Of a DNA stretch of 64,000 nucleotides, positions 1 to 64,000 are shown one piece after another. The notes below the pieces were generated by a model. That model worked only from the letters and a program-made list of their open reading frames with translations, ran no database searches and was not told the DNA's origin. Source of the stretch: Hoeflea sp. (lineage in GTDB: Bacteria; Pseudomonadota; Alphaproteobacteria; Rhizobiales; Rhizobiaceae); NCBI GenBank assembly GCA_019084245.1, contig JAHRFE010000029.1, positions 214,326 through 278,325 on the forward strand, given 5' to 3'. The first letter of the stretch is position 1. Each line of letters begins with the position of its first letter. The position numbers and the translations under genes are program-made.

Positions 1-306
1 AACCGCGTCAATCCAGGGCGCCCACTTCGCGCACCACGGTTTCACGTCTTGTGTGCGCGGAGTCAGCGCAACGGCACGGACGTAGGCCAAACAGGTATCG
101 ACATCATCGGTCCCGGCCGGGTTCGGAATCATCGCGCCATGCCGGGCACGGATCAGCTTTTCGATCTCGCGGACCCGCTGCAGTTCTCGCGAATATGACC
201 AATCCTGCCGGGGCGCGCGTTTCCGCCCCGGCTTCTCTTTCCAAATCACCCGGCCGAGCATGACTTGCTCGGATCCATCGCGTTTTTTCGTGGTGGTGGC
301 CTTCAT
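1..306 (-). CDS. Hypothetical protein of the integrated element, partial
   Basis: Reading leftward from an ATG at 306, 102 codons stay open to the window edge, so the C-terminus lies outside. The ATG overlaps the stop of the gene before it (ATGA), the same coupling used by its upstream neighbours. The product is basic and hydrophilic, starts MKATTTKKRDGSEQ, and is rich in Arg, Lys and Trp in its first half. No domain is recognised. Its place as the fifth gene of a small-gene operon behind an excisionase-like gene suggests an early phage or ICE function, but this is inference only. Confidence 0.6.
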   Translation of the reverse strand, partial: MKATTTKKRDGSEQVMLGRVIWKEKPGRKRAPRQDWSYSRELQRVREIEKLIRARHGAMIPNPAGTDDVDTCLAYVRAVALTPRTQDVKPWCAKWAPWIDAV

Positions 307-485
307 CGCCGCGCCTCCGCGATCGCTTGGCAGGCCTCGACAGGTGAGAGGCCGAACCGGTCCCTCAATGCCGGAACAATCGGCTGAGGCTTCTCGTAGT
401 CGCGGAGAGAGCGAAGCCATGCCGCGGCCTGATCGACCGCAGCTGAGTGCTCATGCTCGGCGGGTGTGGGGTCCAGCGCGCTCAT
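303..485 (-). CDS. Small hypothetical protein of the integrated element
   Basis: This 60-residue protein starts MSALDPTPAEHEHSAAVD. The ATG at 485 is chosen over a GTG at 494 because it overlaps the upstream stop as ATGA and follows an AAGGGG-like ribosome site. The middle contains AAAWLRSLRDYEKP and the end RFGLSPVEACQAIAEARR, the latter looking like a short helical, possibly HTH-like, segment. It shares ATGA junctions with both neighbours, so translation is probably coupled. No family is recognised. Confidence 0.6.
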   Translation of the reverse strand: MSALDPTPAEHEHSAAVDQAAAWLRSLRDYEKPQPIVPALRDRFGLSPVEACQAIAEARR

Positions 486-748
486 TCGCGCCACCCCTTG
501 GATATGCGACCACCTTTTTCGATGATGGTGAAATCTGGTTCCCGCCCGGTGGCGGGTCCGAACTCAGATTCGAGTATGTCGTCAATCAGCTCGCGGGCTT
601 GTTGCAGACTGTCCATCGCGGTCGAAGCGACCACCTGCAACGCGATTCCGTCCTGTTGGTCGATGGTGTTCCCGGCGGCCAGATACAGCGCTTGGAGTAG
701 GCTCTGTGCTTTGCCAAGGGCGTCGTCGAGTTGAACTTGCTTGCTCAT
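482..748 (-). CDS. Small hypothetical protein of the integrated element
   Basis: This is an 88-residue acidic protein that starts MSKQVQLDDALGKAQ. The ATG at 748 follows a clear GGGAGG ribosome site, and it overlaps the stop of the upstream gene as ATGA. A longer in-frame extension upstream is rejected because it would run deep into the neighbouring gene and has no ribosome site. The sequence is mostly predicted helix (residues about 5-60) with an ordered acidic end. It may form a helical bundle with the similar-sized protein encoded upstream. Function unknown. Confidence 0.65.
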   Translation of the reverse strand: MSKQVQLDDALGKAQSLLQALYLAAGNTIDQQDGIALQVVASTAMDSLQQARELIDDILESEFGPATGREPDFTIIEKGGRISKGWRE

Positions 749-999
749 TTGCGAACCTCCCGCTGAAACGCATGACTGAGGTTTTGCGCCCGCTGCTGCA
801 AGACCACCTGCAGACACAAAATCTGCTCAGAGGCCCCGCTGCGAACCATGCCGTCGAACACCTCTTCTCCTAGTTCGCTGAACATCAGATCCGCGATTAA
901 ATCGGTCAGGATTCTCACCTCGTAGATAAGGGTTTCGACCGTTCGGGGAAGCTTGCCTTGCGGCTCCATGTCCGCTCGGGTATTGTCGTGGTTGTTCAT
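745..999 (-). CDS. Small hypothetical protein of the integrated element
   Basis: An 84-residue protein starting MNNHDNTRADMEPQGK. The start at 999 is chosen for its strong GGAGGG ribosome site seven bases upstream. An in-frame ATG at 1092, overlapping the upstream stop as ATGA, would give 115 residues and cannot be excluded. The body (VETLIYEVRILTDLIADLMF onward) is helical and hydrophobic in a heptad-like pattern. The gene ends in an ATGA overlap with the next one. No family is recognised. Confidence 0.65.
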   Translation of the reverse strand: MNNHDNTRADMEPQGKLPRTVETLIYEVRILTDLIADLMFSELGEEVFDGMVRSGASEQILCLQVVLQQRAQNLSHAFQREVRK

Positions 1000-1088
1000 T
1001 TCAATTCCCTCCAGGGGTTTGGTTGAACCATGGTCCGGCAGCGCTCGAACGCTGGCCGGGCCGTTTGCGTTTTGATGGACGCCCGCTC

Positions 1089-1280
1089 TCATGCTGCGTC
1101 TTCCATGAAGAAAGCGATCAGCTTTGCCCGGCTGGCGACGTATCGCTCGCCGACCTGCTTAACCATCGGCAGCTTTCCCGTGGTGATCATGTGATAGGTC
1201 TGCTGATACGATCGGCCGATCAGCTTGCCGATTTCCCCGACACCCCAAATGAGGTCCAGTGGGTCTGTATTCTGTTTCAT
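1089..1280 (-). CDS. Excisionase/AlpA-like helix-turn-helix protein
   Basis: A 63-residue protein with the layout of small excisionase-like MerR/HTH_17 proteins: an HTH at residues about 13-35 (GVGEIGKLIGRSYQQTYHM) followed by a short wing (GKLPMVKQVGERYVASRAKL) ending near the C-terminus. Such proteins bind DNA and steer excision or early transcription of integrated elements. The ATG at 1280 is chosen because AAAGGA lies eight bases upstream; the ATG four codons earlier has no spaced ribosome site. It is the first gene of the leftward operon and lies opposite the Arc-like regulator. Confidence 0.7.
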   Translation of the reverse strand: MKQNTDPLDLIWGVGEIGKLIGRSYQQTYHMITTGKLPMVKQVGERYVASRAKLIAFFMEDAA

Positions 1281-1361
1281 TGCTGCCATCCTTTGTGAGC
1301 CAAGCTGAACGTTATCGACTGAGTGCGCGTCATTCCCTTTCCCTTTCGCTTGTTTACGATG

Positions 1362-1427
1362 TATCCAATGGGTATGTATATATCCACTGGATATGATTGA
1401 CGTCAAGTGAAAACTATCCAATGGATA
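1362..1427. promoter_or_regulatory. Three operator repeats in the divergent control region
   Basis: The near-palindrome TATCCAMTGGRTA occurs three times, at 1362-1374, 1381-1393 and 1415-1427. A palindromic TTGACGTCAA at 1397-1406 can serve as a -35 box. For the leftward operon, TTGACG (1406-1401), an 18-base spacer and TATATA (1382-1377) form a good sigma-70 promoter. The second repeat covers its -10 edge and the first lies near its start point. The third precedes the Arc-like gene. The natural reading is repression of both directions by the protein encoded at 1452. Confidence 0.65.
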
Positions 1428-1451
1428 TATCGATAGGCAAATGGGGAAAAA

Positions 1452-1715
1452 ATGGCGGAGAATCGAACGAACGTAGATCAGTTCCAGTTGAGGTTCCCTC
1501 CTGGGCTCAGAGAGCAGATAAAGGAAGCCGCCCAAAAGAACGCGCGCTCTATGAACGCAGAGATCATTTCGCGTTTGGAGCACTCGTTTGGCGGGGAGCG
1601 GAATCTCGTTGATCGCGTTGATCTGCTTGAGCGCCACGTGAGGGAACTGCAGGGCCGGCCCAATGAAGCGCCTGTAGAGCGCTACAATCCTTTCACCGGG
1701 GAAAGGAAGAGCTGA
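1452..1715 (+). CDS. Arc-family ribbon-helix-helix repressor
   Basis: An 87-residue protein. Residues about 8-45 (DQFQLRFPPGLREQIKEAAQ, then NARSMNAEIISRLEHSF) match the Arc/MetJ ribbon-helix-helix fold: a beta strand with polar DNA-facing residues, helix A, then the N-[AS]-EI helix B typical of phage Arc repressors. The ATG follows GGGG with a short spacer. It lies three bases before the integrase and directly downstream of the three TATCCA repeats, so it probably represses its own operon and the divergent small-gene operon. The C-terminal third (ERHVRELQ onward) looks like a short coiled extension. Confidence 0.8.
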   Translation: MAENRTNVDQFQLRFPPGLREQIKEAAQKNARSMNAEIISRLEHSFGGERNLVDRVDLLERHVRELQGRPNEAPVERYNPFTGERKS

Positions 1716-1718
1716 ACC

Positions 1719-2921
1719 ATGTCCGTCCGCAAACGCACATGGACCACTGAAAAGGGTGTGGAGAAGTCCGTCTGGGTGGCCGACTACACGGACGCCACTG
1801 GCAAGCGCCGGCTGAAGTCTTTCAAATTGAAAAAAGATGCTGACCAGTTCGCCGCCACGGCCACGGTCGAAGTCAGGGAAGGCGTTCACGTTGCGGACAG
1901 CGCCACGGTAACGGTTGCGGAAGCTGGGGAGTTTTGGCTCAAGAGTTGCGCAAGCGCCGGGCTCGAGCGATCGACGCTGAACCAGTACGAACAGCACCTT
2001 CGCCTGCACATCGCCCCCATGATCGGGACCACGAAGCTGTCAAAGCTCAACGTGCCTGCCATCAGGGCTTTTCAAGAGGACTTGCGAGCCGGCGGCCGGT
2101 CGGCGGCCATCGTTAAACGGGCAACCGTCAGCCTGGGCAGCATCCTATCCGACTCGCAAGAGCGCGGGCTTGTGGTGCGCAACGCCGTGCATGAGATGTC
2201 CAAGCACCGCGGCAAGATCGCAGGCAAGGCAGAGAAGCGCCAGAAGGCGCGGCTGCGATACGGCATAGACATTCCCACCATGCAAGAGGTCCGCGCCATT
2301 CTGGGCGCCGCTGAGGGCAGATACCGTCCATTGCTGATCACGGCCATATTCACCGGGCTCCGGGCCTCGGAACTTCGCGGCCTGTCATGGTCCGATGTCG
2401 ATCTGGAAAAGGGCGTTCTTCACGTTCGACAAAGAGCCGATGCCTATCACGCGATCGGGATGCCGAAATCAGATGCCGGGCAACGGACAATCCCCCTCAC
2501 CCCGATGGTGATCAATGCGCTCAAGGAATGGAAGCTGGCCTGTCCGAAAGGCGAACTTGATCTGGTCTTCCCGAATGGTGAAGGCAATATCGAATGGCAC
2601 CAGAACATCATCAAGCGCGGGCTGCATCCAACGCTTATCAGGGCTGGAGTGACGGTCGAAGATCAAAGGACCGGAGGCGATACTTTGATCAAACCGAAAT
2701 ACACCGGCCTGCATTCCCTTCGTCACTGGTTCGCGTCATGGTGCATCAACAGCAAGGCCGATGGCGGCCTGGAGTTGTCGCCAAAAGCGGTCCAGACCCG
2801 CATGGGGCATAGTTCAATTCAGGTGACGTTTGACACCTACGGCCACTTGTTCCCGGCCACCGATGAAGCCCAGGTTTTGGCCGATGCAGAGAGCCGCCTT
2901 TTGTCGGTCAATGCGACATAG
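1719..2921 (+). CDS. int: Tyrosine-family integrase
   Basis: A 400-residue site-specific recombinase of the phage integrase family. The N-terminal part (about 1-55) is an arm-binding-like domain, about 60-160 a SAM-like core-binding domain, and 185-390 the catalytic domain. Active-site residues are visible: Arg215 in GLRASELRG, His332 and Arg335 in HSLRH, His364 in MGHSS and the nucleophile Tyr374 in FDTYGHLF. The gene starts three bases after the Arc-like gene and ends 48 bases before the tRNA-Gln fragment, the usual position for an integrase next to its att site. It appears intact. Confidence 0.95.
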   Translation: MSVRKRTWTTEKGVEKSVWVADYTDATGKRRLKSFKLKKDADQFAATATVEVREGVHVADSATVTVAEAGEFWLKSCASAGLERSTLNQYEQHLRLHIAPMIGTTKLSKLNVPAIRAFQEDLRAGGRSAAIVKRATVSLGSILSDSQERGLVVRNAVHEMSKHRGKIAGKAEKRQKARLRYGIDIPTMQEVRAILGAAEGRYRPLLITAIFTGLRASELRGLSWSDVDLEKGVLHVRQRADAYHAIGMPKSDAGQRTIPLTPMVINALKEWKLACPKGELDLVFPNGEGNIEWHQNIIKRGLHPTLIRAGVTVEDQRTGGDTLIKPKYTGLHSLRHWFASWCINSKADGGLELSPKAVQTRMGHSSIQVTFDTYGHLFPATDEAQVLADAESRLLSVNAT

Positions 2922-2969
2922 ATGCGACATGGTGGCAATTCTCTCAATGAATTCAGTATCAGAACAAAC

Positions 2970-3014
2970 ACTCTGACTCCGTTAGTCCTGGTTCGAATCC
3001 AGGTTCCCCAGCCA
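2970..3014 (+). other. Attachment site: 3' part of tRNA-Gln(CTG)
   Basis: These 45 bases read as the 3' half of a tRNA. They give an anticodon loop CTCTGAC (anticodon CTG), the 3' stem strand TCCGT, a 4-base variable loop, a T arm CCTGG-TTCGAAT-CCAGG, an acceptor strand TTCCCCA, discriminator G and CCA. The 5' stem partner ACGGA and everything upstream are missing; the sequence becomes unrelated (AACAAAC) right before the loop. This is the duplicate left by integration into a tRNA-Gln gene, with the intact copy expected beyond the left edge. It is not a functional tRNA. Confidence 0.85.
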
Positions 3015-3285
3015 GAACTCACTTACTTTAGAATTCAAATATTTAACGGTTCTCCAAATTGACCGGCGCAACAGGTTTCCGATGCAGCCAGCCGGATCAG
3101 CTCGGTGGATTGGATCAAGTCGCTTCATCAGCGAATTTGCAAGCTTTCGAAATCGATTCCGGTTTAGCGACTTAGGCAGCAGTCACGACGCCGCGGTGTT
3201 CCATCAGGCTGGGGGCAGACAAGTGAAGGGGCATAGCCGTTCCTTTTGCCTCCTGGGGTCCGAAATCCAGAGGCGGGGCCGATAG

Positions 3286-4443
3286 TCAGTATCCGGCGCG
3301 ATAGATCGCCAGGGCATCCGCTTCGGTCACCTGCCGCGGGTTGTTGACCAGAAGCCGGGTCTGGTTCATGGCGTCGGAAGCGAGGCGCGGCAGGACGTCC
3401 TCGGGGATGTTCATGGCGCGCAGGGTCTGCTGCAGACCGCAGGCGGCCGACAGGTCGGCCAGCCGGTCGCAGAACGCCGCCGCTCTTTCCTGGCCTTCGA
3501 ACTTCGCCAGTTCGGGGAAGGCAAAGGGCGCCAGTTCGGCATAGGGTTGCGGCGTGGTCACGATGTTGAAGCGCAGAACATGGGGCAGCACCAGCGCATT
3601 GGAAAGACCGTGCGGGATGTGGAAATGCCCGCCCAGCGGATAGGCCAGTGCGTGCACCGCGGCCACCGGCGCGTTTGCAAACGCCTGCCCCGCCAGCATC
3701 GATCCGAGCAGCATTTCCGAACGGGCGGCAATATCACTGCCTTCATGGACCGCCTTGAGCAGGGACCGGCCCATCAGGGTGAGCGCCTGCGTCGCCAGCA
3801 TTCGCGACAGCGGATTGTTGTTGGCGTTGCCCGAGGCATAGGCCTCGATCGCGTGCACCATGGCGTCGATGCCGGTTGCCGCGGTGATGTGAGCCGGCAA
3901 CCCCAGGGTCAGTTCCGGGTCCAGCACCGCCACATCGGGGAGAATAACCGGCGAGACCACGCCCATCTTCTCATTCGTGCCTGTGGTGACAATCGAGATC
4001 GGCGTCACTTCCGAACCGGTGCCGGCCGTTGTCGGCACCAGGATCAGCGGCAGCCGCGGACCCTTGACGTTGCCGACCCCATACATGGTCTTGAGCGTTT
4101 CCTGCCCCAGCGCCAGAACCGAGACCAGCTTGGCCACATCCAGCGACGACCCGCCGCCAAGCCCTATGATGCCATCGACGGAGGCAGCTTTGGCCTGCTC
4201 GACAGCGGCCAGAATGACAGCTTCCGGCGGATCCGCCTGCACATCAGAAAACATCTCGACGGCAACACCGGCCGCTTCAAGCATTAAAAGCGCCCGTTCG
4301 ACAATTCCCGTCCGCAGCATGCCCGGATCGGTGATCAGCATCACCCGGTCGCCGATCTGGGCACGGGCGATCTCGCCGAGCCTGTCGAGCTGTCCCGCAC
4401 CGAACTGGATGCTTTTTGAAGTGTTGAAGATGAATGGCGTCAC
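3286..4443 (-). CDS. Iron-containing alcohol dehydrogenase
   Basis: A 385-residue group III (Fe-ADH) NAD(P)-dependent dehydrogenase. The nucleotide site GLGGGSSLDVAK and the VPTTAGTGSEVTP motif are in the N-terminal domain. Metal-binding motifs follow: AMVHAIEAYAS, VHALAYPLGG and IPHGLSNALVLPHV. The GTG at 4443 is chosen because GGGAGAG lies just upstream and the resulting length fits the family; a longer ATG start would add a nonconserved tail. It lies beside the aromatic cluster but on the opposite strand from the catabolic genes, downstream of the LysR gene. It might reduce a maleylacetate-like or semialdehyde intermediate, but the substrate is unknown. Confidence 0.85.
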   Translation of the reverse strand: MTPFIFNTSKSIQFGAGQLDRLGEIARAQIGDRVMLITDPGMLRTGIVERALLMLEAAGVAVEMFSDVQADPPEAVILAAVEQAKAASVDGIIGLGGGSSLDVAKLVSVLALGQETLKTMYGVGNVKGPRLPLILVPTTAGTGSEVTPISIVTTGTNEKMGVVSPVILPDVAVLDPELTLGLPAHITAATGIDAMVHAIEAYASGNANNNPLSRMLATQALTLMGRSLLKAVHEGSDIAARSEMLLGSMLAGQAFANAPVAAVHALAYPLGGHFHIPHGLSNALVLPHVLRFNIVTTPQPYAELAPFAFPELAKFEGQERAAAFCDRLADLSAACGLQQTLRAMNIPEDVLPRLASDAMNQTRLLVNNPRQVTEADALAIYRAGY

Positions 4444-4689
4444 GGTGCTCTCCCTGATCCTGGCGATGGTTATCTTGGCAATCGAATGGCAGGCCGCCAA
4501 GGCTGAATGCGACGTGGACGCCCCGATCCCTTGCCGAGCGGGCAGATGCAGCCATGCCGATCATAGCCGAGCCGATGGGCGGGTCCACGCCTGACGTTGC
4601 GATTTGATTTGGAAAGAAGCCGCATGTCGTCTGGTCATCGCTTGATGGCATCGGCAACCTGCCCGGGCAACCGGATTTCACTTGACGGG

Positions 4690-5649
4690 TCAAGGCGGGC
4701 TGTTGCCCCAGACCACGGCGTCCTCGTGGCGCTTGATCAGCTGACGCAGGTCATCGAAGCGGGTGGAAATGTGGCGGGCGAGCTTTTCCGCCGCGGGGAT
4801 TCGAGGGCGTCCCTCGAGGCGGAGAATCCCCAGCGTCCGGGTCGGTTGCGGGATTTCCACCGGCAGCACCGTGACCTTGCGGTCCTTGCGGTGGGCGAAG
4901 ACCACCGAATGCGGCAGCACGGTGAGCGCATCGGTTTCCTCAAGGTAGTTGAACACCGACAGGAGCGAGCCGCCTGAATAGCGGATGTTGATTTCGGTCA
5001 TGCCGATTGACAGCAGAATGGCGTGCAGGTCGGCAAGCAGCGGCGATCCGGGCAGTGGTGCGATCCAGGGGTAGTCGACAAGGTCGCTGGTGCTCAACCG
5101 GCGGCGGCTGAGCAGCGGGTGGGTTACGCGGCAGGCGACGATGTTCCGGCCGGGCAGGATCGGCGTAAAGGTCAGCCCCTTCGCCGCATCGACCAGCCCG
5201 AGCGGACAGATGGCGAGATCGAGCTGGTTGACCACCAGCCCGCTGCCCAGATCCGGAAGATTGCCATAGGACTGGTCGACGCGGATATCGGGCTCGCGGA
5301 CCTGGAACTCGCCGATCATGCGGCTGATGAAGGCATCCATGAAGAACGGCACCCCGGCGATGCGGACGGTACCCACGGAGCCGGCGCGGAAGCCGAGGAT
5401 GGTTTCAGACGCGCGGCGCGAGGCTTCCAGGATGACGCGGCCGTGCTCGGCCAGCTGCTGGCCGATGATGGTCGGCTCGAGCGGCCGTTTGCCCGGCTTG
5501 AACAGCGGCTCGCCGACGCGCTTTTCCAGCGTCGACAGAGTGCGCGACACCGCCGGCTGCGACAGGCCGAGCAGCAGGGCGGCTTCCGTCACGCTGCCGG
5601 TTTCCACGACCGCTGCCAGCTGGCTGAGGTGTTTCTCGTCAAGCTTCAT
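4690..5649 (-). CDS. LysR-family regulator of the aromatic cluster
   Basis: A 319-residue LysR-type regulator. The N-terminal winged HTH is at residues about 8-65 (TGSVTEAALLLGLSQPAVSR, then LEKRVGEPLF), followed by a periplasmic-binding-like effector domain from about 90 to 300. It is transcribed away from the intradiol dioxygenase gene at 5733 with only 83 bases between them, the standard arrangement for a pathway activator. An AT-rich partial palindrome with ATAT ends at 5648-5664 overlaps its start codon and could be its binding site. The effector is probably a ring-cleavage product or hydroxyquinol-like compound; this is inferred from context. Confidence 0.88.
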   Translation of the reverse strand: MKLDEKHLSQLAAVVETGSVTEAALLLGLSQPAVSRTLSTLEKRVGEPLFKPGKRPLEPTIIGQQLAEHGRVILEASRRASETILGFRAGSVGTVRIAGVPFFMDAFISRMIGEFQVREPDIRVDQSYGNLPDLGSGLVVNQLDLAICPLGLVDAAKGLTFTPILPGRNIVACRVTHPLLSRRRLSTSDLVDYPWIAPLPGSPLLADLHAILLSIGMTEINIRYSGGSLLSVFNYLEETDALTVLPHSVVFAHRKDRKVTVLPVEIPQPTRTLGILRLEGRPRIPAAEKLARHISTRFDDLRQLIKRHEDAVVWGNSPP

Positions 5650-5732
5650 ATCAAAATGTTATATTAATCCCGAAACAAATAATAGCTGCGCTTCTCCCAT
5701 CACCTATACTCGCCTCGGAGGAGGAGTTTGGG

Positions 5733-6596
5733 ATGGATGTACGGGCGACCGACATAACCATGAAAAGCGCGGCACGTGCGTTTGCCGAGCGGCTCCACGC
5801 TGCGCCCGACAAGCGGCTGGCCCGCTTCATGGGCGAGTTCCTCACTGATTTCGCCGACCTCGCCGACCGGATGAACATGAGCCGGGCGGAACTGCAGGCG
5901 GCGATCGGATTCCTCACGGAAGTGGGCGAGGCCTGCTCGGAACGACGCCAGGAATGGGTGCTGCTCGCCGACGTGCTGGGGCTGACCAGCGCCTTCGAAC
6001 GGCGCCATGCGGCGCTTCCCGACCGCGCCACGCCCAACACGCTGGCCGGACCGTTCTACAGGCCGGGCGCGCCGCGCCGCGCCGACAACGAGAGCATCTG
6101 CCTCGACGGCAAGGGCACGCCGCTGGTGTTCACCGCACGGCTTCTGAACAATGACGGCCAGCCGGTGCCCAGCGCCCGGATCGAGGTCTGGCACGCCAAT
6201 GGAGATGGCGTTTACGAGAACCAGGCCCCGGACATGCAGCCGGAGTTCAACCTGCGCGGCACCTATACGTCCGGCCCCGACGGAAGCGTCCGGATCGTCA
6301 CCGTCCGCCCCCGCGGCTACCGCATTCCCGACGACGGGCCGGTGGGACGGCTGCTGGGTCAACTCGGACTTCCGACCATGCGCCCTGCGCATCTGCAGTT
6401 CCGGATTTCGGCGTCAGGCCACCAGACGCTGATCACCCATGTGTTCGACAGGAGCGATCCGGCGATAGCCGCCGACCCCCTGTTCGCCGTCGATCCCGCT
6501 CTGCTGGCCGATTTCGAAGCGTCGGACGAGGGCGGAACGGCGTGTGCCTTCACTTTCGTCCTCGCGCGGGATGAGCATCGATCGAATCAGACTTGA
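5733..6596 (+). CDS. Intradiol (hydroxyquinol-type) dioxygenase with an altered iron site
   Basis: A 287-residue protein with the intradiol dioxygenase architecture: helical N-terminal dimerisation domain (about 20-100) and beta-sandwich catalytic domain. In hydroxyquinol and catechol 1,2-dioxygenases the Fe(III) is held by two Tyr and two His. Here Tyr161 (GDGVYEN), Tyr196 (RGYRIPDDGPVG) and His220 are present, but the second His of the His-X-His pair is Gln222 (RPAHLQF). The usual GRHP before it is also changed to GLPT. The paralogue at 15866 keeps all four ligands. This copy may have altered activity or none. A GGAGGAGGAG ribosome site precedes it; it opens the catabolic operon. Confidence 0.88.
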   Translation: MDVRATDITMKSAARAFAERLHAAPDKRLARFMGEFLTDFADLADRMNMSRAELQAAIGFLTEVGEACSERRQEWVLLADVLGLTSAFERRHAALPDRATPNTLAGPFYRPGAPRRADNESICLDGKGTPLVFTARLLNNDGQPVPSARIEVWHANGDGVYENQAPDMQPEFNLRGTYTSGPDGSVRIVTVRPRGYRIPDDGPVGRLLGQLGLPTMRPAHLQFRISASGHQTLITHVFDRSDPAIAADPLFAVDPALLADFEASDEGGTACAFTFVLARDEHRSNQT

Positions 6597-6613
6597 ACCT
6601 TGGGAGAGAGACA

Positions 6614-7579
6614 ATGTCGACAATCAGCGGATATCATCACCTGACCATGAGCACCGATGGCGCCCAGGAGGATTTTGACTTTTTCACGAAAGTTCTGGGG
6701 CTCTATTCGGTCAAGCGGACCGTGCTGTTCGATGGCACCATCCCGGTCTACCATCTCTATTACGGCGCGAAGAACGGTGATGAATCGACCATCATCACCA
6801 CCTTCCCGTTCCGCAAGCCGGGCATCTACGGACGCCGCGGCACCAACCAGTCGAAGGTCGTGCAGCAGTCGATCCCGGTCGGCGCGTCGGACTTCTGGGT
6901 CAACCGCCTCGGCGAGCGTGGCATCGAGGCGCGCAAGACCAGCCGCTTCGGCATCGACCGGGTGGAGTTCAAGCACCCCTGCGGCATTGAACTGCAACTG
7001 GTCGAAAATCCCGCTGACAACCGCATCCCGATCGCCAACCCGGCGCAGGGCATCTCCGCCGAACACGGCATCAAGGGCATTTATGGCGGCGTCATCGCGG
7101 TCACCGACCGCAACGCCATGGATGATTTCCTCACGATTGCCCTGCCGCTGAAGAAGATGGCCGACGATGCAGACGGCATGGCCTATGAAGTGCCCAATGC
7201 CAACGGGCCGACGAGTGTCGTGGAAGTCACCGAGATCCGGGACGAGCCGCAGGGCACCTGGACGCTTTCGGGCGGGACGATCCACCATTTCGCGCTCAAC
7301 ACCGGCAACGAAGAAAATCAGCTCAAGCTCAGGGCGCATATCGAAGGCCTCGGCTTTACCGACATCTCCGAGCAGAAGGACCGCAACTACTTCAAGTCCT
7401 GCTATGTGCGCTCGCCCGGCGGGGCGCTGTTCGAGATCGCCTGGACGGTGCCGGAAGGCTGGGCCAAGGACGAGCCGGCCGATGCGATCGGGTCCACGCT
7501 CGTCTTCCCGCCCTGGTTCGAGCACCGCCGCGAAGAGCTGATGGCCGGGCTTGAGCCTGCCAGCTTCCAGAACGCCTGA
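6614..7579 (+). CDS. VOC-superfamily ring-cleaving dioxygenase (MhqO/LinE-like)
   Basis: A 321-residue glyoxalase-fold extradiol dioxygenase of the group that cleaves hydroquinones (MhqO, LinE and PcpA types). Two VOC modules are visible, about 5-140 and 155-300. Likely metal ligands are His8/His9 (GYHHLT), His224/His225 (TIHHFAL) and Glu274 (ALFEIAW). The ATG at 6614 follows GGGAGAGAG; an upstream ATG at 6593 has no such site. It sits between an intradiol dioxygenase and an MhqD-like hydrolase, so the operon encodes two different ring-cleavage chemistries. Hydroquinone or hydroxyquinol is the probable substrate class. Confidence 0.85.
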   Translation: MSTISGYHHLTMSTDGAQEDFDFFTKVLGLYSVKRTVLFDGTIPVYHLYYGAKNGDESTIITTFPFRKPGIYGRRGTNQSKVVQQSIPVGASDFWVNRLGERGIEARKTSRFGIDRVEFKHPCGIELQLVENPADNRIPIANPAQGISAEHGIKGIYGGVIAVTDRNAMDDFLTIALPLKKMADDADGMAYEVPNANGPTSVVEVTEIRDEPQGTWTLSGGTIHHFALNTGNEENQLKLRAHIEGLGFTDISEQKDRNYFKSCYVRSPGGALFEIAWTVPEGWAKDEPADAIGSTLVFPPWFEHRREELMAGLEPASFQNA

Positions 7580-7588
7580 GCCGGCGGG

Positions 7589-8233
7589 ATGGCTGGGACC
7601 CTGACATCAGGAGCTTCGGTGGAGACCGCCCGCGCGGTCTGCGTCTTCCTGCACGGCCGCGGCCAGAGTGCCGCGCAGATGCAGGAGGAGGTGATTGCAC
7701 GGCTCGACGCGCCCGATGTGCATTTCGTCCTGCCGCAGTCGCCGCAACCGGCTTGGTACGACGTCAAGGCGGTGGATCCCCTGACCGGGACCACCGCCAC
7801 ACAGCTCGACGCGGCGCTGGCCCTGGTTCGGGCGGCACTTGCTTCGGCGTCCAGGGCAGCCCCCGGCCGGCCGGTGGTCATTGCCGGGTTCTCGCAGGGC
7901 GCCTGCCTTGCCACCGAATATCTGCTGCGCGGCGGCAGGGCGGACGCGGCCGTGCTCTTGACCGGATGCCGCGTCGGCGCGCCTGACGCAAACCTGCCTG
8001 AAACCCTGGCGGCTTCGATCCCTGTCTATGCCTCCAACGGCGACGACGATCCCTGGGTGCCGCTGTGGGCGTGGCGGAAGGCGCAGGAAGCCCTGACCCG
8101 TCACGGCGCACGCGTCCACTCAGCGGTTTTCCCCGGCCGAGACCATCTGGTGTCGGATGATGAAATCGAAGCCTTTTCCAGCCTGCTGCGCAGGGTTGGT
8201 GAAGGCACAGACCTGCCGGAGTACACGACATGA
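7589..8233 (+). CDS. Phospholipase/carboxylesterase-family alpha/beta hydrolase
   Basis: A 214-residue small serine hydrolase. The nucleophile elbow is GFSQGA (about residue 107), the acid is likely Asp in NGDDDPWVPL, and the base is His in PGRDHLVSD. The FLHGRGQSA oxyanion loop is near the N-terminus. It resembles MhqD-type carboxylesterases, which in other bacteria are paired with MhqO-type ring-cleaving dioxygenases, as here. It probably hydrolyses an ester or acyl product of ring cleavage, or detoxifies a quinone derivative. It overlaps the maleylacetate reductase gene by ATGA, so the two are coupled. Confidence 0.8.
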   Translation: MAGTLTSGASVETARAVCVFLHGRGQSAAQMQEEVIARLDAPDVHFVLPQSPQPAWYDVKAVDPLTGTTATQLDAALALVRAALASASRAAPGRPVVIAGFSQGACLATEYLLRGGRADAAVLLTGCRVGAPDANLPETLAASIPVYASNGDDDPWVPLWAWRKAQEALTRHGARVHSAVFPGRDHLVSDDEIEAFSSLLRRVGEGTDLPEYTT

Positions 8234-9297
8234 CATTGCCCACGGACGGCTTCATCTTCCCCGGCATTTCGACCCGTGTCGTCTTCGGCCCGGGAACGCT
8301 TGCGCGCACCGCCGAGGAAGTCGAGCGCCTGGGCGGCAATCGGGCCCTGGTGCTGTCGACGCCGAACCAGGCCGATGACGCCAAGTCGCTTTCGACCCAG
8401 CTCGGCGCGCTGTCGGCGGGAACCTTCTGTGAAGCCGCCATGCACACGCCGGTCGAGGTGACCGAGAAGGCGCTGGAAGCCTTCAGGCAGAGCGGCGCTG
8501 ATTGCGTGGTCTCGATCGGCGGCGGCTCCACCATCGGGCTCGGCAAGGCGATTGCCACCCGCACCGGCGTCAACCAGATCGCCATTCCCACGACCTATGC
8601 CGGCTCGGAGATGACCGACATTCTGGGCGAGACCGAGAACGGGCGGAAGACGACAAGGCGGGACGCGTCGATCCGGCCGGAAACGGTGATCTACGACGTC
8701 GACCTCACGCTCACCCTGCCCGCCCAGATGACCGTGACCTCGGCGCTCAACGCCATCGCCCATGGCGTCGAGGCGCTTTATGCGCCGGATGCCAATCCGG
8801 TGACGAGCCTGATGGCGGTCGAGGCCATGCGCGCATTCAAGGCCGGATTGCCGGTCCTGCGCGAGACGCCGCGCGACGCGGAGGCGCGCGCGCGGGTGCT
8901 TTATGGCGCATGGCTTTGCTCCACCGCGCTCGGCTATGTCGCGATGTCGCTGCACCACAAGCTCGCCCACGTGATCGGCGGCAGTTTCAACACGCCGCAT
9001 GCCGAGACCCACGCCATCCTGCTGCCGCACACGACAAGCTTCAATTCGGCGGCGACCGATGCGCTCAAGCCGATGGAGGAGATCTTTGGCGCGACGCCGG
9101 GAGCCGGTCTCTGGGACTTCGCCAAGCAAGCCGATGCACCGATGCGTCTGCAGGATCTCGGCCTGAGCGAAGCCGATCTCGACACCGCCGCCGAAATCGC
9201 GGTTCAAAATTCCTACGCAAATCCGCGGCCCTTCACGCAGGACGACATCAGGTCCCTGCTGCAGGCCGCCTGGGAAGGGCGGAGGCCCGAACACTGA
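8230..9297 (+). CDS. Maleylacetate reductase
   Basis: A 355-residue Fe-ADH-like protein matching maleylacetate reductases in length and motifs: SIGGGSTIGLGKAIA for NAD(P)H binding, IPTTYAGSEMT, AIAHGVEALYAP, and SLHHKLAHVIGG with the active-site His cluster. The enzyme reduces maleylacetate to 3-oxoadipate, the last dedicated step after ring cleavage of hydroxyquinol or chlorinated catechols. It overlaps the preceding hydrolase gene by ATGA. Together with the dioxygenases at 6614 and 15866 it defines the pathway end point of this cluster. Confidence 0.93.
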   Translation: MTLPTDGFIFPGISTRVVFGPGTLARTAEEVERLGGNRALVLSTPNQADDAKSLSTQLGALSAGTFCEAAMHTPVEVTEKALEAFRQSGADCVVSIGGGSTIGLGKAIATRTGVNQIAIPTTYAGSEMTDILGETENGRKTTRRDASIRPETVIYDVDLTLTLPAQMTVTSALNAIAHGVEALYAPDANPVTSLMAVEAMRAFKAGLPVLRETPRDAEARARVLYGAWLCSTALGYVAMSLHHKLAHVIGGSFNTPHAETHAILLPHTTSFNSAATDALKPMEEIFGATPGAGLWDFAKQADAPMRLQDLGLSEADLDTAAEIAVQNSYANPRPFTQDDIRSLLQAAWEGRRPEH

Positions 9298-9337
9298 AGC
9301 AGACGTCAGACTCAATCGTTCACGGGAGGATAAGCAG

Positions 9338-10618
9338 ATGATTTCACGCAGACGCATTATCAAGACGGCCGCCGCCGGCGGCCTCATCATCGCCGCGGGC
9401 GGGCTGGCGATGCCGGCCATCGCGCAGAACCGGAAGATCCGCATCGGCTATGTCAGCCCGCAGACAGGCCCGCTGGCAGGCTTTGCCGAAGCCGACGCCT
9501 TCACCATCGACATGTTCAACCGCTATGTGGCCGAACAGGGCATGGATGTGGAAGTCATCGTCAAGGACAGCCAGTCCAATCCCAATCGGGCGGCCGACGT
9601 GGCGCAGGAGCTGATCATCGACAGCGAGATCAACCTGATGCTGGTCGCCTCTACGCCGGAAACCACCAACCCGGTCTCGACCGTGTGCGAGAGCGAAGGC
9701 GTGCCGACGATTTCGACCAAGGCGCCCTGGCAGCCATGGTTCATCGGCCAGCAGGGAAATCCGGGTAATCCCGAAAGCTGGAGGCCGTTCGACTTCACCT
9801 ATCACTACTTCTGGGGGCTCGAAGACGTGATCGCGGTGTTCACCAACATGTGGAACCAGCTTGAGACCAACAAGAAGGTGGGCGGCCTGTTCCCCAATGA
9901 TGCCGATGGCAATGCCTGGGGCGATCCGAATGTCGGCGTGGCGCCGGGCTTTGCCGCCGCAGGTTATGAGACGGTCGATCCGGGCCGGTTCCAGAACCTG
10001 ACCGATGACTTCACGGCGCAGATCAACGCCTTCAAGCAGGCCAATACGGACATCATCACCGGCGTCGTCATTCCGCCCGACTTCACCACATTCCGCAACC
10101 AGGCCATCCAGCAGGGCTTGTCGCCCAAGGCGATCACCGTCGCCAAGGCGATCCTGTTCCCGCAATCGGTGGAGACACTGGGCCAATCAGGCCACAACCT
10201 GTCCTCCGAAGTCTGGTGGTCGGCCAACCATCCGTTCAGCTCCTCGCTGACCGGTCAGAGTTGCGCCGAACTCGCGGCAGCCTTCACCGAAGCCACCGGG
10301 CGTCCGTGGACACAGCCGATCGGCTTCGTCCATTCGCTGTTCGAAATGGCGGCCGATGTGATCAAGCGGGCGGATGACCCGACCGACGCGGAAGACATGG
10401 CCGAAACAATCGCGAAAAGTGATCTCAACACCATTGTCGGCCGCGTTGCCTGGAACGGAGAGGGCGTGCCGCCGTTCGCAGCCAAGAACGTCTGCAAGAC
10501 GCCGCTCGTCGGCGGGCAGTGGCGGCGCAAGGACGACGGCACGTTTGATCTGGTGGTCGTCGACAACCAGACCGCGCCGAACATTCCGACACAGGGCGTG
10601 ATGGAAGCGCTGTCCTGA
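9338..10618 (+). CDS. Liv-type ABC transporter substrate-binding protein
   Basis: A 426-residue periplasmic binding protein of the branched-chain amino acid/amide (LivK-like) class. The N-terminus, SRRRIIKTAAAGGL, is a twin-arginine-like signal followed by a hydrophobic stretch and a cleavage site near AIAQ, so it is probably exported folded. The mature part has the type I binding fold (RIGYVSPQTGPLAGFAEA near the start). Liv-type binding proteins inside aromatic operons often bind aromatic acids, so a phenolic ligand is likelier than an amino acid. It is followed by a stable hairpin that may protect its mRNA. Confidence 0.9.
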   Translation: MISRRRIIKTAAAGGLIIAAGGLAMPAIAQNRKIRIGYVSPQTGPLAGFAEADAFTIDMFNRYVAEQGMDVEVIVKDSQSNPNRAADVAQELIIDSEINLMLVASTPETTNPVSTVCESEGVPTISTKAPWQPWFIGQQGNPGNPESWRPFDFTYHYFWGLEDVIAVFTNMWNQLETNKKVGGLFPNDADGNAWGDPNVGVAPGFAAAGYETVDPGRFQNLTDDFTAQINAFKQANTDIITGVVIPPDFTTFRNQAIQQGLSPKAITVAKAILFPQSVETLGQSGHNLSSEVWWSANHPFSSSLTGQSCAELAAAFTEATGRPWTQPIGFVHSLFEMAADVIKRADDPTDAEDMAETIAKSDLNTIVGRVAWNGEGVPPFAAKNVCKTPLVGGQWRRKDDGTFDLVVVDNQTAPNIPTQGVMEALS

Positions 10619-10630
10619 CGATGAACCCTG

Positions 10631-10651
10631 CCGCTCCGCATCGCGGAGCGG
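10631..10651 (+). promoter_or_regulatory. Hairpin downstream of the binding-protein gene
   Basis: CCGCTCCGC, ATC, GCGGAGCGG forms a perfect 9-bp stem with a 3-base loop, 12 bases after the binding-protein stop and before the likely start of the ATPase gene. There is no T tract, so it is more likely an mRNA-stabilising or attenuating element that lets the binding protein outnumber the membrane parts. Its position also argues against starting the ATPase gene at 10621. Confidence 0.6.
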
Positions 10652-10692
10652 CATTCAACACTATCGCCGAAACACGCTTGAAAGCCCGATCC

Positions 10693-11427
10693 ATGACCAA
10701 CCCGGTGGAACCGATCCTGAAACTTGCGGGCGTGTCGAAGAGTTTCGGCGCGCTCACAGTCACAGACGACGTGAGCTTTGCGGTGCCGCCGGGCGAGGCG
10801 CTCGGCATCATCGGTCCGAACGGCGCCGGCAAGTCGACGCTGTTCAACCTGATCACCGGCAATCTTCGCGCCGACCGCGGTTCGATCCTGTTCATGGGCG
10901 AGGACGTCACAAGGGTGCCGCCGATGCAGCGCTGCATCGCCGGCGTCGGACGCTCGTTCCAGATCCCGCAGCCCTTCGACAAGCTGACCGTGTTCGAGAA
11001 CCTGCTGGTGGCGGCCACCCACGGCCGGCCCTGCAGCGAACGCGAGGCGGAGCAGGATTGCGCCGGGATCCTCGAGCGCACCGAACTGATCGGCTCGGCC
11101 AATGTGCTGGCGGGCAGCCTGTCGCTCTTGCAGCGCAAGCGTCTTGAACTGGCCCGCGCCATGGCCACGGGTCCAAAGCTGTTGCTGCTCGATGAGATCG
11201 CCGGAGGATTGACCGAGGGCGAGTGCATCGCGCTTGTCGACACCATCCGCTCGCTGCACCGCGAGGGCGTGACCATCATCTGGATCGAGCATGTGCTGCA
11301 CGCGCTCAACCGCGTGGTCGAGCGGCTGCTGGTGCTCGATTTCGGCAAGATCATCGGCCTGGGCGACCCGGAAGCGATCATGGCGTCAAAGGACGTGCAG
11401 GAAATCTATCTGGGGATCGAGGTCTGA
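10693..11427 (+). CDS. livG: Liv-type ABC transporter ATPase (LivG-like)
   Basis: An ABC ATPase of 244 residues from the ATG at 10693. Walker A is GPNGAGKSTLFNLITG, the signature is degenerate (AGSLSLLQRKRLELARA) and Walker B is LLLLDEIAGGLTEGE. The early IIGPNGAGKS and the long insertion after Q-loop SFQIPQPF are typical of LivG. A start at 10621 would add 24 residues encoded across the upstream hairpin, so it is disfavoured. The stop overlaps the next start as TGATG. It energises import through LivH and LivM. Confidence 0.92.
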   Translation: MTNPVEPILKLAGVSKSFGALTVTDDVSFAVPPGEALGIIGPNGAGKSTLFNLITGNLRADRGSILFMGEDVTRVPPMQRCIAGVGRSFQIPQPFDKLTVFENLLVAATHGRPCSEREAEQDCAGILERTELIGSANVLAGSLSLLQRKRLELARAMATGPKLLLLDEIAGGLTEGECIALVDTIRSLHREGVTIIWIEHVLHALNRVVERLLVLDFGKIIGLGDPEAIMASKDVQEIYLGIEV

Positions 11428-12134
11428 TGGCGCTGCTTGAGACCCATGGGCTAACCGCCCATTACGGCGATTTCCAGGCCCTGTTCGGGGTCGATATCAC
11501 GCTTGACGAGGGCGAATGCGTCGCCATCATCGGCGCCAACGGGGCGGGCAAGTCCTCGCTGTTGCGTTCGCTTGCGGGCGTGCTCAGGCAGGAGCCGGAC
11601 ATGGTGGTGCTCGATGGCCAGCCTATCGGGGCGCTTGAGGCCGACGACATCGTCGAACTCGGCATCTCGATGGTGCCCGAGGGCCGCCGCCTGTTCCCCT
11701 CGCTCAGCGTCGAGGAGAACCTGATGATCGGCGCCTACCGCAGAAGCGGCAACGGCACATGGGACCTTGATGCGGTCTATTCGATGTTTCCGATGCTGAA
11801 GGAACGCCGCCACGCGCCCGGAAACGCCCTGTCGGGCGGACAGCAGCAGATGGTAGCCATCGGCCGGGCGCTGATGAGCAATCCGAAGATCATGCTGTGC
11901 GACGAACTTTCACTCGGGCTGGCGCCGGTCATCATCCGCGACATCTACGCGGCGCTGCCCCGGATCAGGCAAGCCGGAGCCTCCGTCATCATCGTCGAAC
12001 AGGACATCGGCCAGGCGCTCAAGGTGGCTGACCGGGTCTATTGCATGATGGAGGGCAAGGTGACGCTCGAGGGAACGCCCTCGGAGCTCAGCCGCGACGC
12101 CATCCACAAGGCCTATTTCGGAGTTGGCGCATGA
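11427..12134 (+). CDS. livF: Liv-type ABC transporter ATPase (LivF-like)
   Basis: A 235-residue ABC ATPase. Walker A is GANGAGKSSLLRSLAG, the signature is LSGGQQQMVAIGRAL and Walker B is IMLCDELSLGLAP. The MVPEGRRLFPSLSVEENL block after the Q loop is diagnostic of LivF. It overlaps the preceding ATPase stop by one base and the LivH gene by ATGA. It forms the second half of the ATPase heterodimer of this importer. Confidence 0.94.
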   Translation: MALLETHGLTAHYGDFQALFGVDITLDEGECVAIIGANGAGKSSLLRSLAGVLRQEPDMVVLDGQPIGALEADDIVELGISMVPEGRRLFPSLSVEENLMIGAYRRSGNGTWDLDAVYSMFPMLKERRHAPGNALSGGQQQMVAIGRALMSNPKIMLCDELSLGLAPVIIRDIYAALPRIRQAGASVIIVEQDIGQALKVADRVYCMMEGKVTLEGTPSELSRDAIHKAYFGVGA

Positions 12135-12994
12135 TCTGGGTGGACACGATCGTGCAGGGCGTGCTGCTCGGCGGGCTTTACGCGCTGTTTGCTGCGGGCC
12201 TGTCGCTGGTCTTCGGCATCATGCGGCTGGTCAACCTCGCCCATGGCGACCTGATCGTGCTGGCGGCCTATCTGCTGCTCGTCATCGTCTCGATGCTCGG
12301 GCTCAACCCCTTCGTGGCGGCGCTTGTCGCCATGCCGGTGATGTTCGCCATCGGCTACGGCCTGCAGCGCTTCGTGCTCAACCGGGTGCTCGGACCGGAT
12401 ATCCTGCCGCCGCTGCTCGTCACCTTCGGCCTCTCCGTGGTGATCCAGAACGTGCTGCAGGAAGGGTTTTCGGCCGACAGCCGCCGCATTCCCGCGGGCA
12501 CTCTCGAAACCGCGTCGCTTCCCATCGGTCCGGTGACCGTCGGGCTGATGCCGCTGCTGACCTTGATCTCGGCCATCGGCGTGATCCTGGCCTTGCAATG
12601 GCTGTTCTACCGCACGGCACTCGGTCGCGCCTTCCGCGCAACCTCCGATGATCCGGTGACGGCAAGCCTGATGGGCATCAAGCCGCAGCGGGTCTTCGCC
12701 CAGGCCACCGGTATCGCCATGGTGGTCGTCACCATCGCCGCGCTGTATCTGGGCACACGCTCCAATTTCGATCCGACCATCGGACCGGCCCGGCTGATCT
12801 ACGCGTTTGAAGCCGTCATCATCGGCGGGCTTGGCTCGCTCTGGGGGACATTGGCGGGCGGGATCATCATCGGCGTGGCCCAGACGCTGGGGGCCGCCAT
12901 CAATCCCGAATGGCAGATCCTGGCCGGCCACGTGGCCTTCCTGCTTGTCCTGCTGGTCCGGCCGCGGGGACTGTTTCCGAGGGCGAACGACTGA
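12131..12994 (+). CDS. livH: Liv-type ABC transporter permease (LivH-like)
   Basis: A 287-residue integral membrane protein with about eight hydrophobic segments. The N-terminal GVLLGGLYALFAAGLSLVFG and the following GIMRLVNLAHGDLIVLAAYL are hallmarks of LivH. The coupling motif (EAVIIGGLGSLWGTLAGG) is near residue 240. It overlaps LivF by ATGA and LivM by TGATG, so the transporter operon is tightly coupled. Confidence 0.94.
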   Translation: MIWVDTIVQGVLLGGLYALFAAGLSLVFGIMRLVNLAHGDLIVLAAYLLLVIVSMLGLNPFVAALVAMPVMFAIGYGLQRFVLNRVLGPDILPPLLVTFGLSVVIQNVLQEGFSADSRRIPAGTLETASLPIGPVTVGLMPLLTLISAIGVILALQWLFYRTALGRAFRATSDDPVTASLMGIKPQRVFAQATGIAMVVVTIAALYLGTRSNFDPTIGPARLIYAFEAVIIGGLGSLWGTLAGGIIIGVAQTLGAAINPEWQILAGHVAFLLVLLVRPRGLFPRAND

Positions 12995-14073
12995 TGCGCA
13001 CACATCCCTATACCGTCTCGACCCGCACCCGGACGTCCACCTTCGCAGCCTTTGCAGCAGCCTGCCTGGTGGTCGTGGCCATCGTGCTTCCGGCCTTCGC
13101 CGGGCGCGGGCTGATTCAGGACCTGTTCTTCATCTTCACCATGCTGGTGCTGGCCCAGTTCTGGAACCTGCTCGCAGGCTATGGCGGGCTGGTGAGCGTC
13201 GGGCAGCAGGCCTTTGTCGGCTTCGGCGCCTACATGCTGTTCGGTTCCGTCATCCTGTGGGGGTGGAACCCGATCGCGGCGCTGCTGCTGTCGGGCGTCG
13301 GCGCTTTGCTGCTCGCCATCCCCACGGCCTTTTTCGCCTTCCGCCTGCAGGGCGCCTATTTTGCCATCGGGACCTGGGTGGTGGCCGAGGTGGCGCGGCT
13401 GGTGGTGGCGCAGTGGCGGGCCGTCGGCGGCGGCACCGGCACCTCGCTGCCGCGCGACGCCCGCGAAGCGATGTGGGGCGTCGAATGGATCCAGGCCATG
13501 TTTGACGTGCGCGATTCAGCGGCGCGCGACATCCTTGCCTACTGGCTGGCGCTCGCGCTGCTGGTGGCGACGATCGGCGGCATCTACTGGCTGCTGAGAA
13601 CCAAGCGCGGCCTGGCGCTCGCCGCCGTGCGCGACAACATGGAGGCTGCCAAATCGGTGGGCGTCGACGCGGCGCGAATGAAATGGGCCGTCTTTCTCAT
13701 CGCCGCCTTCGGCACGGGGATCGCCGGCGGGCTGATCTTCCTGCAGAACGGGCGGATCAGCCCCGACAGCGCGTTCTCGGTGATCGACTGGACCGCCTTC
13801 GTGATCTTCATCGTGGTGATCGGCGGCATCGGCACCATCGAGGGCCCGATCATCGGCGTGCTGGTGTTCTTCGCCCTGCAGACCCTGTTTGCCGATTATG
13901 GGGCCTGGTACCTGATCGCGCTGGGCGGGATGGGCATCGTCATCATGCTGTTTGCGCCGCGCGGGCTCTGGGGCCTGATCAGCGACAAGAGCGGCATTCA
14001 ACTGTTTCCGATCCGGCGGCGCCTTTCGGGCGGCAAGATCGCCGGGCAGACAAGCACACCAAGGGAGGAATAA
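12994..14073 (+). CDS. livM: Liv-type ABC transporter permease (LivM-like)
   Basis: A 359-residue membrane protein with about nine hydrophobic segments. LivM features include LAQFWNLLAGYGGLVSVGQQ near residue 55, RGLALAAVRDNMEAAKSVGV (cytoplasmic loop) and the coupling segment VIGGIGTIEGPIIG. The C-terminal tail is basic. It overlaps the LivH stop by one base. Two bases separate its stop from the start of the flavin monooxygenase gene, joining transport and catabolism in one transcript. Confidence 0.94.
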   Translation: MRTHPYTVSTRTRTSTFAAFAAACLVVVAIVLPAFAGRGLIQDLFFIFTMLVLAQFWNLLAGYGGLVSVGQQAFVGFGAYMLFGSVILWGWNPIAALLLSGVGALLLAIPTAFFAFRLQGAYFAIGTWVVAEVARLVVAQWRAVGGGTGTSLPRDAREAMWGVEWIQAMFDVRDSAARDILAYWLALALLVATIGGIYWLLRTKRGLALAAVRDNMEAAKSVGVDAARMKWAVFLIAAFGTGIAGGLIFLQNGRISPDSAFSVIDWTAFVIFIVVIGGIGTIEGPIIGVLVFFALQTLFADYGAWYLIALGGMGIVIMLFAPRGLWGLISDKSGIQLFPIRRRLSGGKIAGQTSTPREE

Positions 14074-14075
14074 TC

Positions 14076-15869
14076 ATGGCGGATATCACCACGGACGTAC
14101 TCATCATCGGAACCGGGCCGGCGGGCTCGGCCACTGCGGCGCTGCTGTCTTCCTATGGCGTCGAGAACATGGTGATCAACCGCTACCGCTGGCTCGCCAA
14201 CACGCCGCGGGCGCACATCACCAACCAGCGCACGATGGAGGTGCTGCGCGACCTCGGACCCGAGGTCGTGGCCGAAGCCTACATGCACTGCACCGAACAG
14301 GACCTGATGGGCGAGAACGTGTTCTGCGAAAGCCTGGCGGGCGAGGAGATCGGCCGGATGAAGAGCTGGGGCAGCCATCCGCTGTCGCGCGCCGAGCACC
14401 ATCTGTCGTCGCCGACGATGATGAACGACCTGCCGCAGACGCTGATGGAGCCGCTCTTGTTCAAGACCGCCTGTTCGCGCGGCACCCAGGCGCGGATGTC
14501 GACGGAATACACATCCCACGTCCAGGACGCAGACGGCGTAACGACGACCTGTCGCGACCGCCTGACGGGGAAGGACATCACCATCCGCTCGAAATACCTC
14601 ATCGGCGCCGACGGCGGCAACTCAAAGGTCGCCGAGGATCTGGGCCTGCCCTTCGAGGGCAAGATGGGCGTCGGCGGATCAATGAACATCCTGTTTCGCG
14701 CGGACCTGTCCAAATATGTCGCCCACCGGCCTTCGGTTCTCTACTGGGTGATGCAGCCCGGCGCCGATGTCGGCGGCATCGGCATGGGGCTGGTGCGCAT
14801 GGTGCGGCCCTGGAACGAGTGGCTGATCGTCTGGGGCTACGACATCAACCAGCCTGCCCCGGAAGTCACGCCGGAGGTCGCCACCGATGTGGCGCGCCAG
14901 CTGGTCGGCGATCCGGATCTCGAGATCGAGCTCCTGTCGGCCAACACCTGGACCGTCAACAACATGTATGCGACCCACATGCAGAAGGACCGCGTCTTCA
15001 TCATGGGCGACGCCGCCCACCGGCACCCGCCCTCGAACGGACTCGGTTCCAACACCTCGATCCAGGACGGCTTCAACCTCGCCTGGAAGCTCGCCGCCGT
15101 CATCCGCGGCGAGGCCGGCCCTGCCCTGCTCGACACCTATTCCCAGGAGCGCGCGCCGGTCGCCAGGCAGATCGTCACGCGCGCCAACCAGTCGATCGCG
15201 GAATTCGGCCCGATCTTCGAGGCGCTCGGCATGGATGGCGGCACCGATATCGAGAAGATCCAGGCCTCGATGGATGCGCGCTGCGACGCGACCGACGCAG
15301 CAGAGCGACAGCGCGAAGCGCTGCGCAAGGCGTTCGCGTTCAAGAAATACGAGTTTGACGCCCATGGCGTGGAGATGAACCAGCGCTACGCGTCGCCCGC
15401 GGCGGTGACCGACGGCCAGCCCGAGCCCGAGTTCGCGAAGGACCCGGAACTGCATTACCAGCCGACCACATGGCCGGGCGCGCGACTGCCCCATGCCTGG
15501 ATCTATGACCAGGAGGGCAAACGGCACTCGACGCTCGATCTGACCGGCAAGGGCCGGTTCACGATCCTGACCGGAATTTCCGGCGAGCGCTGGACTGAGG
15601 CCGCCGAGACGGTCGGCAAGGCGCTCGGGCTGAACATTACCGTGCATGTCATCGGTCCGCGCCGGACATGGGTCGATCATCACGGCGACTGGGCCACCGC
15701 GCGCGAAACGGCGGAAAGCGGCTGTGTGCTGGTCCGGCCGGACCACCATGTGGCCTGGCGCGCCATGGAACTGCCGGATGACCCGGCCGGCGAATTGATG
15801 CGCGCCATGACCGCGATCCTCGATCGTGGTTCTGAAAGCGTGTCACAGGCAAGGGAGAAAGTGGCATGA
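14076..15869 (+). CDS. FAD-dependent aromatic hydroxylase (TfdB/resorcinol hydroxylase type)
   Basis: A 597-residue class A flavoprotein monooxygenase. The FAD-binding motif IIGTGPAGSATAALL is at residues about 9-23. GADGGNSKVAEDLGL and the second FAD motif GDAAHRHPPSNGLGSNTSIQ lie in the middle, and a thioredoxin-like C-terminal domain from about 460 is typical of phenol hydroxylases of this group. An AGGGAGGAA ribosome site precedes the ATG. The gene overlaps the hydroxyquinol dioxygenase by ATGA. The expected role is hydroxylation of a phenol, such as resorcinol or a substituted phenol, to hydroxyquinol; the exact substrate is not readable from sequence. Confidence 0.88.
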   Translation: MADITTDVLIIGTGPAGSATAALLSSYGVENMVINRYRWLANTPRAHITNQRTMEVLRDLGPEVVAEAYMHCTEQDLMGENVFCESLAGEEIGRMKSWGSHPLSRAEHHLSSPTMMNDLPQTLMEPLLFKTACSRGTQARMSTEYTSHVQDADGVTTTCRDRLTGKDITIRSKYLIGADGGNSKVAEDLGLPFEGKMGVGGSMNILFRADLSKYVAHRPSVLYWVMQPGADVGGIGMGLVRMVRPWNEWLIVWGYDINQPAPEVTPEVATDVARQLVGDPDLEIELLSANTWTVNNMYATHMQKDRVFIMGDAAHRHPPSNGLGSNTSIQDGFNLAWKLAAVIRGEAGPALLDTYSQERAPVARQIVTRANQSIAEFGPIFEALGMDGGTDIEKIQASMDARCDATDAAERQREALRKAFAFKKYEFDAHGVEMNQRYASPAAVTDGQPEPEFAKDPELHYQPTTWPGARLPHAWIYDQEGKRHSTLDLTGKGRFTILTGISGERWTEAAETVGKALGLNITVHVIGPRRTWVDHHGDWATARETAESGCVLVRPDHHVAWRAMELPDDPAGELMRAMTAILDRGSESVSQAREKVA

Positions 15870-16729
15870 GCAACGCATCGGAGATCAACTATTTCACCGA
15901 AAGCGGCTCCGTCGAGAGCGTCAATGTCCGGATCGACGAGCAGGCCGATCCGCGTCTGCGCCAGGTGATGGAATCGCTGGTCAAGCACCTGCATGACTTT
16001 GCGAAGGATGTTGAACTGACACAGGCGGAATGGGGAACCGCAATCGATTTCCTGACCCGGACCGGGCAGATGTGCGACAGCAATCGGCAGGAATTCATCT
16101 TGCTGTCCGACGTGCTGGGCCTGTCCATGCTGGTGGACGCGATCAACAACCGCAGACCCTCGGGCGCGACGGAAAACACCGTGCTGGGACCTTTCCATGT
16201 CGAGGGCGCGCCGGTGCGCGAAATGGGCGACACGATCTCGCTCGACGGCAAGGGCGAGAGCTGCCTGTTCGAAGGCCGCGTCCTCGATCTCAAGGGCAAT
16301 CCCGTGTCAGGGGCAAAGCTCGATGTCTGGTGCGACAATGCCGACGGCTATTACGACGTTCAGCAACCCGACATCCAGCCGCAATGGAACAATCGCGGCG
16401 TGTTCGTGACCGGCGAGGATGGCCGCTACGCGTTTCGCGGCATCCGTCCGGTGTCCTACCCGATCCCCGATGACGGACCCGTCGGGCAGATGCTGGCAGC
16501 CCTTGGGCGCCATCCGAACCGGCCGGCGCACATGCATTTCATCATCTCGGCAGACGGCTTCGAGACAATCGTGACCCACACTTTCGTGGCCGACGATCCC
16601 TGGCTGACATCGGACGCCGTCTTCGGGGTCAAGGCATCATTGCTGGCCGCGGTCGAGCCCGGCGACGCAGGCGACACGATGTGGAAATCCCGTTTCGATT
16701 TTATCCTGAACAAGGCAGGAAAGGATTGA
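15866..16729 (+). CDS. Hydroxyquinol 1,2-dioxygenase
   Basis: A 287-residue intradiol dioxygenase that cleaves hydroxyquinol to maleylacetate. All four Fe(III) ligands are present: Tyr163 (DGYYDVQ), Tyr198 (VSYPIPDDGPVG), and His222 and His224 in RPAHMHF, preceded by the usual GRHP. The N-terminal helical dimerisation domain spans about 25-105. It overlaps the flavin hydroxylase gene by ATGA and is the last gene of the operon. Its intact metal site contrasts with the paralogue at 5733, so this copy is the likely working ring-cleavage enzyme. Confidence 0.93.
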   Translation: MSNASEINYFTESGSVESVNVRIDEQADPRLRQVMESLVKHLHDFAKDVELTQAEWGTAIDFLTRTGQMCDSNRQEFILLSDVLGLSMLVDAINNRRPSGATENTVLGPFHVEGAPVREMGDTISLDGKGESCLFEGRVLDLKGNPVSGAKLDVWCDNADGYYDVQQPDIQPQWNNRGVFVTGEDGRYAFRGIRPVSYPIPDDGPVGQMLAALGRHPNRPAHMHFIISADGFETIVTHTFVADDPWLTSDAVFGVKASLLAAVEPGDAGDTMWKSRFDFILNKAGKD

Positions 16730-16900
16730 AGGATAAGCCGCCTGGAGGAGGGGTCCTGGGCGGTCGCAATTCGTGCAATCGTCTGCCCCAGCTTGATCGC
16801 ATCATGGACATGCTGCTGCCATCCCGTTCCTTGTGGCCGGCCCCCGGAGTCGCCTTCGCGTCACCGCCACGAGGGGCCGTTTAAGCCGGCCTGTCTCAAG

Positions 16901-17112
16901 TCATGCATAGGCTGACAGGGCGTCGAGAACGATATCGGGCCGTGCATAGAAGAGCAGTTGGCCCTGATCCTCCACCTCCACGAGCCTGGCGCGCCCCTGA
17001 TATCGTCGGGCGAAATCACGCACCGTGCTGATCCGCACCACCGGATCATGATGGCCATGCACCAGTGTGAACGGATGACTGCATCCTTCGACATATCGCG
17101 ACCAGTCACTTG
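16901..17112 (-). pseudogene. C-terminal remnant of an alpha/beta hydrolase gene
   Basis: About 68 codons in this frame encode the end of an alpha/beta hydrolase. PFTLVHGHHDPVVRISTVRD carries the usual acid-residue loop, and GQLLFYARPDIVLDALSAYA resembles the final helix with the His position replaced. Similar tails are known in hydrolase domains fused to regulators. No matching N-terminal half is found: the frame runs straight into the end of the adhesin gene at 17113. It is therefore a fragment left by a deletion or rearrangement. Whether any product is made is unknown. Confidence 0.6.
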
Positions 17113-20100
17113 TCACCTGTCGGCATTGAGGTCGAGCGAGAGGATCGTGGCAGAAAGACCTGCGCCCAATTCACTGCCCATGCCCTCGGCGCGGGCGTCG
17201 AACATGACGCGCTCCTCGTCCCCGTCGGCCAGGAAAAGACCGTCGCCCGCGCCCCAGCGCTCGATGGCGGAGGCACCATCAGCGCCATCACCCTTGGCCG
17301 CCTCCACATAGTCATCCCAAAGTGTGCCGAGTTCCTCACGCGGCAGATGCTCGTCGAAACTATTGCGCGCCTCGATGGTGACGTCAGCGATTGTGTAGAT
17401 CGGCTCGCGACTGAAGAACCCCTCGTTCGGGCCGAACTCGACCCGCGCATCGGCATCCCACCAGGCAATATTGAACGCGCCGGTATAGACACGTTCGCCG
17501 GCATCCTGCAGGCTGTCGCCGCTCAGGCCGGTGAGCCCGCCAGGCTCGTCGTCGCCGGGCGTTGACGAGCCGAGCGAGACGACGGAGCGCACCACCGGCG
17601 AGCCGAAATCGTTGATCGCCTCGACCCTGATGCCCGGTGTGTCCTCCATATAGCCGGTGAACGTGTTGCCAAGGCCCTGATAGCCGACATATGCCCGCAA
17701 TGCCGCCGTGCCGAGCGAGCGGACCTCGTCCGTGACCGGGTCGATATAGGTGAAGTCCTCTGGCCCGATCATCGTGCGCGTGTCGTAGTCGTGCAGTGAC
17801 AGGTTGAAGGCAACGCCGAACCGGCTCCCGGCCGTGGATTCGTCACCCGCTCCGTCCCCGTCGTCGGAGACCTTGTCGGCAACCGTCGACGCGACTGCCT
17901 GGAGCGCACCGCCAAGTGCCTCGCGATCTTCCTCTTCGATCGCCTCACTGTCATCATCATCCTCGGTGGGCGCAGCAAGCGACCCGCCGGTGACACTGGC
18001 GATGCTGGTGAAGTTCTCGACCCTGTGCTGCGCGCGCACCTCGATGTCGGAACTGTAGTCGGCGATCTGCGCGCCGATCACCACCCGTGCTTCGCTGTCC
18101 GACAGCGACAAGGCGATCGCCGCGCCCTTCGTGTCGGCATTGGTAACGGCGTCGGCGCGAAGTGTAATGTCCTCGACCTTCTCGGCTGTCACCGACACGC
18201 CGTTGCGGCCCCACAGCACCGGATAGCGGTGAGGGGAGAAGCCATCGGGATCTGGCGGAGCGATGCCTGCGCGAATGTCCTGCGTCGGGAATCCGTCTAT
18301 GATCGTTTCCGCCCGCGCACGGCGCGCCGAGAGCGCGATGGCGACATTGACCGGCGGGTTCTCACTCTCCGCATCGACGACGTTCGACGTCGCGACGAGA
18401 TTCTGGACTTCGCGCGCGGTCGAGCCGACCGAGATCGTGCCCTCGGTGTTAATGGAGCCCGATGCCGGATTGATGCCCCAGGTGTAGAGGACCGAATCCT
18501 GCACGATCGTGCGCGCTACCGTGTTCGTCGCCGCAACCGCGAGCGAAACGGTCTTGTTTTCCGGCGCCAGATCAACTTCCGTCGTGGCTATCGACTGCAC
18601 ATCGATGCTGCCCTGGCCGATCAGCTTTGAGCCGCTGATGACGATGCTGGATGTTGCACTGAGGAACTGCGGCAACTGCTCGAGCCCGAGATCCTCGACA
18701 AGCTGCTGGGTGTCCTCACCCAGGCCTTCCGCGAGTTCAATGAGCTTGTCGGAACCGACCGGCAGCCAATCGGCGACGGAGTCGGCATAGGTGTTCACCG
18801 AATCGTCTGCGCGGATCACATTGTCCTTGAGGATCTCCGCCTTGATATCGATATTGCCGGCGAGCAGCTTGGCGTTGACGATCGTTATCGAGACCGATCC
18901 GACGGGCACCGCGTTCTGGGCGTCGTCGATCGCAATGCCCTCGTTGGAATCGATCCTGTGCGCGTCGAGAAAGATCGTGCCGCCTTCAAACGTCCCCTGA
19001 TCATACCATTGCGCCCCCTGAACATGGGCATAGAGCGCGGCGCCGTCGAGAATATCGATGTTGGGCGCTTCAAGATGAATGTCACCGGAATCGCCAGTTG
19101 AGACCGCGGTTTCGTGGTTGGCGCCATCGGCCACCTGGCGCGTCGAGATGATAACGTCCTCGCCGACGGTGATCCGTTCCAGAGCCTCGATATGCAGGTC
19201 GGCGCCATTGGTGTTCTGGGACGCAACGATCTCGACGATGTTCGGGTCGATGTAAATTGTGCCGCCTGCGCCGCCGCCAGCAGAATAGGCCTTGAGTTCG
19301 CCTGCGACCTGGACGAGGTCGGTGGCCGAGAACTCGATGAAGCCGCCATCGCCGGAGCCGAGTGCTGCGGCCGAAATCACTGCGTCGCTCTTGAGCCGCG
19401 CAGCGCCTTTGGCAAACACGTCGATGGTGCCGCCGCCGCCGTGTCCCTCACCCTCGGCAAGCACAACCGATCCGGCATAGACGTTGATGTCGGCGCCGGC
19501 ACGCATGCTGACGGTGCCGCCGTCTGCGCCCGCGCGCGCGTTCACCCTGCCGCCCTGATTGACATTGACGCTGCCGCCGGCCTTCAGCGAGATATGCCCC
19601 TGTGCCGCCGATGAGCGGCTGCCGGAGGTAACTTCGCCCCAGATGTTGACATTGCCGCCCGCGCGAATGCGCACGCCGGTGTAGCCCTCAACACGGCCAT
19701 GGACATCGACTGAGGCGCCCGATTGCGGCGACGTACCGTCGATCGTCTGCCGCACATGTCCTGCCCGGACCTGGCCATTGCCATCGAAGAAACCGTCCAC
19801 GAAGCCCTGGGTCGGCGTTGAGACCGACACCGAGCCTGCGCTCATCGAGCCTGACGGCCCGATCACCACGCCGTTGGGATTGGCGAAATACATGGCCCCG
19901 CCAACGGCGCCGTTCTGCATGCCGCGCACCGCACCCTGGATCTGGCTGGCTGGCCCATTGACAATGTTGACCGTACCCGCCGTGCCGGTCGGCGCGTGAA
20001 TATTGACGCTGGCGCCGACGCCGACATTGAAGCTCGAAAAACTGTTGATGCCATGGCCCTGACTGATGGTCTGGGTGTGAACGTTGCTGATTGCCCCGGA

Positions 20101-20247
20101 CCCCGTGACGGTCGTCGCCGTACGACCATCAGGGACAGCTTGTGCATGGGTGGTACTTGGTGTAACGGCAAAAAATGCCATTGTGGTCGACGCCAACAAT
20201 GCCCGTCGCAGACTACACTTTTCCCCCAACAAGGTGTCTGTTTTCAC
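17113..20247 (-). CDS. LktA-like filamentous haemagglutinin-type adhesin, probably truncated
   Basis: A 1044-residue secreted beta-helix protein. GTG at 20247 is chosen for the GGGAGG site five bases upstream. A signal region (LRRALLASTTMAFFAV to HAQA) leads to a TPS/haemagglutinin activity domain at about 40-200, with FANPNGVVIGPSGSMSAGSV. Repetitive beta-helix sequence follows, then LktA-type segments with acidic linkers. Family members are often several thousand residues; this one stops at LSLDLNADR with no C-terminal repeats. Right beyond the stop lies an unrelated hydrolase remnant, suggesting the 3' end was deleted. No TpsB transporter is present in the window. Confidence 0.75.
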   Translation of the reverse strand: MKTDTLLGEKCSLRRALLASTTMAFFAVTPSTTHAQAVPDGRTATTVTGSGAISNVHTQTISQGHGINSFSSFNVGVGASVNIHAPTGTAGTVNIVNGPASQIQGAVRGMQNGAVGGAMYFANPNGVVIGPSGSMSAGSVSVSTPTQGFVDGFFDGNGQVRAGHVRQTIDGTSPQSGASVDVHGRVEGYTGVRIRAGGNVNIWGEVTSGSRSSAAQGHISLKAGGSVNVNQGGRVNARAGADGGTVSMRAGADINVYAGSVVLAEGEGHGGGGTIDVFAKGAARLKSDAVISAAALGSGDGGFIEFSATDLVQVAGELKAYSAGGGAGGTIYIDPNIVEIVASQNTNGADLHIEALERITVGEDVIISTRQVADGANHETAVSTGDSGDIHLEAPNIDILDGAALYAHVQGAQWYDQGTFEGGTIFLDAHRIDSNEGIAIDDAQNAVPVGSVSITIVNAKLLAGNIDIKAEILKDNVIRADDSVNTYADSVADWLPVGSDKLIELAEGLGEDTQQLVEDLGLEQLPQFLSATSSIVISGSKLIGQGSIDVQSIATTEVDLAPENKTVSLAVAATNTVARTIVQDSVLYTWGINPASGSINTEGTISVGSTAREVQNLVATSNVVDAESENPPVNVAIALSARRARAETIIDGFPTQDIRAGIAPPDPDGFSPHRYPVLWGRNGVSVTAEKVEDITLRADAVTNADTKGAAIALSLSDSEARVVIGAQIADYSSDIEVRAQHRVENFTSIASVTGGSLAAPTEDDDDSEAIEEEDREALGGALQAVASTVADKVSDDGDGAGDESTAGSRFGVAFNLSLHDYDTRTMIGPEDFTYIDPVTDEVRSLGTAALRAYVGYQGLGNTFTGYMEDTPGIRVEAINDFGSPVVRSVVSLGSSTPGDDEPGGLTGLSGDSLQDAGERVYTGAFNIAWWDADARVEFGPNEGFFSREPIYTIADVTIEARNSFDEHLPREELGTLWDDYVEAAKGDGADGASAIERWGAGDGLFLADGDEERVMFDARAEGMGSELGAGLSATILSLDLNADR

Positions 20248-20562
20248 GTACGCCTCCCGCATGCCCGTCGAGTGCTCAACTGTCTGTTAGGATTTCATTA
20301 GCTTCAGCAGAAAAAATCCGCATGGTGTATGGGGACCGAAAAGGGCGACGCTGATACGAGCGCGGCGGGCGAAAAGCATGCCCTCTGAGCCGGTTCGTCT
20401 GCCTGCGCAAGATCGGGGCTGTTGGAGGCTTTGTCCTGCGGCGATGCACTGCGTCATCCTTCGCCCGCTTGACAGCGCAGACCGGTGGCCCTGTCCTGCA
20501 GGGACTGATGTGATTAAGGTGAGCGTCAAACCGTCCCCCTCACGACAGAAAGGCCGAACTCC
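20248..20562. other. Intergenic region between adhesin and fumC
   Basis: This 315-base divergent gap must hold the promoters of the leftward adhesin gene and rightward fumC. No convincing coding frame, RNA gene or EcfG-type promoter was found. A TTGACA occurs at about 20469 but has no good -10 at normal spacing, so no promoter is called. Confidence 0.5.
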
Positions 20563-21960
20563 ATGACCGGAACACGCACAGAAACGGATTCCTTCGGACC
20601 CATCGAGGTCCCCGCTGACCGGTTGTGGGGTGCGCAGACACAGCGCAGCCTGGGGAATTTCCGCATCGGAGACGAGACCATGCCGCTTCCGCTGATCCAT
20701 GCGCTGGGGCTGGTCAAGCAGGCGGCGGTGCTGGCCAACATGGAAGCCGGGCTGATCGAGTCCGGGATCGGCGAGGCCATTGCGGCGGCGGCAGCCGAGG
20801 TCGCAGGCGGATCGCTCGACGCGCATTTTCCGCTCAAGGTCTGGCAGACAGGGTCCGGCACGCAGACGAACATGAATGTCAACGAGGTGATCGCCAATCG
20901 CGCCATCCTCGCCCTCGGCGGTGTCGCTGGGTCGAAAACACCAGTGCATCCGAACGATCACGTCAACCGGTCGCAATCCTCCAATGACAGCTTCCCCTCG
21001 GCCATGCACATTGCCGCAGCACGCGAGCTTTCCGACCGGTTGATGCCGGCGCTGTCGCATCTTCACGCCACGCTGGATGCCAAGAGCAAAGCCTGGGAGG
21101 GGATCGTCAAGCTCGGCCGCACCCATCTTCAGGACGCCACGCCGATCACCCTCGGGCAGGAGTTCTCGGGTTATGCCGCCCAGGTGCAGGCGGGCATCGC
21201 CCGCATTGAGGCCTGCCTGCCGCGGCTCTATCCGCTGGCCCAGGGCGCGACGGCTGTCGGCACCGGACTGAATGCGCCCGAAGGCTTTGCCGAAAGTTTC
21301 GCCGGCCATGTGGCGCGGCTCACCGGCCTGCCGTTCACCACTGCGGCCAACAAGTTCGAAGCCATCGCCGCCCACGACGCCATGGTGGAACTGTCAGGCG
21401 CGCTCAACACGCTTGCCGCCGGGCTTTTCAAGATCGCCCAGGACATACGCTTTCTCGGCTCTGGTCCAAGATCGGGTCTGGGCGAGCTGATCCTGCCGGA
21501 AAACGAACCGGGCTCGTCGATCATGCCTGGCAAGGTCAATCCGACGCAAAGCGAGGCGCTGACGATGGTCTGCGCGCAAGTCATCGGCAACCACGTGGCG
21601 GTCACCTTCGCCGGCAGCCAGGGCAATTTCGAGCTCAATGTGTTCAAGCCGGTGATCATTTTCAACGTGCTGCAATCGATCCGGCTGATCGGCGACGTCG
21701 CGCGCTCCTTCGCCGACAACTGCGTGGCCGGGATCGAGCCCGACCGGGCGCGCATCGCCGATCTCATGGAGCAGTCCCTGATGCTGGTCACGGCGCTTGC
21801 GCCGCATGTCGGCTATGACCAGGCAGCCAGCATCGCCAAGCGCGCGCATGCGGAGGGACTGACGTTGCGCGCTGCTGCGATTGAGGCGGGGGTTGACGCC
21901 AATGACTATGACCGCTGGGTGGTGCCGCTGGCCATGACCGGACCGGAAGCCAGGGGCTGA
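20563..21960 (+). CDS. fumC: Fumarate hydratase class II
   Basis: A 465-residue class II fumarase, which interconverts fumarate and malate in the TCA cycle without an iron-sulfur cluster. The superfamily signature [16 protein letters not shown] is at about 318-333, and the [39 protein letters not shown] and [16 protein letters not shown] motifs form the active site. Length is as expected. Class II fumarases are stable under oxidative stress, which fits its place beside the general stress response genes, although no EcfG promoter is seen upstream. It converges on ecfG. Confidence 0.97.
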
Positions 21961-21999
21961 CTGGCTGCCGATCTCGATCGCTGGTTTGGCGTTGCTGTA

Positions 22000-22599
22000 T
22001 TACATGCCGCTTGAGGTCTTGTTCACCAGAGGCGCGGATGTGCTGTCAGGCCCGTAATCGCTCTCGCCATCGATGCCCAGGAGGTCCCGCAACCGGGAAC
22101 GCGCGCGGTTGACCCGGCTCTTGATCGTGCCGACGGCAACGCCGGCGATCTCGGCTGCTTCCTCATAGGCAAAACCCGACGCCCCGATCAGAATGATGGC
22201 CTCACGCTGGTCGTCCGGCAATGTGTCGAGAGCTGCCTTGAAATCGGCCATGTCAAGCTTGCCATATTGCTCCGGGTGGGTCGCAAGGTTGCCAGCGAAC
22301 ACGCCGTCCGGATCAGGCAGTTCCCTGCCCTTTCTGCGCATCTGGCTGTAGAATTCATTGCGCAGGATGGTGAACAGCCAGGCGCGGATATTGGTTCCGG
22401 GCTGAAAGCTTTCCTGCTTGCTCCAGGCCTTCATCACCGTTTCCTGAACCAGGTCATCGGCCCGGTCGTGCCGGCGGGCGAGCGAGACCGCAAAGGCCCG
22501 CAAGCCCGGCAGGGCGGCAAGCAATTCGCGCTTGAACGAGAACGGCGCAGCCGCATCGGCTATCATGGTATCCGGACCGCTCATCTCAGTTTGTGCCAT
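22000..22599 (-). CDS. ecfG: General stress response ECF sigma factor EcfG
   Basis: A 199-residue sigma factor of the ECF15 (EcfG) group. Region 2 spans about 25-95, with DDLVQETVMKAW and IRAWLFTILRNEFYS. Region 4 spans about 120-175, with TLPDDQREAIILIGASGFAY and AVGTIKSRVNRARSRL. It lies directly downstream of nepR, overlapping it, and opposite phyR, the standard alphaproteobacterial layout. ATG at 22599 is chosen; a second ATG at 22584, just after the nepR stop, is also possible. It should direct transcription from the GGAAC-N16-CGTT promoters listed in this window. Confidence 0.93.
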   Translation of the reverse strand: MAQTEMSGPDTMIADAAAPFSFKRELLAALPGLRAFAVSLARRHDRADDLVQETVMKAWSKQESFQPGTNIRAWLFTILRNEFYSQMRRKGRELPDPDGVFAGNLATHPEQYGKLDMADFKAALDTLPDDQREAIILIGASGFAYEEAAEIAGVAVGTIKSRVNRARSRLRDLLGIDGESDYGPDSTSAPLVNKTSSGM

Positions 22600-22780
22600 T
22601 GGATTTACCAGCACGCTCTGCCTGATCGAGTTTTTCGAGCAGGTCGAGAAGCTGATCGGGAATCGGCTCCTGCTCGACGGATTTGTAATAGTGCTTCAGT
22701 TGCGTGGCGATCGCATCAGTCGCATCATGATTGGAGGACCGCTTGCCCGTGACGGGTGCGCCTTTCTGAGTTTTGGTCAT
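22586..22780 (-). CDS. nepR: Anti-sigma factor NepR
   Basis: A 64-residue protein with the NepR core: IATQLKHYYKSVEQEPIPDQ followed by LLDLLEKLDQAE, a helix pair that binds EcfG until phosphorylated PhyR draws NepR away. The N-terminal third is basic and disordered, as usual. Of two adjacent ATGs, the one at 22780 is better spaced from AAGGGG. The gene overlaps the start of ecfG, so sigma and anti-sigma are coexpressed. An EcfG-like promoter lies upstream, giving positive autoregulation. Confidence 0.92.
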   Translation of the reverse strand: MTKTQKGAPVTGKRSSNHDATDAIATQLKHYYKSVEQEPIPDQLLDLLEKLDQAERAGKSNGTN

Positions 22781-22821
22781 CATACCCCTTATCAGCCCAG
22801 TTTGAATCAACATGACGGCAT

Positions 22822-22846
22822 AATGCGCCATCCAAAAAAAAGTTCC
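22822..22846 (-). promoter_or_regulatory. EcfG-type promoter of nepR-ecfG (one mismatch)
   Basis: On the minus strand GGAAC (22846-22842), a 16-base spacer beginning with a T run, and CATT (22825-22822) match the EcfG promoter GGAAC-N16-CGTT except for one base in the -10. It shares a perfect inverted repeat with the phyR promoter on the other strand. It predicts autoregulation of the sigma/anti-sigma pair. Confidence 0.7.
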
Positions 22847-22854
22847 ACACAGCT

Positions 22855-22879
22855 GGAACTTTTTTTAAACCTGTGCGTT
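22855..22879 (+). promoter_or_regulatory. EcfG-type promoter of phyR
   Basis: GGAAC (22855-22859), a 16-base spacer starting TTTTTTT, and CGTT (22876-22879) form a perfect EcfG promoter 45 bases before the phyR start. It mirrors the nepR promoter: AGTTCC and GGAACT face each other with flanking A and T runs. Confidence 0.85.
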
Positions 22880-22923
22880 TTCTCAGTTGTCGCCACTTTC
22901 TGTGGACAATCAAGGGGTAAATA

Positions 22924-23748
22924 ATGACGACATTATCCATGCGCATTGCGCCGCATCTTCCCTATCTACGTCGCTTCTCACGTGCGGTAACCGGGTCACA
23001 AACTTCCGGAGACGCCTTCGTCGCAGCGACGCTTGAGGCGCTCATCGCGGATCTCTCCGTGTTCCCCGCTTCGGGCGATGATCGCGTTGCCTTGTACAAA
23101 CTGTACTCTCAACTCTTTGACAGCCTGTCGGTTCCCATGCCCGAGAATGTCACCCCTTTCGGGTGGGAGAAAAGAGCTGCCGCCAATCTGGAGGCCGTGA
23201 CGCCGCAGGCCCGCAAGGCATTTCTTCTCATTGCCGTCGAAGGCTTCAGTACCGAGCAATGCGCTGAAATTCTGGGTGTGGATGAGGCCGGGCTGTCCAA
23301 ACTCATGGACACCGCTGCGCGGGAAATTTCCGAACAGGTCGCAACCGATATCATGATCATCGAGGACGAGCCGCTGATAGCCATGGACATTGAGGACATG
23401 GTGGAAACACTCGGCCATCGCGTCACCGGCATTGCCCGCACCCGCATGGAGGCGCTGGAACTCTACAAGCGAACCAGACCCAAGATGATCCTGGCGGATA
23501 TTCAGCTGGCGGATGGAAGTTCGGGAATTGATGCGGTCAACGACATCCTGAAAGATGACACTCTGCCCGTCATTTTCATCACGGCGTTCCCGGAGCGCCT
23601 GTTGACCGGCGAAAAGCCCGAGCCGGCGTTTCTGGTGACCAAGCCGTTCAATCCGGATATGGTCAAGGCATTGATCAGCCAGGCGCTGTTTTTCAATGCC
23701 GTCAGCGACCCTGCGGATGAGACGCAAACAATGACCGGAACCAATTGA
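22924..23748 (+). CDS. phyR: Anti-anti-sigma response regulator PhyR
   Basis: A 274-residue PhyR. An EcfG-mimicking sigma-like domain is at about 5-138 (PHLPYLRRFSRAVTGSQ; NLEAVTPQARKAFLLIAVEG). A receiver domain spans about 142-265, with the acidic pocket IEDEP (147-149), phosphoacceptor Asp192 in ILADIQLADG, and Lys240 in VTKPFNP. Phosphorylation exposes the sigma-like domain, which sequesters NepR and frees EcfG. It is divergent from nepR-ecfG and has its own EcfG promoter. A further EcfG promoter, for the next gene, lies inside its last codons. Confidence 0.95.
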   Translation: MTTLSMRIAPHLPYLRRFSRAVTGSQTSGDAFVAATLEALIADLSVFPASGDDRVALYKLYSQLFDSLSVPMPENVTPFGWEKRAAANLEAVTPQARKAFLLIAVEGFSTEQCAEILGVDEAGLSKLMDTAAREISEQVATDIMIIEDEPLIAMDIEDMVETLGHRVTGIARTRMEALELYKRTRPKMILADIQLADGSSGIDAVNDILKDDTLPVIFITAFPERLLTGEKPEPAFLVTKPFNPDMVKALISQALFFNAVSDPADETQTMTGTN

Positions 23749-23761
23749 GACACAGGGCGTT
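23737..23761 (+). promoter_or_regulatory. EcfG-type promoter of the DUF1328 gene
   Basis: GGAAC (23737-23741), 16 bases, CGTT (23758-23761). The -35 lies inside the final codons of phyR and the -10 just past its stop, 33 bases before the DUF1328 start. The match is perfect. Confidence 0.85.
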
Positions 23762-23793
23762 TAGTTCTCATCGAATGACAAAGGAGATTCTCG

Positions 23794-23958
23794 ATGCTTT
23801 ACTACGCTCTTGTCTTTCTGGTTGTCGCCATTATCGCAGGTGTTCTCGGATTTGGTGGTATCGCCGGTGCGTCGGCGGGTATCGCCCAGATCCTGTTCTT
23901 CCTGTTTCTGGCGCTTCTGGTCATTTCCGTGATCATGAATTTCGTCCGGAAAACTTGA
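23794..23958 (+). CDS. DUF1328 (UPF0391) small membrane protein
   Basis: A 54-residue protein starting [20 protein letters not shown]. It has two hydrophobic helices separated by [12 protein letters not shown] and a short basic end (NFVRKT), the standard form of the DUF1328 family, which is widespread and often stress induced. AAGGAG precedes the ATG at a good distance. A perfect EcfG promoter lies just upstream, so it belongs to the general stress regulon. The molecular function is unknown. Confidence 0.88.
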
Positions 23959-24082
23959 TCATCCGGCATGCTGACCTACACCTAAAGGAAGCTAGCCAAG
24001 CAAGGGAAGCGGGCGCTGGATTGATTTTCAGTGCCCGCATTCCGTCCCGATGGACCCTGGCCAACACATTGAAGAGTGCTCG

Positions 24083-25090
24083 ATGCCCCTGAATTCACTC
24101 AAGGAGTCCCATCGGCTGAGTTTTGTGCTGGCGGGTTTGCGGAACGCTGGTGTGTCGATGATCTACCAGGACTTGAACCTGACCATCAGGTTTTGTGCGA
24201 ACCTTCCGGAATTGTGGCCAAAGGAGGTTGAAGTCATCGGCAAGTCGGACACTGCCTTGTTCGGCGAGATGCAGGCCGCACGGATTGGCGTAGCCAAGCG
24301 CGAGGTCATCAATACCGGAGAAGCCTCAAAGCTGGAAGTCCTGCGCGAGGTCGATCAAAAGCGGCGGTGGTATCTGCTGCACATGGATCCGGACCCCGAT
24401 GACAGCGGGGCAATCATCGGCGTGGTGACAACCATCCTCGATATTGATGACCTGAAATACCGCGAGACAGTTCTCCGGACGCTGCTTCGTGAACTCAATC
24501 ACCGCTCGAAGAACCTCCTGGCGATCATTCAATCCATCGCCTCGCAAACCGCACGCTCAACCCACGATCTTGACGAATTTCTGTTCGCTTTCCGCAACCG
24601 GATCCAGTCGATGGCTCAGTCGCAGGATCTGGTTACCGCGTCCGATTGGCGTGGCGCTGAATTGTTTGAGCTCACAAAGTCACAATTGCGCCCGCTGGTT
24701 GGCGAGAATCCGCCAGGTTTCTCGATGGCAGGCGAGGACGCGTATCTGCTCCCGAACGCGGCGCTGCATCTCGGTCTGGCGTTGCATGAATTGACAATCA
24801 ATTCCCTGGCCACCGGCGCTCTCGGGCCTGCCGGGGGCGAGATCGTGCTCTCGGCGGAGCGGCGTCTGAACGGCAACAATCAGACCGAGCTGGTTGTCAC
24901 ATGGACGGAAACGTTCCTGGTGCCGCCGGTAGCAATCGGCCTGCCGCCGGCGCACGGGACAGGGTTCTCCGGCACTGTGCTCAAGCGCATCGTTCCGCAA
25001 GCCCTGTCGGCCAGCGTGCGCCACGAGGCGAGTGATAGCCAGATTGTCTATGAGCTGACGATTCCCGACACCCAATACGAACTCAATTGA
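24083..25090 (+). CDS. HWE-family histidine kinase, cytoplasmic, PAS-like sensor
   Basis: A 335-residue kinase without membrane segments. An N-terminal PAS-like domain (about 10-125) precedes the HWE core: the His box LLRELNHRSKNLLAIIQSIA holds the phosphorylated His, and LALHELTINSLATGAL is the N box. The ATG at 24083 follows GAAGAG; an ATG 11 codons upstream lacks a ribosome site. HWE/HisKA_2 kinases feed PhyR in this response, and this gene lies one gene from phyR, so it is a strong candidate PhyR kinase. The final G-box region (GTGFSGTVLKRI) is short but present. Confidence 0.85.
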   Translation: MPLNSLKESHRLSFVLAGLRNAGVSMIYQDLNLTIRFCANLPELWPKEVEVIGKSDTALFGEMQAARIGVAKREVINTGEASKLEVLREVDQKRRWYLLHMDPDPDDSGAIIGVVTTILDIDDLKYRETVLRTLLRELNHRSKNLLAIIQSIASQTARSTHDLDEFLFAFRNRIQSMAQSQDLVTASDWRGAELFELTKSQLRPLVGENPPGFSMAGEDAYLLPNAALHLGLALHELTINSLATGALGPAGGEIVLSAERRLNGNNQTELVVTWTETFLVPPVAIGLPPAHGTGFSGTVLKRIVPQALSASVRHEASDSQIVYELTIPDTQYELN

Positions 25091-25204
25091 ACTCCGGTTG
25101 CGTAGGCCGGAGCGCTGCGCGTCCATTTTGGCGCACAGGGGATGCTCTGCACCCTGAACTCGGAACATCCACACAGTGACTTTTGCCGCAAAATCAACCG
25201 GAAC

Positions 25205-25229
25205 GGAACTTCCAGCATGACCGCGCGTT
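25205..25229 (+). promoter_or_regulatory. EcfG-type promoter of the gene at 25252
   Basis: GGAAC (25205-25209), 16 bases, CGTT (25226-25229), a perfect match 23 bases before the ATG at 25252. An overlapping GGAAC at 25200-25204 has no CGTT at the right distance. Confidence 0.85.
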
Positions 25230-25251
25230 AATTCTCCAAAGGAGAAGCGTC

Positions 25252-25587
25252 ATGGAACACATCGCAGCCTTCATGATTCTGATCGCTTGCAGCGACGGCT
25301 ACAAGAACTGCACAGAACAGCCCGCACCGGCCGTGGCCTATGAAACCGTACGGCAATGCGAGGCGGACCTGTCTCCCTCCCTCCGGATGATGGCGGCGGG
25401 GCAAGAGCATGCCCTTGGCAAATGCCTCGAGATTGATCCTGCCCTGTTTTACCAGGATGCCGAGATCGTCTGGGACGTCACTGCCAATGGAGAACTCAAG
25501 GTCGTGCTCGAACTCATCGATCCCGAGATGACTGTCCCGACCTATGCCCAATCGGCAACCACGGATGAAACCCGTCGGCTGAACTGA
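25252..25587 (+). CDS. Hypothetical stress-regulon protein, probably secreted
   Basis: A 111-residue protein of unknown function. The ATG at 25252 follows AAAGGAG. The first 15 residues (MEHIAAFMILIACSDGYK) may be a weak signal or membrane segment, and the protein has conserved-looking Cys residues (IACSDGYKNC, VRQCEADL, GKCLEID) that could form disulfides, consistent with a periplasmic location. A perfect EcfG promoter places it in the general stress regulon. The C-terminal part is acidic. No family is named with confidence. Confidence 0.75.
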   Translation: MEHIAAFMILIACSDGYKNCTEQPAPAVAYETVRQCEADLSPSLRMMAAGQEHALGKCLEIDPALFYQDAEIVWDVTANGELKVVLELIDPEMTVPTYAQSATTDETRRLN

Positions 25588-25684
25588 TCCTGTCCCGGCC
25601 CTAGAAGCGCTGGGAGAGAATAAATCGCGGTGTGGATCCGCCTGGATCACCCGCTCTGCAAACGACCCACAAAAGAGGCCTGTC

Positions 25685-26176
25685 ATGACAAATGAAACAT
25701 TGGACGATACGACAACCGAGGTTCTGGATGCCGTGGGCGATGTTCATATTGCCCTCATCGATGCAGTTCACGGCTACGACGTGATGCTTGAGAAGGCAGA
25801 GCCGGAAATCAGGACCGTGCTGGAAACGACGCGGGAAACATCCGACCGGCAGGCGCATGAACTCGCCGAGTTCCTGGTCGCCCAGGGCAGGCACCCTTCC
25901 GATGACGGCTCGTTCATGTCGATGGTTCACGAAGGCGTGGTTCGCACCAGAGCCTTTTTCACCGACATTGACGGCGATGTTCTTCCGGCGGTTGTCGATG
26001 GAGAACGGCGGATCGTGTCTTCCTATGATGACGCCCTGGAAACGCTGGCCAGGAACATGGACTCCCTGCCCCGGGCGACCTTCGACGCTGCACACGCCGT
26101 GTTGATGAAGCACCGCAGCGAAATCGAGGACGTCGTCAGGCGTCTTGCGGCCCGCCATCACGCACTTGAGGATTGA
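25685..26176 (+). CDS. DUF2383-like four-helix protein
   Basis: A 163-residue, entirely hydrophilic helical protein with a ferritin-like pattern, resembling DUF2383/PA2169-type stress proteins: paired long helices at about 10-70 and 75-160, the first containing AVGDVHIALIDAVHGYDVML and the last AHAVLMKHRSEIEDVVRRLA. It sits between two EcfG-promoter genes, but no EcfG motif was seen directly upstream, so it may be read through from the gene at 25252. The function of this family is unknown. Confidence 0.7.
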   Translation: MTNETLDDTTTEVLDAVGDVHIALIDAVHGYDVMLEKAEPEIRTVLETTRETSDRQAHELAEFLVAQGRHPSDDGSFMSMVHEGVVRTRAFFTDIDGDVLPAVVDGERRIVSSYDDALETLARNMDSLPRATFDAAHAVLMKHRSEIEDVVRRLAARHHALED

Positions 26177-26278
26177 TCCATACGATGATCGGCACGCCGT
26201 CGCGGCGCCGTCATTGGCGCTTGCTGCACGATGCCTGCCAACTGGCACGTAGCAGGATCAATTTCGATGGGAATCTTC

Positions 26279-26303
26279 GGAACCAAAAATCGAGTACGGC
26301 GTT
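26279..26303 (+). promoter_or_regulatory. EcfG-type promoter of the CsbD gene
   Basis: GGAAC (26279-26283), 16 bases, CGTT (26300-26303): a perfect match 67 bases before the CsbD start, in a 193-base gap with no other recognisable feature. Confidence 0.85.
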
Positions 26304-26369
26304 GATAATCCGAGCCGGCTGGCGAAGCAAAGAACGGCTGCCCGGCAAACTGTCACAAGGAGAAATTCT

Positions 26370-26567
26370 ATGAACTGGGATATGGTTGAAGGCAAATGGA
26401 AGGAATACCGCGGCAAGGCTCAGGCGCAGTGGGGCAAGCTCACCGATGACGACCTGGATGTTGTCGAAGGCCGCCGCGATGAGCTGGCCGGCAAGATTCA
26501 GGCCCGTTACGGCAAGACCCGCGACGAAGCCGAGAAGGAAATCGACAGCTGGCTTGAAAAGAAATAA
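26370..26567 (+). CDS. CsbD-family stress protein
   Basis: A 65-residue, charged CsbD-family protein (MNWDMVEGKWKEYRGKAQAQ, then WGKLTDDDLDVVEGRRDELA), the usual length of the family. CsbD proteins are abundant general-stress proteins of unknown mechanism. The ATG follows AAGGAG. It has its own perfect EcfG promoter and a strong terminator, so it is a single-gene unit. Confidence 0.93.
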   Translation: MNWDMVEGKWKEYRGKAQAQWGKLTDDDLDVVEGRRDELAGKIQARYGKTRDEAEKEIDSWLEKK

Positions 26568-26580
26568 TCACATATCGTAG

Positions 26581-26613
26581 GAGGCCCGGCAGACCACTGC
26601 CGGGTCTCTTTTT
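26581..26613 (+). terminator. Rho-independent terminator after the CsbD gene
   Basis: CCCGGCAG, ACCA, CTGCCGGG forms a perfect 8-bp stem that extends to GAG/CTC after one mismatch, followed by CTTTTT. It lies 14 bases past the CsbD stop. Confidence 0.85.
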
Positions 26614-26629
26614 GTGAAAGCCAGATCCG

Positions 26630-27418
26630 ATGTCGCCAGAAAGCCAGAGTGCGATCCCGCAAGATGCCAGCGCGCTGGTGAGGCGGCTGGGCCGGTCCAT
26701 GCTTCTCACCTCCGAGGAGGTCGAGTATCTGGAAACCATGCAGGTCAACCAGGCGTCGGTCGACAAGGGTGATGAATTTCTGCACGATGGCGAACCGTTG
26801 CGCCTGACCTTCCTTATTCGCAGCGGATGGGTCATGCGCTACAGGATAACCGCAGGCGGCCGCAGACTGATTATCGGAATATCCCTTCCAGGAGATTTCA
26901 TCGGCCTGCATGTCAATTTCAAGAACTCCTCGATCTATTCGGCGGCTGCGCTGACCAATTCGTCCCTGGCGCTGATCGAGCCTGTTCGTATACTCGAAAT
27001 CCATCGCCGCTTTCCGGTCCTCGCATCCGGTCTCGACTGGATGACCGTGCGCCACACCAATATTCTTGCAGAACACAAGGTTTCGCTGGGCGCCCGGACT
27101 GCCGCGCAACGGATCCTGCACTTTCTTCTGGAACTGTGGACCCGGCTTGAGCAGGTCGGGCTGGCCAATGGCAAGGGGTTCGAACTGGAACTCACCCAGG
27201 AGCAGATCGGCGACTGCATGGGTCTGTCGACCGTGCACGTGAACCGGTCCATCAGCCGTCTCTGCAAGGAGAACCTGGTGCGTATCGACAAGGGCATGGT
27301 TACATTTCCACAAGTGAACCGGTCGGTGAGCTTCGCCGATTTTGACGATCGGTTCCTGATGGAGTTTTCGACAAAGCCCGGCATGCCGGAACTGATCAAC
27401 AAAATTGCCTCAAACTGA
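26630..27418 (+). CDS. Crp/Fnr-family transcriptional regulator
   Basis: A 262-residue regulator with a cyclic-nucleotide-binding-like beta barrel (about 20-140, with LIRSGWVMRYRITAGGRRLI and PGDFIGLHVNF), a dimer helix (about 145-175) and a C-terminal winged HTH (LTQEQIGDCMGLSTVHVNRS at about 190-210). It lacks the N-terminal Cys cluster of Fnr, so it is not an iron-sulfur oxygen sensor. It begins just after the CsbD terminator. Similar Crp-like regulators are frequent in rhizobial stress islands; its target is unknown. Confidence 0.85.
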   Translation: MSPESQSAIPQDASALVRRLGRSMLLTSEEVEYLETMQVNQASVDKGDEFLHDGEPLRLTFLIRSGWVMRYRITAGGRRLIIGISLPGDFIGLHVNFKNSSIYSAAALTNSSLALIEPVRILEIHRRFPVLASGLDWMTVRHTNILAEHKVSLGARTAAQRILHFLLELWTRLEQVGLANGKGFELELTQEQIGDCMGLSTVHVNRSISRLCKENLVRIDKGMVTFPQVNRSVSFADFDDRFLMEFSTKPGMPELINKIASN

Positions 27419-27613
27419 TTCCGACTTAACCTGTGTAATAGACGGATATGCGTATGCGCCCTATCCGTGCAGCTGATTTAACCCGCCCGAGTTTCTCGGG
27501 CGCAACGAGCGGCTTGCATGTTCACCCGATCCGGCCTTGATGTAACACGCTTGCAAACGCGACATAAACGCCTTAGCGCATTATGCTGTCTCCCATTAAA
27601 GAAGGTAACAAGA

Positions 27614-29278
27614 GTGTTGTACCGCGTCCAACCAGTGCTGATCTTTGCAGTGGTCACGTTTGTCGGTTTGCTCACAGCTGCAGCGTCCTGGTACACCATT
27701 GACCACACCAATAAGATGAGCTTCTCGGCCATTGCCGAAAATGCTGTTCAGCGTCTGAGCGACCGGATCGACAGCCATATTCTGCTGGTCAAATCCACGG
27801 AGGCTTTCTTCGAAGCAACGGGCGAGGTGCCAAACGCCGCACAATTCAAGATATTTGTCGGGCATCTGCAGAAAAGCGAACAATTCAGAGGTGTCCAGGG
27901 CATCGGTTTTGCGCGCTATGTTCCGACTGGGCCGCAATCGGATGAAGTGATCGCGCGGGAGCTTGGTCAGAACTACGGAATTGCCCGCGCCCCCTGGCCC
28001 GAAACCAGCGAGGAAGCCCGTGTCCCCATCGTTCTTATGGAGCCGCAAAGCAGCCGTAGTCTCGGGGCGCTCGGGTTCGACATGTACTCGAACCCGGTCC
28101 GCCGCGCGGCTATCCTGGCCGCGCTGACAGAAGAGCGTCTGCGCGCCTCGGGCACCGTGGAGCTGGTTCGGGAGAATTCGAGCGACAGGCAGGCCGGCTT
28201 CGTGATGTACACTCCGTTCTTCGCCGCAGAGACCGGTCGTCCTGTCGGCTTTGTCTTCGCGCCGTTCCGGATCGGCGATCTGTTCGAATCGGCGCTCAGC
28301 CGGCTTCCCGTCCTGCCGGTTCACGTGACAGCCTGGGATGGGGAACCGGCCCAATCCAGCCGGATTTTTGAATCGTCGGGCGATCCTGAAAGCCGTTTTG
28401 GCATCGGGCAGAAAGTCAGGACCTCGCTGACAGTGGCAGGGCGCATCTGGACGCTCGAGATCCAGCCGTCCAAATCCTACACTCCGCCGGTCGACCAGAC
28501 CCGATCCTACATGCTGATGGTTGCCGCGGTGCTGCTGGCTGCGGCGCTGGCTGCATCTTCGCATTCCCAGCAACGGACGATTGAGGTCGGGGAGATCCTG
28601 CGCGAGGAGACGGAACGCGCGCTCACCGAGCGCGAGCTGCTGCTTCAGGAGATGAAGCACCGGATCAAGAACATGATCGCCCGGGTCCTGGCGATTTCGC
28701 GGCAAACGGCGCGAGCCTCCGAAGGACTGCCCGAATTCACCCAATCCTTTTCCGCGCGGCTGCAAGCCATGGCGGCATCACAGGACCTTTTGGCCCGTAC
28801 CGCATGGCAGGGCGCCGATCTTGAAACTCTGCTGGTTCAGGAGCTCAAGCAGCTCTTCGGCGATGATCCGATCGAGGACAAGTTCTCAGGCCCAAAAGTC
28901 GAGCTCAATGAAGCCGCGACACAGGCATTCGGGCTGGCGTTCCATGAACTGGCGACCAATGCCCTCAAATACGGTTCCGCCCGGTTCCCCGGTGGCGTGC
29001 TTGATATTGCATGGACCGTAACCTGGCAGCGCGGCAAGCAGACAGACCTGATCCTGACCTGGACTGAACGCAACGAAAAACCATTGGATGCACCCATGGC
29101 CGACGTACTTCCAGGCAAGGGCGGATTTGGAACCAGGCTGCTTGACGCCACCATCCGTGGTGAAATGGGTGGATCGATCTCTTCGATAAAAAGCGAATAT
29201 GGCATCGATGTCACCATCAGCGTGCCATATGACCGGGTGACATCGCGTCCGAGCACCACCCGGCCTGCGAAAAAATAA
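27614..29278 (+). CDS. CHASE-domain HWE histidine kinase
   Basis: A 554-residue membrane kinase. A transmembrane helix near residues 5-27 and another at about 295-315 flank a periplasmic CHASE domain (about 50-270; HLQKSEQFRGVQGIGFARYV is characteristic). The HWE core follows, with the His box LLQEMKHRIKNMIARVLAIS and the N box LAFHELATNALKYG. GTG at 27614 is chosen: it follows AAGAAGGT, while the stretch back to an ATG at 27518 uses codons foreign to this genome. It is a second plausible input to PhyR, sensing an extracytoplasmic signal. Confidence 0.85.
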   Translation: MLYRVQPVLIFAVVTFVGLLTAAASWYTIDHTNKMSFSAIAENAVQRLSDRIDSHILLVKSTEAFFEATGEVPNAAQFKIFVGHLQKSEQFRGVQGIGFARYVPTGPQSDEVIARELGQNYGIARAPWPETSEEARVPIVLMEPQSSRSLGALGFDMYSNPVRRAAILAALTEERLRASGTVELVRENSSDRQAGFVMYTPFFAAETGRPVGFVFAPFRIGDLFESALSRLPVLPVHVTAWDGEPAQSSRIFESSGDPESRFGIGQKVRTSLTVAGRIWTLEIQPSKSYTPPVDQTRSYMLMVAAVLLAAALAASSHSQQRTIEVGEILREETERALTERELLLQEMKHRIKNMIARVLAISRQTARASEGLPEFTQSFSARLQAMAASQDLLARTAWQGADLETLLVQELKQLFGDDPIEDKFSGPKVELNEAATQAFGLAFHELATNALKYGSARFPGGVLDIAWTVTWQRGKQTDLILTWTERNEKPLDAPMADVLPGKGGFGTRLLDATIRGEMGGSISSIKSEYGIDVTISVPYDRVTSRPSTTRPAKK

Positions 29279-29337
29279 CAGACCTGCAAACGGCCGATCC
29301 GGCGGTGAACCGATTGCATCTTAGTCGGCGGTCTGGC

Positions 29338-29362
29338 GGAACCATAAGCGCGTTCCGGCATT
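29338..29362 (+). promoter_or_regulatory. Possible EcfG-type promoter of the AI-2E family gene (one mismatch)
   Basis: GGAAC (29338-29342), 16 bases, CATT (29359-29362), 25 bases before the ATG at 29388. It shows the same one-base deviation in the -10 as the nepR promoter, which makes it more believable than an isolated mismatch. Confidence 0.5.
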
Positions 29363-29387
29363 GTCCCTGATTGATAGGGGTAACCGG

Positions 29388-30509
29388 ATGAGACACAAGT
29401 ACCGACTGGAACCGCCAGTGGTTCGGATCGCTGCGAGGTCCGGTATGGACGCCAACCTGCAATCTTTCTCGCGGATCGCCATCATCGTGATTGGCCTGGT
29501 CGTGGCCTTCGCGGGCCTGGATCAGGCCCAGCCGCTGCTTGCACCCATTTCGCTCGCCATTGTTACCGGCTTGATGGCGTCGCCCGTCGCTGCGGCGCTC
29601 GAACGGTTCATGCCGCCGGCGCTGTCTGCGGCCATCGTCGTGCTGTTGTTTCTGGGATTGATTGCGTCTGCACTCACCCTGTTTTCCATGCCATTGTCGA
29701 TCTGGATGGACCGGTTGCCGGAAATCTGGCAGGAATTGCAGCGTCACTTGCTGGATTGGCGGACCGTCATCGACACTCTTGGCGGTGTTCAGGAACAGAT
29801 CCGCTCGATATCCGGCGGAGAGGCCGCGATGAAGGTCGAGATCGAGGACAGCTCGGCGGTTGAGGATATCGCCACGCTTGCCCCGGCGCTGATGGCGCAG
29901 ATCATTCTGTTCCTGGCGAGCCTTTATTTCTTCCTCGCCACCCGCCATTCCTTGCGCGCCAGCATCCTGTCCCTGTGCTTCAGCCGCCGCTCGCGGCTTC
30001 GCACCGCCCGGATGTTCCGTGACACCGAGTGGTTCGTGTCACGATACCTGCTGTCTATTACCGTCATCAATGCAGGTCTCGGGATCGCCACCACTGTCGC
30101 GATGTGGCTTCTTGGCGTGCCGCAGCCCTATCTCTGGGGCATGCTGGCCTTCATCCTCAACTATGTCGTCTATATCGGTCCCGCGGTCATGGCCGGGATC
30201 CTGCTGGGTGTGGGCCTGGCCACCTGGGATTCGCCACCGGCGATCTTCCTGCCCGTGGCGGCCTTTCTCTCTCTCAACATGATCGAAGCCCAGTTCGTCA
30301 CTCCCCAGGTGATCGGCCGCTCGGTCACGCTCAGCCCGTTTCTGGTGTTCCTGTCACTGGCTTTCTGGATCTGGCTGTGGGGCCCGATCGGCGGATTGCT
30401 TGCGGTTCCGTTTTTGCTCATCGGCCATGCAGTGATGCGCAATTCGCTTCTGCTGAACCCGTCAAGACCAAATCTGAACCGTCGTGACGCGATCTCACCG
30501 ACACGATAA
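29388..30509 (+). CDS. AI-2E family (PerM/TqsA-like) transporter
   Basis: A 373-residue integral membrane protein with about eight hydrophobic segments and a long loop in the middle (about 100-170), the AI-2E transporter layout. The conserved end QPYLWGMLAFILNYVVYIGP and LLAVPFLLIG are visible. The ATG at 29388 follows AGGGG; nine upstream codons are excluded. Members export signals or ions or serve as sodium/proton antiporters, and the substrate cannot be inferred. A near-match EcfG promoter suggests stress induction. Confidence 0.85.
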   Translation: MRHKYRLEPPVVRIAARSGMDANLQSFSRIAIIVIGLVVAFAGLDQAQPLLAPISLAIVTGLMASPVAAALERFMPPALSAAIVVLLFLGLIASALTLFSMPLSIWMDRLPEIWQELQRHLLDWRTVIDTLGGVQEQIRSISGGEAAMKVEIEDSSAVEDIATLAPALMAQIILFLASLYFFLATRHSLRASILSLCFSRRSRLRTARMFRDTEWFVSRYLLSITVINAGLGIATTVAMWLLGVPQPYLWGMLAFILNYVVYIGPAVMAGILLGVGLATWDSPPAIFLPVAAFLSLNMIEAQFVTPQVIGRSVTLSPFLVFLSLAFWIWLWGPIGGLLAVPFLLIGHAVMRNSLLLNPSRPNLNRRDAISPTR

Positions 30510-30530
30510 CCAAAAAAAACTGCGTCTAGA

Positions 30531-30555
30531 GGAACCAAGAGCAGGGGCAAGCGTT
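30531..30555 (+). promoter_or_regulatory. EcfG-type promoter of the PRC-barrel gene
   Basis: GGAAC (30531-30535), 16 bases, CGTT (30552-30555): a perfect match 90 bases before the start of the PRC-barrel gene. Confidence 0.85.
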
Positions 30556-30644
30556 TCTGTCCTGTAACCGCCGCCGAGCCAGCCCCGCGCTCTCACACAC
30601 GGACCGGCCCGGCGCACACCTTTCGATGCAAAGAGGAATTTACC

Positions 30645-31628
30645 ATGTTTAAGATGCTTTTGGCCAGCACGGCCTTGACCGCACTTGTGACCACGTCGGC
30701 TTTCGCCCAGACGGCCCCGGCGACACCGGACACGAATGCAGCGACAACCACCACTGAAACCTCCCCAACCGCCACGGCAGATGCCACCGGCGCCATGCAC
30801 GGCGCAACGCTTGCGAGCGATCTCATCGGCGCCAACGTCTATGAATCGTCTGCTCAGGACGCAGCTTCGATTGGCGAGATCAACGACATCGTCGTCAGCC
30901 CTGAAGGCGAAGTTTCGTCCGTCATTGTCGGCGTCGGCGGCTTCCTCGGAATCGGCGAAAAGGATGTCGAAGTCGAGTACAGCACCATTGAATGGGCCGA
31001 CCGCGACGGCCAGCGCTGGATTGTTGCGAACATGACCCGCGAGCAGCTTGAAGCCGCTCCGGCCTTCGATCGCACCAATATCTACACCGAAGCCCAGTCG
31101 CAGCCGGAAGGCATGGACGCCAATCAGAACATGACGGCGACTGACAACAACATGGCGCCCGGAACCGACACGACCATGGCGCCTGGCACCGACCAGACAG
31201 CCGGACAGACGACAGCGGAACGGGTTCAGGACGGCACCAGCGCCGTTGCACCCGCCGAAGAGCAGGCCCAGGTCATTGATCGCATGACGATGACTGAAGT
31301 GGGCACTGGCGACTATACTGCCGATGACCTGACCGGTCGCACTGTCTATGGCGCCAATGACGAAAACATTGGTGAAGTCGGCGACGTGCTGATCAGCGCC
31401 GACAACCAGATCGAAGGCTTCGTCATCAATGTTGGCGGCTTCCTGGGCATGGGTGAAAAGGAAGTGGCGGTTTCGCCGGAGAACCTTGACATCCGCGCCG
31501 ACGCTGATGGCGGGCTGATTGTCTTCACGCCGTTCACCAAGGAACAGCTGGAAGCACAGCCGGAATATTCCGAAGAAACATGGGCCTCAGACCGCGATTC
31601 CGTGATCATGATGGCGCCGGTTCGCTAA
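30645..31628 (+). CDS. Secreted protein with two PRC-barrel domains
   Basis: A 327-residue protein with a signal peptide (MFKMLLASTALTALVTTSAF, cleavage near AFAQ). A Thr/Ala-rich stretch leads to two PRC-barrel domains, about 57-140 and 225-315. Each has the same core: GEINDIVVSPEGEVSSVIVG with VGGFLGIGEKDVEV in the first, and GEVGDVLISADNQIEGFVIN with VGGFLGMGEKEVAV in the second, evidence of internal duplication. The linker (about 155-200) is low complexity with a repeated MAPGTD. Such periplasmic proteins are common rhizobial stress-regulon members. It has a perfect EcfG promoter. Confidence 0.88.
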   Translation: MFKMLLASTALTALVTTSAFAQTAPATPDTNAATTTTETSPTATADATGAMHGATLASDLIGANVYESSAQDAASIGEINDIVVSPEGEVSSVIVGVGGFLGIGEKDVEVEYSTIEWADRDGQRWIVANMTREQLEAAPAFDRTNIYTEAQSQPEGMDANQNMTATDNNMAPGTDTTMAPGTDQTAGQTTAERVQDGTSAVAPAEEQAQVIDRMTMTEVGTGDYTADDLTGRTVYGANDENIGEVGDVLISADNQIEGFVINVGGFLGMGEKEVAVSPENLDIRADADGGLIVFTPFTKEQLEAQPEYSEETWASDRDSVIMMAPVR

Positions 31629-31651
31629 GCCAGGCAATGCCGAAATGAAAG

Positions 31652-31687
31652 ATGGCCGTCGGAGAAATCCGGCGGTCATTTTATTTT
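31652..31687 (+). terminator. Rho-independent terminator after the PRC-barrel gene
   Basis: ATGGCCGTCGG, AGAAAT, CCGGCGGTCAT forms an 11-bp stem with two G-T pairs, followed by TTTATTTT. It ends the PRC-barrel transcript before the next EcfG promoter. Confidence 0.75.
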
Positions 31688-31708
31688 GGAAAAATCGATG
31701 GATCGCCC

Positions 31709-31733
31709 GGAACCTATTCGGGCGTCATGCGTT
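31709..31733 (+). promoter_or_regulatory. EcfG-type promoter of the DUF883-to-dps gene set
   Basis: GGAAC (31709-31713), 16 bases, CGTT (31730-31733), 32 bases before the DUF883-like start. No other EcfG match was found before dps, so the four genes 31765-33314 may share this promoter. Confidence 0.85.
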
Positions 31734-31764
31734 GGTGACGTGAAATCAAGCAAGGAGATTCAAC

Positions 31765-32076
31765 ATGGCTTCAACAAATAAATCGCATTCGATTGATGAG
31801 ATTGCGGAACGCACAGCGAAAATCCGGGAAGATTTGGCAGCTCTTGGAGAAGCCCTTGCCGGCGCTGGCGCAATGCAGGCAGGCGTTGCCCGGGACGCTG
31901 CGGAAAAGCGCGTCGAGGAGGTGCTGCACAGCGGCCAAAAGCTTGTTTCCGAAATGTCCGGCCAGTTTTCGAGCGCCGAAAAGAAAGTCGTCGCCAATGT
32001 GCGCGAACATCCGCTGCAGTCGCTCGGCATCGCTGTTGCAGCCGGTTTCCTGGCCGCCTTGCTGATGCGCAGGTAG
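31765..32076 (+). CDS. DUF883 (ElaB/YqjD-like) membrane-anchored protein
   Basis: A 103-residue protein with a long charged helix (about 10-75), then a C-terminal membrane anchor with the family ending (REHPLQSLGIAVAAGFLAAL, followed by LMRR). ElaB/YqjD-type proteins tether to the inner membrane and in enterobacteria bind ribosomes in stationary phase; that role is not shown here. AAGGAG lies ahead of the ATG. It is the first gene behind a perfect EcfG promoter and precedes two other small membrane proteins and dps. Confidence 0.85.
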   Translation: MASTNKSHSIDEIAERTAKIREDLAALGEALAGAGAMQAGVARDAAEKRVEEVLHSGQKLVSEMSGQFSSAEKKVVANVREHPLQSLGIAVAAGFLAALLMRR

Positions 32077-32083
32077 GACCAGC

Positions 32084-32497
32084 ATGTTTTCGGCTTTTCC
32101 CCTGACCAGCCTTGTCTCGGCCTTTGCCGGCGCCAAGGCGCGCCAGATCAAGCGGGATGCCGCGTTGTTCGCGATCGTTGCCTTGATGGTGGTGTTGGCA
32201 AGCATCTCGCTGATGGGGGCCTTTGCAGCCTTCGTCGCTCAGACCCATGGCATCGTCATCGGCCTGCTGTCCGCAGCGGCGCTTGCGACCTTCCTGGGAT
32301 TGGTCGCGATCACTGTCCGGGCCGTGTTGCACAGGAGAGCCTTGCGGCGCCAGCGATTGGCTACGACCAGTGCCGCATCGGTACTGGCCGTGTCGACGGC
32401 GTCGAACCTGATCGCCCAGAACAAAACCATGGCCATCGCCGCCGGTGTCGTGATCGGCGTGATAGCGGGCTCCCTCGTCCGCTCAGGCCGCAGTTGA
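32084..32497 (+). CDS. Small membrane protein, phage-holin-superfamily-like
   Basis: A 137-residue protein with three or four hydrophobic segments (about 25-47, 55-80, 110-130) and a basic loop RRALRRQRL. It starts seven bases after the DUF883-like stop. Genes of this type are often paired with DUF883 genes in stress operons, and the pair may form a membrane complex. No enzymatic motif is visible, so function is unknown. Confidence 0.75.
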   Translation: MFSAFPLTSLVSAFAGAKARQIKRDAALFAIVALMVVLASISLMGAFAAFVAQTHGIVIGLLSAAALATFLGLVAITVRAVLHRRALRRQRLATTSAASVLAVSTASNLIAQNKTMAIAAGVVIGVIAGSLVRSGRS

Positions 32498-32519
32498 AGT
32501 CCAAAAAGGAGCATCAAAG

Positions 32520-32753
32520 ATGCCCACACCGAAAGATCCCACAAAAGTTCGCCAGGGCCAGCTTGGTAAGCAGGTTCTCGTAATCCTGGTTGTCAGCCTG
32601 ACGCTGGCACTGGTGGCCGGATGGGTCCTCTGGGGCGTCTTCGCCAATGATGAGGGCACGATCCCGCAGGCTTTCTCAGTTCCTTCGGAACAGCCGGCGA
32701 TGTCTGAGCCCTCGACACCGCCTGTACTCTCGGCCTCCTCCGGGTCCGACTGA
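32520..32753 (+). CDS. Small single-pass membrane protein
   Basis: A 77-residue protein with a charged N-terminus (MPTPKDPTKVRQGQLGKQ), one transmembrane helix (about 19-43, VLVILVVSLTLALVAGWVLW) and a Pro/Ser-rich tail likely in the periplasm. AAGGAG precedes the start. It lies between a holin-like membrane protein gene and dps. No family is recognised with confidence. Confidence 0.65.
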   Translation: MPTPKDPTKVRQGQLGKQVLVILVVSLTLALVAGWVLWGVFANDEGTIPQAFSVPSEQPAMSEPSTPPVLSASSGSD

Positions 32754-32798
32754 GCACATCCGCGTATTTCCGCAAGATTGAATCAAGAGGTAGATCCC

Positions 32799-33314
32799 AT
32801 GAGCAAGTCAGCAATCGCCAGTCTTTCTCCCGAAACGTCCAAAGACACCCTCCATACCGGTCTCAAGGCAGATTACCGCAAGGCCATTTCCGGCGATCTC
32901 TCGGACATTCTGGCCGCGACCTACCGCCTGACGATCAAGAGCCACGTGTATCACTGGAATGTGGTTGGTCCTATCTTCAAGCCGATCCACGACCTGACCG
33001 AAGAGCACTACAATGCTCTGTTTGCGGCGACCGACGTCATCGCCGAACGGATCCGCGCGCTGGGTCACCTGGCTCCGGTCAGCTTCGGAATGACCAAGTC
33101 CTTCGCGCCCACCAAGTCCGATGTCGATCACGCCTCGGCGCATGACATGGTGTCTGATCTGATTTCAGAGCACGAGCAGGCCGTGCGCGACATGCGCATC
33201 GCAGCCGCAAAGGCCGGCGAGAATGACGACATGGTCACCGAAGACATGCTGACCGAGCGTCTGGGCTTCCATGAAAAGGCGCTGTGGATGCTCCGCGCCA
33301 TTGTCGCGGAATAA
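32799..33314 (+). CDS. dps: Dps-family DNA-protecting ferritin-like protein
   Basis: A 171-residue Dps. The dinuclear ferroxidase ligands of the family are visible: His in TIKSHVYHWNVVGPIFKPIH, then the Glu/Asp in LTEEHYNALFAATDVIAERI. Dps oligomers oxidise and store Fe(II) with peroxide and coat DNA in stress. ATG at 32799 follows AGAGGT at good spacing; an upstream ATG is not used. It is probably the last gene of the EcfG-driven set starting at 31709. Confidence 0.93.
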   Translation: MSKSAIASLSPETSKDTLHTGLKADYRKAISGDLSDILAATYRLTIKSHVYHWNVVGPIFKPIHDLTEEHYNALFAATDVIAERIRALGHLAPVSFGMTKSFAPTKSDVDHASAHDMVSDLISEHEQAVRDMRIAAAKAGENDDMVTEDMLTERLGFHEKALWMLRAIVAE

Positions 33315-33377
33315 CACGGTTTCCTTGGTTTGAGACGCTTCCCCGGGCGTGCTCGAACAAGCCTGACTTCAACACAT

Positions 33378-33420
33378 TTCGGCGCTGCCTGTGATTTTCG
33401 ACAAGCGGCGCCGAATTCGT
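33378..33420. terminator. Possible terminator after dps
   Basis: TTCGGCGC (33378-33385) and GCGCCGAA (33408-33415) form a perfect 8-bp stem with a 22-base loop, followed by TTCGTTTTG. It lies in the gap between dps and the convergent GntR gene and may serve either direction. Confidence 0.45.
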
Positions 33421-33448
33421 TTTGCCCGCGCTTCGGGCGCCTCGCGCG

Positions 33449-34237
33449 TCATGACTTCGGCCGCGGACGTTCGCGCAGGGCGGCCCGCTCCAGCATGTAT
33501 CTTGCCGCTTCGCCCATGTGCTCGCGCATGATCTCGCGCGCCCGCTCCGCGTCACCGGCCTTGATGGCGCGGAGCAGTCGGACCTGGTAGTTGAGGCCCG
33601 TTTCGCGCAGGCCGGGATTGGACAGATGATAGATCTCGCGGCACACCGTCAGGTCACGCAGCAGGCTCAGCAGGAAGACGGCGACAAAGCCCATCACCCG
33701 GTTTGGGCTGTTGCGGGCAAGCTCGGCATGGAAATCGAGCTCGGCCAGACGCTGGCGATATTCCTCTTCCCCGGACTCCGGCTCAGCCTCATAGAGGCGG
33801 ATCGTATCCTGCAGCGCCTTGAAGGAATCGGTGGACATCGGGCCCGTTGCAGCCGATGCAGCAAGCTCCGGCTCGATCAGCATGCGTATCTGATAGATGT
33901 CGGCGATCGTCGGCGGCGAAAACAGGAACAGGTTGTCGAGCATGCGGAGCGCGTTTTCCGGCGCGATCGCCGCGACGAACGCCCCTCCGCCCGGCCCGGT
34001 CCTAGTGGTGACCAGCCCCTGGAATTCCAGCAGCTTCAATGCCTCGCGCAGGGTGCCGCGCGACACCTTGAGCGTATCCGGGTCGAGCCAGTCCGCCGGC
34101 ACACGATCGCCCGGAGCAAGGGCCGTTTCCATGATCCTGTCGCGAATCTTGTCGGCGGTGATATCGGGGCGTTTGCGCTTCCTTGCCGCCGGCGGCACCA
34201 CGGGCGTTATGTTTGACCTGTCCGACATGTCTGCCAT
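33449..34237 (-). CDS. GntR-family (FCD) regulator of the peptide importer
   Basis: A 262-residue GntR regulator of the FadR/FCD subfamily. The winged HTH spans about 25-90 (KIRDRIMETALAPGDRVPAD; VSRGTLREALKLLEFQGLV) and an all-helical FCD effector domain spans about 110-245, with metal-binding His/Asp/Arg positions such as ELDFHAELAR. It starts six bases downstream of the importer ATPase gene on the same strand, so it is the last gene of the importer operon and likely regulates it in response to the imported compound. Confidence 0.88.
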   Translation of the reverse strand: MADMSDRSNITPVVPPAARKRKRPDITADKIRDRIMETALAPGDRVPADWLDPDTLKVSRGTLREALKLLEFQGLVTTRTGPGGGAFVAAIAPENALRMLDNLFLFSPPTIADIYQIRMLIEPELAASAATGPMSTDSFKALQDTIRLYEAEPESGEEEYRQRLAELDFHAELARNSPNRVMGFVAVFLLSLLRDLTVCREIYHLSNPGLRETGLNYQVRLLRAIKAGDAERAREIMREHMGEAARYMLERAALRERPRPKS

Positions 34238-34243
34238 TCCGGC

Positions 34244-35227
34244 CTATCGCCTCTCATGGGGATGAAAACACGCCGCCCGTTGGCTGTCGTCGCCGGCGAC
34301 CGCTTCAAGCTGCGGGATCTTCGCATTACACACATCCGTGCCGCGAGGGCAACGGGCATGGAAGGCGCAGCCGGGGGGCGGATTGTAGGGATCTGGAAGT
34401 TCAGTGTTGGCGTCTTCGGAAACCAGGGCCTTGCGTCCGGGCGCGGGCGCCGATTGCAGCAGCAGATGGGTGTAGGGATGGCGCGGGCGGCGGAACACGG
34501 AGCGCGCCGGGCCGATCTCGACGATCCTGCCGAAATACATCACCGCAACACGGTCGCTCACACTTTCGACGACGGAAAGATCGTGGCTGATGAACACATA
34601 GGTCAGGCCGAAACGGTCCTTCAGCCCGTCGAGAATATTGAGCACCTGCGCCTGCACCGAGACATCGAGCGCCGAGACCGGCTCATCCAGCACGATCAGC
34701 TTCGGATCAGCCGCCAGCGCGCGGGCGATGCCGATGCGCTGGGCCTGGCCGCCGGAGAATTCATGCGGGTAGCGGTCCAGGAACTCCGGCGCAAGATTGA
34801 CCGCGTCCATCAGTTCCGACAGCCGCGCCGCGCGCGCCTGCTTGTTGAGGCCGAGCAGATGGATCAGCGGCGCTTCGAGGATGGTGCGGATGGTCTTGCG
34901 CGGGTTGAGCGAGGCGACCGGATCCTGAAACACATACTGCACCTCGCGCGACAGCCGCCGCAGATCCTTGCCCGCTTCCGCGACCAGATCGCGTCCATCA
35001 AAGACGATGCGCCCGGCGGTCGGCGCATCGAGGCCGACAATCATGCGCGCAAGCGTCGACTTGCCACAGCCGGATTCTCCGACCACACCGAGCGTCTCGC
35101 CGCGCCGGACTTCGATGGTCACGTCCTGGACGGCATGGACGGCAGGCCTGGGCCGGCCGAACAGGGTGCGGCCGCCGCCAAAAACCTTCTCCGCCTGTTC
35201 GATCGACAGCAGCGGCGCGTCAGTCAT
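34244..35227 (-). CDS. Oligopeptide-type ABC transporter ATPase (DppF/OppF-like)
   Basis: A 327-residue ATPase from the ATG at 35227, which overlaps the upstream gene by eight bases. Walker A is GESGCGKSTLARMIVG, the signature is FSGGQAQRIGIARAL and Walker B is LIVLDEPVSALD. The C-terminal oligo_HPY domain has the Cys-rich NPPPGCAFHARCPRGTDVC, which in relatives binds an iron-sulfur cluster. A longer upstream frame is rejected because it lies inside the preceding gene. It pairs with the ATPase half of the fused protein. Confidence 0.92.
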   Translation of the reverse strand: MTDAPLLSIEQAEKVFGGGRTLFGRPRPAVHAVQDVTIEVRRGETLGVVGESGCGKSTLARMIVGLDAPTAGRIVFDGRDLVAEAGKDLRRLSREVQYVFQDPVASLNPRKTIRTILEAPLIHLLGLNKQARAARLSELMDAVNLAPEFLDRYPHEFSGGQAQRIGIARALAADPKLIVLDEPVSALDVSVQAQVLNILDGLKDRFGLTYVFISHDLSVVESVSDRVAVMYFGRIVEIGPARSVFRRPRHPYTHLLLQSAPAPGRKALVSEDANTELPDPYNPPPGCAFHARCPRGTDVCNAKIPQLEAVAGDDSQRAACFHPHERR

Positions 35228-37169
35228 GGCCTGCCTCCGCGATGAGCGGGTGGATGCAGCGCACCGCCCTGCCCTCACCGAATTCGAAGAGCGGGATTGG
35301 GGCTGCGCGGCAATCGTCCTGCGCCCGCGGACAGCGCGCGGCAAACCGGCAGCCCACCGGCAGGTTGTTGACCACCGGCGGCCGGCCCTCGATCGCGTCG
35401 AGCCGGCGCTCGGTCTGGCCGAGCACCGGCACGCAGTCGATCAGCTTGGCGGTGTAGGGATGCGCCGGCGTGTTCAGGATCTCCTCGGTCGTGCCGGTTT
35501 CGACGAATTGCCCCGCATACATCACCGCGACGCGGTCGCAGATGGTCGAGACAACGCCAAAATCATGGGTGATGAACAGGATGCCGGTGTTCTTTTCCCT
35601 GCGCAGCGTGTCGAGCAGCGCCAGCACCTGCGCCTGCACCGTGACATCGAGCGCGGTGGTGGGTTCATCGGCGATGATGATCTTGGCATCGGCCGCAAGC
35701 GCCATGGCAATGCAGACGCGCTGGCGCATGCCGCCGGACAGTTCATGCGGATAGGCCTTGAGCCTTTCGCCCGGATTGGGAATGCGCACCAGCTTGAGCA
35801 GTTCTGCCGCCCGCTCGGATGCCTGGCTTTTCGACAGCGGCTGATGCGCCTGGATCGCCTCGATCAGCTGGTCTCCAACCGTGAACAGCGGATGAAGCGT
35901 CGACAGCGGATCCTGGAAGACATGGCTGACTGCAGAGCCGCGCAATTGCCGCACGCGCTCGTCGGAGACCGAAAACAGGTCCTCGCCCTCAAGCAGCGCC
36001 ACGCCGCCGATGATGCGGCCCGGTGGAGTCGGCACCAGGCCCATGATCGACATGGCGGCCACCGATTTGCCGGAGCCGGATTCGCCGACAATGCCGAGGC
36101 ACTCGCCCTGCCCCAGTCGCATGTCGACGCCGCCCACCGCCCTGAATATCTCTTTGCCGAAATGGAACTCGGTCTTGAGCCCGCGCACGTCGAGCACGGC
36201 GCCCGGAGATGGCGTCACATCGCCCGGCTTGTCCTCGCGCATGACAGCGGTGCGCGCCACCGGCCGGGTCAGCGCGCCGGATTTGAGCCTCGGATCGAGC
36301 ACGTCGCGCACGCCGTCGCCGAGCAGGTTGATGCTCATCACCAGAACGAAGATCATCAGGCCGGGAATGATCGAGACATGCGGCGCGGTGAACAGGATCT
36401 TGCGGCCGTCGCCGAGCATCGAGCCGAGATCGGCCTGCGGCGGCTGCGCGCCCAGACCCAGGAAGGAGAGGCCGGCAGTTTCCAAAATCATCCAGCCGAC
36501 CGTGGTCGACATGGTGATGATGATCACCGGCAGCACATTGGGCAGGACCTCGATGAACAGGATCTGTGTGTGGGACTTGCCCGACAGCCGCGCGGCATCA
36601 ACGAACTCCCGGCGCGACAGGCCGAGCGCGATGCCGCGGATGTTGCGGGCGAAGAACGGGATGTTGACGACGGCGATGGCGTAGAGCGCGTTGAGCAGGC
36701 CGGGCCCGAGCACCGCGACGATGGCCAGCGCCAGCAGGATGTAGGGAAAGGCCATGACCATGTCGATGCCGCGCATCAGCAGCGTGTCGACCCGTCCGCC
36801 GGCATAGCCCGCGACCAGACCGATGAGCGAGCCGAAGAAGGCTGCAATCAGCGTGGCGGAGATTCCGACTGCGAGACTGACGCGGCTGCCCCAGATCAGG
36901 CGCGAGAGAATGTCACGGCCGAGCGCATCGGTGCCGAGCAGATGGCCCTCGCTCAGGGGCCGGAGCAGCCGGTCGGCCGGCGCTGTCACATCCGGGTTCG
37001 GCAGCGGCAGCCAGGGGGCGGCGAGCGCGGTCAGCACGATCAGCAGGAAGATTGCCAGGCCGGCGGTCGCAAGCTTGTTGTTGAGCAGCAGCCCGAGATT
37101 GTCGGGACGCCCGGAGGATCGCTTTTGGCCGCGCGCCGGAGTGGCGGTAGCCGTGCTTGCTTCCGCCAT
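35220..37169 (-). CDS. Fused ABC permease-ATPase (DppC-DppD)
   Basis: A 649-residue fusion. Residues 1-305 are a DppC-type permease with six hydrophobic segments and the coupling motif GLSRREFVDAARLSG. Residues about 325-649 are a DppD-type ATPase: Walker A GESGSGKSVAAMSIMG, signature LSGGMRQRVCIAMAL, Walker B IIIADEPTTALD, and a Cys-rich end CRFAARCPRAQDDC. There is no stop or frameshift at the junction (about 305-325), so the fusion is genuine. It overlaps DppB by one base. Natural fusions of this kind occur in several rhizobial importers. Confidence 0.93.
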   Translation of the reverse strand: MAEASTATATPARGQKRSSGRPDNLGLLLNNKLATAGLAIFLLIVLTALAAPWLPLPNPDVTAPADRLLRPLSEGHLLGTDALGRDILSRLIWGSRVSLAVGISATLIAAFFGSLIGLVAGYAGGRVDTLLMRGIDMVMAFPYILLALAIVAVLGPGLLNALYAIAVVNIPFFARNIRGIALGLSRREFVDAARLSGKSHTQILFIEVLPNVLPVIIITMSTTVGWMILETAGLSFLGLGAQPPQADLGSMLGDGRKILFTAPHVSIIPGLMIFVLVMSINLLGDGVRDVLDPRLKSGALTRPVARTAVMREDKPGDVTPSPGAVLDVRGLKTEFHFGKEIFRAVGGVDMRLGQGECLGIVGESGSGKSVAAMSIMGLVPTPPGRIIGGVALLEGEDLFSVSDERVRQLRGSAVSHVFQDPLSTLHPLFTVGDQLIEAIQAHQPLSKSQASERAAELLKLVRIPNPGERLKAYPHELSGGMRQRVCIAMALAADAKIIIADEPTTALDVTVQAQVLALLDTLRREKNTGILFITHDFGVVSTICDRVAVMYAGQFVETGTTEEILNTPAHPYTAKLIDCVPVLGQTERRLDAIEGRPPVVNNLPVGCRFAARCPRAQDDCRAAPIPLFEFGEGRAVRCIHPLIAEAGHD

Positions 37170-38113
37170 CAGCGCAACCTCGGATCAAGCACGGTCTGCA
37201 GCACATCGGCCGCCAGATTGAACAGCACATAGGCGGCCGCGACCACGAGCACCCCGCCCTGGACCAGCAGCAGATCGCGCGTCGAGATCGCCTTGACCAG
37301 CATCGAGCCGATGCCCGGCCACTGGAACACGGTCTCAATATAGACGGCGCCGCCAAGCACGAAGCCTGCCTGGATGCCGATCACCGGAATGACCGTGACC
37401 AGCGCCGCCTTGAAGGCATGGCGGTAGATGACGCGGTTCTCGCTCACGCCCTTGGACCGCGCGGTGCGGATATAGTCCTGGCGCAGAACCTCGAGCATCG
37501 CCGTGCGCGTCAGCCGCGCGATCACGCCGGTGGCGACGACGGCGAGCGTCAGCGCGGGCAGGAACAGGTGATGCATGAGATCAAGCGGTCCGCCGCCGCC
37601 ATAGATGGCGTACATGCCTGACGCCGGGAACCAGCGCAGATTGACCGCGAAGACAAGAATGAGCAGCAGGCCGAGCCAGAAGGAGGGGATGGAAATACCG
37701 ATCAGCACGACCAGCGTGATGGTCTTGTCGACCCATGAGAATTGGCGCACCGCCGAGATGACGCCGGCGATCAGGCCGAGCACCGAGCACAGAACGAGCG
37801 CCGTGCCGGCCAGGATCAGCGTCGCGGAAAAGCGCTCCAGAACCTCATCCAGCACCGGCCGGTTGAGCGTGTAGGAACGGCCCAGATCGCCCTGGAACAG
37901 GTTGGTGATCCAGATCAGGTATTGCTGGAGGAGCGGCTTGTCGAGACCCAGGTCGCGGTTGAGCTTTTCGACATTTTCGGGCGTCGCATAGGAGCCGAGG
38001 ATGGCGGTCGCCGGATCGCCCGGGATCATCGCCATGATCAGGAAGACAATGATGGTCAGCCCGAACAGGACAGGGATCGCGGCCAGCAGGCGTTTTGCGA
38101 TATAGGCCGACAC
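37169..38113 (-). CDS. Oligopeptide-type ABC transporter permease (DppB-like)
   Basis: A 314-residue permease with six hydrophobic segments. The N-terminal RLLAAIPVLFGLTIIVFLIM, followed by MIPGDPATAILG, is typical of DppB/OppB, as is the coupling loop LTRTAMLEVLRQDYIRTARS followed by KG. It follows the binding-protein gene after a hairpin and overlaps the fused permease-ATPase gene by one base. Confidence 0.94.
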   Translation of the reverse strand: MSAYIAKRLLAAIPVLFGLTIIVFLIMAMIPGDPATAILGSYATPENVEKLNRDLGLDKPLLQQYLIWITNLFQGDLGRSYTLNRPVLDEVLERFSATLILAGTALVLCSVLGLIAGVISAVRQFSWVDKTITLVVLIGISIPSFWLGLLLILVFAVNLRWFPASGMYAIYGGGGPLDLMHHLFLPALTLAVVATGVIARLTRTAMLEVLRQDYIRTARSKGVSENRVIYRHAFKAALVTVIPVIGIQAGFVLGGAVYIETVFQWPGIGSMLVKAISTRDLLLVQGGVLVVAAAYVLFNLAADVLQTVLDPRLR

Positions 38114-38142
38114 GATGACCTCCGAAGCAGGATCGGGATGCT

Positions 38143-38175
38143 AAGGGCCGCAGGCGACACACGCCGGCGGCCCTT
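38143..38175 (-). promoter_or_regulatory. Hairpin downstream of the binding-protein gene
   Basis: AAGGGCCGC (38143-38151) and GCGGCCCTT (38167-38175) form a perfect 9-bp stem, with an inner GGCG/CGCC pair. It lies 17 bases past the binding-protein stop and before dppB. With no T tract, it is likelier an mRNA-stabilising or attenuating element than a full terminator. Confidence 0.6.
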
Positions 38176-38191
38176 CACGATGGCATTTTGG

Positions 38192-39751
38192 CTATTGCGG
38201 CTTCGCCACGTCCTGAAGCATCAGGAAGAAGGACGGCTGCAGCTTGAAGTCCTCGACGGACGCCCGCGTCACCGCATTCTGCTTCCAGTTGGCGACAAAG
38301 ACCCAGGGCGCGTCCTCCTGCACGATCGATTGCATCTCACGATAGAGCGTCGCGCGCTCGTCCTGATCGGTGGAGCGACGGGCCGCCTCGAGCAACTCAT
38401 CGACCTTCGGGTTGGAGTAATAACCCGAGTTGAAGCCGCCCTGCTCGGGCCAGGCCTCGGTGCGCAGCGCCAGGAACGGCAGCGTGTCCGGATCGTTGGT
38501 CATCCAGGCCATCTCGGCCATGTCGGCCTTGCCCTCGAGACCCGGATTGACCAGGCCCAGATAGGTGTTCCACTCATAGGTCTCGATCTTGACGTCCATG
38601 CCCACAGCCTGGAGATCGGCCTGGATGGCCGTGCCCATGGCGATGGGGTCGAGCATGCCGGACCCGCCTTCGGTAACGTAGAAGGTCAGGGTCTCGCCAT
38701 CATATCCGGCGTCCGCGAGAAGCTGTTTCGCCTTCTCCGGATCGTAGGGATAGGGTTCCAGGTCCTCGTCATAGGCCCAGGCGAAGGCCGGCGGCGTCGG
38801 TCCGGCGGCGACTTCCGCGGTGCCCTGCAGGATGTTGTCGACAAGCGCTGTCTTGTTGATGGCGAAGTTGGCGGCCTGGCGGATTTCCTTGCTGGCGAAC
38901 GGCCCTTCCTTGGTGTTGAGGATCAGGAACCACAGATGCGGCCCGGCCTGCTCATGGACGGTGAAGGCGTCGTCGGTGCGGAACTGCTGCAAGCTGTCCG
39001 GTGGCACCTCGACCATGATGTCGAGCCCACCCGACAGCATTTCGGCGATGCGGGTGTTGGCGTCGGTGATCGGCCGGTAGATGACCGCCTCGAGCTCCGG
39101 CGCGCCGTCCCAGTAGTCTTCATTGCGGGTGACCACGACCTTGGCGTTGGCCTCCCATTCGGCGAATTTATAGGCGCCGGTGCCGGCCGGGTTGCGGCCG
39201 AAATCCGCGCCATTGTCCTCGACGCCCTTGGGCGAGACGATCAGGCCTGTCGGATAGGCGAGATTGGACAGGAACGGCGCGTAGGGCTCCTTCAGCTTGA
39301 ACTCGACGGTGAGATCGTCAGCGGCTGTGACCGTGTCGACGGACGAGAAGAAGAACGCCAGCGGAAACGGCCCGGTGTCGTGGAAGGGATGTTCTTCATC
39401 GAGCATCCGGTCGAAATTGAACTTGACGGCTTCCGCGTTCAATGGCGCGCCATCGTGAAAGCTCACGCCCTCGCGCAGCTTGAACGTATAGACCGTGCCG
39501 TCGTCGGAGATTGTCCAGCTTTCCGCAAGCGCCGGCTCGACTTCCAGTGTGCCATCCTTGTAGCGCACCAGCCCGTCATAGATGTTCATCAGGATGCGGA
39601 AGTCGTTGACCGCGGTGACCGCATGGGGATCAAGCGATTTGGGCTCCGCGATCTGCCCGACCACAAGCACATTGGGTGGCGTCTGGGCAAAAGAAGGCGA
39701 GGTGAAAGCGAGCGACAAGGCTGCCGCTGCTGCAGCCAGAAATCTCTTCAT
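38192..39751 (-). CDS. Oligopeptide-type ABC transporter substrate-binding protein
   Basis: A 519-residue SBP family 5 protein with a Sec signal (MKRFLAAAAAALSLAFTSPS, cleavage near FAQ). The motif AESWTISDDGTVYTFKLREG, with VSFHDGAPLNAEAV after it, is characteristic of DppA/OppA-class binding proteins. GGAGA lies seven bases before the ATG at 39751. Members bind peptides, opines, glutathione or other solutes. The divergent M20 amidohydrolase suggests an N-carbamoyl or amide ligand, but this is inference. It is the first gene of the importer operon. Confidence 0.92.
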   Translation of the reverse strand: MKRFLAAAAAALSLAFTSPSFAQTPPNVLVVGQIAEPKSLDPHAVTAVNDFRILMNIYDGLVRYKDGTLEVEPALAESWTISDDGTVYTFKLREGVSFHDGAPLNAEAVKFNFDRMLDEEHPFHDTGPFPLAFFFSSVDTVTAADDLTVEFKLKEPYAPFLSNLAYPTGLIVSPKGVEDNGADFGRNPAGTGAYKFAEWEANAKVVVTRNEDYWDGAPELEAVIYRPITDANTRIAEMLSGGLDIMVEVPPDSLQQFRTDDAFTVHEQAGPHLWFLILNTKEGPFASKEIRQAANFAINKTALVDNILQGTAEVAAGPTPPAFAWAYDEDLEPYPYDPEKAKQLLADAGYDGETLTFYVTEGGSGMLDPIAMGTAIQADLQAVGMDVKIETYEWNTYLGLVNPGLEGKADMAEMAWMTNDPDTLPFLALRTEAWPEQGGFNSGYYSNPKVDELLEAARRSTDQDERATLYREMQSIVQEDAPWVFVANWKQNAVTRASVEDFKLQPSFFLMLQDVAKPQ

Positions 39752-39886
39752 GGCGGTCTCCATCGTTGCTGATGGGAACCAATTAATCCGTAAAATTAAA
39801 TTCAATGCAAGCATTTATTATGATAAATTTTTGTGCATCCTGATGCTGCATTTTGGATCATCTGCAAAAGGGAGCACGCCAGCGCC

Positions 39887-41131
39887 ATGAACAACGCGGA
39901 CCCTGTCATCAACACCGAACGCCTGCGCCAACTGCTCGACGGCGTAAATGCATTCGGTTTCAACGCTGTAACCGGTGGATACAACCGCGTTGGCTATTCC
40001 GCCGAAGACATGGCCGTGCGCGACTGGTTTGCCGATCAAATGACCAATGACGGGCTGGAGGTCAGTCGCGATGGCGTGAACAATCTGTTCGGGCGATACG
40101 GTCCTGACACCGGTCCCTGCGTGATGGCGGGCTCGCATCTCGACACCGTGCCCGAGGGCGGCGCCTTCGACGGGTCGCTCGGCGTCTGCATCGCGCTCGA
40201 ATGCGTGCGGGCGATGCAGGATGCCGGGATCGAGCCGCGCACGCCGATTGTCGTGGCGGTGACGGCGGAGGAGGAAGGCCGGTTCGGCGGCATGTTCGGA
40301 TCGCAGACGATCGTCGGCGCGGTCACTCCCGATTGGATCGAGAAGGCCTCGGACAGCGACGGCGTGCGCCTCGTCGACGCCATGGCAGCCCAGGGGCTTG
40401 ATGCCCATGCTGCCATGAGTGCGGCGTGGGAGCCGGGTTCGATCAGGGCATTCCTGGAGCTTCATATCGAGCAGGGCCCGGTGCTGGAACGATCGGCCAT
40501 TCCGGTCGGCATCGTCGAGGCGATCGCCGGCGTCTGCAATCTGCAGGTCCGCTACACGGGCACGGCCAACCATTCGGGCACGACGCCGATGGACATGCGC
40601 GCCGACGCCTTTGCCGGTCTCGCCGCCTTCGCAAGCACGATCGCGCCAATGCTCAAGGCGCACGGCTCCGGGCAAAGCCGCATCACCATCGGCAAGGTGG
40701 AGCTGTCGCCGAACCACGCCCATACCATCCCCGGCGCCGCCGAATTCCTGATCAATCTGCGCGACACCTCGGAAACCGTCATGCGTGAGCTTCGCGCAGA
40801 ATGCCTGCGCAATATCGACATTGCCGCAGCGGCGCACGGGCTCACGTCGGAGGTGCGAGAAAAAAGCTGGCTGTCGCCGGTGTCGCTCGACAGCGGAATC
40901 CGCGACATCTTCAACGAGGAAGCAGACAGGCTGGGCTACAAGTCGCTCGTCATGCCCTCTGGCGCCGGCCATGACGCGCAGACGATGCAATCCCTGTGCC
41001 CGTCCGGACTGATCTTCATCCCGAGCCGCAATGGCATCAGCCACGCGCCGGAGGAATGGAGCGACTGGGCCGACATCGAAAAGGGGGCGCAGCTGATGCT
41101 CAACGCGCTTGTCCGGCTTTCCACCGCCTGA
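39887..41131 (+). CDS. M20-family amidohydrolase (N-carbamoyl-L-amino acid hydrolase type)
   Basis: A 414-residue enzyme of the hydantoinase/carbamoylase group of M20, which includes allantoate amidohydrolase and beta-ureidopropionase. Metal-binding motifs are GSHLDTVPEGGAFDGSLGV, TAEEEGRFGG, HIEQGPVLE and the final GAGHDAQ. The ATG at 39887 gives the expected family length. It is divergent from the peptide-type importer across a 135-base AT-rich gap and probably processes the imported solute. Its stop lies three bases from the convergent M42 peptidase stop. Confidence 0.88.
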   Translation: MNNADPVINTERLRQLLDGVNAFGFNAVTGGYNRVGYSAEDMAVRDWFADQMTNDGLEVSRDGVNNLFGRYGPDTGPCVMAGSHLDTVPEGGAFDGSLGVCIALECVRAMQDAGIEPRTPIVVAVTAEEEGRFGGMFGSQTIVGAVTPDWIEKASDSDGVRLVDAMAAQGLDAHAAMSAAWEPGSIRAFLELHIEQGPVLERSAIPVGIVEAIAGVCNLQVRYTGTANHSGTTPMDMRADAFAGLAAFASTIAPMLKAHGSGQSRITIGKVELSPNHAHTIPGAAEFLINLRDTSETVMRELRAECLRNIDIAAAAHGLTSEVREKSWLSPVSLDSGIRDIFNEEADRLGYKSLVMPSGAGHDAQTMQSLCPSGLIFIPSRNGISHAPEEWSDWADIEKGAQLMLNALVRLSTA

Positions 41132-41134
41132 CGG

Positions 41135-42298
41135 CTACTCGCCGAGTTCCTCGTCGGCAATGGCGGGCGAGAGATCCTGTTCGGCCTCGCCGGCGGGCTG
41201 GCGGGTGAAGCCCTTGACGCCCGAGGTCTCCTTGAAGTCGCGCTTGATTACCACCGGAGAGACGGCATAGGCGGTGATCAGCTCGGCCAGCGAACGCAGC
41301 GCGTGGGTGTGGATGCGCTCATAGCCGTGCGAGGCATCGACCCCGAAGGTGATCAGCGCGGTGCGCACATCGGCGCCGGCCTCGATGGCGCTTGCCGAAT
41401 CCGACCGGTAGTAGCGAAAGATGTCCTTCTGGTAGCGGATCTCGTTGTCCTTGCACAAATTCACCAGCTTCCTGGCGAGATGGTAGTCGAACGGTCCGGT
41501 CTGGTCGGCCATGGCGATGGTGACGCCGAATTCATCGGAATTCTGTCCTGGCGCCGTGGTGCCGTTGTCGACTGCGACCATGGAGGCAATGTTATGACTG
41601 ATCACCGAGGATGCGCCGACGCCGACTTCCTCGGCGATCGTGAACAGGAAATGGAGATCGACGGGCATCTCGGCCTCCTCGTCCTGCAGCGCCTTCAGCG
41701 CCGCCAGCATCACCGCGACGCCGGCCTTGTTGTCGAGGTGACGGGAGACAATGAAGCCATTGTGGAGAAATTCCGGCTGCGGATCGATCGCGATGATGTC
41801 GCCGATCTCGATGCCGAGCCGGATGATGTCGTCCTTGTTGCGCGATAGTGCGTCGATGCGCAGTTCCACATGCTGCCAGCCGACCGGCGCCGTATCGACC
41901 TCGTCATTGAACGTATGCCCGGAAGCCTTCAGCGGCAGGATCGTGCCGGTATAGGTGCCGCTGTCGGTAAATACTGTTGCCCGCGCGCCCTCGGCAAACC
42001 GCGCCGACCAGTGGCCGATCGCCACCAGTTCCAACCGGCCATTGTCCTTGAGCTGCTTGACCTGCGCGCCAAGCGTATCGAGGTGGGAGACGATGGCGCG
42101 CGCGCCCTCCTCGCGCTTGCCGGGGCGGATGGCCCGGATGGCGCCGCGCCGCGTCATTTCCACCTTGAGGCCCTGGCGCTCAAGTTCCCCGGTGACAAAG
42201 CGAACCACGGTATCGGTGTAGCCGGTCGGGCTTGGGATCTTCAGCAGCTTCTCCAGCATGTGAAGCATGTATTCGTGATCGATTGCCAGGCGTGTCAC
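41135..42298 (-). CDS. NAGGN-system M42-family peptidase
   Basis: A 387-residue M42-type metallopeptidase. Metal motifs are VSHLDTLGA, SRHLDNKAG and FTIAEEVGVG. It is the third gene of the NAGGN osmolyte operon and matches the peptidase that accompanies asnO-ngg in Pseudomonas, Sinorhizobium and relatives; its role is unproven, perhaps turnover of the dipeptide. It overlaps ngg by ATGA. The C-terminal tail beyond the catalytic core is short and acidic. Confidence 0.88.
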   Translation of the reverse strand: MTRLAIDHEYMLHMLEKLLKIPSPTGYTDTVVRFVTGELERQGLKVEMTRRGAIRAIRPGKREEGARAIVSHLDTLGAQVKQLKDNGRLELVAIGHWSARFAEGARATVFTDSGTYTGTILPLKASGHTFNDEVDTAPVGWQHVELRIDALSRNKDDIIRLGIEIGDIIAIDPQPEFLHNGFIVSRHLDNKAGVAVMLAALKALQDEEAEMPVDLHFLFTIAEEVGVGASSVISHNIASMVAVDNGTTAPGQNSDEFGVTIAMADQTGPFDYHLARKLVNLCKDNEIRYQKDIFRYYRSDSASAIEAGADVRTALITFGVDASHGYERIHTHALRSLAELITAYAVSPVVIKRDFKETSGVKGFTRQPAGEAEQDLSPAIADEELGE

Positions 42299-44127
42299 TG
42301 GCTGCCTCCCTCTCGTTCCTTCTGCATTGTCTGGCGCGCGGCCGCAGGCATTGATAGGGGAAAAAGCAGATCAATGAAACGTTCGGCGGTGGGCTGCGGC
42401 TCGTGATTGGCAAGTCCGGGCCGCTCATTGGCCTCGATGAACGCATAATCCGGCCGGCTCGGAGACTTGACCATCAGGTCGATGCCGGTGACCGGAATGT
42501 CGATGGCGCGCGCGGCGGCAATCGCTGCCTTGACCAGCGTTGAATCGACGATGTCGGTGACATCATGGATGGTTCCACCGGTATGCAGATTGGCCGTCTT
42601 GCGCACGGCGACCTCGGTCTCCTTCGGCAGGATGTCATCAAGACCATAGCCCGCTTCGCGCAGGGTGCGCTCGGTTTCCGCATCGAGCGGAATGCGCGAT
42701 TCCCCACCGGTCGCGGCCGCCCGGCGCCGGCTCTGCGCCTCGATCAGTTGCCTGACCGTGCGCTCTCCATCGCCCACGATCGCCGGCGGACGCCGGATCG
42801 CTGCGGCGACCACGCGGTAGTTGATGACCACGAGCCGCAGATCCTCGCCCTCGATATAGTCTTCCAGAAGCACCGTTTCCGAGACGCCCCTCGCCGCGGC
42901 GATCGCGGCCTTTACATCCTCGGGTTCGGACACGCCGACCGAGATGCCACGGCCCTGCTCGCCGCGCGCCGGCTTGACCACGATGCGGCCGCAGCGCTTG
43001 ACAAATTCGGCGATCTCGTCGGGGCTCGCGCCGCCATCGAGCTGGGCCGGAACCCGCACGCCGGCGGCAGAGACCAGACGCCGGGTCATCGACTTGTCAT
43101 CGCAAATCGACATCGCCACGGCGGAGGTGAGTTCAGTCAGGCTCTCGCGGCACAGAACCGTCCGCCCGCCCTGGGTCAGACGGAAATAGCCCGCTTCCGC
43201 GTCAACCGCCTCGACATGTATGCCCCTGCGCCGGGCTTCCTTGACGATGATCTTGGCATAGGGGTTGAAGGCCTCGTCGGCCTCGGGCCCGGTGTAAAGC
43301 ACCTCGTTGATGGTGTTCTTGCGCTTGACCGAGAAGAACGACACGCGCCGGAAGCCAAGCTTTTCATAAAGCGCAATCGCCTGTTCATTGTCATGCAGGA
43401 CCGAGAGATCGAGAAAGGCCGCGCGGCGGGTGGTGAAATACTCTGCCAGCCGCCTGACCAGCGCTTCACCAATGCCCGGATGCCGGGCCGCAGGGTCGAC
43501 GGCCAGGCACCATAGCGAGGCGCCCTGCTCCGGATCGTTGAAGGCGCGCATGTGGTCGACACCGGTCACCGTGCCCAGCAACTCGCCGGTCTGCTCGTCC
43601 TCGGCGACGAAATAGATGATCGTGCGGGCGTCGCGTTTCGACCAGAAGAATTCGGGCGGCACCGGAATCATCGACCGGCCGGCGTAGATGCGGTTGATCG
43701 CATCGGCATCCGACTGCGATGTCAGCCGCCGGATGAAGAAGCCCTTCGGCGATTTGGGCGAGGCGCGGTAGCGCGACAGGTCGAGCCGGTAGGTATGCGA
43801 CGGATCGAGAAACAGTTCCTGCGGCGCGTTCGCCAGCAGCACATGCGGATCGCGCACATAGACCGCGATGTCGCGCCGGTCCGGCTGCTCGGCGCTCAGT
43901 GCCGAAATCATCGCTTCGGTATTGTCGAAGGTCTGCGCAAAGACGAGACGGCCCCAGCCGCAATCGAGCGCGAATTCCGACGCCATCCGCTCAGCTTCCT
44001 CGCCATGGGGCGGAACCGGGGGCTTGAGGCCCTGCTCGCGCATGCGCTTGAGCCGATGCGCATAGGCGTCGCGGCCCTGGCGTTCCCGCGCGCCGCTCCT
44101 GGCGCCGTCCTTGGCCTTGTCCGTCAT
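42295..44127 (-). CDS. ngg: N-acetylglutaminylglutamine synthetase
   Basis: A 610-residue two-domain enzyme of the NAGGN pathway. A GNAT acetyltransferase-like domain (about 130-280, with AVDPAARHPGIGEALVRRLA) precedes an ATP-grasp ligase domain (about 310-600, with VKPARGEQGRGISVG and IEANERPGLANHE). It forms the acetylated Gln-Gln dipeptide that AsnO amidates to the osmoprotectant. ATG at 44127 is chosen seven bases after the asnO stop. It overlaps the M42 peptidase gene by ATGA. Confidence 0.9.
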   Translation of the reverse strand: MTDKAKDGARSGARERQGRDAYAHRLKRMREQGLKPPVPPHGEEAERMASEFALDCGWGRLVFAQTFDNTEAMISALSAEQPDRRDIAVYVRDPHVLLANAPQELFLDPSHTYRLDLSRYRASPKSPKGFFIRRLTSQSDADAINRIYAGRSMIPVPPEFFWSKRDARTIIYFVAEDEQTGELLGTVTGVDHMRAFNDPEQGASLWCLAVDPAARHPGIGEALVRRLAEYFTTRRAAFLDLSVLHDNEQAIALYEKLGFRRVSFFSVKRKNTINEVLYTGPEADEAFNPYAKIIVKEARRRGIHVEAVDAEAGYFRLTQGGRTVLCRESLTELTSAVAMSICDDKSMTRRLVSAAGVRVPAQLDGGASPDEIAEFVKRCGRIVVKPARGEQGRGISVGVSEPEDVKAAIAAARGVSETVLLEDYIEGEDLRLVVINYRVVAAAIRRPPAIVGDGERTVRQLIEAQSRRRAAATGGESRIPLDAETERTLREAGYGLDDILPKETEVAVRKTANLHTGGTIHDVTDIVDSTLVKAAIAAARAIDIPVTGIDLMVKSPSRPDYAFIEANERPGLANHEPQPTAERFIDLLFPLSMPAAARQTMQKEREGGSQ

Positions 44128-44134
44128 GACGGTC

Positions 44135-45910
44135 TCACACTCCGTGTGTCTGCAGCCACATTTCGAGAAGGGCGACCTGCCACAATTCCGATCCCCGCAG
44201 CGGCGTGATGTGGCTGGCCGGATCGGCAAACAGCGTGTCGAGGTACTCCTGCTTGAACAGCCCGCGCTCACGCGCTGATTGCGACCCGAGCGAATCCTTG
44301 ACCATGTCGAGATATTCCCCCTGGATATATTTGAGCTGCGGAACGGGGAAGTAACCCTTCTTGCGGTCGATCACCTCATGCGGCACGACGAGGCGCGCGG
44401 CGTCCTTGAGCACGCCCTTGCCCTGGTCGTTCAACTTGAATTCCGGCGGGATCGTCGCGGCAAGCTCCACCAGTTCATGATCGAGGAACGGCACACGCGC
44501 TTCCAGGCCCCAGGCCATCGTCATGTTATCGACCCGCTTGACCGGATCGTCGACCAGCATGACGTGGGAATCAAGCCGCAAGGCCCGGTCGACCGGGGTC
44601 GCGGCGCCTTCGCCAAGCAGATGATCGCGGACCAGCGACAGGCTGACATCGCTGTCGGCGATCCACTGGTCGCCAAGCTGCGTCTTCAGCGTTTCGTGGG
44701 TGCGGTCGAAGAACACCTTGGCATAGTCGCCGACGACATCGTTGGAATTGGCCAGCGGCGGATACCAGTGATAGCCGCCAAACACCTCGTCGGCGCCCTG
44801 GCCGGACTGCACCACCTTGATGTGCTTGGAGACTTCGCGGCTGAGCAGGAAAAAGCCGATATTGTCATAGGACACCATCGGCTCCGACATCGCGGCGATG
44901 GTGTCGGGCAGATGGCTGATCAGATCGGCCGAGGGCACGAAGATCTTGTGATGGTCGGTGTTGAAGGTCTTGGCGATCAGGTCGGAATAGACAAATTCAT
45001 CACCCTTCTCGCCATTGGCCTCCTCGAAGCCGATGGAGAACGTCATCAGGTCCTTCTGGCCTTCCTCGGCGAGCAGGCCGACGATCAGGCTCGAATCGAC
45101 GCCGCCCGACAAGAGCACGCCGACCGGAACATCGGCCACCATGCGGCGGCGCACGGCCAGACGCAGCGCATCGTGGACGCGGTCGCGCCAGTCGTTGCGC
45201 GTCAAGCCGGTGTCCTGGCTCAGCCGCTGGTAGGGTGGCTTCCAGTAGACCCGGTCGGTCGAGGCGCCATCCGGTGCAATGCGCCGGGTTGTTGCCGGCT
45301 GCAGCTTGCGCACACCCTTCAGCATGGTGCGCGGCGGCGGCACAACGGCGTGAAAGCTCATGTAATTGTGCAGCGCCTCGCGGTCGATCTCGGTGTCGAT
45401 GCCGCCGGCTTTTAAAAGCGCGGGCAGGAAGGAGGCAAAGCGGATGCGGCTCGCATCCTGGGCGTAATAGAGCGGCTTGATGCCGAAGCGGTCACGCGCC
45501 AGCACCACATCGCCGCTGTCGCGCTCGTGGATCGCGAAGGCGAACATGCCGTGGAAGCGCTCGACGCAGGCCTCGCCCCATTTGTGATAGGCCTTGAGCA
45601 CCACTTCGGTGTCGCCATGGGAGAAGAAGCTGTAGCCCTCGGCGATCAGTTCGGCGCGCAATTCCGGATAGTTGTAGATGCAGCCATTGAAGACGATGGT
45701 CAGCCCGAGCGCTGAATCCACCATTGGCTGGGCGGCCTTTTCCGACAGGTCGATGATCTTGAGCCGCCGGTGCCCGAAGGCGACACGTCCTTGCGCGACG
45801 ATGCCGCTCCCGTCAGGCCCGCGCGGGGCCATGGCGTCCGCCATGCGCGCAACGGCTGCAGTATCGGCAAACGCGCCGTCGACACGGATTTCCCCGGCAA
45901 TTCCACACAT
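44135..45910 (-). CDS. asnO: N-acetylglutaminylglutamine amidotransferase
   Basis: A 591-residue asparagine-synthetase-like enzyme. Cys2 (MCGIAGEIRV) is the glutamine amidotransferase nucleophile. The class II glutaminase domain covers about 1-200. The PP-loop VLLSGGVDSSLIVG begins the ATP-dependent synthetase domain at about 260. In the NAGGN pathway it amidates the acetylated dipeptide made by Ngg, yielding an osmolyte used under high salt. It is first in the asnO-ngg-peptidase operon. The 270-base upstream gap has no EcfG promoter and no obvious gene. Confidence 0.92.
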   Translation of the reverse strand: MCGIAGEIRVDGAFADTAAVARMADAMAPRGPDGSGIVAQGRVAFGHRRLKIIDLSEKAAQPMVDSALGLTIVFNGCIYNYPELRAELIAEGYSFFSHGDTEVVLKAYHKWGEACVERFHGMFAFAIHERDSGDVVLARDRFGIKPLYYAQDASRIRFASFLPALLKAGGIDTEIDREALHNYMSFHAVVPPPRTMLKGVRKLQPATTRRIAPDGASTDRVYWKPPYQRLSQDTGLTRNDWRDRVHDALRLAVRRRMVADVPVGVLLSGGVDSSLIVGLLAEEGQKDLMTFSIGFEEANGEKGDEFVYSDLIAKTFNTDHHKIFVPSADLISHLPDTIAAMSEPMVSYDNIGFFLLSREVSKHIKVVQSGQGADEVFGGYHWYPPLANSNDVVGDYAKVFFDRTHETLKTQLGDQWIADSDVSLSLVRDHLLGEGAATPVDRALRLDSHVMLVDDPVKRVDNMTMAWGLEARVPFLDHELVELAATIPPEFKLNDQGKGVLKDAARLVVPHEVIDRKKGYFPVPQLKYIQGEYLDMVKDSLGSQSARERGLFKQEYLDTLFADPASHITPLRGSELWQVALLEMWLQTHGV

Positions 45911-46131
45911 GTTGTTTTCAGTCCCTGATTATTTATGTCGTGCAGACTAAACAGGCATGCCGCCAACGCTGCACAAAGAGGCATCGCGGCAAGGCGCGGC
46001 GCTAAGTGATGGGGAGTATCTAGTCATACATGCCCCGGAAATCAAATATTTGCGGGACGATTGAGGCACATCCAAGGTGCCGCCGGAAAATTTACGGTCG
46101 TCGAAGGAACAGGGAAATGAATTTGCTTCAT

Positions 46132-46160
46132 CCCGGCTGGTTGGGCGCCAACCAGCCGGG
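46132..46160 (-). terminator. Hairpin terminator after the RidA-end operon
   Basis: CCCGGCTGGTTGG, GCG, CCAACCAGCCGGG is a perfect 13-bp stem with a 3-base loop, 20 bases past the RidA stop. There is no strong T run after it on the minus strand, so termination may need Rho or the hairpin may protect the 3' end. Confidence 0.6.
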
Positions 46161-46180
46161 TGAGTTCGCGCCGCGTCGGA

Positions 46181-46528
46181 TCAGACCGCAGCGATGACGA
46201 TGATCTCGACCTTGTAGTCGGGCGTGGCGAGCCGTGCTTCGCCGGTGGCGCGGGCGGGGGCGTTGCCTTGCGAGACCCAGCCGTCCCAGACCGCGTTCAT
46301 CTCGGCAAAATCATCCATCGACGCCATCCAGATCGTGGTCTGCAGGATCTTGCTCTTATCCGAGCCGACAGACGCCAGCAGGCGATCGATATTGGCGAGG
46401 ATGTCCTGGGTCTGCACCGTGACGCTGGCGCCGGCGGTACCGACCTGGCCGGCCAGATAGACGAGTCCGCCATGGACGACGGCCTGGCTCATGCGCGGAC
46501 CGGTTTCGATACGTTTGATGTCACTCAT
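46181..46528 (-). CDS. RidA-family enamine/imine deaminase
   Basis: A 115-residue YjgF/RidA protein. QAVVHGGLVYLAGQVGTAG is the trimer-interface strand, and the Arg in PARATGEARLATPDYKVEI is in the position that binds the carboxylate of imine substrates. Such proteins hydrolyse reactive imines or enamines made by oxidases or PLP enzymes; here the gene overlaps a FAD amine oxidase by ATGA. It is the last gene of the nine-gene operon and probably finishes the oxidase step. Confidence 0.9.
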   Translation of the reverse strand: MSDIKRIETGPRMSQAVVHGGLVYLAGQVGTAGASVTVQTQDILANIDRLLASVGSDKSKILQTTIWMASMDDFAEMNAVWDGWVSQGNAPARATGEARLATPDYKVEIIVIAAV

Positions 46529-47652
46529 GTGTTTTGTCCTTGTTGAAAATTCAATGCCGCGCGCCCGGGTCCGAGTGCCTCGATAACGGTCTGCCCCAGC
46601 GCCGACGGGCGCCCGAGGCAAAGGTCGGCGGCCAGTTGCGACAGCGCCGGCGCCGTCTGCATACCATAGCCGCCCTGCCCCGCAAGCCAGAAGAAGCCGT
46701 TGTCCTCCGGCGAAAATCCGACCACCGGAGTCCGGTCCGGGGCAAAGGTGCGCATGCCGGCCCAGGTATGCTCGAGCCGTGTCACCGGCGTGGTCACCGC
46801 CTGCTCGTAGCGGTGAAGCCCTTCGGCGATCACCATGTCGTCGGCCCAGACGTCGTGCGGCTCGACCGGGTCCTCGTCGGCGGGCGAGATCATCAGCTTG
46901 CCGGCCTCGGGCTTGGCGTACCACTGGTCGCCGGCATTGGCGAAGAGCGGCCAGCGTGTGATGTCATGGCCGTCGGGTGCCGGGATCAGCGCAGCCGAGC
47001 GCCGAAGCGCCTGCAGGCCCAGAGTGCGGATACCGGCCATGTGTGCCACCGCATCGGCCCAGCCGCCGGCGGCATTGATCAGCACAGGGGCGGTGAATGT
47101 TCCCGCAGGCGTGGTGACCGACCAGACACCGTCGCGGCGGGTGATCGACTGCACCGGGGCCCCGGTGACAATGCTGCCGCCATGGCGGCGCAGCTTGCGG
47201 GCAAAGCCCTGCAGCATGCGGTCGACATCGATGTCCTGCGCGTCCCATTCGATTGCCGCTGCAGCAATCGCGTCGGGCCGCAGGATCGGCACCAATTCGA
47301 CCGCCTGGGCGGCCGAGAGCCGTTCCAGCCCGTCGCTGCCGTCGAGATAGGCTTCGAACTTGGCCATGTCTTCATCGGTGGCCACCAGCAACTCGCCGCG
47401 CGGAGACAAGAGGCTGGTTTCGGACACGCCTTCGGGATTTGCCAGGAACGGCGCCGATGCGGCGTTCAGCGCCCGCAAGGTGGCGTTACCGTAATTGCGG
47501 ATGAAGATCGCCGCCGAGCGGCCGGAGGAGTGATGGCCGATCGCGGGCTCCGCCTCGAGCATGGTCACGGACGCATCCGCCGCCAGTTGCGCCGCCGCAC
47601 TTATGCCGGCGATGCCGCCGCCGATCACCAGAATGTCGCTGTTCGTGCTCAT
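46525..47652 (-). CDS. FAD-dependent amine/amino-acid oxidase (DAO family)
   Basis: A 375-residue flavoprotein of the D-amino acid oxidase/glycine oxidase family. The dinucleotide motif DILVIGGGIAGISAAAQLA is at about 6-24, followed by HHSSGRSA (FAD contact). GMRTFAPDRTPVVGFSPEDN and GQGGYGMQTAPALSQLAADL near the end are typical of the family. It overlaps the deacetylase gene by ATGA and the RidA gene by ATGA. Expected chemistry is oxidation of a primary or secondary amine to an imine, with H2O2 or electron-chain transfer. Substrate unknown. Confidence 0.88.
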   Translation of the reverse strand: MSTNSDILVIGGGIAGISAAAQLAADASVTMLEAEPAIGHHSSGRSAAIFIRNYGNATLRALNAASAPFLANPEGVSETSLLSPRGELLVATDEDMAKFEAYLDGSDGLERLSAAQAVELVPILRPDAIAAAAIEWDAQDIDVDRMLQGFARKLRRHGGSIVTGAPVQSITRRDGVWSVTTPAGTFTAPVLINAAGGWADAVAHMAGIRTLGLQALRRSAALIPAPDGHDITRWPLFANAGDQWYAKPEAGKLMISPADEDPVEPHDVWADDMVIAEGLHRYEQAVTTPVTRLEHTWAGMRTFAPDRTPVVGFSPEDNGFFWLAGQGGYGMQTAPALSQLAADLCLGRPSALGQTVIEALGPGRAALNFQQGQNT

Positions 47653-48671
47653 CCCGCCTCGTACCCTTTGAGAAAGCTTGTCAGATTGTCGCCCAGATCG
47701 GCCGACAGATAACCGCCTTCCTGCACGATGACCGACGGCAGGTCCAGCCCTGCAATCCTGGCTGCAATCTGCGCGAAGCCCGGCGTCGTCACCTTGAAGC
47801 CGTGGAACGGATCGTTCTCATGGGCGTCGAGCCCCAGCGCCAGCACCAGCACATCGGCGCCGAAGGCGCGGATCCGGGCGAGCGCGGCGTCGAGCGCCAC
47901 AAGATAGTCTTCCGTGACGGTGCCGCGCGGCAGCGGCAAGTTGAAATTATACCCCATCCCCTCGCCCTCGCCCCTTTCGGCGGCGTGACCCCAGAAGAAC
48001 GGATAGAACCGCGCCGGATCGGCATGGATCGAGACCGTCAGCACATCGCGGCGCTGATAGAAGATGCCTTGCGTGCCGTTGCCGTGATGCACGTCGACAT
48101 CGAGGATGGCCGGGCGACGGCCGGCGCGCAGCAGGGCCTGGGCGGCAATCGCCGAATTGTTGAGAAAACAGAAGCCGCCGGCCAGATCGCCGAATGCGTG
48201 ATGGCCCGGCGGGCGGCAAAGCGCGTAGACCGTGCGCTCTCCCGCCAGCACCGTATCGACGGCGCTGAGCGCCGACTGCGCCGACCAGTAGGCCGATTGC
48301 CAGGTGCCGGCCGCAATCGGGCAGGAGGTGTCGGCCTGGTGAAAGCCTGCCTGGCCCGCCGCCGAACTCGGATAGCTCGCAGTCCGCCGGTCGGGATGGA
48401 TGTTCGGGATCACCTCGTCCGAAGCGCCCTCGGTGCGCGACCAGCGGTCATGGATGGTTTCGAGAAAGGCGAGGTATTCGGGCGAATGGATCTCCGCAAT
48501 CGGCCCGGCGCCGTGGTCGGTTGGCGCGATGAACCCACATCCGGCGGCGCTCGCGCCCCGGCTCAGCTCCTCAATGCGTTGCGGCTGCTCCGGATTGGCG
48601 GAGGGCCTGCCATTCGCCATGAAATGCTTCGGGTCATGCGCCCGCTGGCGCGCGTCGAAAATCGCCTTCAT
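47649..48671 (-). CDS. Acetylpolyamine amidohydrolase-like deacetylase (histone deacetylase family)
   Basis: A 340-residue class II HDAC-fold zinc deacetylase, the same length as bacterial acetylpolyamine amidohydrolases. Catalytic His158-His159 (PPGHHAFG), zinc ligands Asp193, His195 (DVDVHHGNG) and Asp282 (LGLDAHENDP), and the transition-state Tyr321 (EGGYLS) are all present. It deacetylates an N-acetylated amine in the cytoplasm. In this operon with a polyamine-type importer, the substrate is likely an N-acetyl-diamine or N-acetylated amino acid. It overlaps the FAD oxidase gene by ATGA. Confidence 0.92.
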   Translation of the reverse strand: MKAIFDARQRAHDPKHFMANGRPSANPEQPQRIEELSRGASAAGCGFIAPTDHGAGPIAEIHSPEYLAFLETIHDRWSRTEGASDEVIPNIHPDRRTASYPSSAAGQAGFHQADTSCPIAAGTWQSAYWSAQSALSAVDTVLAGERTVYALCRPPGHHAFGDLAGGFCFLNNSAIAAQALLRAGRRPAILDVDVHHGNGTQGIFYQRRDVLTVSIHADPARFYPFFWGHAAERGEGEGMGYNFNLPLPRGTVTEDYLVALDAALARIRAFGADVLVLALGLDAHENDPFHGFKVTTPGFAQIAARIAGLDLPSVIVQEGGYLSADLGDNLTSFLKGYEAG

Positions 48672-48705
48672 GCCCGGGCTCCCGGCGTGCTGATGTCATG
48701 CATGG

Positions 48706-49632
48706 TCAAAATCCTACCTTGTCGCTGCCCTTGAGGCCGAGCATCGCGCGCGTCTCATCGGGCGTCGCCACCACGCGGCCGGCGGCTTCGACGATGTCGC
48801 GCACCTTCTCCACCTGCTCGGCATTGGATGTCGCCAGCTCGCCGCGGGCGATATAGAGATTGTCTTCCAGCCCGACGCGGACATGGCCGCCCATAGAGGC
48901 GCAGAGCCTGGCCATCGGCATCTGCTGGCGGCCGGCGGCAAGCACCGAGAACATGTAGTCGTCGCCAAACAGGCCGTCGGCGGTCTGCTTGAGATAGGCC
49001 AGATGTTCGGGCTCGGCCGCGACACCGCCCAGCACCCCCATGACGAACTGGATGAAGACCGGCGCCTTTACGAGGCCGCGGTCGACGAAATGATGCAGCA
49101 TATGCAGATGGCTCAGATCATAGCATTCGAACTCGAACCGGGCGCCGCGCTCCTGGCCCATCAGCGTGAGCACGCATTCGATGTCCCGCGGCGTGTTCTT
49201 GAACACCAGATCGTCGGAATTGCGAAGGAACGGCTCCTCCCAGTCATGGAGCCACTCGATGCGCTTGCCGAGCATCGGATAGAGCGCGAAATTCATCGTG
49301 CCCATGTTGAGCGAGCACATCTCCGGCCCCGCCGCCAGAGGCCCGGCGAGACGCTGTTCCATCGTCATGATCGCGCTGCCGCCGGTCGTCAGGTTGATCA
49401 CCGCATCGGTTTCGGCCCTGATCGCCGGCAGGAACGCCATGAAATCCTCCACTTCAGCCGAGGGACGGCCGTCGTGGGGATCGCGGGCATGCAGATGCAG
49501 GATTGCAGCGCCTGCCTTGGCCGCAGCAATGGCCTGCCCGGCGATCGCCTCGGCGGTCACCGGCAAATAGGGCGACATCGACGGCGTGTGGATCGAGCCG
49601 GTGACGGCGCAGGTGATGATGATCTTCGACAT
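48706..49632 (-). CDS. Beta-keto acid cleavage enzyme (BKACE, DUF849)
   Basis: A 308-residue TIM-barrel enzyme of the BKACE family (type member: 3-keto-5-aminohexanoate cleavage enzyme, Kce). Zn-binding HLHARDPHDGRPS, NLTTGG, and VRVGLEDNLYIARGE are in the expected order. The family reacts a beta-keto acid with acetyl-CoA to give acetoacetate plus a shorter CoA thioester. Its neighbour, a class III aminotransferase, could make the beta-keto acid. The actual substrate is unknown and cannot be predicted from these motifs. Confidence 0.9.
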   Translation of the reverse strand: MSKIIITCAVTGSIHTPSMSPYLPVTAEAIAGQAIAAAKAGAAILHLHARDPHDGRPSAEVEDFMAFLPAIRAETDAVINLTTGGSAIMTMEQRLAGPLAAGPEMCSLNMGTMNFALYPMLGKRIEWLHDWEEPFLRNSDDLVFKNTPRDIECVLTLMGQERGARFEFECYDLSHLHMLHHFVDRGLVKAPVFIQFVMGVLGGVAAEPEHLAYLKQTADGLFGDDYMFSVLAAGRQQMPMARLCASMGGHVRVGLEDNLYIARGELATSNAEQVEKVRDIVEAAGRVVATPDETRAMLGLKGSDKVGF

Positions 49633-49637
49633 GGCAA

Positions 49638-50984
49638 TCAGGCCGTCTCGACCGCAAGCCCGGCCTTCGCCGCAAACTTGATGAGCGCAGAGGTCAGCAT
49701 GTCGATGAGTTCATCGATCTGCTCTTCGGTGATGATCATCGGCGGACAGACCATGAAATGGTCGCCCTCAAGCCCGCCGCGGGTCCGGCGCGAATAGATG
49801 ATCAGGCCCTCGGCATAGGCGAGCTCGACGAGTTCCGTGTGGGCGTTGAGCGCCCTGGGCAGCGGCTGCATGGTGCGCCGGTCGGCCACCAGTTCGAAAG
49901 CCAGCAGAAGCCCCTGGCCGCGCACATCGCCGATGAAGGAAAACCGCTGCATCAGGTTTTCGAGCCGCGCCTTGAGCAAGCCGCCCATGCGGGCAGCATT
50001 CAGCATCAGCTCGCCGGTCTCGATTTCCTCCAGCACCGCCAGGCCCGCGGCACAGGCCTGCGGGTTGCCGGCATAGGTGTGGCCATGCAGAAACCCGCCG
50101 GCATCGAGCACCGGCTCGATCAGCCGGTCCTGGGCGATCATCGCGCCAAGCGGCACGTAGCCTGCGCCAAACCCCTTGGAGATGGCAATGATATCGGGCT
50201 CCACGCCAAAATGCTCGGCGCCCATGAATGTGCCGGTACGGCCGCCGCCCGACATCACCTCGTCATGGATCAGCAGCACGCCGTACCGGTCGCAGATCTC
50301 GCGCACCGCCTGCATGTAACCGGCCGGCGGCATCAGCGCTCCAGTGGACGCGCCGCCGACCGGCTCCTGGATGAAGGCCAGCACGCTATCCGGGCCCTCC
50401 TCGAGAATTTTCGCTTCCAGCATCGCCGCATAATGGGCGCCGGTTGCCGGATCATCGCTGTCCAGACCATCGAGATAGGCGCGCGGCGCCGGGATCTTCG
50501 GCATCGCCTGCATCATCGGCGCGAACGGGTCTGACAATGGCGCGTATCCGGTCAGCGCCAGCGCGCCAAGCGTGGAGCCGTGGTAACTCGGATCGCGCGA
50601 GATCACCTTCCAGCGCGACCCCTGCCCCACCGTCACCGCATATTGCCGCGCCAGCTTGATGGCGCTTTCCACCGCCTCCGATCCGCCTGAGACGAAGAAG
50701 ACCTTCTCCATCCCTGCGGGCGAGAGCGAGGCCACCTTGGCGGCGAGCTGCTCGCTCGATTCGGTCTCGAAATGCAGCCGGTAGCCGAAGGTGGATTTTT
50801 CCATCTGCCGCCGCATCGCTTCCAGCACGCGGGGATTGGAATGGCCAATGTTGGACACCATGGCGCCCGACGAGCCGTCGAGATAGCGCTTGCCGTCGAC
50901 ATCCCACATGTAGACGCCGCGCGCTTCGGATAGCACCGGCCGCCGCGAGCGGGTCTGGTAGAACAGATGGCTCTCCAATGTCAC
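49638..50984 (-). CDS. Class III PLP-dependent aminotransferase
   Basis: A 448-residue omega-/beta-amino acid aminotransferase. PLP-binding motifs are visible: Asp in LLIHDEVMSGGGRTG and Lys in IIAISKGFGAGYVPLGAM. GTG at 50984 is chosen because it follows GGGGAG and overlaps the ATPase stop as GTGA; an upstream in-frame extension lies inside the ATPase gene. Class III enzymes often act on beta-alanine, GABA, putrescine or beta-amino acids. Five bases separate it from the BKACE gene, so its product may be the BKACE substrate. Confidence 0.92.
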   Translation of the reverse strand: MTLESHLFYQTRSRRPVLSEARGVYMWDVDGKRYLDGSSGAMVSNIGHSNPRVLEAMRRQMEKSTFGYRLHFETESSEQLAAKVASLSPAGMEKVFFVSGGSEAVESAIKLARQYAVTVGQGSRWKVISRDPSYHGSTLGALALTGYAPLSDPFAPMMQAMPKIPAPRAYLDGLDSDDPATGAHYAAMLEAKILEEGPDSVLAFIQEPVGGASTGALMPPAGYMQAVREICDRYGVLLIHDEVMSGGGRTGTFMGAEHFGVEPDIIAISKGFGAGYVPLGAMIAQDRLIEPVLDAGGFLHGHTYAGNPQACAAGLAVLEEIETGELMLNAARMGGLLKARLENLMQRFSFIGDVRGQGLLLAFELVADRRTMQPLPRALNAHTELVELAYAEGLIIYSRRTRGGLEGDHFMVCPPMIITEEQIDELIDMLTSALIKFAAKAGLAVETA

Positions 50985-52069
50985 GGACGGCTCCCCACCG
51001 GAAGCGCTGCGCAGTCCCGTGCGCGGAACTGCAGAGCCACCTTGGCGCCCGCGGCAAAGGGATGGTCCTCGATCATGTTGACGGCCTGCATCTGGTGATC
51101 GCCGACGCGGACGAAATAGCGCGCCGACTGGCCCTGGTAATCGACGGTCTCGACGATCGCGTCGACCGACAGACACCCGTTTTCCGGCGTCCCGGGCGCT
51201 TTCAGCTGCAGTTTCTCGGCGCGGATCACCAGCCGGACCGGACCCGGGCCGGTCACTTTCGGAGCGCGTTCCTTCGGGATCGGGATTGCCGGAAAATCCG
51301 GCAGTTCGAGCACGATGCCGCCATTGGCGACGTCTCGGCAGCGGGCGTCAAGCAAATTGGAGGCGCCGAGGAACTTCGCGACGAACTCGGTCGCCGGCGT
51401 GTTGTAGACATCCTCCGGCGCACCGACCTGCTCGACGCGGCCTTCCGACATCACGATGATCTGGTCCGACATCGCCAGGGCCTCGGTCTGGTCGTGGGTC
51501 ACGAACACCGTGGTCACGCCGATGCTTTGCTGGATGCGCTTGAGCTCCACCCGCATGTCCTCGCGCAGATTGGCGTCGAGCGCCGACAGCGGTTCATCGA
51601 GCAGCAGCACGTCCGGCTCGATGACGATGGCGCGAGCGAGTGCAATCCGCTGCTGCTGGCCGCCGGAGAGTTCCTTGGGATAGCGCCCCCCGAGATCGGG
51701 TAGTTGCACCAGGTCGAGCGCTGCTGCCACCTTGCGTTTGGCGTCATCCTTGCCGACATCGCGGTAGTTCAGGCCGAAGGCCACATTCTCGGCGACCGTC
51801 TTGTGCGGAAACAGCGCATAGTTCTGGAACACCAGGCCCAGATTGCGCTTGTGGATCGGCACATCATTGACCCGCTTGCCCTTGATGGTGATATCCCCTT
51901 CGGTGGGATCGAGCAGGCCCGCGATCATGCGCAGGGTCGTGGTCTTGCCGCATCCGGAAGGCCCCAGAAGCGTGACGAAGCTGCCCTCCTCGATATCCAG
52001 CGACATCTGGTGCACGGCGGTATAGTCGCCAAAACGCTTGACGATGTTGCTCAGGGAAACTGCGCTCAC
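50981..52069 (-). CDS. potA: Polyamine-type ABC transporter ATPase (PotA-like)
   Basis: A 362-residue ATPase from GTG 52069 (preceded by GGAGG). Walker A is GPSGCGKTTTLRMIAG, the signature is LSGGQQQRIALARA and Walker B is VLLLDEPLSALD. The C-terminal TOBE region starts near 285. It overlaps the aminotransferase gene by GTGA. The subunits PotB and PotC lie upstream with the binding protein between. PotA symbol is by family only; the substrate is not proven to be a polyamine. Confidence 0.92.
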   Translation of the reverse strand: MSAVSLSNIVKRFGDYTAVHQMSLDIEEGSFVTLLGPSGCGKTTTLRMIAGLLDPTEGDITIKGKRVNDVPIHKRNLGLVFQNYALFPHKTVAENVAFGLNYRDVGKDDAKRKVAAALDLVQLPDLGGRYPKELSGGQQQRIALARAIVIEPDVLLLDEPLSALDANLREDMRVELKRIQQSIGVTTVFVTHDQTEALAMSDQIIVMSEGRVEQVGAPEDVYNTPATEFVAKFLGASNLLDARCRDVANGGIVLELPDFPAIPIPKERAPKVTGPGPVRLVIRAEKLQLKAPGTPENGCLSVDAIVETVDYQGQSARYFVRVGDHQMQAVNMIEDHPFAAGAKVALQFRARDCAALPVGSRP

Positions 52070-52098
52070 GGCATCCTGCCTCCGGTTTGCGGAAAATG

Positions 52099-52125
52099 CC
52101 GGCCCCATCCATAAGACGGGGCCGG
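52099..52125 (-). promoter_or_regulatory. Hairpin downstream of the binding-protein gene
   Basis: CCGGCCCC (52099-52106) and GGGGCCGG (52118-52125) form a perfect 8-bp stem with an 11-base loop between the binding-protein stop and the potA start. There is no T tract. It probably sets the ratio of binding protein to ATPase. Confidence 0.6.
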
Positions 52126-52133
52126 ATGCTGGC

Positions 52134-53279
52134 TTAGTAGCCGCGCTGGACGCGGCCGAATTCCTTCGACCACTCGGCCTCGTTGCCGTTCCAGTAGGCC
52201 GGATTGGCGAAGGTCAGGCCCGAGAGCGTGCCGGTGGCGTCAAAGGCAGGAAGCGTCGGGATCTTTTGGCCGAGATCGACCTTTGTCGGATCAAGCGCCG
52301 GCGGGTAGCTCTGGCCCTCGGCCACCGCGATCGAGGTGTCCTTGTCGAGCATGAAGTTGATCAGTTCCTCGCAGGCCGCCATCGGGCTGCCCTTGATCAC
52401 GAACAGGCATTCCTGCCAGCCGAAGCTCTGCGGCGGGTCGTAATAGCCGATGTCGTGACCCTGTTCCTGCAGGGCATGGATGCGGCCGGACCAGCCTTCG
52501 GTGACGTAGATCTCCTCTTCGGCCAGCAGGCTCATCAGTTCGGCGCCCGATGCCCAGTATTTGAGAGCCACGTCGCGATGCTTGCGTACGGCATCCCAGG
52601 CGGCGTCAAGGTCCTGGATGTCGTTGGGATCCTGGCCGGTCTGCAGCGCCGCGTACCACATGCGTGTGCGCCAGTCGCTCCAGCCGCCGATCTTGCCCTT
52701 GTAGGCCTCGTCGATGAGGATCTTGGCGCCCTTTTCCTTCATCTCCTCATCGCTGATATGCTTGCGATTGTAGGCAAGGCCGGTCGTGCCGTAGTTGTAA
52801 GGCGCGGCGCTCAAGCTGTCGGGCGTGATCGACTTGAACGCGTTCATCAGCGCCGGCATGACATTGGCCATGTTCGGGATGTTGTCGAGGTTGAGTTCGC
52901 TGTTGAGCTCGAAGCCGTGATAGCGGGCGTAATCGAACACGCCCGACAGGTGGGCGATGTTGTATTCGCCAGGCTGGCTCGCGCGCACCAGCGCCAGATA
53001 TTCGTCGCCGCCGGGGAAGGTGCCGTCGATGACGGTGATGCCGGTCTTCTCCGTATAGGGATCGAAGGCGAACTTGCGGAAGGCTTCAGAAACAACGCCG
53101 CCCCAGCCGTCAAAGCGGACCTGGGAAACGTCGCTCTGGGCAAATGCCTGCCGTGCGAAGGGCATCTGCAGGCCGTAGGCTGCACCGGCTGCGCCGAGAA
53201 GGCCGAAAAAACTGCGGCGGCTGATATCGCCGTTCTGGAACCGCTCGCGCAGTCGTTCATAGCGTTTTGTGTCGTCCAT
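52134..53279 (-). CDS. Polyamine-type ABC transporter substrate-binding protein
   Basis: A 381-residue PotD/PotF-like binding protein. An N-terminal twin-arginine-like signal (SRRSFFGLLGAAGAAYGLQM) ends near AFAQ. The mature region begins VSQVRFDGWGGVVSEAFRKF and continues through a two-lobed fold. GGAGAA lies six bases before the ATG. The two permease genes precede it and PotA follows. In this family the ligand may be putrescine, spermidine or a related amine or amino acid; the neighbouring deacetylase and aminotransferase favour an N-acetylated or amine-bearing ligand. Confidence 0.9.
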   Translation of the reverse strand: MDDTKRYERLRERFQNGDISRRSFFGLLGAAGAAYGLQMPFARQAFAQSDVSQVRFDGWGGVVSEAFRKFAFDPYTEKTGITVIDGTFPGGDEYLALVRASQPGEYNIAHLSGVFDYARYHGFELNSELNLDNIPNMANVMPALMNAFKSITPDSLSAAPYNYGTTGLAYNRKHISDEEMKEKGAKILIDEAYKGKIGGWSDWRTRMWYAALQTGQDPNDIQDLDAAWDAVRKHRDVALKYWASGAELMSLLAEEEIYVTEGWSGRIHALQEQGHDIGYYDPPQSFGWQECLFVIKGSPMAACEELINFMLDKDTSIAVAEGQSYPPALDPTKVDLGQKIPTLPAFDATGTLSGLTFANPAYWNGNEAEWSKEFGRVQRGY

Positions 53280-53318
53280 TATCGTTCTCCGTCTCTGGTT
53301 AAGGTTCAATTCGGCGGC

Positions 53319-54104
53319 TTATTGACCGCTTCTTGTTGCAAGTGTCCGGGCGATCGCCGCGCCGATCAGCGGCAGCCCGACCGTCAGCACGATCATGACC
53401 GTGCCGAGGGCGTTGATTTCAGGCGAAATGGAATTGCGCAGCATCGAGAAGATCTGCGTCGGCACGGTCTCGATTCCGCCCGGCTTCCAGAACAGGGTTC
53501 CGGTGATGTCGTCGAAGCTGATGGTGAAGGCGAAAAGGCCGCCCGCCGCCACCGCCGGCATCAGCAGCGGCAGCGTGATCGCAAAGAAGGTCTGCATCGG
53601 CGACGCGCCGAGGCTCATCGCCGCCTCCTCGACATCGCGCTTGATGCTGACCAGCCGCGCCTGCACCACCAGAATGACGAAGGGCAGCGTGAAGATCACG
53701 TGGCCGGCGAGCAGGAGGGTGAAGCTCTTGCCGAAATTGAGGAAATTGAGAAACAGCAGCAGCGCCACGGCGAGCACCACCTCGGGCACCAGGATCGGCG
53801 CGATCAGCAGCGTGGTGATCAGGTTCCGGCCCGGAATCTTGTAACGCACCAGCGCGAGGCTTGCGAGAACCCCGAGCACGGTCGAGATCACAGCCGTCAT
53901 CAGACCCAGCACGATCGAGGTCCGGAAGGCGCGCATGATCGCGTCATTGTTCCACAAGGCCTCGAACCAGCGGGTCGACAGGCCGGTCATCGGGAAGCTG
54001 CCGAACTGGTTGGCGTTGAACGACAGCAGCACCACCACCGCAATCGGCAGGAACATGAACAGATAGACCAGGATCGTGTAGATGCGGATCAGACGCCAGC
54101 CCAT
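53319..54104 (-). CDS. potC: Polyamine-type ABC transporter permease (PotC-like)
   Basis: A 261-residue permease with six hydrophobic segments. LVSIKRDVEEAAMSLGASPM, followed by QTFFAITLPLLMPAV, is the EAA coupling loop of PotC-type permeases. It overlaps the PotB gene by one base. Expected location is the inner membrane, partnered with PotB and PotA. Confidence 0.92.
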   Translation of the reverse strand: MGWRLIRIYTILVYLFMFLPIAVVVLLSFNANQFGSFPMTGLSTRWFEALWNNDAIMRAFRTSIVLGLMTAVISTVLGVLASLALVRYKIPGRNLITTLLIAPILVPEVVLAVALLLFLNFLNFGKSFTLLLAGHVIFTLPFVILVVQARLVSIKRDVEEAAMSLGASPMQTFFAITLPLLMPAVAAGGLFAFTISFDDITGTLFWKPGGIETVPTQIFSMLRNSISPEINALGTVMIVLTVGLPLIGAAIARTLATRSGQ

Positions 54105-54970
54105 CAGCCAAGCCCCTTCGCCAGTTGCGCCATGCCGAGATAGCGGTTGTAGATCAGCACCAGCACGCCGAGCACCATCAGCAAGAGCAGCGACAGCGCA
54201 GAGCCAAGCGGCCAGTCGAGCTGGCGGATGATCGCCTCGTAGACCAGGTTGGCGAACATCGCGTCGCGCGGGCCGCCGAGGATCACCGGCGTGATGTAGG
54301 TGCCAGCGGACAGCACGAAGCAGAGCAGCCCGCCCGCGGCAAGGCCAGGCAGGGACAGCGGCAGCGTCACCTGCAGGAAGCCCTGCCAGCGCGTGGCGCC
54401 GAGCGAGGAGGCCGCGTCCTCGAGATTGGTGTCGATGCCATCGAGGCTCACGAAGATGTTGAGCACCATGAACGGCAGCAGGAAGTGCACGAGCCCAAGG
54501 ATCACGGTGGTCTCGTTGTAGAGCATCTGGATCGGCTCATTGATGATGCCGGCCCAGATCAGCGCCGCATTGAGCGCTCCGGAGACGCCCAGAATGTTGA
54601 TCCAGCTCATCGTGCGGATGATGTAGCTGATCCAGAACGGCAGCATCAGCAACACCAGAAGCACCATTTTGTTGCCTTTCGAGCGGGCAATGAAATAGGC
54701 CGCCGGATAGCCCAGAAGTGCGCAGGCGAGCGTGGTGATGGCGGAAATCTTGAGCGTGTTGAGCAGGATGTCGCGATAGAACGGGTCGGTCAGCGCTTCC
54801 TGCCAATTGTCGAGATAGAAGCCGGGCGTGTCGGCGCCCACGGCGCTCTTGAGCCAGAACGAATAGACGACGATGAAGATGAGCGGCACGATCAGCAGCA
54901 GGGTGACTGCCGTGAGGGCTGGCGTCAGCAGAATCCACGGCTGCCGCGCCTCGCGTTGTTCGATGCTCAT
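54104..54970 (-). CDS. potB: Polyamine-type ABC transporter permease (PotB-like)
   Basis: A 288-residue permease with six hydrophobic segments. The EAA loop is IDTNLEDAASSLGATRWQ. A large first periplasmic loop (YLDNWQEALTDPFYRDILLN) fits PotB. It is the first gene of the nine-gene leftward operon, which begins opposite the LysR gene at 55079. Confidence 0.93.
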   Translation of the reverse strand: MSIEQREARQPWILLTPALTAVTLLLIVPLIFIVVYSFWLKSAVGADTPGFYLDNWQEALTDPFYRDILLNTLKISAITTLACALLGYPAAYFIARSKGNKMVLLVLLMLPFWISYIIRTMSWINILGVSGALNAALIWAGIINEPIQMLYNETTVILGLVHFLLPFMVLNIFVSLDGIDTNLEDAASSLGATRWQGFLQVTLPLSLPGLAAGGLLCFVLSAGTYITPVILGGPRDAMFANLVYEAIIRQLDWPLGSALSLLLLMVLGVLVLIYNRYLGMAQLAKGLG

Positions 54971-55042
54971 GGTCTCAACGCTCCCCGGCGTCTTCTTGTT
55001 GGGAGCATGATGTTGGCTCAGAGCGTATTGATCAAATAGATA

Positions 55043-55072
55043 ATTGATATTGTGTTCATTGATGATATCAAT
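55043..55072. promoter_or_regulatory. Inverted repeat, likely LysR operator
   Basis: ATTGATAT (55043-55050) and ATATCAAT (55065-55072) are a perfect 8-bp inverted repeat separated by 14 bases, in an AT-rich island between potB and the LysR gene. A TTGATCAA palindrome at 55028-55035 lies alongside. This fits LysR-type autoregulation and control of the divergent operon. It also argues that the LysR gene starts at the ATG 55079 rather than at an earlier GTG. Confidence 0.55.
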
Positions 55073-55078
55073 AATGAA

Positions 55079-56038
55079 ATGTTCAGCCTCACCCCGCCCG
55101 AACGCCTGGCCCGCGACCTCGACTGGAATCTGCTCCGCACATTCCTCGTGCTCGCCGATTCCCGCTCGGTGACGGAGGCCGCCGAACGGCTGAGCCTGAA
55201 GCAGCCGACCGTCTCAAGCGCGCTCAAGCGTCTGGAAGACCGGCTCGGCAAGCGCCTGATCAACCGCAAGCCCGGGCGCTTCGAACTCACCGCCGCCGGG
55301 CGGCTACTCTATGACGAGGCGATCGACATCCACGGCGCCATTCTTCGCCTGGGAACGGTCATCCGGGATGTCGAGGACGAGGTCAGCGGCCATGTCCGCA
55401 TCGTCATGGCGAGCCATGTCGTCAGCCCCCTGTTGAACGCGACGCTCACCAAGTTCCATACGGATCATCCCCGCGCCACGCTGTCGATCGAGGTTATGGC
55501 GAGCCGCGGGGCCTTGACGGCCGTTGCCGCGCGCCGCGCCTCGCTTGCCATCTGCCTGGTGATGGACCGCAGTCCGGCGCTTGAATACCGGCGGCTGTTC
55601 CGCGAGTATTTCGGCCTGTTCTGCGGCCCGACCCATCCGCTCTTCGGTCGCGAAGGCGTCACCATGGCCGATCTCGCCGGCCATTCGTCGGTGAGCTTCG
55701 TCACCGACCAGATGGATGACGCACTCCGGCCTGTGGCGAAAATGCGCGCCGAGGCGCAGCTCGACGCCCGCATTGTCGGCACCTCGCCCAATCTCGAAGA
55801 GGTGCGGCGGATGATCATCGCCGGGCTCGGCATCGGCCCCTTGCCGCTGCATGTGGTGCGCGAGGATGTGGAGCGCGGTAGGCTGTGGCGGCTGCCGCCC
55901 TATGACGCGCCGCCGGCGATCGACGTGCATGTGGTCTGGAACCCGCATGCCAAGCAGAACCGCGCCGAGGCGGCCATGCTCACCGGCCTGACCACCCTGA
56001 TCGCCCGTACACCGATGGATGACCGCATCTACAGCTGA
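55079..56038 (+). CDS. LysR-family regulator of the polyamine-type operon
   Basis: A 319-residue LysR regulator. The HTH is at about 18-75 (LVLADSRSVTEAAERLSLKQ, then LKRLEDRLGKRLINR) and the effector domain follows. It is divergent from the nine-gene importer/catabolic operon at 54970, the standard layout for its activator. The start at the ATG 55079 leaves the inverted repeat at 55043-55072 free. An upstream GTG at 55052 would lie inside that repeat. Confidence 0.88.
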   Translation: MFSLTPPERLARDLDWNLLRTFLVLADSRSVTEAAERLSLKQPTVSSALKRLEDRLGKRLINRKPGRFELTAAGRLLYDEAIDIHGAILRLGTVIRDVEDEVSGHVRIVMASHVVSPLLNATLTKFHTDHPRATLSIEVMASRGALTAVAARRASLAICLVMDRSPALEYRRLFREYFGLFCGPTHPLFGREGVTMADLAGHSSVSFVTDQMDDALRPVAKMRAEAQLDARIVGTSPNLEEVRRMIIAGLGIGPLPLHVVREDVERGRLWRLPPYDAPPAIDVHVVWNPHAKQNRAEAAMLTGLTTLIARTPMDDRIYS

Positions 56039-56066
56039 GCGCATCTACGGCTGAGAAAGGGCCCGG

Positions 56067-56648
56067 TTACTGCAACACCAATCCAAGCTGCTGAAGGTTC
56101 ACCAGGATCTCGTCGATGCTGTCGGCAAGCAGCCTGTCCTCCTCGACCAACCAGGAATCAAGGGCTTTCTTGATCGCACAAATAACCACGACAGCCAGAA
56201 TGTCACCCAGATGATCTTTGTCGGGACCCAGCCGTGTCGCTAGAATGGTTGCAAGTTCCGATATCAATCCGCGCATGGATGCCTCATGGGCGTTCTTCAG
56301 GCCGGGGTTGTCGCGCAGGAGCGCCTGGATCAGAAGTCCCGCTTTTCTGTTCTGGTCGATCTGGGTGAGATGGGCGACCAGCAGCCCGCGCATGTCTTCG
56401 AGCAAGCTTCCGTTTCCCTCGGCAAATTCCTTCGCCGCCGCTTCGGGAAAGTCAGGCGGGCGATGCACGATCGCCGCTTCCTTGTTGGGGAAATAGTTGA
56501 AGAATGTGCGCAGGCTGATGCCGGCGCGGCTGGAGATCGCCTCCGTGGTCACGGCGTCGAGGCCGTGTTCCTGGCACAGCTCCAAAGCCGCGACATGGAT
56601 CTCCCTGGCCGTCTGCGCGCGGCGCCGCACTCTCAATGCATTCTCCAT
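56067..56648 (-). CDS. TetR-family repressor of the RND efflux operon
   Basis: A 193-residue TetR-type regulator. The HTH (about 12-58: AREIHVAALELCQEHGLDAV, then ISLRTFFNYFPNKEAAI) is followed by a ligand-binding helical domain. It is divergent from the RND pump genes with a partial dyad in between, a standard repressor arrangement. The ATG at 56648 follows GGAGAAATC; the upstream in-frame start has no ribosome site. The inducer is unknown. Confidence 0.9.
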   Translation of the reverse strand: MENALRVRRRAQTAREIHVAALELCQEHGLDAVTTEAISSRAGISLRTFFNYFPNKEAAIVHRPPDFPEAAAKEFAEGNGSLLEDMRGLLVAHLTQIDQNRKAGLLIQALLRDNPGLKNAHEASMRGLISELATILATRLGPDKDHLGDILAVVVICAIKKALDSWLVEEDRLLADSIDEILVNLQQLGLVLQ

Positions 56649-56683
56649 GATTTCTCCGCCCTCTACTTTCTCACAGCGCAAAT

Positions 56684-56710
56684 ATTGCACACAGTGCATT
56701 TTCGTGCAAT
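56684..56710. promoter_or_regulatory. Inverted repeats, likely TetR operator
   Basis: ATTGCAC (56684-56690) and GTGCAAT (56704-56710) are a 7-bp inverted repeat spaced by 13 bases. A second dyad, TGCAC-ACA-GTGCA (56686-56698), overlaps it. They lie in the divergent gap between the TetR gene and the RND operon, just upstream of the TetR start. Confidence 0.55.
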
Positions 56711-56821
56711 GAGACTCTCCATGTCAATGCCCTCGTGGTCTGACCGAAACAGATGAACCCCATCTGTCAGGATCGCACCACCAGAGACTGCCCCCAGTTC
56801 TGACGAGCGAGACCGCCCCTC

Positions 56822-58033
56822 ATGAAAAGTCATTCTTCACGAGCACGACCCACACTGTTGGGGGCGATTGTAGCAATTGCTCTGGGACTGAGCCAGTCCG
56901 CCACTGCCCAGGGGTTTCCGCCCGGGCCGCAAGGCCCGGCCGCCGTTGGCGTCATCACCGCCGAGGTTGAAACAGTCCCCTACACGGTCACCCTTCCCGG
57001 CCGCGCAGCTGCTTTTCAGGAAGCCAGCATCCGCCCGACGGTGGAGGGTATTATCGAAGAGATCAATTACCGGCCCGGAGAAGCGCTCAAGGCAGGGGAT
57101 CTCATGTTCACGCTCGGACGTGACCGTTATCTGGCAGCCTTGGCCGCGGCTGAGGCCGAGCAGGCCGGCGCCGAAGCCTCGGTGGCAGCCGCTGAAACCA
57201 CGGTGAACCGGTACCGGAGCCTTGCCGGGAGCGGCGTGACGCAGGTCCAGCTCGACACTGCCGAAGTCGATCTGCTCACCGCGAAGGCGTCGCTCAGCAG
57301 CGCCCGATCTGCCGTGACGCTTGCCCAGATCAATCTCGACGGCACCGAAATCCGCAGCCCCATCGAAGGCATTCCCTCCGTTTCGGCGGTCTCGGTGGGC
57401 GCGGTGGTGACCGCCAACCAGACCGACGCGCTGACCACCGTGCGCCGTCTTGATCCGATCTATGTGGACTTGACGGAATCGAGCGCCCGCATGCTTCGGG
57501 TCAGAAGCCGCATCAGTTCCGGCCAGATCACGCGTGGCCAGTCGCTCAACGCCAGACTGACACTTGAGGACGGCACGCTCTATGAAGACCAGGGAACCTT
57601 CGTCAGCCCCGGAACAGCGGTCTCCGCCACCACCGGCACGATCGAATTGCGCATCGAGTTTCCAAATTCCGATCGGCTGATCCTGCCAGGACAATTCCTG
57701 CGCGTCGCGGTCGAACTCGGCACCACCGAGGCCGTTCTGGTGCCGCAACGGGCCACCAGCCGCACCAGCGACGGCCGCCTGACCGCCTTCATCGTCCGCG
57801 ACGGCAAGGCGGCACTGGTCAATCTCACCGAGAGCGGCAGCCATCGGAACTCCTGGATCGTCACCGATGGCCTGGAGGCCGGCGACAAGATCATAGTCGA
57901 CGGGCTGAAATCGCTGCGCGCCGATATGGAGGTCGAACCGGTGGACGTTGTCATCGGCGAAGACGGCCTCGTTGAAGACGCCGGCATCGCCGATGCCGTC
58001 CCGGCCGGCCAGCCCGCGCCTGCCAAGCCCTGA
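56822..58033 (+). CDS. RND efflux periplasmic adaptor (membrane fusion protein)
   Basis: A 403-residue membrane fusion protein. The N-terminal signal peptide (ALGLSQSATAQ cleavage region) leads to a barrel-sandwich hybrid with a lipoyl-like half (VPYTVTLPGRAAAFQEASIR; VTQVQLDTAEVD) around a helical hairpin at about 100-165. It is the adaptor of the AcrA/MexA class linking the RND pump to the outer-membrane channel. It lies next to the TetR gene and 30 bases before the pump. Confidence 0.92.
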   Translation: MKSHSSRARPTLLGAIVAIALGLSQSATAQGFPPGPQGPAAVGVITAEVETVPYTVTLPGRAAAFQEASIRPTVEGIIEEINYRPGEALKAGDLMFTLGRDRYLAALAAAEAEQAGAEASVAAAETTVNRYRSLAGSGVTQVQLDTAEVDLLTAKASLSSARSAVTLAQINLDGTEIRSPIEGIPSVSAVSVGAVVTANQTDALTTVRRLDPIYVDLTESSARMLRVRSRISSGQITRGQSLNARLTLEDGTLYEDQGTFVSPGTAVSATTGTIELRIEFPNSDRLILPGQFLRVAVELGTTEAVLVPQRATSRTSDGRLTAFIVRDGKAALVNLTESGSHRNSWIVTDGLEAGDKIIVDGLKSLRADMEVEPVDVVIGEDGLVEDAGIADAVPAGQPAPAKP

Positions 58034-58063
58034 CGGGCCCCCACTTCCCTCGGAGGCCTCCTG

Positions 58064-61000
58064 ATGGTCCAGTACTTCATTCATCGCCCTGTGTTCGCCT
58101 GGGTACTCGCCATCGTCACGATGCTGGCCGGCGGCTTTGCCCTGACCCAGCTCGCGGTGTCGCAATATCCCGATATCGCGCCGACGACGGTCAGCATTTC
58201 GGCGACCTATTCCGGCGCCACAGCCCAGGCGGTTCAGAACTCCGTGACCATGGAGATCGAGGACGGCCTGACGGGGATCGAGGGCGTGCTCTACACCGAA
58301 TCGAGCTCCAGCGAGGGCTCATCCAGCATCTCGCTCACCTTCGATGACAGCATCGATCCGGTCGACGCCCAAAACGAAGTGCAGACCCGCGTCGCCCAGG
58401 TCGAGTCACGTCTTCCCACCTCGGTTCAGACCAGCGGTGTATCCGTGCGCCGTTCAACCTCGTCCATTCTGATGGTCGGGGCGATCGTCTCGGCCGACAA
58501 CCGCTATTCCACGGTCGAACTCGGCAATATCCTGGCGGAGACCGTTGAGGGGCCCGTGCAGCGCACCGAGGGCGTAGGCAACATCAATTCCTTCGGCTCC
58601 GGCTATGCCATGCGCGTCTGGCTTGATCCGCTGAAGCTTGCGCAATACCAGCTCACGCCGTCCGATGTGACGGCAGCGGTCGCCGCGCAGAACACCACCG
58701 TATCGGTCGGTTCGCTCGGCAAGCAGCCGACTGTCACCGGACAGCAGTTCACCGCCAACATCACCGCGCAAAGCCAGCTCACTTCGGTGACGGAATTCGA
58801 GAACATCCTTCTCAAGACCGCAGAAGACGGCGCTTCGGTGACCCTTGCCGATGTGGCGAAAATCGAGATCGGCCAGGAGAGTTACGGTTCGGATTCGATT
58901 TTCAGCGGCGCCAATGCCGCGGGCTTCGGCGTCAACCTGGCCACCGGCGCCAATGCCGTCGACACCGCGGCGGCGGTTCGCGAGGTCCTGCAGGGTCTCT
59001 CGGCCTCCCTGCCCGAGGGCGTCACCATCGAGACCGCCTATGACACCTCGCCCTTTGTCGAATTGTCCATCGAACAGGTCAAATGGGCCTTGTTCGAGGC
59101 CATCCTGCTGGTGCTGGCCGTGATCCTGCTGTTCCTGCAGAAATGGCGGGCGACGCTGATTCCGATCATTGCCGTGCCGGTTGTCCTGCTCGGCACCTTC
59201 GCGGTCCTGTGGGTGGCAGGCTATTCGATCAACACGCTGACCATGTTCGCCATGGTGCTGGCCATCGGCCTGCTGGTGGACGATGCGATCATCGTGGTCG
59301 AAAACGTCGAGCGGCTGATGGAGGAGGAAAAACTCTCCGCCCTCGCCGCCACCGAAAAGAGCATGGGCCAGATCACCGGAGCGCTGATCGGCCTCGCGCT
59401 GGTGCTCTGCGCGGTGTTTCTTCCGATGGCGTTTTTTGCAGGCTCGACCGGCATCATCTACCGCCAGTTTTCGATCACCATCATCACCGCCATGATCCTC
59501 TCGGCCGCCGTCGCGCTGATCCTGACGCCCGCGCTCTGCGCCACCATGCTCCGCCCGCATGGCGACAAGGCGCTGATTGCGCCGGCGCGCTGGTTCAATC
59601 GCGGTTTCGACCGTTTCACCTCCGGCTATGTCAAGGTCGTCACACGGTCGCTCAGCCGGCCGATCCTGATGCTGGGCGTGCTCGCACTGATCATCGGCGG
59701 GGCCGCGCTGATCTACCCGAAGATCACCTCATCGTTCCTGCCCGCCGAGGACCAGGGCGTGCTGATGGCCATGGTCTCGCTGCAGGAGGGAGCAACCACC
59801 CAGCAGACCCGCGTCGCGCTCGACGAGATCGAGGACTACATGCTCAACACCGAGAAGGAGAGTGTGTCCTCGACCTTCTCCGCGCTGGGCTTCGGCTTCA
59901 ATGGCAGCGGCCAGAACTCCGCCATGACATTCATCCGGCTGCGCGATTTCGATGACCGTCAGGACGCCAGCCTCGCAGCCAGCGCCCTGGCCGCCCGCGC
60001 CAACCGGCATTTCGCCGGCTACCGCGCCGGCCAGGTCATCTTCATGCAGCCGCCTGCGATCCCCGGTCTCGGCAATTCCTCCGGGTTCTCGATGTATCTT
60101 GTCGACCAGGCAAACAATGGCGCTGAAGCGCTGACGGAGGCGGCCAACCAGCTGATCGCCAGCGCCGCAGGCACTGCGGAACTGGAGAATGTGCGCGCCA
60201 CGGGGCTTGAGCAGAAGGCAGCCCTGCGCATCACCATCGACCAGCAGAAGGCCGAAAGCTTCGGCATCAGCGTGTCCGACATCAACGCCATACTGTCGGT
60301 CATTTTCTCGGGCACCGAGGTCAACGATTTCGCGCTCGGATCATCCTTGCGCCCGGTGATCGTCACTGCCGCGGCCGAGCATCGCATGCAGCCTGAGGAC
60401 ATCGAGGCCTGGTATGCCCGCAATTCCAGTGGCGAGATGGTGCCGTTCCCGTCTTTTCTCACCACCAGCTGGGAGCCCGTCGCCAATGCGCTGGCGCGCA
60501 TCGACGGCGTGAATGCGGTGTCGATCTCCGGTTCGCAGTCCTCTGCGTCCAGCTCGGGCGTTGCGATGGAAAAGATGGAGGAGCTGGTGGCGGCCCTGCC
60601 CGGCGGCTATGGCGCCAGCTGGACCGGGCTCGCCTACCAGGAGCGCCAGTCCGGCAACCAGGCGCCCTATCTCTACGCGCTCTCGGTGCTGGTGGTGTTC
60701 CTCTGCCTGGCGGCACTCTATGAGAGCTGGTCGATCCCGCTGGCGGTCATGCTGGCGGTTCCCGTCGGCGTCTTCGGCGCGCTGCTCGCCACATGGCTGT
60801 TCGACCAGGCCAATGACGTCTATTTCAAGGTCGGCATGCTGACGACCATCGGCCTGGCGGCCAGGAACGCCATCCTGATTGTCGAATTCGCCAATGACCT
60901 GCAGGCCCGGGGCATGGCCCTTGTCGAAGCCGCGACGACGGCGGCGCGTCAGCGTCTGCGTCCGATCCTGATGACCTCGATGGCATTCATGCTGGGCGTG

Positions 61001-61177
61001 GTGCCGTTGGCGACCGCTACCGGCGCAGGCGCGGCGGCACAGAAATCCATCGGCATCGGGGTTCTGGGCGGCATGATCAGCGCCACCATCCTCGGCATTT
61101 TCGTTGTTCCCGCATTCTACGTCGTCATCCGGCGGATCATGCCCGCCAAAATCCCTGCAAGCGAGACGCCCTCATGA
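58064..61177 (+). CDS. RND multidrug efflux pump (AcrB/MexB class)
   Basis: A 1037-residue hydrophobe/amphiphile efflux-1 pump. An N-terminal helix (FIHRPVFAWVLAIVTMLAGG) and twelve hydrophobic segments in two groups are seen. The proton-relay Asp pair is in IGLLVDDAIIVVENVERLME, and QNEVQTRVAQVESRLPTSVQ is a family motif of the periplasmic porter domain. It is an inner-membrane proton antiporter expelling drugs or toxic compounds; the substrate range cannot be read. Its stop overlaps the channel gene by ATGA. Confidence 0.96.
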   Translation: MVQYFIHRPVFAWVLAIVTMLAGGFALTQLAVSQYPDIAPTTVSISATYSGATAQAVQNSVTMEIEDGLTGIEGVLYTESSSSEGSSSISLTFDDSIDPVDAQNEVQTRVAQVESRLPTSVQTSGVSVRRSTSSILMVGAIVSADNRYSTVELGNILAETVEGPVQRTEGVGNINSFGSGYAMRVWLDPLKLAQYQLTPSDVTAAVAAQNTTVSVGSLGKQPTVTGQQFTANITAQSQLTSVTEFENILLKTAEDGASVTLADVAKIEIGQESYGSDSIFSGANAAGFGVNLATGANAVDTAAAVREVLQGLSASLPEGVTIETAYDTSPFVELSIEQVKWALFEAILLVLAVILLFLQKWRATLIPIIAVPVVLLGTFAVLWVAGYSINTLTMFAMVLAIGLLVDDAIIVVENVERLMEEEKLSALAATEKSMGQITGALIGLALVLCAVFLPMAFFAGSTGIIYRQFSITIITAMILSAAVALILTPALCATMLRPHGDKALIAPARWFNRGFDRFTSGYVKVVTRSLSRPILMLGVLALIIGGAALIYPKITSSFLPAEDQGVLMAMVSLQEGATTQQTRVALDEIEDYMLNTEKESVSSTFSALGFGFNGSGQNSAMTFIRLRDFDDRQDASLAASALAARANRHFAGYRAGQVIFMQPPAIPGLGNSSGFSMYLVDQANNGAEALTEAANQLIASAAGTAELENVRATGLEQKAALRITIDQQKAESFGISVSDINAILSVIFSGTEVNDFALGSSLRPVIVTAAAEHRMQPEDIEAWYARNSSGEMVPFPSFLTTSWEPVANALARIDGVNAVSISGSQSSASSSGVAMEKMEELVAALPGGYGASWTGLAYQERQSGNQAPYLYALSVLVVFLCLAALYESWSIPLAVMLAVPVGVFGALLATWLFDQANDVYFKVGMLTTIGLAARNAILIVEFANDLQARGMALVEAATTAARQRLRPILMTSMAFMLGVVPLATATGAGAAAQKSIGIGVLGGMISATILGIFVVPAFYVVIRRIMPAKIPASETPS

Positions 61178-62526
61178 CCCTTTTTCCCCGCATATCGATC
61201 ATCACTGCCAGCCTCATCAGCCTGTCCGCCTGCACATCCGTCGGTCCCGACTACAATTCGCTCAATGCGACAACGCCCGCGAGCTATGTCGAGGGAGGCA
61301 CGATCTCGGCGGGCGATGTTGCCCTGGTCAAATGGTGGCAGGGCCTGGGCGCACCGCAGCTTGACGCGCTGGTCGAGCGGGGGCTTGCACAGAACCTGAG
61401 CATCCAGACCGCGATCGAACGCGTCGAGGAGGCGCGTGCCGCGCTTCGCTCCACGGGCGCCAGCGCCCTCAGCGGCAACCTGAGCGGCGCCTCGATCCGC
61501 TCCGGCGGGTCCGCCTCCCCCACGGCCACGACCAGCAGCGCCGTCTTCAATGCTTCGCTCGTGCTTGACCTATTTGGCGGCCAGCGCCGGGCTGTCGAGC
61601 AGGCTCGTGCCCAGGCCGAGAGTGCGGACTACGATATCGGCACGGCGCGCCTGGCGTTTCTCGCGAGCCTCACCGGCGCCTATGTCGACGCCCGCTACTT
61701 CCAGGAGACGCTGGAACTGACACGCCAGACCATCGCCACCCGCGAGCGGACGTTCGAGCTGGTCCGCGCCCAGGAAGACGCCGGCACGGCAACCGAGCTC
61801 GATCGCGTCCAGGCCCGGGCCTTGCTGGAAGAGGCGCGCGCCTCGCTGCCCGATCTAGAAAGCGGGTTTGATTCGGCGGTCTACGCCATCGCCACGCTGC
61901 TTGCTGAACCAGCGGCCCCATTGCGCGCATCCTTGCAGAAGGGCGCGGCGCAACCCCGGCCCAAATCCGGAACGGCGGCTGGCGTTCCGGCGGACCTGTT
62001 GCGCAACCGACCCGACATACGCGCAGCCGAGCGCGACCTCGCCTCCGCGGTCGCCGCCATCGGCGTCGCTGAAGCGCAGCTGTACCCCTCCATCACGCTG
62101 TCGGGAGAGATCACCGCCTCGTCGGCCACCAACTGGTCGTTCGGACCGACCCTGGTGCTGCCGGTTCTCAACCAGCCCAAGCTTCGCGCCGATCGCGATC
62201 AGGCCATCAGCCGGGCGCGGCAGGCGGAACTCTCTTGGCGGGCGCTCATCCTGTCTGCTGTCGAGGAAACCCAGTCTGCGCAAGGCAAGGTGCTGCGCGC
62301 GCAGCGGGCGCTCGGCAGTCTGCGCGCAGCGGCCGATTCCTATTCACGCGCGGTCGAGTTGTCTCAGCTGACCTATTCGGGCGGCACCACCACGCTGCTT
62401 ACCCTTCTGGATGCGGAACGCTCGCGCGCCTCGGCCCGGCTTTCGCTGGCTCAGGCGGTGCAGGCGCTGGCCAACAACTGGATAAGCCTGCAAGTCGCCA
62501 CCGGCCGGGGCTGGGCACCGCAATAG
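61174..62526 (+). CDS. Outer-membrane efflux channel lipoprotein (NodT/TolC family)
   Basis: A 450-residue channel. A lipobox LSAC (about residue 16-19) marks Cys19 for lipidation. The fold has two TolC-like halves (about 50-240 and 255-445), with the second carrying RNRPDIRAAERDLASAVAAI, the family signature. It is the third component of the tripartite pump and overlaps its gene by ATGA. A hairpin follows its stop. Confidence 0.92.
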   Translation: MTLFPRISIITASLISLSACTSVGPDYNSLNATTPASYVEGGTISAGDVALVKWWQGLGAPQLDALVERGLAQNLSIQTAIERVEEARAALRSTGASALSGNLSGASIRSGGSASPTATTSSAVFNASLVLDLFGGQRRAVEQARAQAESADYDIGTARLAFLASLTGAYVDARYFQETLELTRQTIATRERTFELVRAQEDAGTATELDRVQARALLEEARASLPDLESGFDSAVYAIATLLAEPAAPLRASLQKGAAQPRPKSGTAAGVPADLLRNRPDIRAAERDLASAVAAIGVAEAQLYPSITLSGEITASSATNWSFGPTLVLPVLNQPKLRADRDQAISRARQAELSWRALILSAVEETQSAQGKVLRAQRALGSLRAAADSYSRAVELSQLTYSGGTTTLLTLLDAERSRASARLSLAQAVQALANNWISLQVATGRGWAPQ

Positions 62527-62527
62527 G

Positions 62528-62577
62528 CCGGCGCCTTCCGGATCCGCGGGACCTACGCCGGGAATAGTTGGCGCCGG
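62528..62577 (+). terminator. Possible hairpin after the efflux operon
   Basis: CCGGCGCC (62528-62535) and GGCGCCGG (62570-62577) form a perfect outer stem with inner TTCC/GGAA pairing, two bases past the channel stop. There is no T tract, so it is a weak terminator candidate. The rest of the gap to the next gene at 62819 shows no feature. Confidence 0.35.
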
Positions 62578-62818
62578 AAATGCCAATCCCAAGTCCTCGA
62601 TCCGTGACCAACCACCGCTTCGGGTGATTGCATGTCGCAAGCAAGCGGCCTAAAGCGGACCTACCGGCGGAGCGGGAACCGCAGATTCCGAGGATACCCA
62701 TCCAAAGCCCATCAGCAAGACCACGGCCTATCACAATTGGTGAACTGTCACAAAATCAAGTGTTTCCCCAAATAGAACAATTTCATACTGTCACCATAAT
62801 CGGCCTTATGCAGGCATC

Positions 62819-63781
62819 ATGAACGGAAACCAGCCCGGCATGGACAAGCAGTCGCATCGCGATACCCATCCCTCGATAGCGATCCTGTTGGGAACCCGTA
62901 ACGGGGCGCGTTTCCTCAAGGAACAGCTGACATCGATTGCCGCGCAGACAGTGGGCCGAATAACCCTTTATGTTTCAGATGACGGCTCATCGGATGAAAC
63001 CTCGACCATCCTCGATGAGTTTGCCGCCAGCGGGTGCTGTCAGATCATCAGGTTCGAGGGTCCCCGGAAGGGATTTGCCGAGAACTACCGCAGCCTGCTG
63101 CAACGCGCCGCCGATACCCATGATGCCTACATGTTTTCGGATCAGGACGACATCTGGTACCCCAACAAGATCGAGCGCGGTCTTGAGCTGCTTGCCGTGA
63201 CCCCTCCGGGCCCCGCAGGGATTGGCGGCAGGACAAGGTCGATGACTGAAGCTGGGGAAGATGCGGGTTTCTCGCCGCTCTTCCGGCGCACCCCGGCATT
63301 TCGCAATGCGCTGGTGCAATCCATCGCCGGCGGCAATACGATGATCCTCAATCCGGATGCATTCCGTCTCGTGCGGGATTCCAGTCGGGCAGGCCCATTC
63401 GTGAGCCATGACTGGTGGGCCTATATCATCATCACGGCTGCTGGTGGCCAGTTCGTCTATGACAAGCAACCGACCATCTCCTACAGGCAGCATCCGGACA
63501 ATCTGGTCGGGGCGAACAGTGGAATGCTGGCCCGGCTCCGGCGAATTCGAAATGGACTTGCCGGAACCTATCGCCGCTGGAACGACGTTCACATGCGTCT
63601 TCTGGTGCCGAACCGGGCTTATCTGACCGAGGAAAACCGCGTTGTGCTGGATTGTTTCAATAAAGCCCGAACCGGTCACCTGCCAGGCCGGTTCTTCGCT
63701 CTGAAGAGATCCGGCGTCTACCGGCAAACCTGGCTAAGTGATGTCAACTTGATGGTTGCATGTCTTCTGGGGAAGCTGTAG
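62819..63781 (+). CDS. Family 2 glycosyltransferase
   Basis: A 320-residue glycosyltransferase of the GT-A fold. The nucleotide-sugar site is VSDDGSSDETSTIL and the acid-metal motif is SDQDDIWYPNKI (DXD-like). SIAGGNTMILNP and SHDWWAYIIIT match dTDP-rhamnosyl and related family 2 transferases. A basic, hydrophobic C-terminal tail may attach it to the membrane. It is a stand-alone gene between the efflux operon and a degraded transposase. The acceptor is unknown, and another ATG (62840) could be the true start. Confidence 0.82.
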   Translation: MNGNQPGMDKQSHRDTHPSIAILLGTRNGARFLKEQLTSIAAQTVGRITLYVSDDGSSDETSTILDEFAASGCCQIIRFEGPRKGFAENYRSLLQRAADTHDAYMFSDQDDIWYPNKIERGLELLAVTPPGPAGIGGRTRSMTEAGEDAGFSPLFRRTPAFRNALVQSIAGGNTMILNPDAFRLVRDSSRAGPFVSHDWWAYIIITAAGGQFVYDKQPTISYRQHPDNLVGANSGMLARLRRIRNGLAGTYRRWNDVHMRLLVPNRAYLTEENRVVLDCFNKARTGHLPGRFFALKRSGVYRQTWLSDVNLMVACLLGKL

Positions 63782-63860
63782 CACATGCTCAATTCAAAGG
63801 CGCTTTCGACGGCAGATGCTGGCAATCATGGTCGGTATTACTTGCTGCTGGTTGGCAAGA

Positions 63861-64000
63861 GCCGTGGGTTCGGTCGATGCCCGCATGGTTTTTGTAGCCG
63901 AACATCGGAATGGCGATGTCGTGCTGCCTGGTCGCCGCTGATGTCGGCGTCACCGTCGGCTGCTTCACCTTGGAATACTTCACCGTCCAACGCGCGTCAC
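63861..64000 (-). pseudogene. IS5-family transposase fragment
   Basis: Leftward from the window edge the frame reads RWTVKYSKVKQP, then DIAIPMFGYKNHAGIDRTHG, the conserved core of IS5-type transposases. Homology stops at that point (about 63861); the continuation does not resemble the family and no inverted repeat is visible. It is a truncated copy, or one whose other half lies beyond the edge. The adjacent glycosyltransferase gene appears intact. Confidence 0.7.

Follow-up and report, generated by a model that had tools for sequence, protein, structure and literature searches.

Organisation of the locus

What does an operon take up and degrade when it joins an importer related to PotABCD to an aminotransferase, a beta-keto acid cleavage enzyme, a deacetylase and a FAD amino-acid dehydrogenase with its Rid protein? 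We addressed this question for a locus of Hoeflea sp. lying in the window, by which we mean the whole analysed stretch of 64,000 nucleotides. The answer towards which we lean, with modest confidence, is the uptake and two-carbon shortening of a diamino beta-acid carrying an N-acetyl group, with N6-acetyl-beta-lysine as the likeliest candidate.

The locus comprises nine near-contiguous minus-strand genes (54970-46181) with a LysR gene diverging at their head (Table 1), all found where the first-pass annotation had placed them. Its description of the genes as tightly overlapping holds for most junctions (PotB-PotC -1, PotA-AT3 -4, AT3-BKACE 5, HDAC-FAD -4 and FAD-RidA -4 bases) and fails for three looser ones (PotC-PotD 39, PotD-PotA 64 and BKACE-HDAC 34 bases); a further 270 bases separate RidA from the next gene beyond the operon. 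Its family calls were borne out, since PF05853 (BKACE), PF00850 (Hist_deacetyl), PF00202, PF01266 (DAO) and PF01042 (Rid) each score above the Pfam cut-off. A GTG start was chosen for the PotA-like gene, for which an upstream start is possible, and the LysR gene may in truth begin at the ATG near 55082. The inverted repeat previously noted between operon and regulator is present: ATTGATATCATCAAT, of the form ATTGAT-N3-ATCAAT, lies at 55058-55072, and a second element, ATTATCTATTTGATCAAT (55027-55044), lies next to it. By a plain word count TATCTAT, a word from the second element, occurs in 55/60 PotB-LysR intergenic regions, window included, and most relatives keep the LysR gene together with the cluster. 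Judged from sequence, these elements are a probable LysR binding region.

Table 1. Genes and intergenic elements of the locus, with the matches on which each call is based.
Feature	Coordinates	Strand	Evidence
PotB-like ABC importer permease, operon gene 1	54104..54970	-	NF007044 205 bits (cut-off 348); PF00528 above cut-off
PotC-like ABC importer permease	53319..54104	-	NF007047 214 bits (cut-off 326); PF00528 above cut-off
PotD-like solute-binding protein	52134..53279	-	SBP_bac_8 above cut-off
PotA-like ABC ATPase	50981..52069	-	TIGR01187 potA 347 bits (cut-off 356); Walker A, LSGGQ motifs
Class-III aminotransferase (AT3), predicted beta-amino acid transaminase	49638..50984	-	PF00202; SKG motif at 269; AT3-seeded neighbours
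BKACE, beta-keto acid:acetyl-CoA cleavage enzyme	48706..49632	-	PF05853 365 bits; NF053538 492 bits (cut-off 430); LHLHAR motif
HDAC-fold deacetylase, predicted omega-acetamido acyl-CoA or acetamido acid deacetylase	47649..48671	-	PF00850 238 bits; RPPGHH, DVDVHHG, EGGY motifs
DauA-like FAD amino-acid dehydrogenase	46525..47652	-	Best PDB match 3nyc DauA, E 6e-85; carboxylate clamp kept
Rid-family imine deaminase	46181..46528	-	PF01042 96 bits; PAR motif, Arg93; TIGR00004 61 bits, below cut-off 106
Divergent LysR-type regulator	55052..56038	+	PF00126, PF03466
Conserved intergenic elements, putative LysR binding region	55027..55072		ATTATCTATTTGATCAAT + ATTGATATCATCAAT

Conservation and exchange of modules

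With the HDAC-fold protein as seed, 70 of the 80 best-matching relatives carry the aminotransferase and BKACE within 4.5 kb, and the arrangement recurs in many alphaproteobacterial genera, so that it is not a chance grouping. A GNAT acetyltransferase gene directly precedes the HDAC-fold gene in 58/80, and 32/80 include a Rid gene. The window itself contains no N-acetyltransferase gene and the best homologue genome-wide reaches only E 2.8e-6 over 64 residues, a point against import and cleavage of an acetylated beta-acid. The genome of the window also holds a parallel cluster: there, an aminotransferase of this type precedes genes for 3-oxoacid CoA-transferase A/B, an M20 deacylase and a thiolase, which take the place of BKACE and the HDAC-fold gene. 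This swap of BKACE for CoA-transferase and thiolase provides good evidence that the aminotransferase would yield a beta-keto acid. Two Hoeflea genomes (L053, L062) lack the aminotransferase and BKACE at this site and both carry the parallel CoA-transferase cluster, and one locus (L278) unites GNAT, aminotransferase, CoA-transferase A/B, M20 deacylase and thiolase. When the aminotransferase alone served as seed, 378 genomes of the phylum returned 28 copies in 27 genomes. The 22 copies of at least 50% identity are, in 20 cases, coupled to beta-keto acid cleavage: BKACE adjoins 17, CoA-transferase A/B adjoins 3, and 2 have neither in their 4-kb loci. Six more distant copies showed no BKACE or CoA-transferase neighbour at identity limits of 50%/45%; one distant copy (L256/L283) has a BKACE-like neighbour at 28%. 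Three loci (L080, L117, L126) have the aminotransferase and no close BKACE found in the genome (best matches at most 38%), which counts against the acetylated beta-acid; these genomes have a CoA-transferase above the family cut-off, such genes being common.

Other parts of the cluster vary as well. Some related clusters have an amino-acid-type ABC importer in place of PotABCD, and in sister clusters the deacetylase is accompanied or supplanted by M20 ArgE/DapE deacylases and by amidohydrolases of creatininase or DMFA2 type. Two Shinella plasmids carry an added acyl-CoA thioesterase; a thioesterase of this type is found in none of the 80 HDAC-seeded loci, again a point against the reading that we prefer. 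The same is true of two reduced gene sets, importer and DauA-like gene alone (L185) and importer, BKACE and DauA-like gene (L046), from which it follows that the importer's substrate need not pass every step. In L185, what had looked like an in-frame stop within the DauA-like gene proved to be its terminal stop codon. Downstream, an asparagine-synthase-like gene considered as a functional partner adjoins the cluster only in L052, L053 and L062, of 100 loci, and was taken as coincidence.

Lysine 2,3-aminomutase of the KamA family was found in only 2/39 operon genomes; this gives no indication of an internal supply of beta-lysine and also weighs against this substrate. We discarded KamA as a pointer to beta-lysine: both genomes belong to Gemmobacter (L114, L125, with importer-less clusters and, by eye, no obvious partner gene), 111/385 genomes of the class score above the cut-off, the importer-bearing G080 scores too, and in 34 KamA loci, each about 4 kb long, no operon gene lies alongside.

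Proposed pathway

From the observed gene content, conservation, module swaps and residue patterns we infer a reaction order and a substrate. The PotABCD-like proteins would import the N-acetylated diamino beta-acid and the aminotransferase would convert its beta-amine to a ketone, giving 6-acetamido-3-oxohexanoate if the substrate is acetyl-beta-lysine. BKACE, using acetyl-CoA, would then cleave the keto acid to acetoacetate and an omega-acetamido acyl-CoA (4-acetamidobutyryl-CoA), and the HDAC-fold enzyme could strip the acetyl group to leave a GABA-level product. The acetyl group would keep the keto acid from cyclising. Relatives bearing GNAT could acetylate the compound themselves, and the strain of the window would have to import it acetylated or skip the step. 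The DauA-like dehydrogenase and Rid could provide an additional route of entry for the opposite stereoisomer or for a related amino acid.

The GNAT of relatives, the CoA-transferase swap and the residue changes of the HDAC-fold enzyme together point to acetyl-protected cleavage of a diamino beta-acid. We regard the general scheme, import and cleavage of an acetyl-protected beta-amino acid, as quite likely; that the substrate is acetyl-beta-lysine or beta-lysine falls a little short of an even call. The first-pass annotation had proposed an acetylated beta-amino acid undergoing transamination and acetyl-CoA-dependent cleavage. This core proposal is largely supported, in its reaction types and for a putative substrate, by GNAT, the CoA-transferase/thiolase and importer swaps and the Shinella thioesterase. 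The analogy that it drew with the beta-lysine route fits, and is the best single match. In this aerobic degradation of L-beta-lysine, reportedly described for a Pseudomonas by Barker and co-workers, the acetyltransferase, aminotransferase, acetyl-CoA-dependent cleavage and deacetylase/thioesterase types can each be assigned a candidate gene somewhere in the conserved cluster. The operon of the window differs in that it lacks acetyltransferase and thioesterase genes and has the DauA-like dehydrogenase, Rid and the PotABCD importer in addition.

Residue patterns and alternative substrates

The BKACE of the window shares with its family (PF05853; BKACE15 of Paracoccus, Kce) the LHLHAR motif and the catalytic glutamate, Glu169 occupying the position of E171 in BKACE15 when counted along the alignment. 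At 22 positions, including F196 versus T and F228 versus W, 84 operon BKACEs and that of the window separate from 18 without an aminotransferase neighbour. The Kce step of lysine fermentation, 3-keto-5-aminohexanoate cleavage, belongs to the same reaction class, with an unacetylated substrate and in an anaerobic setting. The NCBIfam Kce model gives the window protein 251 bits against a cut-off of 382, and the lysine-fermentation reading, like the polyamine one, was weakened by residues and model scores; a carnitine reading was weakened by gene content only. The score above the curated cut-off of NF053538, named for a 3,5-dioxohexanoate BKACE, speaks against acetyl-beta-lysine. This name may be narrower than the function of the enzyme; BKACE15, in the available part of its description, accepts several substrates. 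It is possible, if somewhat unlikely, that a different diamino or N-acyl beta-acid undergoes the same chemistry, be it beta-ornithine, 3,5-diaminohexanoate or an N3-acyl beta-amino acid that loses its acyl group before transamination: the data fix reaction types and not chain length, and the varied deacylases and amidohydrolases of sister clusters suggest varied amide forms, but a GNAT directly before the deacetylase gene in most relatives is hard to square with simple prior removal of the acyl group.

The importer and deacetylase could instead suggest acetylpolyamine catabolism, in which PotABCD imports, the HDAC-fold enzyme deacetylates, and the aminotransferase and FAD enzyme oxidise the amines. 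The permeases and ATPase are PotABC-like, and among solved structures the HDAC-fold protein matches an acetylpolyamine aminohydrolase best. Kinship to PotABCD upholds the earlier label of a polyamine-type importer only in part, as the binding protein gives 33.6 bits with the PotD model, far below the cut-off of 582. In Foldseek searches its predicted AlphaFold model (pLDDT 81) matches PotD/PotF, the GABA receptor Atu4243 and opine-binding proteins, the GABA-binding match being as good as the spermidine-binding one and the opine binders somewhat less. Moreover, the importer is exchangeable for amino-acid ABC systems. With acetylpolyamine amidohydrolases (cluster 4 bacterial deacylases) the deacetylase shares its fold family, the RPPGHH and EGGY motifs and the closest solved structures; however, window-type enzymes lack equivalents of Glu106 and Glu117, have gained arginines and carry P(F/L)x for the PIS gatekeeper. 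In 89 HDAC-fold orthologues the Glu106 position is never acidic, and E223 and T235 are each replaced by Arg in 87/89. In the available parts of the published accounts, Glu106 of MrApaH binds the amine of the acetylpolyamine, and PsApaH, a functional polyamine deacetylase, has His at this position, so loss of Glu106 alone does not exclude polyamines. The separate deacetylation step of the first-pass annotation is retained, with a candidate enzyme that does not look like a polyamine deacetylase. Acetylpolyamine catabolism further leaves BKACE and CoA-transferase/thiolase without a role and sits badly with the carboxylate clamp of the DauA-like enzyme (Y53, R222, Y249 and R305 of D-arginine dehydrogenase DauA, kept in 57/57 DauA-like orthologues); we consider it very improbable. 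Similarity to DauA raises another option, an operon for D-amino acids (e.g. D-lysine, D-arginine) with the DauA-like/Rid pair as main entry and the aminotransferase and BKACE for side products. The DauA-like gene occurs in 44/59 PotABCD loci versus 0/10 amino-acid-importer loci (Fisher p about 1e-5, relatedness ignored), an alanine-racemase-family gene occurs in 4/80 loci, and the available text of PMC5619798 reports that in vitro DauA is accelerated by Rid2 and Rid3, some Rid proteins acting on the DauA product. Yet the DauA-like gene is missing in 33/80 loci (just one of these 33 is truncated directly after the HDAC-fold gene), His48 of DauA is replaced in 57/57 orthologues, and BKACE is left unexplained, making this option unlikely. 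The operon context also differs from that of DauA. The pair probably serves another stereoisomer or substrate. For the acetylated beta-acid that we prefer, one residue pattern here is unfavourable: the two Glu that hold the cationic side chain in DauA persist in most orthologues (Glu in 48/57, E/D in 57/57), as would be expected more for a free than for an acetylated amine.

Significance

Among the matches listed from a largely open-access literature on BKACE, beta-lysine, degradation of acetyl-beta-lysine, orphan enzymes and pathway intermediates, none describes this operon; the comparison drew on the available parts of PMC12133276, PMC4922564, PMC11532494, PMC4784309, PMC11193025 and PMC11961710. 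Tentatively, we hypothesise a widespread alphaproteobacterial module for catabolism of N6-acetyl-beta-lysine and beta-lysine, which would supply genes for the sequence-orphan transaminase and 4-acetamidobutyryl-CoA deacetylase. In such a module an HDAC-fold enzyme would have shifted in preference from polycations to an anionic acyl-CoA, and the DauA-like/Rid pair would provide a stereochemical bypass around the transaminase. To our knowledge, EC 2.6.1.65 and 3.5.1.51 are known biochemically and without a sequence, and if the hypothesis is true genes could be assigned to both. It would also place an HDAC-fold enzyme in small-acid catabolism and give acetyl-beta-lysine, a methanogen osmolyte, a metabolic sink. 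At the same time, it would correct two automatic names, '3-keto-5-aminohexanoate cleavage protein' and 'histone deacetylase family protein', both of which are annotated on Shinella and Phyllobacterium plasmids.

Gene layout and conservation of the operon

The first-pass annotation described nine tightly packed leftward genes, a divergent LysR gene and an inverted repeat, and coordinates, gaps and Pfam domains bear out this layout (see table). Successive gaps in operon gene order are -1, 39, 64, -4, 5, 34, -4 and -4 bases, each protein of the operon and LysR carries its expected Pfam domain over cut-off, and the repeat is present. The word TATCTAT of the second intergenic element occurs in 55 of 60 PotB-LysR intergenic regions (plain word count, window counted in). 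The HDAC-fold protein is 88-93% identical to its nearest titled relatives, which are Hoeflea. Downstream, 270 bases separate the last gene from an asparagine-synthase-like gene that adjoins the operon in only three of 100 loci (L052, L053, L062); this gene and the two after it are, by eye, what we take to resemble a set for synthesis of N-acetylglutaminylglutamine amide, an osmolyte.

Coordinates of features in the window and in compared loci
Feature	Position	Remarks
Nine operon genes	54970 to 46181, minus strand	PotB-, PotC-, PotD- and PotA-like importer genes, AT3 (class-III aminotransferase), BKACE, HDAC-fold, DauA-like FAD enzyme, Rid
LysR gene	from 55052	divergent from operon
Inverted repeat	55058-55072	
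Second intergenic element	55027-55044	includes TATCTAT
Asparagine-synthase-like gene and two more	44135-45910, 41135-44271	downstream of operon
TetR-type regulator divergent from RND efflux set	56067-62526	beside operon; by eye
Parallel cluster, window's genome (L269)	G000:C32:226000-245900	AT3 paralogue, 64%; 3-oxoacid CoA-transferase A (243 bits, over cut-off) and B (266 bits, over cut-off); ArgE/DapE M20 deacylase, NF005306 632 bits (cut-off 376); thiolase, TIGR01930 388 bits (cut-off 241)
Minimal operon version (L185, genome G380)	3890-10091	LysR, PotABCD importer, intact DauA-like gene alone
KamA, then two putative ATP-grasp genes (D-Ala-D-Ala-ligase-like, by eye)	L208 2641-3966, L223 2640-3963	at least two genomes
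Azospirillum locus (L267)	9001-12607	a different operon, containing HDAC-fold, BKACE and an acetolactate-synthase-annotated gene; hydrolase genes near

GTDB genomes were scanned with the HDAC-fold protein and the best 80 of 587 relatives were analysed, a selection that biases the set towards close copies and towards HDAC; the set is unthinned, and one genome may recur between it and other loci (e.g. L032 and L056). Among these best 80, AT3 is found in 73 and BKACE in 71; 70 loci have both, in every case no more than 4.5 kb from the HDAC-fold gene. The DauA-like gene is present in 47 and Rid in 32. The importer is PotABCD-like in 59, of the amino-acid ABC type in 10, and absent or cut in 11, the last including two uncut clusters without importer (L114, L125) and two HDAC-fold genes without the cluster (L078, L121). 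Only two matches to the KamA family were seen among 39 operon genomes, both in Gemmobacter (L200/L202, L201/L203), and these are the genomes whose cluster is importer-free.

The aminotransferase and its exchangeable partners

The parallel cluster of the window's own genome runs from an amino-acid ABC importer through a creatininase-family gene and the AT3 paralogue to the CoA-transferase, M20 and thiolase genes. The classical route for cleaving beta-keto acids without BKACE uses a CoA-transferase together with a thiolase. Another locus (L278) has the same set plus a GNAT acetyltransferase, and a further one (L275) has CoA-transferase A/B, HDAC-fold and Rid genes and, by eye, a thiolase-like gene. 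An AT3-seeded search of 378 genomes of the phylum passed 28 copies in 27 genomes. Beside the 22 copies of at least 50% identity, 4-kb loci held BKACE in 17 cases, CoA-transferase in three and neither in two, one of which (L280) still lacked both over 20 kb. At the identity limits used, none of the six copies below 50% had either, and one (L283) has a BKACE-like neighbour at 28% identity. A FastTree tree built from 113 AT3 sequences places two of the three CoA-transferase-type copies inside an 88-member clade (support 1.0), where a BKACE-type copy is their neighbour, and the third diverges before the other 107 members of a wider clade; this nesting implies at least one swap between BKACE and CoA-transferase within the family. 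At the main site, neither AT3 nor BKACE is present in two Hoeflea loci (L053, L062), and both genomes have the CoA-transferase cluster, their best BKACE elsewhere being 59% and 47% identical. Three AT3-bearing loci (L080, L117, L126) gave at most 38% identity when their genomes were searched for a close BKACE; a CoA-transferase over cut-off is present in each genome, which is weak evidence since such genes are common. Taken together, the neighbour swaps, the tree and these genomes are good evidence for a beta-keto acid as the AT3 product, and hence for a beta-amino acid as its substrate.

The window BKACE retains the zinc motif, and its Glu169 corresponds to catalytic E171 of the Paracoccus enzyme BKACE15 (counted along the alignment, chain numbering taken as residue numbering). 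Twenty-two positions distinguish the operon BKACEs (84 plus the window) from 18 BKACEs without adjacent AT3. The NCBIfam name (NF053538) refers to 3,5-dioxohexanoate, and is not decisive because BKACE15 accepts several beta-keto acids.

Candidate substrate

Aerobic L-beta-lysine degradation proceeds by acetylation, transamination, acetyl-CoA-dependent cleavage and deacetylation/thiolysis, and the reaction types predicted across the conserved cluster match these. Of the best 80 of 587 relatives, 58 carry GNAT; its place is between the BKACE and HDAC-fold genes, directly before the latter in 58/58. GNAT is present in the nearest relative (L052). In the window 34 bases occupy that place, and a search of its genome for a GNAT homologue gave no convincing match. 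The pairing of an acetyltransferase with a deacetylase within a single catabolic operon would be understandable if the former protected, and the latter deprotected, a second amine. Acetyl-beta-lysine is a methanogen osmolyte. Names and titles alone hint at marine sources for several operon bearers, which would fit import of a ready-acetylated compound by GNAT-less strains.

PMC11532494 describes the active site of polyamine deacetylases as highly negative, with Glu106 of MrApaH binding the amine of acetylpolyamines. Across 89 HDAC-fold orthologues the residue found at Glu106 is one of V, A, T, I, S and L, Glu117 is A or S in all, E223 and T235 are each replaced by Arg in 87, and the PIS gatekeeper becomes P(F/L)x. 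Whole-protein pI is nearly unchanged (window 5.7, orthologue median 5.6, MrApaH 5.3), which makes this a local change. At position 106 the functional polyamine deacetylase PsApaH has His; loss of the Glu by itself is thus compatible with polyamines, and the gained arginines would be the stronger hint against them. The substrate may be of the beta-lysine/acetyl-beta-lysine type, other diamino beta-acids being possible too. The chemistry proposed in the first-pass annotation, transamination and cleavage of an N-acetylated beta-amino acid with deacetylation, is largely supported by the AT3 neighbour swaps and the match to the beta-lysine route.

The DauA-like enzyme and additional parts of sister clusters

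All 57 DauA-like orthologues retain the carboxylate clamp of DauA (D-arginine dehydrogenase), have E or D at cation-binding Glu246 and have His48 replaced, and 48 keep cation-binding Glu87 (residue roles from PMC11193025). DauA was accelerated in vitro by Rid2 and Rid3, not by RidA or Rid1, according to PMC5619798. The DauA-like gene accompanies 44 of 59 PotABCD loci versus 0 of 10 amino-acid-importer loci (best 80 of 587, relatedness ignored). One locus (L046) combines importer, BKACE and DauA-like gene without AT3, which suggests that the DauA-like product may feed BKACE, that is, beta-amine oxidation; its beta-amine is perhaps the enantiomer that AT3 refuses.

On two Shinella plasmids an acyl-CoA thioesterase gene joins an amino-acid importer, AT3, BKACE, GNAT, the HDAC-fold gene and LysR; the predicted thioesterase would free the cleavage product from CoA, and similar thioesterase genes occur in L272, L273 and L279. 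The alternative, amino-acid-type binding protein scores best with cystine and Lys/Arg/Orn models, under both cut-offs. DMFA2-type and creatininase-type amidohydrolases accompany this importer, and a DMFA2_C (dimethylformamidase-like) gene lies just upstream of AT3 in L043, L045, L272-L274 and L279-L281. Among the best 80 of 587 relatives, an alanine-racemase-family gene is found in L095, L119, L122 and L123, the L119 copy being over the TIGR00492 cut-off.
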